Source: a bacterium
GTDB lineage: Bacteria; Hydrothermota; Hydrothermia; UBA1063
DNA length: 39,291 nucleotides
Direction of reading: 5' to 3'
NCBI GenBank assembly: GCA_030019025.1
Contig: JASEFR010000015.1
Span: 1-39,291, forward strand
Shown piece by piece: positions 1-39,291 of this stretch. The first letter of the stretch is position 1; every line of letters starts with the position of its first letter. Made by a program: the position numbers and the translations under genes. A model generated the notes under the pieces. It ran no database searches. It saw only the letters and a program-made list of their open reading frames with translations, and had not been told where the DNA came from.

Positions 1-2
1 CT

Positions 3-440
3 AAGTTTGATGGGACAAACTGGACTGTGTATAGAACATCAAATTCAGGCCTACCTGATAATTGGGTTACTGCAATAGCGATTGATGCATCGGGTAATAA
101 ATGGATTGGAATATTTGATAGAGGATTAGCGGTCTATGGTCCTGGGGTAGGAGTAGAGGAAGGAAGCAATTACAACGCGAGGAACGGAATAATGAAGGTA
201 TATTCCAATCCACTTACAGGCATAACCAGAATAATCTATGATGTTCCAGAGGATGCAGATGTGAACATTGCTATTTACAACCCTCTTGGTCAGAAGGTTG
301 CAACCCTTGTAGATGGGAATAAGAGAGCAGGGAGTTATACTATAACATGGGATGGAAGCAAATTAAGTGCGGGTATCTACTTTATCAGGTTCAATTCAGG
401 CAGATTTAAAGAGACAAAGAAGATATTCCTGATAAAGTAG
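3..440 (+). CDS. Secreted propeller-repeat protein with T9SS-like C-terminal sorting domain (5'-truncated)
   Basis: The reading frame is open from the window edge, so only the C-terminal 145 or so residues are present. The first internal ATG, at 27, is not the true start. The N-terminal part contains a repeat of the type seen in two-component-regulator propellers (GLPDNWVTAIAID followed by GNKWIG), which folds as a beta-propeller blade. After a short linker, the last 80 residues form a typical type A sorting or FlgD-Ig-like domain: YSNP, then IYNPLGQKVATL, then LSAGIYFIRF, ending in a basic KKIFLIK tail. In FCB-group bacteria such domains direct secretion through the type IX (Por) system and are removed or anchored at the surface. 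The substrate of the propeller is unknown. A strong terminator follows 10 bases after the stop codon. Confidence 0.85.
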   Translation, partial: KFDGTNWTVYRTSNSGLPDNWVTAIAIDASGNKWIGIFDRGLAVYGPGVGVEEGSNYNARNGIMKVYSNPLTGITRIIYDVPEDADVNIAIYNPLGQKVATLVDGNKRAGSYTITWDGSKLSAGIYFIRFNSGRFKETKKIFLIK

Positions 441-450
441 GGTAAGCAAA

Positions 451-479
451 AAAGCGGGGCTTAAGCCCCGCTTTTTTTT
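451..479. terminator. Bidirectional rho-independent terminator
   Basis: A perfect palindrome (AAAGCGGGGCTT/AAGCCCCGCTTT) is flanked by A-rich sequence on the left and a run of T on the right. It reads as a GC-rich hairpin plus U-tract on both strands. It ends the plus-strand propeller gene and also lies just downstream of the small minus-strand ORF at 498-635. Confidence 0.85.
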
Positions 480-497
480 ATTTTACTGTTTCAGATA

Positions 498-635
498 TTA
501 TTCAACCCAGATTTTCACCACCTTGTCCTCTGACTCCACGTTTACAAGTTCTTCGCCATCCTCAATTTCTTTGAGCATCTCCTCTACGTTTATCTCCTCT
601 TTAACATCTTTCACAAAATATTTACCAAACTTCAT
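498..635 (-). CDS. Small hypothetical protein, 45 aa
   Basis: An ATG at 635 opens a 45-codon frame on the minus strand that ends in TAA at 498-500. The protein begins MKFGKYFVKDVKEE, is very acidic in the middle (EEMLKEIEDGEELVNVESED) and ends KVVKIWVE. No family is recognised. The composition and clean reading frame look protein-like. Against it, no Shine-Dalgarno sequence is visible and the frame is open upstream for only about ten codons (NKRELLCL), so it could also be the C-terminal relic of a longer gene. Its stop lies just before the bidirectional terminator at 451-479, which supports a real transcription unit. It sits beside a transposase relic. Confidence 0.4.
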   Translation of the reverse strand: MKFGKYFVKDVKEEINVEEMLKEIEDGEELVNVESEDKVVKIWVE

Positions 636-711
636 AAGGCAGAGCAACTCACGCTTATTAAGATATTATGGGCGATTTGTTCCTTCGCATTTTGAGTAAT
701 AAGATGACTAA

Positions 712-1053
712 CAGGCCAATCACAAAAGATGTTTAAGGGAAGAAATTTTAAAAAAGAAACGAGCGGAATATTCAAGGGAGCCTCAAGAGACGGAGAAGAA
801 CGGGGATTACACAGGAAAGCCAAGGACGATAGTAGGAGAGATAGATATAAAGGTATTGAAGGCAAGAGGCAGCAACTACAATCCCGGTATATTACCAGAT
901 AGGAAGAGAGTTATATTTATCCCAGATGAGATAATAGATGCGATGTTCATGAATGAGATACCCACACGGAAGACGTCAAAAATGATAGAGGATGTTCACC
1001 TCAAAAAAAGGATGATGTCTGCTCCGTTCATTTGCCAGCAGATAGTACATTGA
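712..1053 (+). pseudogene. Decayed transposase fragment, IS256/Mutator-like
   Basis: The frame is open from 712 to the TGA at 1051-1053, without a convincing start. The segment GKPRTIVGEIDIKVLKARG followed by YNPGILPDRKR and PDEIIDAMFMNEIPTRKTSKM matches the layout of the N-terminal part of IS256/Mutator transposases. In those proteins a conserved GEVxIxVPRxR strand is followed by a basic stretch and the motif 'I..MY..G.STR.I...'. About 110 residues survive out of roughly 400. The DDE catalytic core, the start and inverted repeats are not seen, so this is a relic. An ATG at 856 would give only 65 residues. The remaining bases up to 1140 hold no ORF or RNA that I recognise. The family call rests on motif resemblance by eye. 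Confidence 0.55.
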
Positions 1054-1140
1054 AATGCCAGTGTTATGACGTGCCGAATAGATGTTACGATTATACTGTC
1101 TGCAGAGTGAGGATAGATACGTTGTAATAGGTTATCGCTT

Positions 1141-1635
1141 TCAGCAAGCTTTTTTAAAATAAGCTCTCCATTCGTTTCTGAATCTTATACTCCGTTTTTT
1201 TGGTGGTATATACTCCAGCCCCAAGAGGTGAAAAATTTCCTTTTCCCTGGTTGTTATAAGCTTTCCTGTTTCTCTGTCGAAAAGGCCATATTGACTTAGA
1301 AGATACCCTTTATTCTTTGCAATTGCTCTCATCCATATGTTAAATTCTCCAGAGCCAGTTAGGTAGAGGGCGAAACTCTCCCAGCTATCTTTGTATTCTT
1401 CAGGAATACAGTAGAATTCAATGCGTGAATAAAAATCGAGGCCTTTAAGTAATTTCTTTGCCTTTTCGCAGTCCTGCTCATAGAGAAGCAGATCTAAATC
1501 TCCAATGGTCTCTTCCTCCCTTACAAAAGAGCCATAAATTTCGTGTGTTATGCCTTTTTTACTAAGTATTTCTTTGATTTTTTCAACCATAAGACGTGCT
1601 TCTTTGTAGGGGATCCTGTTTTTTACCTTAGCCAT
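1141..1635 (-). CDS. Minimal DNA polymerase X-like nucleotidyltransferase (palm and thumb only)
   Basis: The 164-residue protein carries the Pol-beta superfamily signature GSFVREEETIGDLDLLL at about 35-51, with metal-binding Asp46 and Asp48. It then has the PolX C-terminal region: LTGSGEFNIWMR at 92-103 (compare TGSxxHNxxLR in PolX), YGLFDRETGKLI, and EIFHLLGLEYIPPKKR. The N-terminal HhH/8-kDa lyase domain of PolX (about 570 residues in bacteria) and the C-terminal PHP exonuclease are absent. The expected third catalytic Asp falls at Glu73 in RIEFYCI, a conservative change. The gene has its own ATG with AAGG upstream and diverges from sfsA. It may be a small gap-filling or nucleotide-transfer enzyme, but target and activity are unknown. 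It differs from the MNT/HEPN-type toxin partners because it keeps a PolX thumb. Confidence 0.75.
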   Translation of the reverse strand: MAKVKNRIPYKEARLMVEKIKEILSKKGITHEIYGSFVREEETIGDLDLLLYEQDCEKAKKLLKGLDFYSRIEFYCIPEEYKDSWESFALYLTGSGEFNIWMRAIAKNKGYLLSQYGLFDRETGKLITTREKEIFHLLGLEYIPPKKRSIRFRNEWRAYFKKAC

Positions 1636-1773
1636 CGTTAATTACCTTATAGCTTTTAAATAACAGACCAGTTAATGGAAATTTTATTGCTTTTACCGAT
1701 TTTATTCAATGAATTTCACATGCTATTTTGGGTGTATGCGGATTTCCTTTATTTTTCGTGTAAAATTTTTTGC

Positions 1774-2433
1774 ATGTACTTTCAGAATTTAATTCCAGCC
1801 AGAGTTGTAAAGAGGGAGAAGAGATTCAGGCTTTTTGTTGAAATTAACGGGAGTCTTCAGCTGGCCTATCTACCAAATTCTGGCAGGCTCGGAGAGCTTA
1901 TTTATCCCGGAGCAGAAGTTTTTGTGACCCGAAAAGTTCTTCCTAAGAGAAAAACAAGTTATGAGGTGGTGCTTGCAAAAGAGGGAAATATTTTTGTATC
2001 TGTTAATGCTCATCTTGCAAACGAACTGTTTGTAGAAAATATTAACAAAATGCCCTTCAAGGTAAAGGATTTTAGGCGTGAGTTTGTCTTTCTCGACTCA
2101 CGTTTCGATTTTCTTGTTAATGATGAAATATTGATTGAGGTCAAATCCTGTACATTGGTAAAAGATTCTATCGGATTATTTCCCGATGCGCCTACCCTTA
2201 GAGGGACTAAGCATTTGAAAACTCTGTTGGAGTGGCCTGGTAAAAAAGGACTTATTTTTGTAATTCAACGGGAGGATGCAAAGTATATGTCGGCAAACTT
2301 TGAAATGGATCAAAAGTTTGGTAAGACTTACTTGGAGGTGCTGAAGAAGGCTGATTATGTTCTTGCCTTTAACACAAGGGTCTCTCCTTCTGGTATTTTC
2401 TTTAAAGAGTTTGTTCCGGTTATTGGAGTTTAA
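1774..2433 (+). CDS. sfsA: SfsA family protein (sugar fermentation stimulation protein homologue)
   Basis: The 219-residue product is recognised as SfsA from LIPARVVKREKRFRLFVE at the N-terminus, YLPNSGRLGEL (the OB-like N-terminal domain), and the C-terminal nuclease-fold part with DSRFDFLV, EIEVK-like ILIEVKSCTLV, FPDAPTLRGTKHL and the final GIFF region. In E. coli SfsA affects maltose gene expression and binds DNA; the C-terminal domain resembles restriction-endonuclease-like nucleases. The biochemical role remains unsettled. An upstream ATG at 1675 would add 33 hydrophobic residues absent from the family, so the ATG at 1774 (MYFQNL) is chosen, although no clear Shine-Dalgarno precedes it. 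The aldehyde oxidoreductase cluster begins 12 bases downstream. Confidence 0.9.
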   Translation: MYFQNLIPARVVKREKRFRLFVEINGSLQLAYLPNSGRLGELIYPGAEVFVTRKVLPKRKTSYEVVLAKEGNIFVSVNAHLANELFVENINKMPFKVKDFRREFVFLDSRFDFLVNDEILIEVKSCTLVKDSIGLFPDAPTLRGTKHLKTLLEWPGKKGLIFVIQREDAKYMSANFEMDQKFGKTYLEVLKKADYVLAFNTRVSPSGIFFKEFVPVIGV

Positions 2434-2444
2434 AATATATAATC

Positions 2445-2903
2445 ATGAAAGTGTTAATGGTGAACTACGAAAATTGTACGGGATGCAGACTTTGTGAAAT
2501 GGCCTGCAGCTCAGGCCATTTCAGTCTTTACAGCCACGGCTATTCTCGCATAAGGGTTGTTAAAGGCAAGACCTTTTTCAATTTCTATCCCCAATTCTGT
2601 TCTCAGTGTGGAGATGCCTTTTGTGTAAGAGCCTGTCCAACTGGTGCGCTGGAGAAGAAATTTAATGTCATTCATTACGAGAAAGAGAAGTGCATTCTCT
2701 GCAGGCAGTGTACTTTTGCCTGTCCATGGGGTTTTATCTACCCAGACCCTGAAATGCAATTTATGATTAAGTGTGACCTGTGTGGAGGTGACCCGGAGTG
2801 TGTGAAAGTTTGCTTGCAGGACGCTCTTGCTTTTGTTGATGCTGATGAATCGGCGGACATAAAGCACTTTTCAAATGTTAACAGGGTGGAAGGTGTAAAA
2901 TGA
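2445..2903 (+). CDS. Polyferredoxin electron-transfer subunit of aldehyde oxidoreductase (AorA-like)
   Basis: The 152-residue protein has sixteen cysteines in four groups: C11/14/17/21, C52/55/60/64, C83/86/89/93 and C110/113/119/123. This is the arrangement of DMSO-reductase-B/HycB-type ferredoxins with four [4Fe-4S] clusters. Its stop overlaps the start of the aldehyde oxidoreductase gene (ATGA), so the two are translationally coupled and are inferred to be subunits of one enzyme. In Aromatoleum AOR, the small subunit AorA has the same size and also carries four clusters that pass electrons between the tungsten subunit and the FAD subunit. The start at 2445 is MKVLMVNYENC; a TATAAT-like sequence sits right before it, but no well-placed -35 or Shine-Dalgarno is visible. 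Confidence 0.85.
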   Translation: MKVLMVNYENCTGCRLCEMACSSGHFSLYSHGYSRIRVVKGKTFFNFYPQFCSQCGDAFCVRACPTGALEKKFNVIHYEKEKCILCRQCTFACPWGFIYPDPEMQFMIKCDLCGGDPECVKVCLQDALAFVDADESADIKHFSNVNRVEGVK

Positions 2904-4699
2904 GTTTTAAAATTTTGAGAATAAACTTATCTGATAAAACTTACTACATTGAAGAACTGAGTGAGGAGATCTTCAGGAAATACCTGCTCGGCAGAGGTAT
3001 AGGTGATTACATATTTTTCAAGGAGGTTGAGCCCTCAATTGAGCCATATTCAGCAGAAAACAGGCTAATTTTCTCCACAGGGCCCTTTGCAGGTACAACT
3101 GTCCCTGGCGCTGCAAGGCTTTCCTGTGTTACGAGAAGCCCATTGACTGGCACAATCACAAGCACCAATGCGGGTGGCCATTTTGGAATGGAGATGGCTT
3201 TAGCCGGGTATCATGTTATTGTAGTGGAGGGTATTTCTGACTCTCCGGTCTATGTTTATATTGAGGGCAAGAAAGTAATTTTCGGGGATGCCTCTAAGCT
3301 TTGGGGTAAGACAACATCGGAGACGGATATATTGCTTAAAAAATTAACCCATCCGAAGAGCAAAACCCTTGTGATTGGACCTGCAGGAGAAAATCTGTCT
3401 CCCATTGCAGGGATTTTTGTGGATGGTCACAGAGCGCTGGGAAGAGGCGGCGCAGGTGGAGTAATGGGGAGTAAGAAACTAAAGGGGATCGCAATTCTTG
3501 GAAAATCTAAGATAGAATTCAAAGGAGAAGCTCATAAATTTAAGGAAATATTAAGCAATTTGTATTCCCGTCTTAGGCAATCAGAAGGCCTTAAACGTTT
3601 CAGAACTTTTGGGACAACGGGAAATGTAAGGAGTATAAATCTTGCCGGTTCTTTTCCAACGAGAAACTTCCGGGATTCCTATCTTGAAGGATTTGAGAGT
3701 ATAAATGGCACCGAAGTGAATAGACTGTTTTTTGTTAGAGCTGGTGCCTGTGCCCAGTGTCCTGTTAGTTGTAATAGGATCACAAGAGTGGAGTATGAAG
3801 GCAGGATTTATCTTGTAAGCGGACCCGAATACGAGACACAGTGGGCTTTTGGCGGTGCTACGGGTGTAACAGATTTGAAGTATGTAATTTTGGCGCACCA
3901 TTTAGCCAACGAATACGGCTTTGATGGAATTTCTCTCGGCTCAACTGTTGCTTGTCTCATGGATCTTTATGAAGATGGGCATGTTAAGGATTTGCCGGTA
4001 GAGGCCAATTTTGGCGATGGAGAAGCGATGATCAAGTTAATACAACTTGCTGGAAGAAACGAAGGCATTGGGACGATCATAAAAGAGGGTTCACTGAGGT
4101 TGGCTTCCCATTTTGGTCATCCAGAATATTCGATGAGCGTGAAGGGGCAGGAAATTCCAGCCTATGACCCAAGGGGTATAAAAGGGATGGGTATCGGGTA
4201 TGCCACTTCTACCCGCGGTGCCTGTCATCTGCGGGGCTTCAATACGTCGCAGGAAGTCTATAACGCGCCTGATCCAGAGTATAGATTGAAATATACAGAC
4301 GAAAAGATCGATTTTCTCATAACTAATCAAAATATGAGGGCACTTCAGGATTCTCTCGGTGTTTGTGCCTTTGTTGGAGGATATTATGAACTTGAGGATT
4401 ACTGTACTTTGATTCAATCCCTCTTAGGTATTTCAATAACTCCTGAAGAACTTTATAGGGTTGGGGAAAGGGTCTGGAATGTTGAGAATCTTTATAACAG
4501 AAAGGCAGGTATTACAAAGGATCAGGATACTTTACCGGAAAGGATTTTCAATCTCCCTGCTGAGAGCGGACCTTCAGCGGGTGAGGCTTACGACAGGTCA
4601 GAGTTTGAAAGGCTACTTAATCTTTATTACAGAAGAAGAGGCTGGAATGAAGAGGGATGGCCTGAAGCGGGTAAATTAAGAGAACTCGGCATTGAGTGA
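2900..4699 (+). CDS. aor: Tungsten-type aldehyde:ferredoxin oxidoreductase catalytic subunit (AorB-like)
   Basis: At 599 residues this is close to Pyrococcus AOR (605). The N-terminal domain has FSTGPFAGTTVPGAAR and LTGTITSTNAGGHFG, which bind the bis-tungstopterin. The [4Fe-4S] ligands are Cys284, Cys287, Cys291 (CAQCPVSC) and Cys489 (SLGVCAFV), matching the CxxCxxxC...C pattern of the family. The active-site segment GPEYET (about 308-313) and ATSTRGACHLRG with His443 correspond to the catalytic Glu and His region. The reaction is reversible oxidation of aldehydes to carboxylic acids, in the cytoplasm. Overlaps with both neighbours (4 and 8 bases) indicate one operon and a three-subunit complex. 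The natural substrate is not deducible; formaldehyde- or glyceraldehyde-specific paralogues exist in the same family. Confidence 0.93.
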   Translation: MSFKILRINLSDKTYYIEELSEEIFRKYLLGRGIGDYIFFKEVEPSIEPYSAENRLIFSTGPFAGTTVPGAARLSCVTRSPLTGTITSTNAGGHFGMEMALAGYHVIVVEGISDSPVYVYIEGKKVIFGDASKLWGKTTSETDILLKKLTHPKSKTLVIGPAGENLSPIAGIFVDGHRALGRGGAGGVMGSKKLKGIAILGKSKIEFKGEAHKFKEILSNLYSRLRQSEGLKRFRTFGTTGNVRSINLAGSFPTRNFRDSYLEGFESINGTEVNRLFFVRAGACAQCPVSCNRITRVEYEGRIYLVSGPEYETQWAFGGATGVTDLKYVILAHHLANEYGFDGISLGSTVACLMDLYEDGHVKDLPVEANFGDGEAMIKLIQLAGRNEGIGTIIKEGSLRLASHFGHPEYSMSVKGQEIPAYDPRGIKGMGIGYATSTRGACHLRGFNTSQEVYNAPDPEYRLKYTDEKIDFLITNQNMRALQDSLGVCAFVGGYYELEDYCTLIQSLLGISITPEELYRVGERVWNVENLYNRKAGITKDQDTLPERIFNLPAESGPSAGEAYDRSEFERLLNLYYRRRGWNEEGWPEAGKLRELGIE

Positions 4700-5762
4700 A
4701 TACGTATTAGTTGGTTCAGGTCCTGCATCCATTAATTGTGCCTTAACTTTAAGAAAATTAAGGCCCAATTTAAGAATTAAAATAATCACTGATTCTTCTT
4801 TTCTTTTCGTAAAGATGGCGGGGCCATCGGTTTTGAAAAAAGAAATTAAGCCTTCCAACTTAGTTAAGGCACCACCTGAAGGTATAGAAATTGTGTTCAA
4901 TGAGAAAGTGCTGGGAGTTGATTTAGAAAGGAAAGTTGTGTTTTCATCGAATAAGGAATGGAACTATGAGAAATTATTTATTGGAACGGGTTCACGACAT
5001 CGTGCCTGTGCTTTTCACGGAGCTTTTTATCCCGATGAGTTTAACTCAATGCTGGAATTAAGAAACCTCATTTTGAATGGAAGGGTTAGAAAAGCGGTTA
5101 TATACGGCTTCGGAATGGTAACCCTTGAACTCATTGATATTTTATATTCCTATGGCATTGTTACTACCGTTGTTTCTTCCTCTTCTTATCCCCTGAGCAC
5201 TCTGGTATTCGATGAACTGGGAAAGAGACTAACTGCTTATTTTTCGCGCTTTGCCAGAATTGTTCTGGCAAACGAAATAGAAATGTTTGATGGGAAATGT
5301 GTCTATTTGAAAGACGGAAAACAAATTCCCTGTGATGCATTGATCGTGGCAAAGGGAACCGTTGCAAATCCCCTTATTCCGGAGATTAAGGTGAACGAGT
5401 TTATGCAAACGCAGTATGAAGAAGTGTTTTCTGGCGGTGATGCCGTCAGAGTGAGAGATAAAATAACGGGTGAATTCAAATTCATGCACTTGAACACCGT
5501 TGCATGGAAGACCGGTCATTATGCGGGTCTAAATATGGGAGGCTTAAGGGTTCCCTTTCCGGGTGCTACCTTCTTATCAGTTACAAAAACAAGAAATTTC
5601 AGTGTCTTTCTCTATGGTGAACTCAAAAATTTTGACGATTTTAAGATTGAAGAAAGAGATGGTTCACTCTTATGCAGCACCTTCCGGAGTGGAAAGGAAG
5701 TAGGTCTCTTTGCACTAAATAGAGAAGTTAATTTTTGGGAATTCACGCGATTTTTTGGCTAA
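4692..5762 (+). CDS. FAD/NAD(P)-binding oxidoreductase subunit (AorC-like)
   Basis: The 356-residue protein begins at a TTG at 4692 inside the end of the AOR gene. Its N-terminus YVLVGSGPASINCALTLR holds the GxGxxA/S dinucleotide fold for FAD. A second Rossmann segment, KAVIYGFGMVTLELIDIL, would bind NAD(P)H. The motif FSGGDAVRV near residue 250 is the second FAD-contacting GD motif of class I/II pyridine nucleotide-disulphide oxidoreductases. No CxxxxC redox disulphide is seen, so it is of the NADH:ferredoxin or rubredoxin reductase type. The position directly after a polyferredoxin and AOR is that of AorC in Aromatoleum, which links the tungsten enzyme to NAD+. AorC is somewhat longer (about 46 kDa against about 39 kDa here). 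Confidence 0.82.
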   Translation: MSEYVLVGSGPASINCALTLRKLRPNLRIKIITDSSFLFVKMAGPSVLKKEIKPSNLVKAPPEGIEIVFNEKVLGVDLERKVVFSSNKEWNYEKLFIGTGSRHRACAFHGAFYPDEFNSMLELRNLILNGRVRKAVIYGFGMVTLELIDILYSYGIVTTVVSSSSYPLSTLVFDELGKRLTAYFSRFARIVLANEIEMFDGKCVYLKDGKQIPCDALIVAKGTVANPLIPEIKVNEFMQTQYEEVFSGGDAVRVRDKITGEFKFMHLNTVAWKTGHYAGLNMGGLRVPFPGATFLSVTKTRNFSVFLYGELKNFDDFKIEERDGSLLCSTFRSGKEVGLFALNREVNFWEFTRFFG

Positions 5763-5851
5763 GGATATTAGCTTTGCCGTGGAAGTCTCCTTTCATTTGT
5801 TCGCATTGCGTACTTTATAATTGTTAGCAACACGAACAAAGGGGGGAGTTG

Positions 5852-7947
5852 ATGCTAATTTTTATGCTCATCCTATCTTCAGCTTTAAGAGTTCCTTTGA
5901 TCACGGAAGATGTTAAGCTGGATGGATTTCTTGAACCCTTGTGGGACTCTGCTTTAGTCTTTAGCAATTTTAAAGTATTTGAGCCTCAGGATAAAGAATT
6001 ACCTTCTTTCGCTACCAAATTTTATGTACTTCAGACGGAAAACTCGATATACGTTGCTTTTAGGTGTGAGCAAGACCAGGTAGTGAGTAGGGTAGGGCTG
6101 AGGGATGTAGCAGAAGGTGATTTTGTGGGTGTTTACTTTGATACCTTTGGTAGAGGAGGTAGTGTTTATTTCTTCGGTGTAAATGTGGCGGGAGTGCAGG
6201 TCGATCGTATTATCACGGGTGGGGGAAAGTTACCCGATGATAGTTGGGACGGGGTTTGGTTTTCAGCCGTTAGAAACTACAACGGAGAATACATAGTGGA
6301 AATAAAAATTCCCTTTAAAACTCTCCAGTATGACCTAAAAAACCCAATTTTTCGCATGGAGGCAACACGGTTTATCACCGAGACTAATGAAAGACTTTAT
6401 CTTGGTAAGTATGGGAGGGAGTGGGGATTAAATCCCGTTGATTTCCCAATTGAAATTGAGTTAAAATTGCCAAATAAGTCCTTTGGATTTGAACTTTTGC
6501 CCGTTATATTGGTGGAAAAAGACAGCATGGAATTCAGGTTAAGAGCGGGAGTAGGTTCAAAATGGTCTCCTTCAAATAGCTGTCATTAAATTTTACTTTT
6601 TATCCGGATTTCTCGCAGGTGGAAGCGGATCCCTTTATTTTAAAACTGGGTAAATATGAAGAGTATCTTGAGGAAAGGAGGCCTTTTTTCGTTGAAGGGG
6701 GCGAGGTATTTAGATTTCGTTCTAATCCTTACACCTTTGGCTTTGGCCCATCCATAAATCCATTTTACTCCAGAAGAATAGGTAAGGCATTGTATGGAAG
6801 TACCATTGTTCCTTTGATTTTTGGGTTTAAGGGCTTTATCAAGTCTCGCGGGTTCGAAGGAGGTTTGCTTTCTACTTTGACTGATGTTGCCTTTTATATT
6901 GACGATTATGGAGATACCATACGAGAGGAGAAGGCAGTTTATAATGTTCTATCCTTTAGAAAACAACTTTCAGGGTACTCCAATTTTGGTTTTATTTATT
7001 CAGGAAAAGTTTCCCAAGATGATATTTTCAAAAACCACTCTGCTGGCATCAATTTTCACTACTTTATTCAAAAAACAGAACTGACAGGAACTTACTCTGT
7101 TTCGCTCTATGAAAAAAATGTGGGGAATGCCTTTGCTTTACACATTACCACCCTTGAAGAAGATCATCACTTCATGTTTTCTGTTATGAATATTGATACT
7201 CTTTATAATGTTTCTGAGATAGGGTATACGCCATGGGTTGGACTTCGCAGAGTTGCAATTATGGCTGGACCTAATTTTGAAATTGCCGGGAGTAAACTTC
7301 AATATGCTTCTTTTTCTTTGGGTTTCAATAGCAAAGCAGAAGCGTATGAAGGAATGAAGAGCCAAAATTTCTTGTTCTTACATACTTCTTTGAATTACAA
7401 AAATGGCGCTGGGATTGAGTTTCACCTCTCTGGAGGGAGAGAGTATGTTGAGGATTATATAAAAGAATATGAGGTTAACATTGATGGTTGGTCTTCTCCC
7501 AATGCAAGATTAGAGTTCAGGGGAGGTCTCGGTCTCCATAGAGGTTATAACTATTATCGTGGATATGAGGGATTGATGGTGTCTCACCGTGGGGTATTTA
7601 GAATCCATGGGGATTCCAGGTATAATTGGGAGATACGTTTAAGAGGATGGCTTGAGTTTGACCCTTCTACGAGCTTAGAAGAGTATACTCTTTCCTTTCA
7701 ACCAAGGTTTCAATATGCCCTGAATAAGGATTTATTGGTAAGTTTCTATGGACAGTATGTTAAGCTTATCAAATCATATGAAACGGCGAGTAAAAATGTG
7801 AATCTCTTAATTTCTTACAATTTCAGGCCTAAGAGTTGGATTTACCTTGTGTTGTCAAAAGATTTTGCCAGTGACGGCTCGCAAGGACAACCGCAAGGGG
7901 TGTCTTTAAACTCAGGTATTTGTTTTATTTTTAGCAATTTTGCTTGA
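5852..7947 (+). pseudogene. Outer-membrane CBM9-like/DUF5916 beta-barrel protein, interrupted by a frameshift
   Basis: The first frame (ATG 5852 to TAA 6589) encodes a signal peptide (MLIFMLILSSA) and a CBM9-like domain: LDGFLEPLWDSA, FYVLQTENSIYVAFRCE, VGVYFDTFG. It continues towards a barrel. The second frame resumes at 6580 with LSLNFTFYPDFSQVEADPF and RRPFFVEGGEVFRF, which are the hallmark strands of DUF5916 proteins, and runs to 7947 as beta strands rich in aromatic residues, ending ...FIFSNFA. The family motif NLTLNPDFSQVEADP is therefore split across frames, consistent with one missing base near 6575-6580. No slippery heptamer is visible. Either the gene is broken or the sequence has an error there. 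The first start is placed at 5852 because GGGGGGAG precedes it; a TTG at 5849 is less likely. The function of the family is unknown. Confidence 0.8.
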
Positions 7948-7972
7948 TAATGCACATCTGCTGAAATATAAT
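7944..7972 (+). promoter_or_regulatory. Sigma-70-type promoter of the symporter-CoA-transferase-kor operon
   Basis: TTGATA (7944-7949) and TATAAT (7967-7972) are separated by 17 bases. The promoter overlaps the stop of the upstream gene and leaves a leader of roughly 15 bases before the symporter ATG, including its Shine-Dalgarno sequence. Confidence 0.65.
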
Positions 7973-7994
7973 TTATTTCAAAAGGAGAGGTTAA

Positions 7995-9434
7995 ATGCAC
8001 TTTTCAGTTCAGTTTATTATACTTTTTGTTTATTTTGTGGTAGTACTCGCTATTGGCCTTCTCGCACAAAAACTTGCAAAGTCAGGCACAGACTATTTGA
8101 TTGCTGGGAGGAATCTCGGATTGTTGCTCTGTACAGTGGTGGTTGTAGGGGAATGGCTCGGTGGTATGAGTACCATCGGCGTTTCTGAGAGAGCTTATGC
8201 AACGGGTATTTCTTCTGCTTGGTATAACATTTCAACTTCCATCGGGATGGCGTTGTTTGGCTTTCTCCTTGCGAAACACTATAGGAAGAACCATGTATAC
8301 ACCGTATCTGAAATGATTGAAAAGCTTTACAGCAAGGAAGTAAGGACCATTTCAGCAATTGCTTTTCTTTTCGCTTACATAATTCTCGGTTATGCTCAGA
8401 TCCAGACGGTTGGATCTGTGCTTGCTTCCACCCTTAACATGAAATTTTCAGAGGGGGTTATACTGGGCGGTCTCCTTGTTACGATTTATGTCACGGCGGG
8501 TGGGTTCTGGTCTATTACTCTGACTAATGTGATTCATACTTTTTTCCTGTACTTTTCAATAATTTCTACTTTTATCATTGGACTTATAAAAATTGGTGGT
8601 TACTCTGGTCTGTTTTCTGCCCTTGCTGAAGTAGGAAAGAATGTGGAAGTTTATAAAAGTCCTTTCGGCGTTGGAGCAAATCAGGTTCTCGGCTGGATAA
8701 TTGGTGGTATGTTTGGTGCTTTCGCAGCTCAGGCTTCAATTCAGCCGGTTTTCGCTGCAAAAGATGAAAAGACTGCAAAGAATGCTGCTCTTTTAAGCGC
8801 ATTATTAATCTTCCCAACGGGAATCTTGACCGCGACTCTTGGAATGATTGCAGCAACGGGGAAATTTGCCGATGTGCCAAATCCCAAACAAGCACTGCCA
8901 AGCCTTTTAATGTCTCCAAAGTTTGTTCCCCCATGGTTTGGTGGGATAGCTCTCGCTGGCATTCTTGCCGCAATCCTCTCCACTATTGCACCTGTAATGT
9001 TTGCTATTTCTACAATTCTTGTGAAAGATATTTATCACAATCTCATTAATAAGGAAGCGGATGAAAGGAAAATTCTAAAGGTTTCTCGGTGGTTTACTTT
9101 TATAGTGGGGATACTCCTTATTCCATTAGCCGTATTCCTCAAAGGTTTTGTTCTCGATACAGGTTATATCTCCTATGCCATAAGGGGTGCTGCTGCAATA
9201 ATTGTTCTTGCCGGTGTTTATTGGGTGGTTAGGGGGAAAAGGATACCCACTCCCAATGCTGCCATTGTCGCTATGATAGTTGGCACTATCGTTGCCATTG
9301 CTTTCCCAATCATTAAATATTATAAACCCGATTTTAACTTTGACAAAAATCTCTGGGCACTCGGTACAGCGCTCCTATCCATTCTTCTTGTCACCTTTAT
9401 TGAGAGAGTCGTATTTAGGAGGAAAAATTTATGA
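7995..9434 (+). CDS. Sodium:solute symporter (SSS) family transporter
   Basis: The 479-residue protein is almost entirely hydrophobic with about thirteen transmembrane segments, as expected for SSS/SLC5 permeases. Family features include DYLIAGRNLGLLL after TM1, the WLGGMSTIGVSERAYATG segment at the start of TM2, and YVTAGGFWSITLTNVIHTF in the TM5-TM6 region. It would co-transport Na+ and a small organic solute across the inner membrane; substrate specificity cannot be read. AAAGGAGAGG lies four bases before the ATG. It heads a five-to-six gene operon, and its stop overlaps the CoA-transferase start (ATGA). The neighbours suggest that the imported compound is an organic acid or 2-oxoacid, which is inference. 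Confidence 0.9.
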   Translation: MHFSVQFIILFVYFVVVLAIGLLAQKLAKSGTDYLIAGRNLGLLLCTVVVVGEWLGGMSTIGVSERAYATGISSAWYNISTSIGMALFGFLLAKHYRKNHVYTVSEMIEKLYSKEVRTISAIAFLFAYIILGYAQIQTVGSVLASTLNMKFSEGVILGGLLVTIYVTAGGFWSITLTNVIHTFFLYFSIISTFIIGLIKIGGYSGLFSALAEVGKNVEVYKSPFGVGANQVLGWIIGGMFGAFAAQASIQPVFAAKDEKTAKNAALLSALLIFPTGILTATLGMIAATGKFADVPNPKQALPSLLMSPKFVPPWFGGIALAGILAAILSTIAPVMFAISTILVKDIYHNLINKEADERKILKVSRWFTFIVGILLIPLAVFLKGFVLDTGYISYAIRGAAAIIVLAGVYWVVRGKRIPTPNAAIVAMIVGTIVAIAFPIIKYYKPDFNFDKNLWALGTALLSILLVTFIERVVFRRKNL

Positions 9435-10615
9435 AACCTCTTGAGGGTGTTAAAGTCCTTGATCTTTCGAGGGTTCTTGCAGGCCCCACAGTGGGTATGA
9501 TCCTCGGGGATCTTGGAGCAGACGTGATAAAAGTGGAAAGGCCAGGGACAGGTGACGAAACCCGAGGCTGGGGACCACCCTTTGCGGGTGGAGAAAGTGC
9601 CTACTACATGTGTGCTAACAAAAATAAAAGGGGAATGACCCTGAATTTAAAGTCCGAAGAGGCCGGAGAAATCCTTGAGAAACTAATTAAACGCAGTGAT
9701 GTAATGATATTAAACTTTCTACCCGATGTCCTAAATAGCCTGCATTTGACTTATGATGAAGTAAAGAAAATAAAACCCGATATTATCTGGGCCTCAGTAA
9801 CAGGATTTGGACTTACTGGTCCTAAGGCACATAAACCAGGTTATGATGTTTTAATTCAGGGTATCAGTGGGCTTATGAGCATAACTGGTGAGCCCGATGG
9901 AGAACCGATGAAAGTTGGAGTTGCAATTTGCGATGTGCTTACCGCTTTATACACCGTTATTGCGATCGAATCAGCTCTTATACGAAGGAATAGGACAGGT
10001 GAAGGTGCAATGATTGATAATTCTTTACTGGAATCAACTATCGCAAGCCTGGTAAATGTTGCAAATAACTATCTAATTGGAGGTATTATACCGAAGAGAT
10101 ATGGTAATGCTCATCCCAATATAGTTCCCTACCAGGTGTTTAAGGCCAGTGATGACTACATAATAATAGGTGTGGGAAATGAAGAACAGTGGAAGCGTTT
10201 TTGCAAAGTAATTGAAAGGGAAGATCTTGCCACAGATCCGAGATTTGAAACCAACGCTAAGCGCCTTGAAAACAGGGATGTTCTCATACCCATCATAGAG
10301 GAAATCATTGCTAAGCGTGAAAGTAAATACTGGCTTGAGAAGCTTGATGAGGCGCATATCCCAGCTGGTCCTATAAATACTGTGGACAAAGCAATAAACG
10401 ACGAACAGGTAGTTTACAGGAGATTCATTCAGGAAATTGATCATCCAACGGCAGGCCGTATTAAGTTGATGAGAAACCCGATACACTTCGGAGATATTGA
10501 ACTGGATATTTACAGGCACCCGCCGTTACTTGGCGAACATACAAAGGAAATTCTTCTGGAACTTGGATATTCGGAGGAAGATTATTTAAAATTTAAAAAG
10601 AAAGGAGTTGTATGA
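9431..10615 (+). CDS. Family III CoA-transferase (CaiB/BaiF type)
   Basis: The 394-residue product has the standard family III sequence: LEGVKVLDLSRVLAGP at the N-terminus, LGADVIKVERPGTGDETRGWGPP, KRGMTLNLKSEEA, GYDVLIQGISGLMSITGEP and KVGVAICDVLTALY. These enzymes move CoA between an acyl-CoA and a free carboxylic acid and fold as interlocked dimers. At the position of the nucleophilic Asp in formyl-CoA transferase (after GEGAMIDNSLL) this protein shows Glu (LLEST). Such Glu variants occur in the family, so loss of activity is not implied, but the exact reaction (transferase or racemase) is open. AGGAGG precedes the ATG. Overlaps with the symporter upstream and the ferredoxin downstream place it in the Kor operon, where it may exchange CoA from the Kor product. 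Confidence 0.88.
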   Translation: MKPLEGVKVLDLSRVLAGPTVGMILGDLGADVIKVERPGTGDETRGWGPPFAGGESAYYMCANKNKRGMTLNLKSEEAGEILEKLIKRSDVMILNFLPDVLNSLHLTYDEVKKIKPDIIWASVTGFGLTGPKAHKPGYDVLIQGISGLMSITGEPDGEPMKVGVAICDVLTALYTVIAIESALIRRNRTGEGAMIDNSLLESTIASLVNVANNYLIGGIIPKRYGNAHPNIVPYQVFKASDDYIIIGVGNEEQWKRFCKVIEREDLATDPRFETNAKRLENRDVLIPIIEEIIAKRESKYWLEKLDEAHIPAGPINTVDKAINDEQVVYRRFIQEIDHPTAGRIKLMRNPIHFGDIELDIYRHPPLLGEHTKEILLELGYSEEDYLKFKKKGVV

Positions 10616-10848
10616 ATAAACGCTTTGAAATAGAAATTAATCACGACTGGTGTAAAGCCTGCTATATCTGTGTTAAGATTTGTCCCAAGGATGTATTCGA
10701 CATCGCAGAAAAAGAAAGTTTTAGGGGATTTAGAGAAGTAATACCTACAAGGTTGGAAGATTGCATAGGGTGTATGATGTGTGAAAACTTTTGCCCTGAT
10801 TTTGCAATAGAAGTGAAGGAGATTGAAGATGCCGTGGAAAAGAATTAA
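10612..10848 (+). CDS. korD: 2-oxoacid:ferredoxin oxidoreductase delta subunit, 2[4Fe-4S] ferredoxin
   Basis: The 78-residue protein has two CxxCxxCxxxCP motifs, CKACYICVKICP and CIGCMMCENFCP, separated by about 30 residues, the pattern of an 8Fe ferredoxin. Its position immediately before the alpha subunit, with overlapping ends, fits the KorDABC order of 2-oxoglutarate-type oxidoreductases. It would carry electrons from the thiamine-diphosphate subunit to free ferredoxin. The start overlaps the CoA-transferase stop by four bases, with AAAGGAG just upstream. Confidence 0.88.
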   Translation: MNKRFEIEINHDWCKACYICVKICPKDVFDIAEKESFRGFREVIPTRLEDCIGCMMCENFCPDFAIEVKEIEDAVEKN

Positions 10849-11971
10849 GTTGCCAATTAGTCCGGGAAGATTTCTGGTTCAGGGTGATGAGGCTGTTGCT
10901 GATGGTGCCTTTTGTGCTGGAATGAGATTTTATGCGGGGTATCCTATAACGCCTGCAAGTGAGGTAATTACACGTGTTCAGCAAAGGTTTGAAGAGTCAG
11001 GAGAAGGTGTTTACTTTCAAGGTGAAGATGAGATAGCCTCTATAGCAGCCTGCATTGGAGCCTCTTGGACAGGAGTGAAGGCTATGACAGCCACCAGTGG
11101 GCCTGGCTTTGATCTTATGGTGGAAAATCTGGGATATGCAATCTTTACTGAGACTCCGCTGGTTATTGTTGACGTTCAGCGAGCGGGTCCTTCCACTGGT
11201 CAAGCCGCGCGACCGTCTCAGGGTGACTATCATCAGGTAAGATACGCCACTCATGGAGATTACGAAATAATCGTACTTTCCCCCTGGTCTTGTCAAGAGC
11301 TGTTTGAATTTGGAATTAGAGCCTTTAATTTGGCAGAAAGATATAGGGTCCCCGTTATTATTTTGACGGATGAAGCAATTGGACATTTAAGAGAACCGGT
11401 GGTTTATCCTGAAGAGATAAATATATTCGATAGAGAGCACGATCCAGATGCTCCACCTTTTAGTTTTGACGAGAAGGACGCAGGCCCGATGCCCCTTATC
11501 GGTGACGGTAAGTCACTTTTAATAACTGGATCTACCCATACAGAGTGGGGAAAACGAGTAACACAGGACCCGGAAGTTCACCGAAAGATCGTTAAACATC
11601 TTATAGGAAAGATTCGTAATAACGTTTCCGATATCTTTGAATCGCACGAGGAATTCATTGAAGATGCGGAAATAGTCATAGCTTCCTATGGAATCTCATC
11701 AAGAAGCGGATTTGAGGCTGTAAAGAGACTGAGAGAAAAGGGTATAAAAGCAGGATTTTTCAGGTTCAAAGTTATATGGCCTATGTGGGAAAAGTATGTA
11801 AAGGAAAGGCTTTCCGGTGTGAAAAAGATTTTTGTACCGGAAATGAATGCTGGTCATTTATCGAGAGAGCTTGAAAGGCTGGTTGATGTTGAGATAATTC
11901 CCATCTTAGAGCTTGGAACGTGTGTTATAACTCCGGAAGTCATTGTAAAAGAAGTGGAGGCCCATCTATGA
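10829..11971 (+). CDS. korA: 2-oxoacid:ferredoxin oxidoreductase alpha subunit
   Basis: The 380-residue protein matches KorA: FLVQGDEAVADGAFCAGMRF, then YAGYPITPASEVITRV, then EDEIASIAACIGASWTG, then TATSGPGFDLMVENLGYA and QRAGPSTGQAARPSQGD. These are the pyrimidine-binding and domain I/II segments of the alpha chain. The enzyme decarboxylates a 2-oxoacid with CoA to acyl-CoA, CO2 and reduced ferredoxin, and can run in reverse for CO2 fixation. The chosen ATG at 10829 lies inside the ferredoxin gene and is preceded by AAGGAG at seven bases; a TTG at 10823 would add two residues. 2-Oxoglutarate is the likely class from similarity in subunit order and sequence, but branched-chain or other oxoacids are possible. 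Confidence 0.9.
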   Translation: MPWKRIKLPISPGRFLVQGDEAVADGAFCAGMRFYAGYPITPASEVITRVQQRFEESGEGVYFQGEDEIASIAACIGASWTGVKAMTATSGPGFDLMVENLGYAIFTETPLVIVDVQRAGPSTGQAARPSQGDYHQVRYATHGDYEIIVLSPWSCQELFEFGIRAFNLAERYRVPVIILTDEAIGHLREPVVYPEEINIFDREHDPDAPPFSFDEKDAGPMPLIGDGKSLLITGSTHTEWGKRVTQDPEVHRKIVKHLIGKIRNNVSDIFESHEEFIEDAEIVIASYGISSRSGFEAVKRLREKGIKAGFFRFKVIWPMWEKYVKERLSGVKKIFVPEMNAGHLSRELERLVDVEIIPILELGTCVITPEVIVKEVEAHL

Positions 11972-12711
11972 AAAATTATATGGATTGGATAAGAACAGAT
12001 TTCTTTCCCACTGCTTTTTGTCCAGGCTGTGGTCATGGCATCATTTTAAAGGCCATTGCAAAGGCATTAACGGAACTGGAACTCAGGAGAGAAGAGGTTG
12101 TCTTTGTGTCTGGGATTGGCTGCTCTGGCTGGATACCAAGCCCGTATATTAAAGCGGATTCTATTCATACAACTCACGGTAGAGCTCTTGCCTTCGCGAC
12201 GGGTGTTAAGCTAACAAAGCCAGATTTGACTGTCATTGTAGTTGGAGGGGATGGAGACCTTGCCTCTATCGGTGGTAACCATCTCATCCACGCAGCGAGA
12301 AGAAATATAGATATTACCTGCATTATGGCTGACAACAACAATTACGGCATGACGGGTGGTCAATATTCTCCTACCACTCCCCGGGGTGCTAAGACATCTA
12401 CTTCAAAGAAAGGCCATGTTGAGTCTGCCTTTGACGTTGCTGCACTTGTAAAGGCTGCAGGTGCAAGTTATGTGGCGAGATACACTGTCGCTCATTTCCC
12501 ACAACTGGTTAATGCAATTAAAAAGGCTATATTAACTCCTGGTTTTTCCTTTGTACAGGCTATCAGTACCTGCCCGACCCATTATGGTAGACGAAACCTT
12601 TCTCAAGATCCTTATGAGTACCTTGATTATTTGAGGAAGAATTCTGTCAACTTGAAAAATGTGCAGAGTCAAGATGATGTTTTGAATAAAATAACGATAG
12701 GAGAATTTTAA
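11968..12711 (+). CDS. korB: 2-oxoacid:ferredoxin oxidoreductase beta subunit (thiamine diphosphate-binding)
   Basis: The 247-residue beta chain has the iron-sulphur ligands CPGC (Cys18, Cys21), Cys52 in GIGCSGW and a further Cys in AISTCPTHYGRR. The thiamine-diphosphate/Mg motif is GGDGDLASIGGNHLIHA followed by NNNYGMTGGQYSPTTP, which is diagnostic for KorB-type subunits. The ATG overlaps the korA stop (ATGA), with GTGGAGG upstream. An alternative upstream start would add 16 residues absent from the family. It forms the catalytic core with KorA. Confidence 0.92.
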   Translation: MKNYMDWIRTDFFPTAFCPGCGHGIILKAIAKALTELELRREEVVFVSGIGCSGWIPSPYIKADSIHTTHGRALAFATGVKLTKPDLTVIVVGGDGDLASIGGNHLIHAARRNIDITCIMADNNNYGMTGGQYSPTTPRGAKTSTSKKGHVESAFDVAALVKAAGASYVARYTVAHFPQLVNAIKKAILTPGFSFVQAISTCPTHYGRRNLSQDPYEYLDYLRKNSVNLKNVQSQDDVLNKITIGEF

Positions 12712-12712
12712 A

Positions 12713-13252
12713 ATGGATACTTTGCAGGTCAGATATGCCGGAACGGGCGGACAGGGTTTAATTTTGCTTGGCGTCTTAACTGCTGATTCGGCTGTTAAAG
12801 CCGGGAATTATGCAACTCAAGGTTCTTATTACGGTGCTCAGGTGAGAGGTGGAATTACTTCCGCAGACGTGGTTCTGAGTAAAAATTGGATTGCATTCCC
12901 TTATGTGGAGTACTCAGATGTCTTGGTCGCCCTTACTTCTGAATCCCTTAGTTATTACCTGAAAACTGCCAGAGAGGGGAGCTTGGTGATTGTTGATGAA
13001 ATTGTCTTGATTGAGGAAGATCAGAGTGAACTAAAGGAGAGGTTTAATTTCGAAAGGGTTCCCTTTACTCGCACGTGTTATGAAAAATTTAACTCGGGAT
13101 TTTTTGTTAACATAGTTGCCTTTGGTTACGTTTCAAGGTATTTAAAAGACTTTTTTTCCGAAGAGGAAGCCATCGCTGCCCTTAAAGATAATGTGCCTGA
13201 GAAATATTTTGATGTTGAAGTTGAGGCTTTTAAACTTGGGACTTTACTTTAA
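12713..13252 (+). CDS. korC: 2-oxoacid:ferredoxin oxidoreductase gamma subunit
   Basis: The 179-residue protein begins LQVRYAGTGGQGLILLGVLT and contains GSYYGAQVRGGITSADVVLS, which are the two signature segments of the gamma (KorC/PorG) domain that helps hold CoA. It starts one base after the korB stop. Its 3' end overlaps the 3' end of purA by four bases on the opposite strand, and no hairpin terminator is seen between them. Confidence 0.92.
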   Translation: MDTLQVRYAGTGGQGLILLGVLTADSAVKAGNYATQGSYYGAQVRGGITSADVVLSKNWIAFPYVEYSDVLVALTSESLSYYLKTAREGSLVIVDEIVLIEEDQSELKERFNFERVPFTRTCYEKFNSGFFVNIVAFGYVSRYLKDFFSEEEAIAALKDNVPEKYFDVEVEAFKLGTLL

Positions 13253-14517
13253 GGATTTCTTTTAATTAGTTTTTCTCGTTCGGGACCTACAGAAATGTAG
13301 TCAATAGAAAGCCCTAATTGACTTTCAATAAATTCAATGTATTTCTTCGCGTTTAATGGGAGCTCGTCGTATCTTTCTTCCCTTGTGGATAGTTCAAAGC
13401 CAGATAACTCCTCATAAATGGGTTCAACAGATTCAAAATCCTCAGACATTGGGGGAGGGAGCTCAATTAACTCACCATCTTTTTTGTATCTTATGGCTAC
13501 TTTTATATGTTCTATTCCGCTTAGTACGTCAAGTTTTGTCATTACGAGGTTAGTAACCCCGTTTAAAAGGATAGAGTATTTAATAATAACGAGATCAAGC
13601 CAACCACATCTCCGAGGTCTTCCTGTAGTTGCGCCGAATTCCTGACCTTTGTCACGAATTAACTCCTCCTTTCCACCTTTAATTTCAGTGGGGAATGGCC
13701 CTTTTCCAACTCTTGTTGTGTAGGCTTTAAAAACCCCATAAACTTTATCTATTCTTTGAGGGGGAAGTCCAGAGAAAACCAGTGCTCCTGAGGATATGGT
13801 GTGGGAAGAAGTTACGTAGGGGTAAGTGCCGTAAATAATATCCAAAAGGCTACCCTGGGCCCCTTCAAAAAGGATTTTCTTGCCTTCCTTTTCCATCTTG
13901 TGAATAAACTCAAATCCGTCCACAATGAAAGGCTTTATGAAGCGAGCAAATTCCTTCAAGTCTTCAAGAATCCTCTTGTAGTCAAAGGGTGGGTGGCCGA
14001 AACGCGCTGCGATAATTTGGTTGTTAAAATCTGTAATGTTTTTTACTTTTTTAGCCAGGGTTTTATCATGGAAGAGGTCTCCGACTCTTATACCGATTCT
14101 TTGATATAAATCTCTATAGGCGTATGCAATCCCACGTTTAGTGCTACCGATTCCACCCTTAGATTCTTCTTCCAGTGCATCTTCTTCTTTGTGAAAGGGG
14201 AGAACAATTGTTGCCCTCTCGTCAACATAAAGCCTGCCTTCTAAAGAGCCTGTTAATTTTGAGATTTCTGCGACTTCCTCTTTGAAAACCTCGGGATCAA
14301 TTAAAACCCCTGCGGTAATGAGATTCTTTTTTTCGGGCCTTATTATGCCTGATGGGAGAAGGTGTAATACGAGTTTTGTGTTATTTGTAACAATCGTGTG
14401 TCCTGCATTAGCTCCGCCTTGAAATCTGCAGATTATATCATATTCTTTGGCGATGTAATCGACGAAACGTCCTTTAGCTTCATCCCCCCATTGTAATCCA
14501 ATCACAATATCGGCCAT
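13249..14517 (-). CDS. purA: Adenylosuccinate synthetase
   Basis: The 422-residue protein converts IMP, aspartate and GTP to adenylosuccinate, the first step from IMP to AMP. The GTP-binding start is LQWGDEAKGRFVD, with catalytic Asp12 and Lys15, and NAGHTIV provides His40. Further family segments are FEGAQGSLLDI, YPYVTSSHT, TTRVGKGPFPTE and TGRPRRCGWLDL. Two glycine-rich motifs differ from the textbook form: GDEGKGK reads GDEAKGR, and GTTGRGIGPAY reads GSTKRGIAYAY. Key catalytic residues are kept, so it is probably an active member of a divergent PurA clade. It is the last gene of a minus-strand set after queA, 15 bases from its stop, with no clear Shine-Dalgarno. Confidence 0.93.
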   Translation of the reverse strand: MADIVIGLQWGDEAKGRFVDYIAKEYDIICRFQGGANAGHTIVTNNTKLVLHLLPSGIIRPEKKNLITAGVLIDPEVFKEEVAEISKLTGSLEGRLYVDERATIVLPFHKEEDALEEESKGGIGSTKRGIAYAYRDLYQRIGIRVGDLFHDKTLAKKVKNITDFNNQIIAARFGHPPFDYKRILEDLKEFARFIKPFIVDGFEFIHKMEKEGKKILFEGAQGSLLDIIYGTYPYVTSSHTISSGALVFSGLPPQRIDKVYGVFKAYTTRVGKGPFPTEIKGGKEELIRDKGQEFGATTGRPRRCGWLDLVIIKYSILLNGVTNLVMTKLDVLSGIEHIKVAIRYKKDGELIELPPPMSEDFESVEPIYEELSGFELSTREERYDELPLNAKKYIEFIESQLGLSIDYISVGPEREKLIKRNP

Positions 14518-14532
14518 ATCTAAAGTATCAAG

Positions 14533-15573
14533 TTAATTAGAGGTTTTTTCAATTTCAGGAAGAATTAACATTGCATCCCCATAACTTAAAAATCGGTAAC
14601 CTTTCTTTATTGCTTCTTCGTAAGCTTTGAGAACCTTCTCCCTCCCGGCAAAAGCGCTAACAAGAATTAAAGGGGTCGATTTTGGAAGGTGAAAATTGGT
14701 GATGAGCCCATCTATGACTTCAAATTTGAATCCGGGGTAAATAAATAGGTCTGTGTTTCCTCTCAATTTTTGTTCGCTAAACTTCCACGATTCTAACGTT
14801 CTCACGGTGGTAGTACCGCAGGCTATTATTCTTTGACCCCGCTTTTTTGCTTCAATTATTATATTCGCTGAATCTTCCGGAATTTCGTAAAACTCTTCGT
14901 CCATTTTGTGCTTGGTTATGTCTTCCGTTTTAACGGGTTTAAAAGTCCCGGTTCCCACATTCAGATTTATAGGTACAATTTTTATACCCTTTTCCCTTAA
15001 ATCCTTTATCGTCCTTTCGGTAAAATGGAGCCCTGCTGTAGGTGCAGCCACAGAATAGCCCTGTTCTGCAAAGATGGTCTGGTAATACTCTTCATCTTCT
15101 TTTTCGGGATTTCTTTTTATGTAGTGAGGAAGTGGTACCTGACCGTAAAGCTCCAGAAGTTCATTTACTTTGATATCAGATAAGATTTTGAAGGTTACTT
15201 TTTCCTCATCTTGAGCGAGTGCCATAAGTTCATGCTCACCAACGGTGAAGATTCTTCCTGGCTTTGCCTTTTTCTTACTGGAAACGAGGGCTTTAAAATC
15301 CTTATCATTTACAAAATTTACGAAAAAAATTTCCAGTTTCCCACCTGTATCCTTTGCTTGAGCTAATAACCTTGCTTTTATTACTTTTGTTTTGTTCACA
15401 ACGATTATATCGCCGGGTTTTAGAAATTCTGGAAGCCTGTAAAAATGAGAGTGAATTATTATGTCGTCTTTTAAGTTGATGATTAAAAGCCTTGCTTTAT
15501 CTCGCTCTTTTAGCGGTTTCTGCGCAATAAGCTCTGGCGGTAAATTATAGTTAAAAAGCTCAAGGGAAATCAT
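14533..15573 (-). CDS. queA: S-adenosylmethionine:tRNA ribosyltransferase-isomerase
   Basis: The full-length 346-residue QueA makes epoxyqueuosine on tRNA from preQ1-tRNA using the ribosyl group of SAM. Signature segments include FNYNLPPELIAQKPLKERDKAR near the N-terminus, GDIIVVNKTKVIKARL, SVAAPTAGLHFT, LNVGTGTFKPVKTEDI, HKMDEEFYEIP and CGTTTVRTLES, ending with TNFHLPKSTPLILVSAF. It follows the glycerate kinase gene by 17 bases and precedes purA. The nearby tRNA-modification partners (tgt, queG) are not in the window. Confidence 0.95.
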   Translation of the reverse strand: MISLELFNYNLPPELIAQKPLKERDKARLLIINLKDDIIIHSHFYRLPEFLKPGDIIVVNKTKVIKARLLAQAKDTGGKLEIFFVNFVNDKDFKALVSSKKKAKPGRIFTVGEHELMALAQDEEKVTFKILSDIKVNELLELYGQVPLPHYIKRNPEKEDEEYYQTIFAEQGYSVAAPTAGLHFTERTIKDLREKGIKIVPINLNVGTGTFKPVKTEDITKHKMDEEFYEIPEDSANIIIEAKKRGQRIIACGTTTVRTLESWKFSEQKLRGNTDLFIYPGFKFEVIDGLITNFHLPKSTPLILVSAFAGREKVLKAYEEAIKKGYRFLSYGDAMLILPEIEKTSN

Positions 15574-15589
15574 TTTCTGCCTAAGGTTA

Positions 15590-15618
15590 ATTATAAAGTA
15601 TAAATCGAGTTTTGTTCA
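15590..15618 (-). promoter_or_regulatory. Possible internal promoter for queA-purA
   Basis: On the minus strand, TGAACA and TATAAT are spaced by 17 bases. The -10 overlaps the stop of the glycerate kinase gene and lies just ahead of queA. The -10 is perfect and the -35 matches four of six positions, so this is a weak call in AT-rich DNA. Confidence 0.35.
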
Positions 15619-16922
15619 TTAATTAGCACAAGGCAGTAAACATCTTTAACATTGATGCCGGTGGGGCCTGTATAGATTAGACCTCCAATCTTTTTGAAAA
15701 AGCTAAATGAGTCATTATCTTTTAAATATTTTTCTGGTTCTAAATTTAGTATTTTTGCTTTTTTTATTGTCTCGCTGTCGCAAATTGCTCCTGCTGCATA
15801 AGTAATTCCGTCGATACCATCGGTTCCGATGCTTGTGAATACAAACTTCTCCTTTGTTTTGGAGAGTTCAATAGCCATTCTTATAGCAAGTTCTTGATTT
15901 CTCCCACCTTTTCCCTTGCCTATGACTTTGAGAGATACTTCGCCTCCTGCAACTATTGCTACCGGTTTCTGAGGTTTTTCTGCCTTTATTTCTTTAACTT
16001 TATTCAAGAAGGTCTCCACCATCTCTTCAATCTCTATGTGGAAGTCACTGCCGAGGTTTAGCACTACATACCCTAAGGATTTTAAAAATTTCTCTAATTG
16101 CAGAAGAAAGTCAGAATTTTTCAGTATTATGGTATTTTCAATTTTTTCCATTGCCAATTTACAATCTTTTAAGGTTTCTGGTATTTTTCCGTTGAGTCCT
16201 TCGGTAATTATCCGTTTTACACTTTTTGGGGCGCAATCCCAAATGCCGTATTTTTTTAGAACTTCAAAAGCGTCGCGGAAGGTGGAGGGATCGCAGGTAG
16301 TAAGCCCAGAGGCTATGAGGTCAATTCTATCATTGACGACATCAGACATCAGAAATGCATAAGATTTTTTATTGAGGTATTTTATTAATTGCCCCCCTTT
16401 TATAAGCGATAGGTGTTTTCTTACGGTGTTGATTTCCTCAATGTTGGCACCACAGGATAGTAGGAGTTTGTTTATTTTTACTAAATCTCTTAAAGGTGTT
16501 CTTGGAAGCTCCAGCATTGAAGAACCGCCTCCAGAGATGAGCAAAACAGGCTCACCGGGTGGACCTGCTTGGAGAACGTTAAGGAGATATCTTGCTGACT
16601 TTACACTTTCTCTATTGGGATATGGGTGTCCCCCTCTAAAACACCTTATTTTTTCAAACTTTTCGGTTAATTTAATATTCGTTATGAGGATTCCGCCTTC
16701 TATTTCAATGATTTTTGTTAGGGCTTTTAACATTGTATGGGCTGCCTTTCCTATAGAAATGCCATAAGGCTTCTTGCCAATTTTGTTTATGCGATTTTCA
16801 AAGATCGTCTCTATGTTGGTTTTTTCAAAGGCAAAATCTACAGCTTCTATCAGAGCTTTTCTTGTGTGGTAAAAAGTCGTAGCATTTTCCATTTTTAGTA
16901 AAACGTCTTTGTTTTTTACCAT
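15591..16922 (-). CDS. Glycerate 2-kinase (DUF4147/MOFRL family)
   Basis: The 443-residue protein has the two-domain structure of GckA/TtuD-type glycerate 2-kinases. The N-terminal domain contains GKAAHTMLKAL, FRGGHPYPNRESVKSA, LISGGGSSMLELP and INTVRKHLSLIKGGQL. The C-terminal MOFRL domain has IVAGGEVSLKVIGKGKGGRNQE cut into GGEVSL and GKGGRNQELAIR, plus FTSIGTDGIDGITYAAGA. The enzyme phosphorylates D-glycerate to 2-phosphoglycerate with ATP and feeds serine or sugar-acid breakdown into glycolysis. The ATG at 16922 has GAGGAG about 13 bases upstream, rather far; the next ATG ten codons later is an alternative. Confidence 0.9.
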   Translation of the reverse strand: MVKNKDVLLKMENATTFYHTRKALIEAVDFAFEKTNIETIFENRINKIGKKPYGISIGKAAHTMLKALTKIIEIEGGILITNIKLTEKFEKIRCFRGGHPYPNRESVKSARYLLNVLQAGPPGEPVLLISGGGSSMLELPRTPLRDLVKINKLLLSCGANIEEINTVRKHLSLIKGGQLIKYLNKKSYAFLMSDVVNDRIDLIASGLTTCDPSTFRDAFEVLKKYGIWDCAPKSVKRIITEGLNGKIPETLKDCKLAMEKIENTIILKNSDFLLQLEKFLKSLGYVVLNLGSDFHIEIEEMVETFLNKVKEIKAEKPQKPVAIVAGGEVSLKVIGKGKGGRNQELAIRMAIELSKTKEKFVFTSIGTDGIDGITYAAGAICDSETIKKAKILNLEPEKYLKDNDSFSFFKKIGGLIYTGPTGINVKDVYCLVLINEQNSIYTL

Positions 16923-16997
16923 ATATTAAGATTAACTCCTCACCCTTGAAATTCCACAAAATACTTCCAGTGCTTTGCTGTGATTGTGTCTTTCAAC

Positions 16998-17026
16998 TTG
17001 AAAAGACAAGTATTTTGAATTATATT
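16998..17026 (+). promoter_or_regulatory. Sigma-70-type promoter of the aminotransferase gene
   Basis: TTGAAA (16998-17003) and TATATT (17021-17026) are separated by 17 bases, about 30 bases ahead of the ATG at 17058. The region between the divergent glycerate kinase and aminotransferase genes is otherwise free of recognised features. Confidence 0.6.
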
Positions 17027-17057
17027 TTCTTACGAATGCTTAAACGAAGGAGGTATC

Positions 17058-18266
17058 ATGAGTTCCCACTTTACAACTCCACATTGGGAGAATTTTTTTG
17101 CGGAAAGAACAAAGTGGATAAAGAGCAGTATAATAAGGGAGCTTCTAAAATTCACACAGCAACCTGAAGTAATTTCCTTTGCAGGAGGGCTTCCTGCACC
17201 AGAACTTTTCCCAATTGATGCAATAAAAAAGGCTAGTATAGAACTTTTGGAGAAAGAAGGCCAAAAAATGCTTCAGTATGGCCCGACAGAGGGCTATCCT
17301 TTTCTTAATGAGCAGATTACGAAATATATGGGAAAGATGGGTGTTCAATGCGTACCCCAGGAGGTGCTGCCTACCAGTGGTTCTCAGCAGGCTCTTGATC
17401 TTGTAGGCAAGATATTTATAAATGAGGGTGATATTGTCTTTGTCTCAAAACCTACTTATCTTGGTGCTCTTCAAGCCTTTAATTCGTATGGACCGAGATA
17501 CGTAGGGTCTGTGATGGATGACTATGGATTGATCCCAGAAGAGGTGGAAAAGGTTCTAAAGGAGTACCGGCCAAAATTTATGTACGTGATTTCTACTTTC
17601 CACAATCCTGCAGGTGTGACAATGCCCGAAGAGAGAAGGAAAAAGCTGGTGGAGCTTGCTGAAAAGTATGATACATTTATAGTTGAGGATGACCCTTACT
17701 CAAGGCTCAGATTTGAGGGAAATGATATACCACCCCTGGTTGCGTATTCTCGCGAGAGGGTAATATATCTTGGAACCTTTTCCAAGGTTTTGGCTCCTGG
17801 ATTTCGCTTGGGATGGATAGTAGCTTCCAAGGAAGTTATTGCAAAACTTGTCCAGGCAAAACAAGGGACAGATTTACATACTTCTACCTATGTTCAATAT
17901 CTTGCAGCACACCTTTGTGCGCAAGATTTGATAGAAAGCCATCTTTCCAAGATTAGAGAAGTTTATAGAAGAAGGCGTGATATAATGTTGGACGCTATGG
18001 ATAAATATTTTCCGAAGGAAGGGTTCCACTGGACGCGACCTCAGGGTGGTCTTTTCCTGTGGGTTATTATGCCAGAAAAAATTGATAGTGTTAAATTGCT
18101 TGAAAAGGCTGTGGAGAGAAAGGTCGCCTTTGTTCCCGGTAACGCTTTCTACCCTGACCCTGAGGAAGGCAAAAATACAATGAGGCTTAACTTTTCGAAC
18201 ATGAAAGAGGAGTTAATTGTAGAGGGAATCAGGAGGCTTGGAGAGCTTCTTAAAGAAGAAGCCTAA
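17058..18266 (+). CDS. PLP-dependent class I/II aminotransferase (LysN/2-aminoadipate-like)
   Basis: The 402-residue protein has the 2-aminoadipate/MocR-like aminotransferase layout: VISFAGGLPAPELFP, LQYGPTEGYPFLNEQI, PTSGSQQALDLV, TFHNPAGVTMPEERR and VEDDPYSRLRF. Lys243 in GTFSKVLAPGFRLGW is the pyridoxal-phosphate lysine and Arg250 binds the substrate carboxylate. It lacks the GntR DNA-binding domain of MocR regulators, so it is a free enzyme. It would transfer amino groups between amino acids and 2-oxoacids such as 2-oxoglutarate; exact specificity is open (LysN-type enzymes often act on several amino acids). AAGGAGG is placed five bases before the ATG, and a promoter lies at 16998-17026. 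It could supply 2-oxoacids to the Kor enzyme encoded upstream. Confidence 0.9.
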   Translation: MSSHFTTPHWENFFAERTKWIKSSIIRELLKFTQQPEVISFAGGLPAPELFPIDAIKKASIELLEKEGQKMLQYGPTEGYPFLNEQITKYMGKMGVQCVPQEVLPTSGSQQALDLVGKIFINEGDIVFVSKPTYLGALQAFNSYGPRYVGSVMDDYGLIPEEVEKVLKEYRPKFMYVISTFHNPAGVTMPEERRKKLVELAEKYDTFIVEDDPYSRLRFEGNDIPPLVAYSRERVIYLGTFSKVLAPGFRLGWIVASKEVIAKLVQAKQGTDLHTSTYVQYLAAHLCAQDLIESHLSKIREVYRRRRDIMLDAMDKYFPKEGFHWTRPQGGLFLWVIMPEKIDSVKLLEKAVERKVAFVPGNAFYPDPEEGKNTMRLNFSNMKEELIVEGIRRLGELLKEEA

Positions 18267-18272
18267 AAGAAC

Positions 18273-18301
18273 TTGACAAAACGTTAATAAAGTATTATTC
18301 T
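18273..18301 (+). promoter_or_regulatory. Sigma-70-type promoter of the secreted sorting-domain protein
   Basis: A perfect TTGACA (18273-18278) is followed after 17 bases by TATTCT (18296-18301), about 22 bases before the ATG at 18324. It starts just after the aminotransferase stop. Confidence 0.6.
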
Positions 18302-18323
18302 ATTTAAAAAATAGGAGGTGTTT

Positions 18324-19211
18324 ATGAAAAAGGTGTGGTTGGTGGTATTGATGGGAGTGGTACTTTTAAACGCCGCTCCTACAGTAGATGGGACCGTAGA
18401 TCCTCAGAATGAGGGGTATACTCTCGTTGCTGAAAACCCCGAAAATACTGATAAAGCTGGGGCAGATCTTCTTGCCTTTTACTATGCGATTGCCAATGAC
18501 TCCCTCTATCTTGCAATAACTACTCAGAATACAAATTCATGGGATGTCGCTTATGGCTTTTCGCTCGATGTTGCTGAAGGTGGATACGTCGGCGATCCAG
18601 TCTCTGATATTAGGGATTCTTGGGGTAGGCTGCTTTATTTCCCTTCATGGAATCCAGATTATCAGATTTATTTCTGGTATAGTGGAGCAGATCAGGCGAT
18701 CACTTCTGTAGATTTCAATAGATATTCAGATGGTTCCTGGGGATACGATTTTGCTTCATTAAATTATTATGCAACCACAGGCGAATCTGGCCTTCAGGCC
18801 TTGGAGGTAGCTGTTGCCCTTACGGATATTGGTAATCCAACTCAAGTACTATCTTGTGCTTATATAGTGGGTGGTGATAACAGCTCTGCAGTAGATATAT
18901 TGCCTTATGATTCCAGTGTCTCGCTAACGGGTGGAGAAGAGTGGACGGACTGGGATGCCATCACCACTTATTTCGTTCTCAATGTGAGGGAAGGAACTGC
19001 CAAATTCAGTATGCAGCCCATTTTAAACGGGGTCAGGGTAACGGGTTTCGGAAACTATGTCCTTGAAGTTTATACTGTAGACGGTAAGAAGGTTATGACA
19101 AGAAAGGTCGCTGTGAATGGACGTGCAGATGTTATCTTTAATCTCAAACCTGGACTTTACCTTGTGAGAGAAGGAAAGCTGGGTACTTCTAAGTTTATAG
19201 TGGCAAAGTGA
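18324..19211 (+). CDS. Secreted protein with T9SS-like C-terminal sorting domain
   Basis: The 295-residue protein starts with a signal peptide (MKKVWLVVLMGVVLLNAAP). The first 200 residues form one beta-rich domain that starts TVDGTVDPQNEGY and has a central YGFSLDVAEGGYVGDP segment. This resembles the CBM9/glucodextranase-C type of carbohydrate-binding modules (uncertain). The last 60 to 70 residues form a degenerate type A sorting domain: FGNYVLEVYTVDGKKV, then LKPGLYLVREGKLGTSKFIVAK. AGGAGG is placed five bases before the ATG at 18324; a GTG at 18318 lies inside the Shine-Dalgarno sequence and is rejected. It has its own promoter and terminator, so it is a single-gene unit. It may bind sugars at the cell surface, in view of the sugar-type permeases that follow, but no substrate is known. 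Confidence 0.82.
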   Translation: MKKVWLVVLMGVVLLNAAPTVDGTVDPQNEGYTLVAENPENTDKAGADLLAFYYAIANDSLYLAITTQNTNSWDVAYGFSLDVAEGGYVGDPVSDIRDSWGRLLYFPSWNPDYQIYFWYSGADQAITSVDFNRYSDGSWGYDFASLNYYATTGESGLQALEVAVALTDIGNPTQVLSCAYIVGGDNSSAVDILPYDSSVSLTGGEEWTDWDAITTYFVLNVREGTAKFSMQPILNGVRVTGFGNYVLEVYTVDGKKVMTRKVAVNGRADVIFNLKPGLYLVREGKLGTSKFIVAK

Positions 19212-19226
19212 GTGGTATTGTGAGTA

Positions 19227-19258
19227 AAAAGGGCGAGGGCAAAGCCCTCGCCCTTTTA
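19227..19258 (+). terminator. Rho-independent terminator with a 14-base-pair stem
   Basis: AAAAGGGCGAGGGC, loop AAA, then GCCCTCGCCCTTTT make a perfect stem with an A-tract and a T-tract. It lies 16 bases after the secreted protein gene and ends only six bases before the ABC permease ATG at 19265. Confidence 0.85.
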
Positions 19259-19264
19259 TTTTGA

Positions 19265-20158
19265 ATGAAGAGTAGAAGTTTAAAAAATTTCCTGTTTGTT
19301 TTGCCCTTTTCTTTGGTGTTTTTCGTTTTTCTTCTTTTCCCTTTCTTTTACGCGTTATATCTATCTTTTTTTAAAGTCACAGACCTCTCCAATATTTTTG
19401 GAAATTTAAAATTTGTTGGTTTTAAAAATTATCTCTACGTTCTAAAGGATAAAGAGTTTCTTTACTCCATATGGCTTTCTCTTAAATATGGTTTGATGCT
19501 GATACCACTCAATATTTTTCTTTCCATTTCACTTGCACTACTCCTCAAGGGCGACCTAAAAATTAACAGGTTATACCGAACTCTTTTCTTCATGCCTTTT
19601 GTTCTTGACGCTTTTGTCGTTGGAGTTGTATGGACCATAATGTACGCCGGGCGTTATGGACTTCTTGTAAATTTGCTAAAGCCACTTATTCCTGCATCTA
19701 TTTACAATACCGGGTTTCTTGGAAATCCAAACACTGCTATGCCGGCTGTAGTTATTGCCATTTGTCTTAAGAATATTGGCTTTGGAACTATACTTTATAC
19801 TGCTGCTCTTAATAACATTTCTCCCGATATTGAGGATGCTGCCAAGATTGATGGAGCAACAGGACTTAAAAAGTTTTTCAAAATTACCTTCCCTCTGGTC
19901 AGCCACACGACCACTTTCCTCGTAATTACATGTATTATAGGTGCATTCTCCGCTTTTTCAGAATTTTTTGCGATGACAGGTGGTGGCCCCATCATCTATA
20001 AGTGGGGTGTAACACTTGGGGCCACTAAGGTTTCAGGATATTATCTCTACAATCACATTGCTAATTTGAGGCTTGGAATAGCCTCTGCGACGTCTTTTCT
20101 GCTTCTTATTTTAACTCTGGCTATTTCAATAGTTTATTCAAGGTTAACGAAAGAATGA
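19265..20158 (+). CDS. Sugar-type ABC transporter permease (MalF/UgpA-like)
   Basis: The 297-residue membrane protein has six predicted transmembrane segments. The cytoplasmic EAA loop, EDAAKIDGATGLKKFF followed by KITFPLV, contacts the ATPase. The opening FVLPFSLVFFVFLLFPFFYALYL and the loop sequence GGPIIYKWGVTLG are typical of CUT1-family sugar permeases. No Shine-Dalgarno sequence precedes the ATG and the start falls directly after a strong terminator hairpin, so expression is puzzling. Its partner permease overlaps by four bases. Neither a solute-binding protein nor an ATPase gene is adjacent, and those components must be encoded elsewhere. Confidence 0.88.
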   Translation: MKSRSLKNFLFVLPFSLVFFVFLLFPFFYALYLSFFKVTDLSNIFGNLKFVGFKNYLYVLKDKEFLYSIWLSLKYGLMLIPLNIFLSISLALLLKGDLKINRLYRTLFFMPFVLDAFVVGVVWTIMYAGRYGLLVNLLKPLIPASIYNTGFLGNPNTAMPAVVIAICLKNIGFGTILYTAALNNISPDIEDAAKIDGATGLKKFFKITFPLVSHTTTFLVITCIIGAFSAFSEFFAMTGGGPIIYKWGVTLGATKVSGYYLYNHIANLRLGIASATSFLLLILTLAISIVYSRLTKE

Positions 20159-20961
20159 AAAGGGCACCTTTTTGGAAATATTTTATTGCTACTTTCCTTC
20201 TTATAATATGCCTTTTCCCCTTCTTTTGGATGCTAATTACTTCCTTTAAACCAGAAGGCGAGGCCCTTTTACTCTCCTTGCCAAAGAAAATAACTTTTGA
20301 GAATTACCGGAAGATTTTTTTCCATTACCGTTTTTACAGGTATTTTATAAATAGTTTTATTGTTGCAACAACTTCTGCATTAGTATCGACTCTTCTTGCA
20401 TCTCTCGCTGCTTATGGGTTTGCAAAGAAGCAGTTTCCTCTCAAAAATTTTCTTTTCTGGTTTTTTATGTCCTCTATGATGGTCCCCGGGTTACTTTATG
20501 TGATTCCTCAATTTTTAATTGTTTACCAGTTTCGCTGGATAAACAGGTATGAGGGTATGATAGTACCTCATCTGGCTAATGTTTTTGGAATGTTTCTCAT
20601 AACTCAATTTTTGAAAGACCTACCGGATTCACTGCTTGAGAGTGCAAGAATAGATGGCGCCTCTGAGCTGAAGATTTTTGTTAAAATCGTTATTCCCCTT
20701 ACCCTACCTGTTGTGGCTACAGTATTTTTACTCAACTTCCAGTTTCATTGGGCAAACTTCTTATGGCAGCTTCTTGTGGCTCAAACGGAGTCGATGTATA
20801 CTGTACCGGTAGGGCTTGCCATGTTCAAGAGTGCTCATGAGGAAGCTTATGCCCTTAAGATGGCTGCGTCAACAGTGTCACTGTTGCCGATAATGATCCT
20901 TTTCTTCATTGCCCAAAGGTACTTTATTGAAGGGATAACCCAAGGCGCATTAAAAGAATAA
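20155..20961 (+). CDS. Sugar-type ABC transporter permease (MalG/UgpE-like)
   Basis: The 268-residue protein is the second inner-membrane permease of a CUT1-type importer. It opens with FLLIICLFPFFWMLITSFKP, which is characteristic of MalG-like subunits, and has the EAA loop LESARIDGASELKIF followed by KIVIPLTLP. About six transmembrane segments are seen. It would pair with the MalF-like permease to form the translocation channel. The start overlaps the first permease's stop (ATGA). No binding protein or ATPase follows; after a 76-base gap comes the unrelated ptsN-like gene. Confidence 0.9.
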   Translation: MKRAPFWKYFIATFLLIICLFPFFWMLITSFKPEGEALLLSLPKKITFENYRKIFFHYRFYRYFINSFIVATTSALVSTLLASLAAYGFAKKQFPLKNFLFWFFMSSMMVPGLLYVIPQFLIVYQFRWINRYEGMIVPHLANVFGMFLITQFLKDLPDSLLESARIDGASELKIFVKIVIPLTLPVVATVFLLNFQFHWANFLWQLLVAQTESMYTVPVGLAMFKSAHEEAYALKMAASTVSLLPIMILFFIAQRYFIEGITQGALKE

Positions 20962-21037
20962 ACGTTAGATAGAAATTATTTGATTTTATAACTGTTTGGG
21001 ATTAAACTTTAACGATTGATTTTGAAAGGAGGTAAAG

Positions 21038-21493
21038 ATGTTTGCACAACTTTTAAGAGAGGATAGAGTTATAATAAATATGAAAGCCAAAGATAAGGAT
21101 TCTGCGCTGCAGGAACTCCTTAGTGTGCTAAATTTAAAACCGGAACAGGAAAAACTTGTTTTCGAGCAGTTAAAGAAAAGAGAAGCTATAGGTTCAACTG
21201 GTGTGGGCAAAGGTGTTGCCATACCACATGCAAGAAGTGTAGTTGTTGATGATGTCCATCTTGTGGTTGGTGTTTCAAAAGAGGGTATAGATTTTCAAGC
21301 ACTCGATGGCAAACCGGTTCACCTTTTCTTTCTTTTGATCGCACCGCCGCAGGACCTCGGCGCAAGGTATCTTATAACCCTTGGAGAGATTGCAAATGTA
21401 GTTAGAAAAATTGTGTCTTCCAAAGAATATCTGAATTTTGAGACACCAAAAGAGCTCGTAGATTACCTTCTCAAAATATACAAGGAGGGTTAA
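21038..21493 (+). CDS. ptsN: PTS EIIA-like protein (PtsN/fructose IIA family)
   Basis: The 151-residue protein matches the EIIA-Ntr/fructose-IIA fold. His64 in KGVAIPHAR is the phosphorylation site, preceded by LKKREAIGSTGVGKG. Later segments include GIDFQALDGKPVHLFFLLIAPP and GEIANVVRKI. In other bacteria it is a phosphocarrier or regulator of nitrogen and potassium balance. No PTS permease, HPr or enzyme I is nearby, so a regulatory role is inferred. A strong GAAAGGAGG precedes the ATG. Its stop overlaps the next start by one base (TAATG). Confidence 0.88.
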   Translation: MFAQLLREDRVIINMKAKDKDSALQELLSVLNLKPEQEKLVFEQLKKREAIGSTGVGKGVAIPHARSVVVDDVHLVVGVSKEGIDFQALDGKPVHLFFLLIAPPQDLGARYLITLGEIANVVRKIVSSKEYLNFETPKELVDYLLKIYKEG

Positions 21494-21858
21494 TGGACCC
21501 GGTACTTGAGCTCTTGATCGCCCTCGAAAGCCTTGATGCACAGTTGGATGATTTTGAGTCAGAGGATTATGTGAAGTCCATCAGCATTACAAGTGGATCC
21601 GACGAAGATGTGGTTGCTAAACAGGTAGAGAAGCTGAAAGGCTTGAGAGAGGAGATTGTGAAGAAAATACCTGTGGCGGTGTTTAAGCGTTATGAGAAGC
21701 TAAGAAGTAAATATGGCAGGGGAGTAGCGCCTGTTATAAATGGTACTTGTTCAAATTGCTTCATGGAATTCCCTTCTGCATTGGTTTCCAGACCTGTAAA
21801 AAATAAGGCATTGGAAACTTGCCCGAATTGTGGGATTTATGTTTATTGGACCAAATGA
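21493..21858 (+). CDS. C4-type zinc-ribbon protein, short form
   Basis: The 121-residue protein has four cysteines, Cys86 and Cys89 in CSNC, Cys110 and Cys113 in CPNC, making a zinc ribbon at the C-terminus. It resembles the C-terminal half of the HP0958/DUF164-type proteins, which have a long coiled coil before a ribbon: YEKLRSKYGRGVAPV is the typical junction. The N-terminal coiled coil here is about half the usual length (the family is commonly near 240 residues). No function is assigned; family members have been linked to flagellar gene RNA or nucleic acid binding in Helicobacter, and that should not be transferred. Translation is coupled to ptsN upstream and to tyrS downstream. Confidence 0.72.
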   Translation: MDPVLELLIALESLDAQLDDFESEDYVKSISITSGSDEDVVAKQVEKLKGLREEIVKKIPVAVFKRYEKLRSKYGRGVAPVINGTCSNCFMEFPSALVSRPVKNKALETCPNCGIYVYWTK

Positions 21859-23045
21859 GGTTAGAAGAGCATCTGAATATCATAAGGTTCAACACTGTTG
21901 ATCTTTTGCCAGAAGATGAATTAATTGAGAAGTTAAGAAGCGGCAGGCCACTAAGGATCAAGTACGGAGCGGACCCCTCAAGGCCAGATCTACACCTTGG
22001 CCATTACGTTTGTTTAAAGAAACTGAAAGATTTGCAAGACCTTGGTCATCACATAATTTTTATAGTAGGTGATTTCACTGCAATGATCGGGGACCCCTCT
22101 GGACGGTCTAAGACAAGGCCGAGACTTTCACGGGAAGAGGTACGGGAAAATTCAAAAACCTATTTTGAACAAGTATTCAAAGTGCTCGACTCCGAAAAGA
22201 CTGAGATTAGATATAATTCTGAATGGCTCTCAAAACTCACCTCCCTTGAAATAGTAGAGCTATCTGCAACCTATACCGTTTCAAGGATGTTGGAGAGGGA
22301 CGATTTTAAAGAGAGATTTAAGAATAATGTTCCTATTTCTATCCACGAGTTTCTTTACCCACTATTTCAGGCCTATGATTCTGTTGCAATTAAGGCTGAC
22401 ATAGAAGTCGGCGGTACAGATCAAAGGTTTAACTTCCTCGTTGGTAGAGAGGTTCAGAAAGCTTATGGCCAAGAACCGCAGGTCATTTTGACCGTTCCTA
22501 TCTTGGAGGGTACTGACGGTAAGTTAAAAATGTCTAAATCTTATGATAACTACATTGGTTTAACAGAACCCCCATCGGAGATGTTTGGCAAAGTAATGTC
22601 TATACCAGATGAGTTGGTTCTGAAATATTACAGGCTTGTTCTTTACTACGACGATGCTAAGATGAAGGAAGTAGAAGAAAAAATGATAAAAAATCCGAGA
22701 GATTGCAAGGCCGATTTAGCTGAGAAAATTGTTGAGATTTTCTGGGGAAGTTCTGAGGCAAAGAGGGCAAGGGAAGAGTTTGATAGGGTATTCAAACGGA
22801 AGGAAGTTCCTGACGATATACCCGAATTTAGAATTCCTGAAGAGGGGATGCCTCTTATTGATATACTTGCCAAATCCGGTCTTGTTTCAAGTAAGTCGGA
22901 GGCAAGAAGACTTGTCGCCCAAAGGGCTGTGAGAATTGGAAATAGAATTGTCGAGAGTGAATTTGAACTTATTGTTCCTGATGGTGATCTCGTTATCAAG
23001 GTTGGTAAGAGGAAATTTCTTCGTGTTCTTCCCCTGATCCAATGA
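21855..23045 (+). CDS. tyrS: Tyrosyl-tRNA synthetase
   Basis: The 396-residue class I synthetase shows the HIGH-like motif HLGH at 47-50 and KMSKS at 225-229. GDFTAMIGDPSGRSKTRP lies between them, with EVGGTDQRFNFLVGREVQ as the tyrosine and ATP pocket. The C-terminus carries an S4 RNA-binding domain (GLVSSKSEARRLVAQRAVRI). The chosen ATG at 21855 overlaps the zinc-ribbon stop; a longer frame from 21819 would add 12 residues read in the neighbour's sequence. It attaches tyrosine to tRNA-Tyr. No T-box leader is apparent because it lies inside an operon. Confidence 0.95.
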   Translation: MRLEEHLNIIRFNTVDLLPEDELIEKLRSGRPLRIKYGADPSRPDLHLGHYVCLKKLKDLQDLGHHIIFIVGDFTAMIGDPSGRSKTRPRLSREEVRENSKTYFEQVFKVLDSEKTEIRYNSEWLSKLTSLEIVELSATYTVSRMLERDDFKERFKNNVPISIHEFLYPLFQAYDSVAIKADIEVGGTDQRFNFLVGREVQKAYGQEPQVILTVPILEGTDGKLKMSKSYDNYIGLTEPPSEMFGKVMSIPDELVLKYYRLVLYYDDAKMKEVEEKMIKNPRDCKADLAEKIVEIFWGSSEAKRAREEFDRVFKRKEVPDDIPEFRIPEEGMPLIDILAKSGLVSSKSEARRLVAQRAVRIGNRIVESEFELIVPDGDLVIKVGKRKFLRVLPLIQ

Positions 23046-24148
23046 AGATTCTTGTAGTAAACTGGCAGGACCTTGCTCATCCATTAAGCGGGGGGGCAGA
23101 GGTTCATCTCCATCAGTTTTTTTCTTATTTCGTGGAAAAAGGGCATTCTGTCACCCTTCTTTGTTCCTCTTACAAGGGTCTGAGTGGATTTGATGAGAAG
23201 GACGGGATTCGAATCATTAGAAAGGGAAACCGTTTTTTATTTAATTTTTTAGTCCCTTTTTACGTAAGATCACTTCTTAAAAGTGAAGATTTTGACGTTA
23301 TTGTGGAGGATGTTAATAAAATTCCATTTTTTCTCCGATTTTTTGTAAAAAAGCCAATAATTGTAGTGACTCATCACTTCTTTGGAAAGGTAATTTTCCA
23401 AGAAACCAATCCCCTTTTTGGTCTCTATGTTTATCTCTTTGAGAAGTTGTTTTTCAAAACGTACAGGAGGCTTCCCATAATAACTGTTTCCGAGAGCACA
23501 AAAGAAGAGATGGTGAAGCACGGAATATCTGATTGCTCAATAAAGGTTGTTTATAATGCGGTCAATCTTAACTTCTTTAGGCCGGGTAAAAAATCAGAGA
23601 TTCCATTTATTCTTTATCTTGGTCGATTGAAAAAGTACAAGAGAATTGACTTTTTCATCAAGTCCATTAAAGTTTTAAGAGATGAATATTATTCAGGGCC
23701 ATTAAAAGTAGAAATAGTTGGGGATGGAGATGCGAGGAAAGGCTTGGAGGAACTTGTTAAAAAATACGGATTAAGTGACGTAGTAAAGTTTACGGGTTAC
23801 GTTTCAGAGAATGTTAAGAGCGAGAAATTGCGCTCGGCGTGGTTGGTGATTAACACATCTCCTAAGGAAGGATGGGGGATCGTGGTAATGGAGGCGCAGG
23901 CTTCAGGAACACCTGTCATAGTGTTCGACTCCCCCGGTTTAAGAGAAGCAGTTAAAAACAATTTTAGTGGGTTTGTTGTGCCCTTCGGTAATATTGACCT
24001 TGTGGCTCAAAAGGCTTATGAAGTTATCTCAAGAGAGGATCTAAGGAATAGGCTCTCAGAGGGTGCTAGGAAGTGGGCCGAAGAGTTTGATATAAGTGTT
24101 TTAAGAGAAAAGTTTTATTCTACCTTTTTTGAATTTCTTAAATCTTGA
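23042..24148 (+). CDS. Glycosyltransferase family 4 protein
   Basis: The 368-residue protein has the GT-B architecture. The N-terminal acceptor domain begins ILVVNWQDLAHPLSGGAEVH, and the donor domain has ILYLGRLKKYKRIDFFIKSI, VEIVGDGDARKGLEELVKKY and the catalytic E-x7-E region SPKEGWGIVVMEAQASGTPV. The Gly-rich SGGAEVHLHQ segment is usual for GT4 mannosyl- or glucosyltransferases acting on lipid or surface glycans. It overlaps the tyrS stop (ATGA). The 3' end overlaps the 3' end of the radical SAM gene on the other strand by 34 bases. Sugar and acceptor cannot be read. Confidence 0.9.
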   Translation: MKILVVNWQDLAHPLSGGAEVHLHQFFSYFVEKGHSVTLLCSSYKGLSGFDEKDGIRIIRKGNRFLFNFLVPFYVRSLLKSEDFDVIVEDVNKIPFFLRFFVKKPIIVVTHHFFGKVIFQETNPLFGLYVYLFEKLFFKTYRRLPIITVSESTKEEMVKHGISDCSIKVVYNAVNLNFFRPGKKSEIPFILYLGRLKKYKRIDFFIKSIKVLRDEYYSGPLKVEIVGDGDARKGLEELVKKYGLSDVVKFTGYVSENVKSEKLRSAWLVINTSPKEGWGIVVMEAQASGTPVIVFDSPGLREAVKNNFSGFVVPFGNIDLVAQKAYEVISREDLRNRLSEGARKWAEEFDISVLREKFYSTFFEFLKS

Positions 24149-25614
24149 ACATTTCCACAAATCCCGCATGCCCTGCAGAGTTCTGTATTGCAAGGAGGAG
24201 CTAATATTTCTTTTTCTGCCTTCTTCAGCTCTTTTTCGAGAAAAGCGGGGTAAACTCCAGAGTCTATTAGGTTAAATGGGAGAGTTTTTGCTGTTTCTTC
24301 GTCAAATAGTATTTTTTCTGGTTCAATAAGCTTGAGTAGGTCTTTATTATCCAAAAGGCTTGCCAACATGGCATAACCCAGTTCATCACCTGCCCGCGAA
24401 AAAATAGTTTGAATTAGAGCCCCCTTATAGCTTCCCATGTGTACCCTAACGTCTTCTGGAATTTTCAGGTATTTTAGGCGCTCTGTTAATTCTTTCTTAG
24501 TGACGAAGGGCTGATATTGGAAGGGCGTATGAGGTTTGGGAACGAAAATGCTGAAGGTCACTTCAATTTTTCCGGAGAAAATTTCCCTGATTTGTTTTAT
24601 CAAAAGGCTTGTTTCCTTTATGTTTTCAGTTGTTTCAAAGGGTAGTCCCACAATGAAATACATTTTGAGGTTTTTGAACTTTAACGCCTCGACCGCTTTA
24701 ATAAATTCGATTATTTCAACGTTTGATATTTTTTTGTTAATTCTTTTTCGTAAAGTTTCACTTCCTGTTTCTGGGGCTATGGTTATACTGTTAAGTCCTT
24801 TCTTTTTAAGAGTTTCAAGAATGTCGTATATCTTTACGTCAATCTTTATTGAGGATGGGTTTATAACCCTGAACTTCTGACTAAGGTTTAGAATTTCCCT
24901 GATTTGTGGGTGGTCCAAAACGGATCCACCGACGAGTCCTATATCGGAATTTTCAGGGAATTGATGAATCATTTCTTCATATCTTTTAATAGATATCCAT
25001 CTTGGCGGGAGGTTATTGTAGCTCAGAAGACAGAACCGACACTTGGAGGGGCAGCTCCTTGATATCTCCACAAGATTCATTTTGAACGTGGAGTTGGGAG
25101 AGTAAAAAGCACTAAAAGATTGGCTGAAATCAAGATTGTGGAGAAATATTCTTTGCGCTTCCCTTTTCCCTTCTTTTATGGCCCATGGCCTTTCATTGAA
25201 TAATTCAAGGTTAAAGTTATTGAAATGCTCAACAATTTGTGGGATTATTACTTCCGCTTCACCGATACAAAGGAGGTCAAAGAAAGGGAATAGTGGAAAG
25301 GGATTGGAAGAAACCGCTGCGCCTCCTGCAATTAAAATCGGTCTTGTCCTTTTCTCAGCAAGAGGTTCAATTCCTGCCCGTGTGATGATCTTTAAAACTT
25401 CTAAATAGTTTGGCTCATAATCTATAGAGAAAAAGAGGTAATCAAAGTCTTGAAGTTTTAAGCCCGTCCTCAGCCCCGTAGGATTCTCTGAAGTGAAAAT
25501 ATCTGTGAAAAACTCTTTAGAAAGGAGTCGGTATAGTGTGTGTATTGCAAGATTGGAAAGGCAGTTTGATAAACTACCAGGAAATACGATTGCACACTTG
25601 ACCCTTGAATGCAC
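24115..25614 (-). CDS. B12-binding-type radical SAM protein with C-terminal cysteine motif
   Basis: The 499-residue protein has an N-terminal cobalamin-binding-like Rossmann domain (about residues 50-130, DFDYLFFSIDYEP, RPILIAGGAAVSSNP and FFDLLCIGEAE). It is followed by a radical SAM core with the [4Fe-4S] ligands Cys188, Cys192 and Cys195 in SCPSKCRFC, and TIAPETGSETLRKRI. The C-terminus holds a further CNTELCRACGICG motif that may bind an auxiliary cluster. No His ligand for cobalamin (DxHxxG) is seen. It lies 31 bases after ftsZ and begins at a GTG without a visible Shine-Dalgarno. The reaction is not known; a methylthiolation or methylation role would be a guess. Confidence 0.8.
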   Translation of the reverse strand: MHSRVKCAIVFPGSLSNCLSNLAIHTLYRLLSKEFFTDIFTSENPTGLRTGLKLQDFDYLFFSIDYEPNYLEVLKIITRAGIEPLAEKRTRPILIAGGAAVSSNPFPLFPFFDLLCIGEAEVIIPQIVEHFNNFNLELFNERPWAIKEGKREAQRIFLHNLDFSQSFSAFYSPNSTFKMNLVEISRSCPSKCRFCLLSYNNLPPRWISIKRYEEMIHQFPENSDIGLVGGSVLDHPQIREILNLSQKFRVINPSSIKIDVKIYDILETLKKKGLNSITIAPETGSETLRKRINKKISNVEIIEFIKAVEALKFKNLKMYFIVGLPFETTENIKETSLLIKQIREIFSGKIEVTFSIFVPKPHTPFQYQPFVTKKELTERLKYLKIPEDVRVHMGSYKGALIQTIFSRAGDELGYAMLASLLDNKDLLKLIEPEKILFDEETAKTLPFNLIDSGVYPAFLEKELKKAEKEILAPPCNTELCRACGICGNVQDLRNSKKVE

Positions 25615-25645
25615 AAACTTTGTGTACCAGGTAATAGGGGGTGTT

Positions 25646-26692
25646 CTACTTTTTATTTTTTCTCACCCCTGGTGGAATTTCAAAATTTCTTAATTTTAAA
25701 CGCTTATTTGCTATCCTCTCAGTAACATTGTCAGGAGTTTTTTTGCCAGTCGTACCGATTAAATAGATCTCAGCATAAGAATTGATCTTTTCGTCTCCTT
25801 CTTGCTGAAGTCCATATTTGATGGGGGCATTCTTAGGGATGTGGTTTCTGATTTCATCGAGTATTAGGTCGAAATGTGCCATTTTGAGTTTGCCATTGCT
25901 TTTGATGTATAAAAGGGCGCCTTTCACATCGTTTATCGTTATACCAGTAAGTAGGGGGTTAAAAACTACACTTTCAATTGCCTTATTTAAATCGTCTGGC
26001 TTTTCTGCAATACCTTTGGCGAAATATCCAAGCCCTCCTCTTGATATAAGGGCTTTTAAGTCATTGAAATCTAAGTTTACATAACTTGTTTCTTGGACGA
26101 TGTTAATAATTGATTCCACGCAGTTTTTCACTACATTGTCAATAAGAGCAAAGGCTTCACCTACGCTTGATTCTATACTGGTTAGCTCTGAGATCATATT
26201 GTTGTCAATAATTACCATTGTATTGAGGTATTTTTCCATCTCGTTAATAGCTCTGAGAGCTATATCCTTTTTCCCTTCAGCCTCGAAGGGTAGGGTAAAG
26301 ACTCCAACGGTGAGTATGTTTTTCTCTTTTGCATATTTTGCAACAACAGGTGACGCCCCCGAACCAGTACCATTACCAAGACCTGCAACCAGTATAAGTA
26401 GATCTGCGTCTTGAATTCTTGAGAGAATTTCATGAATAGATTCTTCGGCAGCTTTTTTCCCGAGGTCTGGGTCTGCTCCAGCACCTCCTCCTCTTGTAGT
26501 GGCCTTTCCAATTGTTATAAGATAACTCGCCCGTTGTTTTGATATGGCCTGGGTGTCTGTATTTAGTATAATAGTTTCACATTTTAGCCCAGTCAAAAAA
26601 ATCTTATGGACTATGTTACCACCTGCTCCTCCTATGCCCACAACTTTAATTTTGAAGTTTATGGAATCATTTCTTTTATATGCTGTAATCAT
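25646..26692 (-). CDS. ftsZ: Cell division protein FtsZ
   Basis: The 348-residue tubulin homologue polymerises with GTP to form the division ring at mid-cell. It has VGIGGAGGNIVHK at the N-terminus, NTDTQAI, a glycine-rich T4 loop AGLGNGTGSGASPV at about 103-116 (canonical GGGTGTG reads GNGTGSG, one Gly-to-Asn change), and the T7 loop NLDFNDLK with both catalytic Asp residues (about 208 and 211). The C-terminus RNFEIPPGVRKNKK resembles the conserved peptide that binds FtsA and other tethers; the linker before it is very short. AAAGGAG lies before the ATG. It follows ftsA by 11 bases and is the last dcw gene. Confidence 0.95.
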   Translation of the reverse strand: MITAYKRNDSINFKIKVVGIGGAGGNIVHKIFLTGLKCETIILNTDTQAISKQRASYLITIGKATTRGGGAGADPDLGKKAAEESIHEILSRIQDADLLILVAGLGNGTGSGASPVVAKYAKEKNILTVGVFTLPFEAEGKKDIALRAINEMEKYLNTMVIIDNNMISELTSIESSVGEAFALIDNVVKNCVESIINIVQETSYVNLDFNDLKALISRGGLGYFAKGIAEKPDDLNKAIESVVFNPLLTGITINDVKGALLYIKSNGKLKMAHFDLILDEIRNHIPKNAPIKYGLQQEGDEKINSYAEIYLIGTTGKKTPDNVTERIANKRLKLRNFEIPPGVRKNKK

Positions 26693-26703
26693 AGATAACT
26701 CCT

Positions 26704-27933
26704 TTAGATTCCGAAAATTCTTTTAAGAAGTCCTTTTACACTCCCCACAATTTTTACTTCTGTTAAGTTTTTGTTAGATGTTAACTTTTTATAAGCAAAA
26801 AACAGGGCGCCCAAGGATGAAGATAGTCGATTTGACGGTGGGATATTATTTTGGGTCAAGAATTCCTCAAGTTCTTCGCTTGGCCTGTAAATTTCTGTGG
26901 TTATGTTGAAAACATCTTCAGCAATTCTATCGATGTATTCTATTTCACTTGTTCCACCTGTGATTTTAACAAAGGTAATCTTGTCTTTTAGGTTGTTCTG
27001 AATAAGCTTTTCCTTTATATATTCGAAGATGTCCGTCAATCTCTCCGTTATGTATTGAACTACTAGCTCCCCTTTTATTCTTGAAACTCTCCCTGGGGAA
27101 AAAATTGAGTTTAAAAAGTATATTTCCTGCTCATGATCGTATTCGGCTTTCCCATAGAAAATTTTTAGTTCTTCTGCCTTATCAAGGGTCACCCCGAAGT
27201 AGTGTTTTAGGTCTTTGTTGATGTTCATACCGCCGACGGGAAGACTTTCAGCGAACAGAAGCTTATTTTCAGCAATTACACCGTAGTTTGTGAGGTCCCG
27301 TCCTATGTCGATTAATAAAACTCCGTTTTCTTTTTCTTCCTTGTTCGTGAGTTCGTATAGCTGGGCTACAATTTGATATATAAAACTGTCTGCTATTAGC
27401 CCTGTTTTTTCAAGGGCTTTCTTATAATTTAATAACGATGATTTTTTAGCAGTTATGAGAGCGGTTTCTACCTCAAGTCTTACACCCAGCATTCCCTTTG
27501 GGTTTTTGATATCTGGTTTTGAATCTACGTTGAATCTTATCGGGATCGACTGAGCTATTGAACGTCCCTCTTCAATTTTAATGGTGAGTGAATTTTTTAT
27601 TGCCTGCTCTATATGTTTTTCGGTGATCTCGGCAGGGTTTTCAGGGGTCCCACAAGCGGCCATTCCAATAGATGTCAAAAATTCTACTTCAGGATCGGCG
27701 AAGCTTATGAATACGTGGGATGGTTCAAATTTAGATTTTTTAGAGAATTCGTCCAGGGTTTTTCTGACTTTAATTGCAATGTTTTCAAGGTTATAAACTT
27801 GTCCCTGCCTTATGGTATCAGAATCCACCGGCTCATTGCCCCAGAATTTTATTGTTAGATCATTGTTGGCTTCAGCGATTAAGGTGACAATTTTTGATGA
27901 ACAGAAATCGACCACAACAAAGGTTTCACCCAT
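26704..27933 (-). CDS. ftsA: Cell division protein FtsA
   Basis: The 409-residue actin-like ATPase tethers FtsZ to the membrane. It shows VVVDFCSSKIVTLIAE (phosphate-1), a 1C domain region with FISFADPEVEF, LLIDIGRDLTNYGV (phosphate-2) and KITGGTSEIEYID (adenosine motif). The last 14 residues VGSVKGLLKRIFGI form an amphipathic membrane-targeting helix. The ATG at 27933 is used because GGGGGA sits seven bases upstream; a TTG at 27951 would extend it six residues into murB. There is one base between murB and this start. No ftsQ or ddl lies between murB and ftsA, where many bacteria have them. Confidence 0.93.
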   Translation of the reverse strand: MGETFVVVDFCSSKIVTLIAEANNDLTIKFWGNEPVDSDTIRQGQVYNLENIAIKVRKTLDEFSKKSKFEPSHVFISFADPEVEFLTSIGMAACGTPENPAEITEKHIEQAIKNSLTIKIEEGRSIAQSIPIRFNVDSKPDIKNPKGMLGVRLEVETALITAKKSSLLNYKKALEKTGLIADSFIYQIVAQLYELTNKEEKENGVLLIDIGRDLTNYGVIAENKLLFAESLPVGGMNINKDLKHYFGVTLDKAEELKIFYGKAEYDHEQEIYFLNSIFSPGRVSRIKGELVVQYITERLTDIFEYIKEKLIQNNLKDKITFVKITGGTSEIEYIDRIAEDVFNITTEIYRPSEELEEFLTQNNIPPSNRLSSSLGALFFAYKKLTSNKNLTEVKIVGSVKGLLKRIFGI

Positions 27934-27934
27934 T

Positions 27935-28816
27935 TTAATTCCCCCTTGCAAAGTTATCTAAGGGATTTAAAACAATTATCTCTCTCTCCAATTCTATGTT
28001 GAACATCTCCTTAACCCTTTTATGGCCAATGTCTATAAGCCCTATGACGTCCTTACTGGTTGCTCCGTTAAAGTTTACGATAAAGTTTGCGTGCTTTTCT
28101 GAAAACTTTGCTCCCCCAACAGAGTATCCTTTGAGCCCAGCTTTGTCGAGAAGATAGCCGGCACTTACACCTTCAGGATTTTTGAATACAGACCCCAAAG
28201 TTAGTTCCCCTACGGGCTGAGTTTCTCTCCTCTTTTTCTTAAATTCCTTCATAGCCAGTTCGATTTTCTCTGGAGATGAAGGGGCAAATTTTAAAGTAGC
28301 TTCTACTAATATGCCGAATTTTTTTAAATCGCTCTTCCTATAGTTAAAATTTAGCTCCTTTTGGCTTACCTTTTCAAAATGCCCGTCGGGAGTCAAAACT
28401 ACCCCTTCTACAAAAAGTTCTCCTATTTCTCTACCAAAAGCACCTGCGTTTCCTGCGATCGCTCCCCCGATCGTACCCGGAATTTCGCTTAACTGCTCCA
28501 TACCCGAAAGTCCGGCCCTTTGAAGTTTCTTTACGAGAACGGGTATTTGAATTCCGGCTTTCATCGTTGCTTTGTTGCCGCTTATTGTTATTTCACTCAA
28601 ATTTGTCATTTTTATTATGATGCCATAATATCCTTCGTCTGGAAATAGTATGTTGCTTCCACTTCCAATAATATAGTAAGGTAAGCTCATTTCCCTGGCT
28701 ATGTTCATTGCCTTTAAGATTTCTTCAACGGACTTAACTTGTACAAAGAAGCGAGCAGGCCCTCCAATTCTTATATAACTATGATTTCTGAGTGGTTCTT
28801 GTTCTCTTATCTTCAT
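27935..28816 (-). CDS. murB: UDP-N-acetylenolpyruvoylglucosamine reductase
   Basis: The 293-residue flavoenzyme reduces UDP-GlcNAc-enolpyruvate to UDP-MurNAc with NADPH. It has the FAD-binding part IGGPARFFVQVKS, YIIGSGSNILFPDEG and EIPGTIGGAIAGNAGAFG. The catalytic region has FNYRKSDLK and the active-site serine in LTLGSVFKNP, plus SGYLLDKAGLKGY-like GYLLDKAGLKGYSVGGA and SEKHANFIVN. The length and lack of the type I insert place it in type II (Bacillus-like) MurB. It overlaps the murC stop by four bases. Confidence 0.95.
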   Translation of the reverse strand: MKIREQEPLRNHSYIRIGGPARFFVQVKSVEEILKAMNIAREMSLPYYIIGSGSNILFPDEGYYGIIIKMTNLSEITISGNKATMKAGIQIPVLVKKLQRAGLSGMEQLSEIPGTIGGAIAGNAGAFGREIGELFVEGVVLTPDGHFEKVSQKELNFNYRKSDLKKFGILVEATLKFAPSSPEKIELAMKEFKKKRRETQPVGELTLGSVFKNPEGVSAGYLLDKAGLKGYSVGGAKFSEKHANFIVNFNGATSKDVIGLIDIGHKRVKEMFNIELEREIIVLNPLDNFARGN

Positions 28817-30183
28817 AGTGATTGAAGTATCGCTTCGCCTATTTTGTACACATTTCCTGCGCCTATGGTTATTAAGAGGTCTCCTGGCTTCAGTTCTTTT
28901 TTAAGGTATTCAATAATCTCTGTAAATTCTGGCATGTATATGGCGCCTTTGTGCCCATATTTTTTTAGGGAGTCGTAAATAAGCTTTGCTGTTACACCTT
29001 CTATGGGTTTTTCTCCTGCAGGGTAAATTTCTGTAACGATTACTATATCCGCATCGAAAAAGGCTTTACCAAAACTGTCATGTAAATAGTAGGTTCTGGA
29101 GTACCTGTGTGGTTGAAAAACTGCAATAATCCTTCCATCATGAAATTCTCTTGCTGTTTTGAGGGTTTCAATTATTTCTTTGGGATGGTGGCCGTAGTCG
29201 TCCACTATTTTTATCCCGTTTATGTTTCCCTTTAGTTCAAATCTCCTTGCCACGCCTTTAAATCCTTCTATTCCTTCAATTATTTCGTTTTCTTTTATTC
29301 CGAGCTCAACTCCTACTGCAAAGGCGGCAAGGGCGTTTTTAACATTGTGTACACCTGGAATGTTCAAGGTTACATCTCCGATCTTATTTTTTTTGAAATA
29401 AGCCGAAAAACGGATATGATCGTTAAAAACCTGAATATTTCTTGCGTTCAAGTCTGCATTTGATGCAAATCCGTAAGTGATTTTGTTTCTTTCGACAAAG
29501 GGCAGGATTTCTAAGGTGTTGTGATCGTCTATATTGGCACAAACTGTTCCGTAAAATGGAACCTTGTTGGCAAATTCAACAAATGCCTTCTTTATGTTCT
29601 CAAGGTTTTCATAGCAATCTAAGTGTTCTTCGTCAATATTGGTTACTACGGCGATGGTTGGGAAAAGGTTTAGAAAGGACATGTCGCTTTCATCTGCTTC
29701 GACTACGAGAAAGTCGGATTGGCCGAGTTTGGCTCCCGATTTTAGGCCCCTTATAATGCCACCGACAATTATAGTTGGGTCAAGACCTGCTACCTGCAGG
29801 AGCGTCCCTATCATAGATGTTGTAGTGGTTTTCCCATGGGCACCAGAAACTGCTATCGTATATTTTATTCGCGTCAATTCTGCTAACATCAAAGCTCTTC
29901 TAATAACTGGTATCCCTTTTTCCTTGGCTGCTATCACTTCTACATTATCATCCTTTATCGCAGTTGAAATCACGAGCAGGTCAGCATCATTAATATTTTC
30001 GGGACTGTGTCCGTAATTTATTTTAATTCCAATTTCTTCAAGGTGTTTGGTGACTTCATTTTGCGCGAGATCAGAACCGGTTACTTTGAAACCAAGATTA
30101 TGAAGAACCTCGGCAATCCCACTCATACCTGAACCGCCAATTCCAACAAAATGGATTTTCTTAAATTTTTTAGCAAACTGCAT
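28813..30183 (-). CDS. murC: UDP-N-acetylmuramate--L-alanine ligase
   Basis: The 456-residue Mur ligase starts the stem peptide by adding L-Ala to UDP-MurNAc with ATP. Its N-terminal domain has HFVGIGGSGMSGIAEVL, the ATP-binding P-loop is AVSGAHGKTTTTSMIG, and later segments include EADESDMSFLNL, TNIDEEHLDCY, DDYGHHPKEI and FQPHRYSRTY. These make the identity secure. AAGGAG lies about ten bases upstream of the ATG, inside the end of murG, which overlaps by 14 bases. Confidence 0.96.
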   Translation of the reverse strand: MQFAKKFKKIHFVGIGGSGMSGIAEVLHNLGFKVTGSDLAQNEVTKHLEEIGIKINYGHSPENINDADLLVISTAIKDDNVEVIAAKEKGIPVIRRALMLAELTRIKYTIAVSGAHGKTTTTSMIGTLLQVAGLDPTIIVGGIIRGLKSGAKLGQSDFLVVEADESDMSFLNLFPTIAVVTNIDEEHLDCYENLENIKKAFVEFANKVPFYGTVCANIDDHNTLEILPFVERNKITYGFASNADLNARNIQVFNDHIRFSAYFKKNKIGDVTLNIPGVHNVKNALAAFAVGVELGIKENEIIEGIEGFKGVARRFELKGNINGIKIVDDYGHHPKEIIETLKTAREFHDGRIIAVFQPHRYSRTYYLHDSFGKAFFDADIVIVTEIYPAGEKPIEGVTAKLIYDSLKKYGHKGAIYMPEFTEIIEYLKKELKPGDLLITIGAGNVYKIGEAILQSL

Positions 30184-31225
30184 CTTTAAATATCTCCTTG
30201 TATATTAACTCTTCACTATTTTCTACCAGCAGTCCTTTAGTGAGTTTTTCCCCAGCAATCCAGCTTATGTCTTTAAGGTAATTTTCAAGCTTTTCCTGAA
30301 TCTCTTGCTCTTCTACCACGATAGCCTTTCCTGTTTTTTCAAGTTCGCCTGCATTGTAGTACTGATGCCTGTCTCGTGAGTATGGGTATGGTATTAGAAT
30401 TGATGGCTTTTCGTGATAAGCTATTTCCATACAAGAACTTGCACCCGCTCTCGATATTACTATGTCTGCTGCTGAATAGTATAAACCCATTTCTTCGATG
30501 AAGGGCAATACTATGCAGTTTTTAAGGTCTAAATTCTGTATCTTGGTATTTATGTAATCAAAATTTCTTGCGCCGGTTTGGATTATAAAGAGGTATTCGT
30601 TAAACTTTTTTATAGCGGGAATGATTTTTTCGACCATTCCCCGAGCACCGAGACTCCCACCGATTACAAGGATGGTTACTTTATCCTTAGGCAAGTTTAA
30701 AAGCTTTCTTGCCTCTTCTTTTGAGTATTTTTTCTTTGCATTTTCCCGGAGAGGAAGGCCTGCAACGATAACCTTTCCTTTTAGATGTTCTCTTGTTTTC
30801 TCAAAGGCTACGAAGGTAGCCTTTGCAAGTCTTGAAAAGATTTTATTCACCAGACCTGGAATGACGTTTTGTTCCATTAAGTAGAAGGGTATCCTTAAAA
30901 GCACAGATGCCAATATAATGGGCACCACTGCATAACTGCCCGTTGCAAGAATTATGCAAGGTTTATTCCTTCTAAGAATAAAAAGGCTTTTAATAGTGTT
31001 GAACTTAAGAAACAGCAAAGCTTTTGTGAATTGTATCGGGTTTTTGTCAAAGTGATAGGATTTCATGTAAATCGCATAAGGTTTTTCTATTTTTCCTATT
31101 TTGCTTCCGGATAATATGTAGATCACACTTTTTCCATTTTTTTCAAAAAATTCACCACAGCTAAGAGCTGGAAAAATGTGTCCCCCTGTTCCTCCTGTGG
31201 CAATTAAAATGTTAAATTTTTTCAT
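30170..31225 (-). CDS. murG: UDP-N-acetylglucosamine--(pentapeptide) pyrophosphoryl-undecaprenol N-acetylglucosamine transferase
   Basis: The 351-residue GT28 enzyme converts lipid I to lipid II at the inner face of the membrane. The N-terminal domain has the G-loop IATGGTGGHIFPAL, followed by MEQNVIPGLVNKIFSRLA. The donor site region has VIGGSLGARGMV, and ISRAGASSCMEIAYHEKPSILIPYP is cut into ISRAGASSCMEIA and PSILIPYPYSRDRHQ. The ATG at 31225 (MKKFNILIATGG) is preferred to the upstream start at 31270, which adds 15 residues read inside ftsW. The gene then overlaps the ftsW stop by 14 bases. Confidence 0.95.
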   Translation of the reverse strand: MKKFNILIATGGTGGHIFPALSCGEFFEKNGKSVIYILSGSKIGKIEKPYAIYMKSYHFDKNPIQFTKALLFLKFNTIKSLFILRRNKPCIILATGSYAVVPIILASVLLRIPFYLMEQNVIPGLVNKIFSRLAKATFVAFEKTREHLKGKVIVAGLPLRENAKKKYSKEEARKLLNLPKDKVTILVIGGSLGARGMVEKIIPAIKKFNEYLFIIQTGARNFDYINTKIQNLDLKNCIVLPFIEEMGLYYSAADIVISRAGASSCMEIAYHEKPSILIPYPYSRDRHQYYNAGELEKTGKAIVVEEQEIQEKLENYLKDISWIAGEKLTKGLLVENSEELIYKEIFKDAVC

Positions 31226-32336
31226 ATTCTTCAACCTTTTCTGAAATGTATTCGAGAGTGCCAATTCCAAAAAGTGTGACCATTAAGGAACTACCTCCGA
31301 GGCTGATGAGGGGGAGTGTTTGCCCAGTGGGTGGTATAAGCCCGAGGTTCACTCCAATATGTATTGCGGAAGGAAAAAAGATCATAAAAGTTATCCCAGC
31401 CGCTAAAAGGGAGTAATAGAAGTTTGCCTCAAAGTGTCTTGAAGCCACACGAATTCCTCGGAAAGTGATAGCTATGTAGCCCATGATAATTAATATAACT
31501 CCTGTAAGACCTAATTCTTCTGCTATGATTGCAAAGATAAAATCGTTTTCTGCCATGGGCAGATATAGGTATTTTTGTGTTCCTTTACCTATTCCCTTTC
31601 CGAAAGGTCCTCCTTGTGCTACTGCTATTAGGGCTTGTTTAACCTGGTAGTGCTTTTCTCCGCTCGCGAAAGTTTCTAATCTTTTTTGAACGTGTCTGAA
31701 GTTACTTGGGAAGGCTAATATAAGTAACGCAGAAAGGATTATTGACGTGATAGCGGGTACAAGTAAAAACATTAATTTTACCCCTGCAAAGAAAAGCATG
31801 GTGATCGTGATCAATCCAAGAATTATTGCTGAAGAGAGGTTGGGTTGAAGGGCTATAAGAATGATATTTACAAAAGGTAGTATCAGAATTTTCAGAAGTT
31901 TTAAAGGGTTTTTCAGCGCCGATTTTTCTTGAGAAAGTTCACTGGCAACGTAAAAAACTGTTATAAGTTTTGCCAGTTCAGAAGGCTGGAAGTTCATTAT
32001 CCCTAATCTTATCCATCTTATAGCGCCATAATTTTTAAGCCCAATTAGGAAAAGAATACCAAGAAGGGTTGTGTTTAAGTACATCACCAGTTTTATTTGT
32101 TTTTTGTATAATTTAGGGTCTAATTTTGAGGCTATAAAGAAAGCCCCAATTCCGACCACTATTCTTATAATTTCCTTAGATAACGAACGAACCTTTGAAA
32201 TACCATAAAGTTCATGACGATATATCGTTGCAGAATACACCATCAACATTCCAAAAATAACGAGAACAATTGTACTTACAATGAGTAAAAAATCAATTTT
32301 CCTCGGCGATTTTTCTGACCCAGTATTGAAATACAT
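31212..32336 (-). CDS. ftsW: Peptidoglycan polymerase FtsW (SEDS family)
   Basis: The 374-residue protein has about ten transmembrane segments. Signature stretches include GAIRWIRLGIMNFQPSELAK, LQPNLSSAIILG, PFGKGIGKGTQKYLYLP, ENDFIFAIIAEELGL and GLIPPTGQTLPLISLGGSSL. It polymerises lipid II glycan strands at the division site with FtsI. The ATG at 32336 is chosen because AAGGAG lies seven bases upstream. It is 44 bases inside the end of murD, an unusually long same-strand overlap; a start at 32417 would be read fully in murD and adds nothing homologous. Confidence 0.94.
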   Translation of the reverse strand: MYFNTGSEKSPRKIDFLLIVSTIVLVIFGMLMVYSATIYRHELYGISKVRSLSKEIIRIVVGIGAFFIASKLDPKLYKKQIKLVMYLNTTLLGILFLIGLKNYGAIRWIRLGIMNFQPSELAKLITVFYVASELSQEKSALKNPLKLLKILILPFVNIILIALQPNLSSAIILGLITITMLFFAGVKLMFLLVPAITSIILSALLILAFPSNFRHVQKRLETFASGEKHYQVKQALIAVAQGGPFGKGIGKGTQKYLYLPMAENDFIFAIIAEELGLTGVILIIMGYIAITFRGIRVASRHFEANFYYSLLAAGITFMIFFPSAIHIGVNLGLIPPTGQTLPLISLGGSSLMVTLFGIGTLEYISEKVEEYEKI

Positions 32337-33660
32337 CGCCACGCTCCTTGTAATTTTTAAACATGTCAAAACTTGCACATCCAGGGGAGAGAAGAACAAT
32401 GTCACCCGGTTCAGCAAGCTTGAAACTCTTCTCTACAGCTTCTTTCATGTCTGAGGCCTCGCTGACAGGCACAAATGGAGAGAATGTGGCAACGACCTTT
32501 GGCTTTGCTTTTCCAATAGCTATTATGTGTTTGCAGTGAGATTTTACAGTGTTGATTAAAGGTTTAAAGTCTAAATCTTTGTCTTCTCCGCCCATAATTA
32601 GGATAACCGGTTCTTTAAATCCCTTTAATGCCCACTCAACCGCATGGGGGTTTGTACCTTTTGAATCGTCATAAAATTTTACGCCATTTTTTTCTAAAAC
32701 AAACTCTATCCTATGGGGTAGTCCTTTGAATTTTTTGAGTTTTTCTCTGATCACATCGATTGGAATACCATGGCGTAATGCTAAAAGTGATGATACAGCT
32801 GCGTTAAATACGTTGTGTAAACCCTTGATTTTTAAATCATTTGCATGGAATAGATAAGTTTCCCTATCCTGCTCTCTTAAAATAACCCACCCACTTTCTT
32901 TCTCAAAATAAGCACCTTCTGACACCTTTTCGCCGAGACTTACAAACATAACCTTTGAGCTGGCTTGGTTTTTTAAAGGTCGAACTACAGGGTCGTCGTA
33001 GTTGAGAATTAGAAGATCCTTTTCGTCCTGGTTCTCAAAGATGCGAGATTTTGATTTTACGTAATCTTCAAAATCCGCATGCCAATCCATGTGGTCTTGC
33101 TCTATATTAAGAATTGTAGCCATATCAGGTTTAAATTCTTTAATCATGTTGAGCTGAAAACTTGATACCTCCAGTACAAAGGTTCCGTGCTTGAAGGCAT
33201 ACATGCTCAATGGATCCCCGATATTGCCTGCAAGGTATACTTGGTTGTCAAAATCTTTTATTAACGAGAAAGTAAGTTCTGTCACTGTGCTTTTTCCGTT
33301 AGTACCAGTTATAGCAATATACTTTCCACTGGTAAGCTGGTAACCAACTTCAAGCTCGCTGAGTATTTCAATCCTGTTTTCTCTTGCTTTTTGCAGCATA
33401 CGGATGTTCGGTTTAACACCAGGGCTTACCACGATGAGGTCCGAGTTGAGGATCTTTTCGGTATGTCCTTTCTCTTCAAATTTTATGTTGTTTTCAATCA
33501 AAATGTTTTTGTATTCTTCTTTAATTTCGGCAATATCGGAAACAAAAACCCTTGCACCGCATTTTAAAAGTGCCAGTGCAGCTTCAACACCACTTTTTCC
33601 ACAGCCAAGTATTGAAATCTTTTTCCCTTCGAATTTTTCTATATTGATTTTCTCTTTCAT
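32293..33660 (-). CDS. murD: UDP-N-acetylmuramoylalanine--D-glutamate ligase
   Basis: The 455-residue Mur ligase adds D-Glu to UDP-MurNAc-L-Ala. The N-terminal domain shows ISILGCGKSGVEAALALLK and VVSPGVKPN. The ATP loop is ITGTNGKSTVTELTF, with EVSSFQLNMI, NIEQDHMDWH, LKGLPHRIE-like FKGLPHRIEFV and DSKGTNPHAVEWAL following. The ATG at 33660 overlaps the mraY stop (ATGA); the longer frame from 33714 includes 18 residues read in mraY. Confidence 0.95.
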   Translation of the reverse strand: MKEKINIEKFEGKKISILGCGKSGVEAALALLKCGARVFVSDIAEIKEEYKNILIENNIKFEEKGHTEKILNSDLIVVSPGVKPNIRMLQKARENRIEILSELEVGYQLTSGKYIAITGTNGKSTVTELTFSLIKDFDNQVYLAGNIGDPLSMYAFKHGTFVLEVSSFQLNMIKEFKPDMATILNIEQDHMDWHADFEDYVKSKSRIFENQDEKDLLILNYDDPVVRPLKNQASSKVMFVSLGEKVSEGAYFEKESGWVILREQDRETYLFHANDLKIKGLHNVFNAAVSSLLALRHGIPIDVIREKLKKFKGLPHRIEFVLEKNGVKFYDDSKGTNPHAVEWALKGFKEPVILIMGGEDKDLDFKPLINTVKSHCKHIIAIGKAKPKVVATFSPFVPVSEASDMKEAVEKSFKLAEPGDIVLLSPGCASFDMFKNYKERGDVFQYWVRKIAEEN

Positions 33661-34733
33661 TTTATCTTTACCATTCCTAAGGCTATAAGCGAGAAAATTA
33701 ATGAAATTATCCAAAATCGTACCGTGATTTTAGCTTCATGCATACCCAATTCCTCAAAATGGTGGTGGTAAGGGGCCTTTTTGAAAATCCTTTTTCCTCG
33801 GGTTGCTCGGAAGTAAATTACCTGTATTAAGACGGAAAGTGCCTCAATTACGAATAGCCCACCCGCAATAATTATCAATATCTCCTGTTTCAAAAGTACA
33901 GAACTGACGGCGATAATCCCCCCTATGGTTTGCGAGCCAGTGTCTCCCATAAAAATTTGGGCTGGGTAAGAGTTGTACCAAAGGAATCCTATCAGAGAGC
34001 CAATAATTGAAGCTGCAAGTATGGTTAATTCTTCAATGCCAGGGATATAGAAAAGGTGAAGATAGGTTGAAAGAATTTTGTTACCCTGAAAATAGGCGAG
34101 GAGAAGAATTACCGTTAAAGGGGGAATCGCACTTCCTGCTGCTAACCCGTCAAGTCCATCGGTCAAATTAACTGCATTCGTAAACCCAAGAATCACCAAG
34201 ATAATAAAAATTATGTAAAGATTTCCAAGATATAGGTTAATATTTTTGAAAAACAAGAATTGGGTCCTTTTTGCTATTTCAGGTGGATAAAACATGTTGA
34301 TGGCAATTACAATAAAGGCAGCAAGCAAAAATTGTAAGAACAATTTTTCCCACTTAGTAAGACCGCCCTTTTTTGTTCCTTTCAGCTTTTTTAAATCATC
34401 AAAAAGGCCTATAATAAACATGAAAAAGGTTGCGATCAGCGCCACCATGGGAAAGGGTGTATTAAACTTACTAAATAGAATTGTGGAAATTATTGTTACA
34501 CTCACGAAAACGATGCCTCCTGCTGATGGAGTGCCCTCTTTTCTTTTGTGTGTCAAAGGAACATATTCGGAGATCCGCTCTCTGTATTTGGTCAATTTTA
34601 GATAAATGGGAATAAGTAAGAGGGTCAAAATCAGTGAAAAGGTGAGAGAAAGCCCTGCCCTGAATGTTATATATCTTAAAAGGTTAAAAAGTTTTACACT
34701 CCCTCTCAGCGGGTATAACCATTCATAGATCAT
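33657..34733 (-). CDS. mraY: Phospho-N-acetylmuramoyl-pentapeptide-transferase
   Basis: The 358-residue integral membrane enzyme moves phospho-MurNAc-pentapeptide to undecaprenyl phosphate, giving lipid I. It opens with the typical YPLRGSVKLFNLLRYITFRA. Catalytic loops include THKRKEGTPSAGGIVFV, FIIGLFDDLKKL (with the paired Asp), NAVNLTDGLDGLA and FMGDTGSQTIGG, and ends with KAPYHHHFEELGM. Around ten transmembrane helices are visible. The start overlaps the murF stop by four bases. Confidence 0.96.
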   Translation of the reverse strand: MIYEWLYPLRGSVKLFNLLRYITFRAGLSLTFSLILTLLLIPIYLKLTKYRERISEYVPLTHKRKEGTPSAGGIVFVSVTIISTILFSKFNTPFPMVALIATFFMFIIGLFDDLKKLKGTKKGGLTKWEKLFLQFLLAAFIVIAINMFYPPEIAKRTQFLFFKNINLYLGNLYIIFIILVILGFTNAVNLTDGLDGLAAGSAIPPLTVILLLAYFQGNKILSTYLHLFYIPGIEELTILAASIIGSLIGFLWYNSYPAQIFMGDTGSQTIGGIIAVSSVLLKQEILIIIAGGLFVIEALSVLIQVIYFRATRGKRIFKKAPYHHHFEELGMHEAKITVRFWIISLIFSLIALGMVKIK

Positions 34734-36079
34734 AAAATTTCCTCCAATTTGTTTGCAATTTCCTCAAAGGCTAACCCCCTTGAGGCCTTTAAGATCAGCC
34801 AATCGTCTGGTTTTAAATAATTTTTAAGAAAGCTTACTGCTTCTTCTTTTTTATCAAAGTGGTAAACTTCGGTAACACCCTCCTTCCTTGCCTCTTCGGA
34901 AATGAGCTTTGCTAAATTTCCTACCGTTATTAGAATTTTGTGGCCTAATTCTTTGAAAATTTTGCCAATTTTCCTATGTTCTTCTTCAGCTCTGTCTCCC
35001 AGTTCTAACATATCTCCCAGAACAAAGATTAGCCTCTTACCGTCTTCCTTGAAGGTTTTTAGGAGTTCACTGAGGGAATCCGGGTTTGAATTGTAGGCAT
35101 CATTAATTATGGTAATACCCTTTATGCTCTTTCTTTCCATCCTCATCTTCTCGCCCTTAAAGTTTTTCAAGACTTCTTGAATATCTTCAAGTGGTACTTT
35201 AAGGTGTTCTCCTAATGCCAAAGCACCCAATACATTTTCCAACATTCCTCTACCGGGTAAAGGGAAGAAGAACTCCTTACCTTTGTAGACAAAAGTGCTG
35301 CTAAACTCTCCAACTTCATATTTTTCGGGTTTCACATCCCCCACATCCAGTCCAAAGGTTATCTTTCCAGCAGTATAGGGTATCATTGATTTGATAATAT
35401 CAAGGCAGTCGGTGGAGGCGTTGAAGAAGGCATAACCACTATAATCCATTTCTTTGAATAAAGTTCCTTTTTCACGTGCTATGTTTTCTTTATTACCGAA
35501 GAATTCTATGTGTGCAGTTCCGATTTTAGTTATTATAGGGTAATGTGGCCTGGCTACAGATGTAAGGTACTTTATCTCTCCCGGATGGTTGGTACCGTAT
35601 TCTAATATCAAAAAGTCTGTATGTATTGGAGCCTCTAAAATGGTTAAGGGCAAACCAATGTGGTTGTTATAACTTTTTCTTGATTTAAAGACTTTGTAGC
35701 GAGTTGAAAGAGTTGCGTAAATCAATTCCTTGGTTGTAGTTTTTCCTACTGAGCCGGTGACGCCTATGACCTTGGTCTTCATTCTATTAAGTTTTTCCTT
35801 TGCGAGTCTTGCCAGCGCAAGCACTGTATCGTCAACAAGAATTACTGGTAGATTAGGCGGAATATTGGAAGAAAACGGGGCTATGACCACCACTGCGCCC
35901 TTGGAAATGGCGTCTCCTGCAAAATCTACTCCATCAAACTTTTCACCTTTTATGCAAAAGAAGGCAGAATCAGGCTTTATCAGTCTTGAATCTATGGAAA
36001 CTTCTTTCACAAAAATATCAAGGTCTACATTTTTTGCCCTTCCTCCTGTGAAATAAGCAATTTCTCTTACTGTAAACAT
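34730..36079 (-). CDS. murF: UDP-N-acetylmuramoyl-tripeptide--D-alanyl-D-alanine ligase
   Basis: The 449-residue ligase adds D-Ala-D-Ala to UDP-MurNAc-tripeptide, completing the pentapeptide. Features are the N-terminal SIDSRLIKPDSAFFCIKGEK, the ATP loop VTGSVGKTTTKELIYATL, YGTNHPGEIKYL, AHIEFFGNKENIAREKGTL and INDAYNSNPDSLSELL. The C-terminal domain has LVLGDMLELG-like FVLGDMLELGDRAEEEH. The start at 36079 overlaps the murE end by 13 bases. A D-Ala-D-Ala ligase gene (ddl) is not in the window. Confidence 0.96.
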   Translation of the reverse strand: MFTVREIAYFTGGRAKNVDLDIFVKEVSIDSRLIKPDSAFFCIKGEKFDGVDFAGDAISKGAVVVIAPFSSNIPPNLPVILVDDTVLALARLAKEKLNRMKTKVIGVTGSVGKTTTKELIYATLSTRYKVFKSRKSYNNHIGLPLTILEAPIHTDFLILEYGTNHPGEIKYLTSVARPHYPIITKIGTAHIEFFGNKENIAREKGTLFKEMDYSGYAFFNASTDCLDIIKSMIPYTAGKITFGLDVGDVKPEKYEVGEFSSTFVYKGKEFFFPLPGRGMLENVLGALALGEHLKVPLEDIQEVLKNFKGEKMRMERKSIKGITIINDAYNSNPDSLSELLKTFKEDGKRLIFVLGDMLELGDRAEEEHRKIGKIFKELGHKILITVGNLAKLISEEARKEGVTEVYHFDKKEEAVSFLKNYLKPDDWLILKASRGLAFEEIANKLEEIL

Positions 36080-37500
36080 CCCTTCTCCTTTAAAGCCTCT
36101 GATGCAACCTCGTAATCAGAAAAGGGATATTTTACCCCTTTAATCTCTTGATAGTTTTCGTGCCCCTTTCCAATTATGAGAATGATGTCACCCCTTTCAG
36201 CAAGTTTGATTGCATTATATATTGCCTCTCTTCGGTCAGGTATTACTTTTGCCTTGTTGCTCTTCATCCCTTTCAAGATGTCTTCTATTATTTTTTCGGG
36301 TGGTTCAGAGCGCGGATTATCAGAAGTGACAATTTGTATGTCGGATAGTTCCTCGGCAATCTTTCCAAATAGAGGGCGTTTACCGGGGTCTCTATCACCG
36401 CCAGCTCCAAAAACAGTTATAATTTTCCCTTTTTTGTATTGTTTCACATTTTCAAGAAGATTTCTCATTGCTTCGGGCGTGTGGGCATAGTCAATAAACA
36501 CGTAAATTCCGCATTTGTTATCAACCCTTTGAAGCCTGCCCGGAACAGGCTTTATATTTAGTGCCAGCTCCTTTAAATTTTGAGCTTTGTTAAGGATATA
36601 TAAAACGGAGGCGGCGCAAAGAAAGTTATAAACGTTGAAGACTCCTGGTAATGGAATAAAGATATCCTTTTCATTTATTAATCCGTAGAGGTTCACATAA
36701 GAGCCATTGAGACTGCAATTTACTATTTCTGCTTTCAAGGAGGCATTTTCATTTATTCCGAAGGTTAACGGTTTTTTGGAAGCTTTTAAGAAATATGAGG
36801 CGTAAGGGTCATCGGCATTAATCACTGAGTGTTCTGGTTTGTAAACTTCAAAAAGTTTTAGCTTCGCTTTCAAATAGTTTTCCATTGTGCCATGATACTC
36901 CATGTGTTCTCTGGAAAAGTTCGTAAAACACCCCACATGAAAATGGGTTCCCTCTATTCTATACTCTTCAATTCCTGCTGAGGAAACTTCCATTACAAAA
37001 TATTTTGCTCCTTCTTTTAGTGCTTTATGCATAAAATCTTGAATGTCTGAAGACTCTGGCGTTGTCCTTCCAGCTTCGACACAGTTTTCTCCTATGCAAT
37101 ATAGAATGGTCCCCAGTAGGCCGGTTTTTTCGCCCTGAGCTTCCAGCATGTCTCTTATCATAAAGGTTGTTGTCGTTTTCCCATTTGTTCCAGTAATGCC
37201 TATGGTTTTCAGTCTTTGGGAAGGATTACCATAAAATTTTGCTGAAATAATTCCAAGGTATTTTCTGGTATTCTCCACATAAATGTACGGTGCGGGGTAA
37301 TCTCTATCCTCTTGGACCATAAGTGCGACGGCACCATTTTTTAATGCTTCCTCAATGAACAAATGCCCATCGGTGTTTCTCCCCTTTAGGGCAACAAACA
37401 GATCACCTGGTTTTACTTTCTTGGAATTGTAAGTAATACCTTTTACTTCTACGTCGGGTCCTACCACCTTAAAACCGTGAGCAAGTTGCGACAGTTGCAT
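36067..37500 (-). CDS. murE: UDP-N-acetylmuramoyl-tripeptide synthetase, meso-diaminopimelate-type
   Basis: The 477-residue Mur ligase adds the third residue of the stem peptide. The ATP loop GITGTNGKTTTTFMI lies at about 101-115, followed by EVSSAGIEEYRIEG, FTNFSREHMEYHG and a lysine in YLKAKLKLFE that is expected to be carbamylated. The amino-acid-selecting motif reads DNPR at 394-397, which in this family goes with meso-diaminopimelate and not L-lysine. This supports a Gram-negative-type peptidoglycan. GGAGG is placed before the ATG at 37500, 32 bases inside the end of ftsI. Confidence 0.96.
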   Translation of the reverse strand: MQLSQLAHGFKVVGPDVEVKGITYNSKKVKPGDLFVALKGRNTDGHLFIEEALKNGAVALMVQEDRDYPAPYIYVENTRKYLGIISAKFYGNPSQRLKTIGITGTNGKTTTTFMIRDMLEAQGEKTGLLGTILYCIGENCVEAGRTTPESSDIQDFMHKALKEGAKYFVMEVSSAGIEEYRIEGTHFHVGCFTNFSREHMEYHGTMENYLKAKLKLFEVYKPEHSVINADDPYASYFLKASKKPLTFGINENASLKAEIVNCSLNGSYVNLYGLINEKDIFIPLPGVFNVYNFLCAASVLYILNKAQNLKELALNIKPVPGRLQRVDNKCGIYVFIDYAHTPEAMRNLLENVKQYKKGKIITVFGAGGDRDPGKRPLFGKIAEELSDIQIVTSDNPRSEPPEKIIEDILKGMKSNKAKVIPDRREAIYNAIKLAERGDIILIIGKGHENYQEIKGVKYPFSDYEVASEALKEKGCLQ

Positions 37501-39106
37501 CCTTTCCTCCTGCTATAAATTCAGCTATTTCCCTAAAGAGCGGAGCTGCAACTTCACCTCCGTACCTTAAATATACGGGCCCTTTGGGCTCAAATAAGAC
37601 TACGTAGATTAAATATTTTGGATTATCTTTCGGGAAAAATCCAATGAAGGAGCTGATTAGGGCATTGGATGTGTAAGTGCCCGTCGTTGGATCAAGAATT
37701 TTAGCAGTACCAGTCTTTCCACAAACTTCTAAGCCGTGGACATCGGCTTTTTTACCAGTACCGTAAAGGACGACATCACGCATCATCTCTTTAAGGGTAT
37801 CCGCGAGTTCTTTACTTATAGCACGACGCACTATCATAGGTTTTCCATCTTTGATTAGTTTGGGCAAAAGTAAAAGTCCCCCGTTTGCGACAGCACCGTA
37901 AGCCATGGCCATTTGCACTCCATTTACCATTACACCATACCCGTAAGAAAAATTAGCAAGTCGTAGATTTCCCCATTTTGACGGTTTTAAAATGGGAGGT
38001 GCCGATTCTCCGGGGAGGATAATGCCTGTAGGACACCCAATTCCAAATTTTTGAGCAGTTCTGTAAAGTTTTTGAGCTCCTAACATGACGCCTATCTTAG
38101 CTGCGGCTATATTTGAAGAATAGGCAAAGGCTTCTCTTACGGTCAATTTTGTGCTTGGATGCTCGTCGGTTATAATGTGGTTATAAAAATGAAATTTTCC
38201 ATTTTCTGTGTTAATTGTATCTGAAAGGTTTACGATTTTGTTCTCTAAGGCTGATGCGTATGTTATCAATTTGAAAGTGGAGCCGGGTTCGTAAGGGTCC
38301 TCAATTGCAAGGTTTTTGGACGGTATTTTCTCATTTGGATTTTTGCTCGGATAAACAGCCATTGCCAGTATTTCACCAGTTTGTGGATTAGTTACTATAA
38401 CAAAACCCCTTGAGGCACTTGTTTGCTGAATACGCCTTTTTAATGCAAGATAACAAAATTCCTGCAATGCTAAATTTATTGTAGTAATTATACTCTTGCC
38501 TTTTTCTGGTTCTATGTCCTGATTTTTGCTAAGTTTAACAAGGTTACCCACTGCGTCACGCATGAAGAGGATTTTCCCGGGTTTCCCTCGGATATAAGAA
38601 TCTAAAACCAATTCAAGCCCCCCTAATGGGTTTTCATCTTCTCCAACACAACCAATTACTGGGGCTAATACCTCTCCGTAAGGATAGTAACGATCATTAA
38701 CAATTCTCTGAAAAACTTCTTTGTTTTTTCTAAATTCATTGAGTAATGTAGAACGGAATTTGAACTCGGCAATTTTTGTGTGGTTAATTCCGTTTTGTAA
38801 TTTTGTTGTGTATATTTGTGCACCATTTGATTTATACTTTAAAAGTGTCTTTATTACATTATTTGTGAGCTTTGGACGAACCTTATAGATCTCTAAGGTT
38901 GGAACATTAACAACCAGTGGGTTTCCGTTTCTGTCATAAATAATTCCTCCCTCGCCTTGGAGCGAAAAAGAGATTAGACTCTGCTCAGTTCCCAGTTCTC
39001 TATATTTTGAGCCCAAGGGGGTCGTTTGAAATAGAAAAACATAGACTGTGTAAAATATGTAAATTGAAATTAAGATGATGTTTAGAAAAATTGCCCTTAT
39101 TTTCAT
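37469..39106 (-). CDS. ftsI: Division-specific penicillin-binding protein (FtsI/PBP3)
   Basis: The 545-residue class B transpeptidase crosslinks septal peptidoglycan in the periplasm. It has one N-terminal membrane anchor (residues about 7-26), a pedestal domain with GIIYDRNGNPLV and GGLELVLDSYIRG, and a transpeptidase domain. Active-site motifs are SxxK at Ser276-Lys279 (PGSTFKL), SxN at Ser330-Asn332 (YSSNIA) and KTG at 464-466 (CGKTGTAK). No PASTA domains follow. The start overlaps the upstream FtsL-like gene by four bases (ATGA). Confidence 0.95.
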   Translation of the reverse strand: MKIRAIFLNIILISIYIFYTVYVFLFQTTPLGSKYRELGTEQSLISFSLQGEGGIIYDRNGNPLVVNVPTLEIYKVRPKLTNNVIKTLLKYKSNGAQIYTTKLQNGINHTKIAEFKFRSTLLNEFRKNKEVFQRIVNDRYYPYGEVLAPVIGCVGEDENPLGGLELVLDSYIRGKPGKILFMRDAVGNLVKLSKNQDIEPEKGKSIITTINLALQEFCYLALKRRIQQTSASRGFVIVTNPQTGEILAMAVYPSKNPNEKIPSKNLAIEDPYEPGSTFKLITYASALENKIVNLSDTINTENGKFHFYNHIITDEHPSTKLTVREAFAYSSNIAAAKIGVMLGAQKLYRTAQKFGIGCPTGIILPGESAPPILKPSKWGNLRLANFSYGYGVMVNGVQMAMAYGAVANGGLLLLPKLIKDGKPMIVRRAISKELADTLKEMMRDVVLYGTGKKADVHGLEVCGKTGTAKILDPTTGTYTSNALISSFIGFFPKDNPKYLIYVVLFEPKGPVYLRYGGEVAAPLFREIAEFIAGGKDATVATCSRF

Positions 39107-39291
39107 TTGGTCTCTATACCGAGTCTGCTGAGTGAACGTAATGTGTGTATTTGGGCTTTTTCGATGAGTAATTTTCTCGAAATGTCTACTATATAACTTC
39201 GCAACACAGTATTTTCTCTTCTCTTAACTAAATTCTTATCTGCTAAGCAAAGAGGAGGGGAAAAAAGCAAAATTAAACTTATACCAATCAA
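39103..39291 (-). CDS. ftsL: FtsL-like small division protein (N-terminus cut by the window edge)
   Basis: Sixty-two residues remain, reading in from the window end without a trustworthy start (the first codon in the window would be TTG). A hydrophobic segment, IGISLILLFSPPLCLA, is followed by a charged helical stretch (RRENTVLRSYIVDISRKLLIEK) split here as RRENTVLRSYIVDI and SRKLLIEK, then HTLRSLSRLGIETK. One membrane anchor plus a periplasmic coiled coil immediately before ftsI is the place and shape of FtsL, which bridges FtsQ/DivIB, FtsB and FtsI. FtsL is poorly conserved, so the call leans on position. Confidence 0.6.
   Translation of the reverse strand: MIGISLILLFSPPLCLADKNLVKRRENTVLRSYIVDISRKLLIEKAQIHTLRSLSRLGIETK

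Follow-up and report, generated by a model that had tools for sequence, protein, structure and literature searches.

The window, by which we mean the whole 39,291-nucleotide stretch of DNA analysed here, carries three overlapping genes that we read, at a rough probability of 70%, as encoding one Class III-type complex (WorS-WorL-WorN, as in AorABC), an aldehyde/acid oxidoreductase that would be heterotrimeric or form a very short stack and would be linked to nicotinamide nucleotides. This reading takes gene content, domains, residues, predicted folds and joint inheritance as its basis, and complex formation, direction, substrate and electron carrier are predicted from them. In the proposed mechanism, a tungsten bis-pyranopterin in the 599-residue subunit would be the site where aldehyde is converted to acid or the reverse. 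The electrons would then pass from the [4Fe-4S] cluster of this subunit to the four clusters of the 152-residue polyferredoxin and on to the FAD of the 356-residue subunit, which would exchange them with NAD or NADP. Judged from the sequences, the most likely function is to oxidise aldehydes or reduce acids in a reaction linked to NAD(P)H, and the locus would extend the possible coupling of aldehyde/acid chemistry with nicotinamide nucleotides to an uncultured lineage. Enzymes of WorS-WorL-WorN composition have been published as Class III tungsten oxidoreductases, with 179 members or 5% of the family (PMC13328260, PMC6365974), and their sole characterised member is the Aromatoleum AorABC, a filament (PMC13328260). 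The trio arrangement is therefore already known, and the set in the window is a deep-branching addition to Class III WOR.

Table 1. Position of the three genes and of the polyferredoxin tail in the window
Feature	Position	Strand	Domain or remark
aorA/worS-like gene, 152-residue polyferredoxin with four [4Fe-4S] clusters (16 Cys)	2445..2903	+	Fer4 dicluster domains (Pfam)
aorB/worL-like gene, 599-residue tungsten aldehyde oxidoreductase catalytic subunit	2900..4699	+	AFOR_N/AFOR_C (Pfam)
aorC/worN-like gene, 356-residue FAD/pyridine-nucleotide oxidoreductase, TTG start, without C-terminal nucleation extension	4692..5762	+	Pyr_redox_2 (Pfam)
AorA-like C-terminal tail (residues 136-152), equivalent to the filament helix of Aromatoleum	2850..2900	+	Shortened, divergent

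The preliminary description of three coupled genes (152, 599 and 356 residues, with 16 Cys in the first product and Cys284/287/291/489 in the second) was confirmed by the open reading frames, Pfam domains and conserved residues, and its AorABC-like three-subunit reading is backed by gene content, fold, sequence and co-inheritance. In the list of open reading frames, the first and second genes overlap by 4 bases and the second and third by 8. The 599-residue protein matched AFOR_N and AFOR_C with E-values of 4e-70 and 5e-121, and the 356-residue protein matched Pyr_redox_2 at 5e-25. The locus thus has the gene content of Class III: a WorL with AFOR domains and their ligands, an adjacent four-cluster WorS and an adjacent Pyr_redox_2 WorN related to AorC. 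Compared with G003, a genome of the same genus, the trio genes in order show 0.10, 0.09 and 0.18 nonsynonymous differences per site against 0.68-0.78 synonymous differences per site across the trio, the latter near or at saturation, which suggests that purifying selection acts on each of the genes.

Sequence matches of the 599-residue protein in the structural database included PfAOR (2e-145), AmWOR1 (1e-142) and AorB (2e-120), with identities of 39% to Aromatoleum AorB and 41% to the WorL of AmWOR1. All four [4Fe-4S] ligands (Cys284, Cys287, Cys291 and Cys489) are kept in agreement with PfAOR and AorB, as are the W-cofactor and catalytic positions R73, N90, R178, A179, T239, E312, D342, Y422, H443 and D484. 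Its catalytic residues are in keeping with the aldehyde-oxidising group. BamB and BamC are distant relatives (4z3w matches), so that a BamB-type (benzoyl-CoA reductase) or other non-aldehyde tungsten enzyme might be considered; we find this highly improbable, as BamB scored 141 bits compared with 407-489 bits for aldehyde oxidoreductases, and Thr239, Glu312, Tyr422 and His443 agree with PfAOR. The Fe ligands that bridge the PfAOR homodimer, Glu332 and His383, are replaced by Leu331 and Ile378, and with these ligands absent and partner subunits present the protein does not correspond to a homodimeric archaeal AOR of the PfAOR type. In the large-subunit tree, the host lineage formed its own deep clade (SH-aLRT 99) outside the remaining sampled AOR-type enzymes and apart from AorB, AmWOR1 and PfAOR, and Class III rows were scattered over several places; its exact position is tentative because the tree was built quickly and some of its branches are long. 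The check proposed at the outset, whether the catalytic subunit groups with AorB or with BamB, therefore gave neither: it did not group with AorB, and BamB is by far the weaker match.

The host, whose 1.73-Mb genome is 99% complete and contains four AOR genes, belongs to the bacterial candidate division WOR-3. An archaeal origin was rejected, since relatives carrying a 53-84% identical AOR are WOR-3/Hydrothermota metagenome-assembled genomes (MAGs), namely candidate division WOR-3 bacterium UBA5631 (G001) and G003 from the same genus, Candidatus Hydrothermota B29_G16 (G004) from the same family, and G005-G007 from a sister family of the same order; those not named are WOR-3 MAGs of the same order. 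The identical trio order, with genes overlapping or nearly so, was found in all six, and the FAD gene adjoins the AOR gene in 7/7 order members that have this AOR, diverged ones included. The WorL and WorN trees branch alike within the order, consistent with the subunits having been inherited together as a complex. The same-genus genome G002 (99% complete) contains two AORs but yielded no match to the FAD subunit, and no such ferredoxin or FAD partners were seen at the AOR loci retrieved from other families of the class. Partners were likewise not found for the host's remaining three AOR genes within fetched flanks of about 5-7 kb per side. These three genes lie on contigs C1, C11 and C24 of the host genome, G000 (L068, L066 and L067); in the C11 protein, PfAOR Tyr427 is replaced by Val and Asp489 by Phe, and the C1 protein sits on a very long branch of the large-subunit tree. 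The host genome also encodes MoaC and a WtpA-like tungstate/molybdate-binding protein, the latter below the family cut-off. A literature search for the host lineage together with aldehyde ferredoxin oxidoreductase found nothing.

The AlphaFold model of the 356-residue protein (pLDDT 91) aligned with AorC (8c0z_E) in Foldseek at a TM score of 0.87, a level that many NADH-dependent reductases reach about as well, and an order-level profile of the FAD subunit recovered AorC 8c0z_E at 1e-43. The AorC sites Arg41/Met42 correspond to Lys41/Met42. In AorC, Met42 is a near neighbour of the flavin and of two FS4 cluster ligands (PMC10413684); in CoA-disulfide reductases a Cys takes its place, and this Cys is absent from the window protein. 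These features bear on an alternative in which the AOR and its ferredoxin subunit alone make up a Class II-like enzyme that passes electrons to or from free ferredoxin, the FAD protein being an independent NAD(P)H-linked oxidoreductase that only shares the operon. Such an arrangement could account for the FAD protein evolving fastest of the three (66% identity to G003 compared with 84% and 80% for the other two) and for a single-sequence search that places it nearest to CoA-disulfide reductases. We nevertheless consider it improbable, given the invariable position of the FAD gene beside this AOR even in diverged members of the order, the Met42 at the AorC electron-transfer site in place of the reductase Cys, and a C-terminus shorter than in the stand-alone reductases that resemble the FAD protein. 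A first tree had hinted that the FAD subunit was recruited independently from stand-alone reductases; we set this aside, since a single WorN clade including AorC was not rejected (p-AU 0.50, obtained after one very long row and some others were removed from the WorN tree).

NAD(P)H, from NAD or NADP, is a plausible electron carrier for the predicted Class III-type complex. The point against it is that AorC Glu171 is replaced by Ser and the phosphate-contact Arg179 by Thr, so that pyridine-nucleotide binding could be altered. Two Gly residues of the nucleotide motif (G139 and G141) are retained. An acidic residue at the position equivalent to 171 usually goes with NAD preference in this fold. 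Other Class III proteins vary at both sites too, with Gln, Thr or Met at that of Arg179. The two replacements are accordingly no proof of lost nucleotide binding, and we rejected the interpretation that the loss of Arg179 marks a dead nucleotide site.

As to the assembly of the complex, the preliminary description had suggested a possible nanowire-like filament. That suggestion was not supported: the AorA-like tail is reduced and divergent, and gone in the sister family, and the nucleation extension of AorC is missing in the whole lineage. In Aromatoleum, truncating AorA from residue 138 onward reduces the assemblies to AB and ABC, and successive AorA subunits are contacted by a three-helix domain at the C-terminus of AorC (PMC10413684). 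The FAD subunit of the window stops well short of this three-helix extension: the lineage proteins measure 356-383 residues, that of the window being 356, compared with 396-424 residues in other trios; the alignment lacks the extension in every lineage member, and the window model ends in one 6-residue helix. The earlier caution that assembly may differ on account of the short FAD subunit was thus well placed.

The core of the polyferredoxin is well conserved. All 16 cluster Cys are present, 15 of them invariant and one nearly invariant among 40 relatives, and the AlphaFold model of the 152-residue protein best matched AmWOR1 WorS (9mqx_E, TM 0.84), followed by AorA (8c0z_C, TM 0.82). The window protein has 29 residues after the last Cys, compared with the 33 usual outside the lineage, 32 in Aromatoleum AorA and 28 in AmWOR1 WorS (the last two counted from structure chain coordinates), and the sister family G005-G007 has only 12, i.e., its tail is gone. 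Within the genus and in G004, the 29-residue tail can be aligned. The basic/aromatic pattern RKK..A.KFK....EV, conserved in most relatives, is lost from the window protein, whose residues 137-147 are modelled as a helix with low confidence (block-mean pLDDT 36-58).

True Aor(AB)nC nanowire filaments as in Aromatoleum would have to form here through the shortened tail and other AorA-AorA contacts. The persistence of an alignable tail, its modelled helix and the three-unit stacks that AmWOR1, the nearest relative of known structure, forms with an equally short WorS tail (PMC13328260) would allow for this; the 28-residue tail of that WorS shows the length seen in the window to be compatible with short stacks. 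Long filaments are nevertheless unlikely, because the conserved tail pattern is lost, the helix is of low confidence, the sister family dropped the tail yet kept the trio, and the AorC extension that touches AorA' and AorA'' in Aromatoleum is absent. With the FAD subunit lacking the nucleation extension and the polyferredoxin tail reduced, a WorLSN heterotrimer or a very short stack, and no long filament, is the most likely assembly predicted from these proteins.

It is conceivable, though rather unlikely, that the WOR-3 branch lost the filament apparatus stepwise and altered its nucleotide site as well, the FAD extension being gone in all members, whereas one family has a reduced polyferredoxin tail and the other none; the product would be a compact, non-filamentous acid reductase/aldehyde oxidase whose FAD subunit uses NADP or another carrier. 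The lineage provides natural counterparts of the laboratory tail-deletion mutant, with one filament determinant lost, the other reduced or deleted and all three subunits kept. A comparison with the filament enzyme would show whether stacking matters for catalysis or just adds capacity.

Among known systems, Aromatoleum aromaticum AorABC (8c0z) shares the three subunits, gene order, cluster and W-cofactor residues, flavin-site Met42 and folds with the window set, but differs in the tree position of its large subunit, an AorA tail about 3 residues longer, its C-terminal AorC extension and the Glu171/Arg179 pair. The WOR1 of Acetomicrobium mobile (9mqx), a Class IV bifurcating enzyme, has a WorS that is also of 152 residues, with a tail of nearly equal length; in contrast, the window has a single FAD subunit and no WorABC bifurcation module among its neighbours. 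An assignment to the Class IV bifurcating WORs was rejected because no WorABC genes were found among the neighbours at 1141-13252, on the basis of a domain search of 1675-10612 and a reading of the remaining open reading frames within 1141-13252. By published description, the AOR of Moorella thermoacetica, from a different phylum, resembles the window in its three-subunit operon and reduced AorA C-terminus, and a review proposes for it an ABC trimer without filaments, its AorA lacking the C-terminal extension (PMC12096430). The trio was also found in Desulfurellales, Deltaproteobacteria, an actinomycete MAG and others. The Desulfurellales/Hippea trios (L073-L075, L079, L081, L083, L084 and L088) are 41-44% identical and among the nearest outside the host order, yet they differ from the window in that their AorA tails extend 29-38 residues past the last Cys and their complete AorC proteins, of 396-404 residues, carry the C-terminal extension (the FAD gene of L073 and L074 is truncated or lies beyond the contig end). 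The L073 trio, which is close to the Desulfurellales ones, comes from a short contig that has been attributed to a DHVE2 archaeon, reflecting either a binning error or transfer.

Within the genus, a DUF5916-type gene lies 3' of the trio. Downstream in both the window and G003 are genes for an SSF transporter, a CoA-transferase III and a 2-oxoacid:ferredoxin oxidoreductase-like protein, a region before which the G001 contig ends; in G004-G007 these genes are not beside the trio. As the neighbours of G004-G007 differ, no firm substrate can be drawn from the neighbourhood. In the window, the sodium:solute symporter, CoA-transferase family III and 2-oxoacid:ferredoxin oxidoreductase-like genes occupy 7995-13252 on the same strand as the trio, and the counterpart region of G003 also shows a small ferredoxin gene. 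The DUF5916/CBM9-like gene at 5849-7947 is split into two open reading frames in different frames (246 and 442 residues), compared with a single 705-residue frame in G003; the split is due to a frameshift that is either genuine or an assembly error. All three genomes of the tail-less sister family have a short gene that overlaps the FAD gene at its end (L058, L059 and L060); the product of this short gene starts PIGYIE(T/S)PYK and appears TrmO/TsaA-like by eye. Elsewhere in the window, the minus strand at 25646-39106 carries, from a reading of the open reading frames, a cluster of genes for cell division and the cell wall: ftsZ, ftsA, murB, murC, murG, ftsW, murD, mraY, murF, murE and a penicillin-binding protein gene, and the end of an open reading frame at 27-440 resembles a type IX secretion sorting domain.
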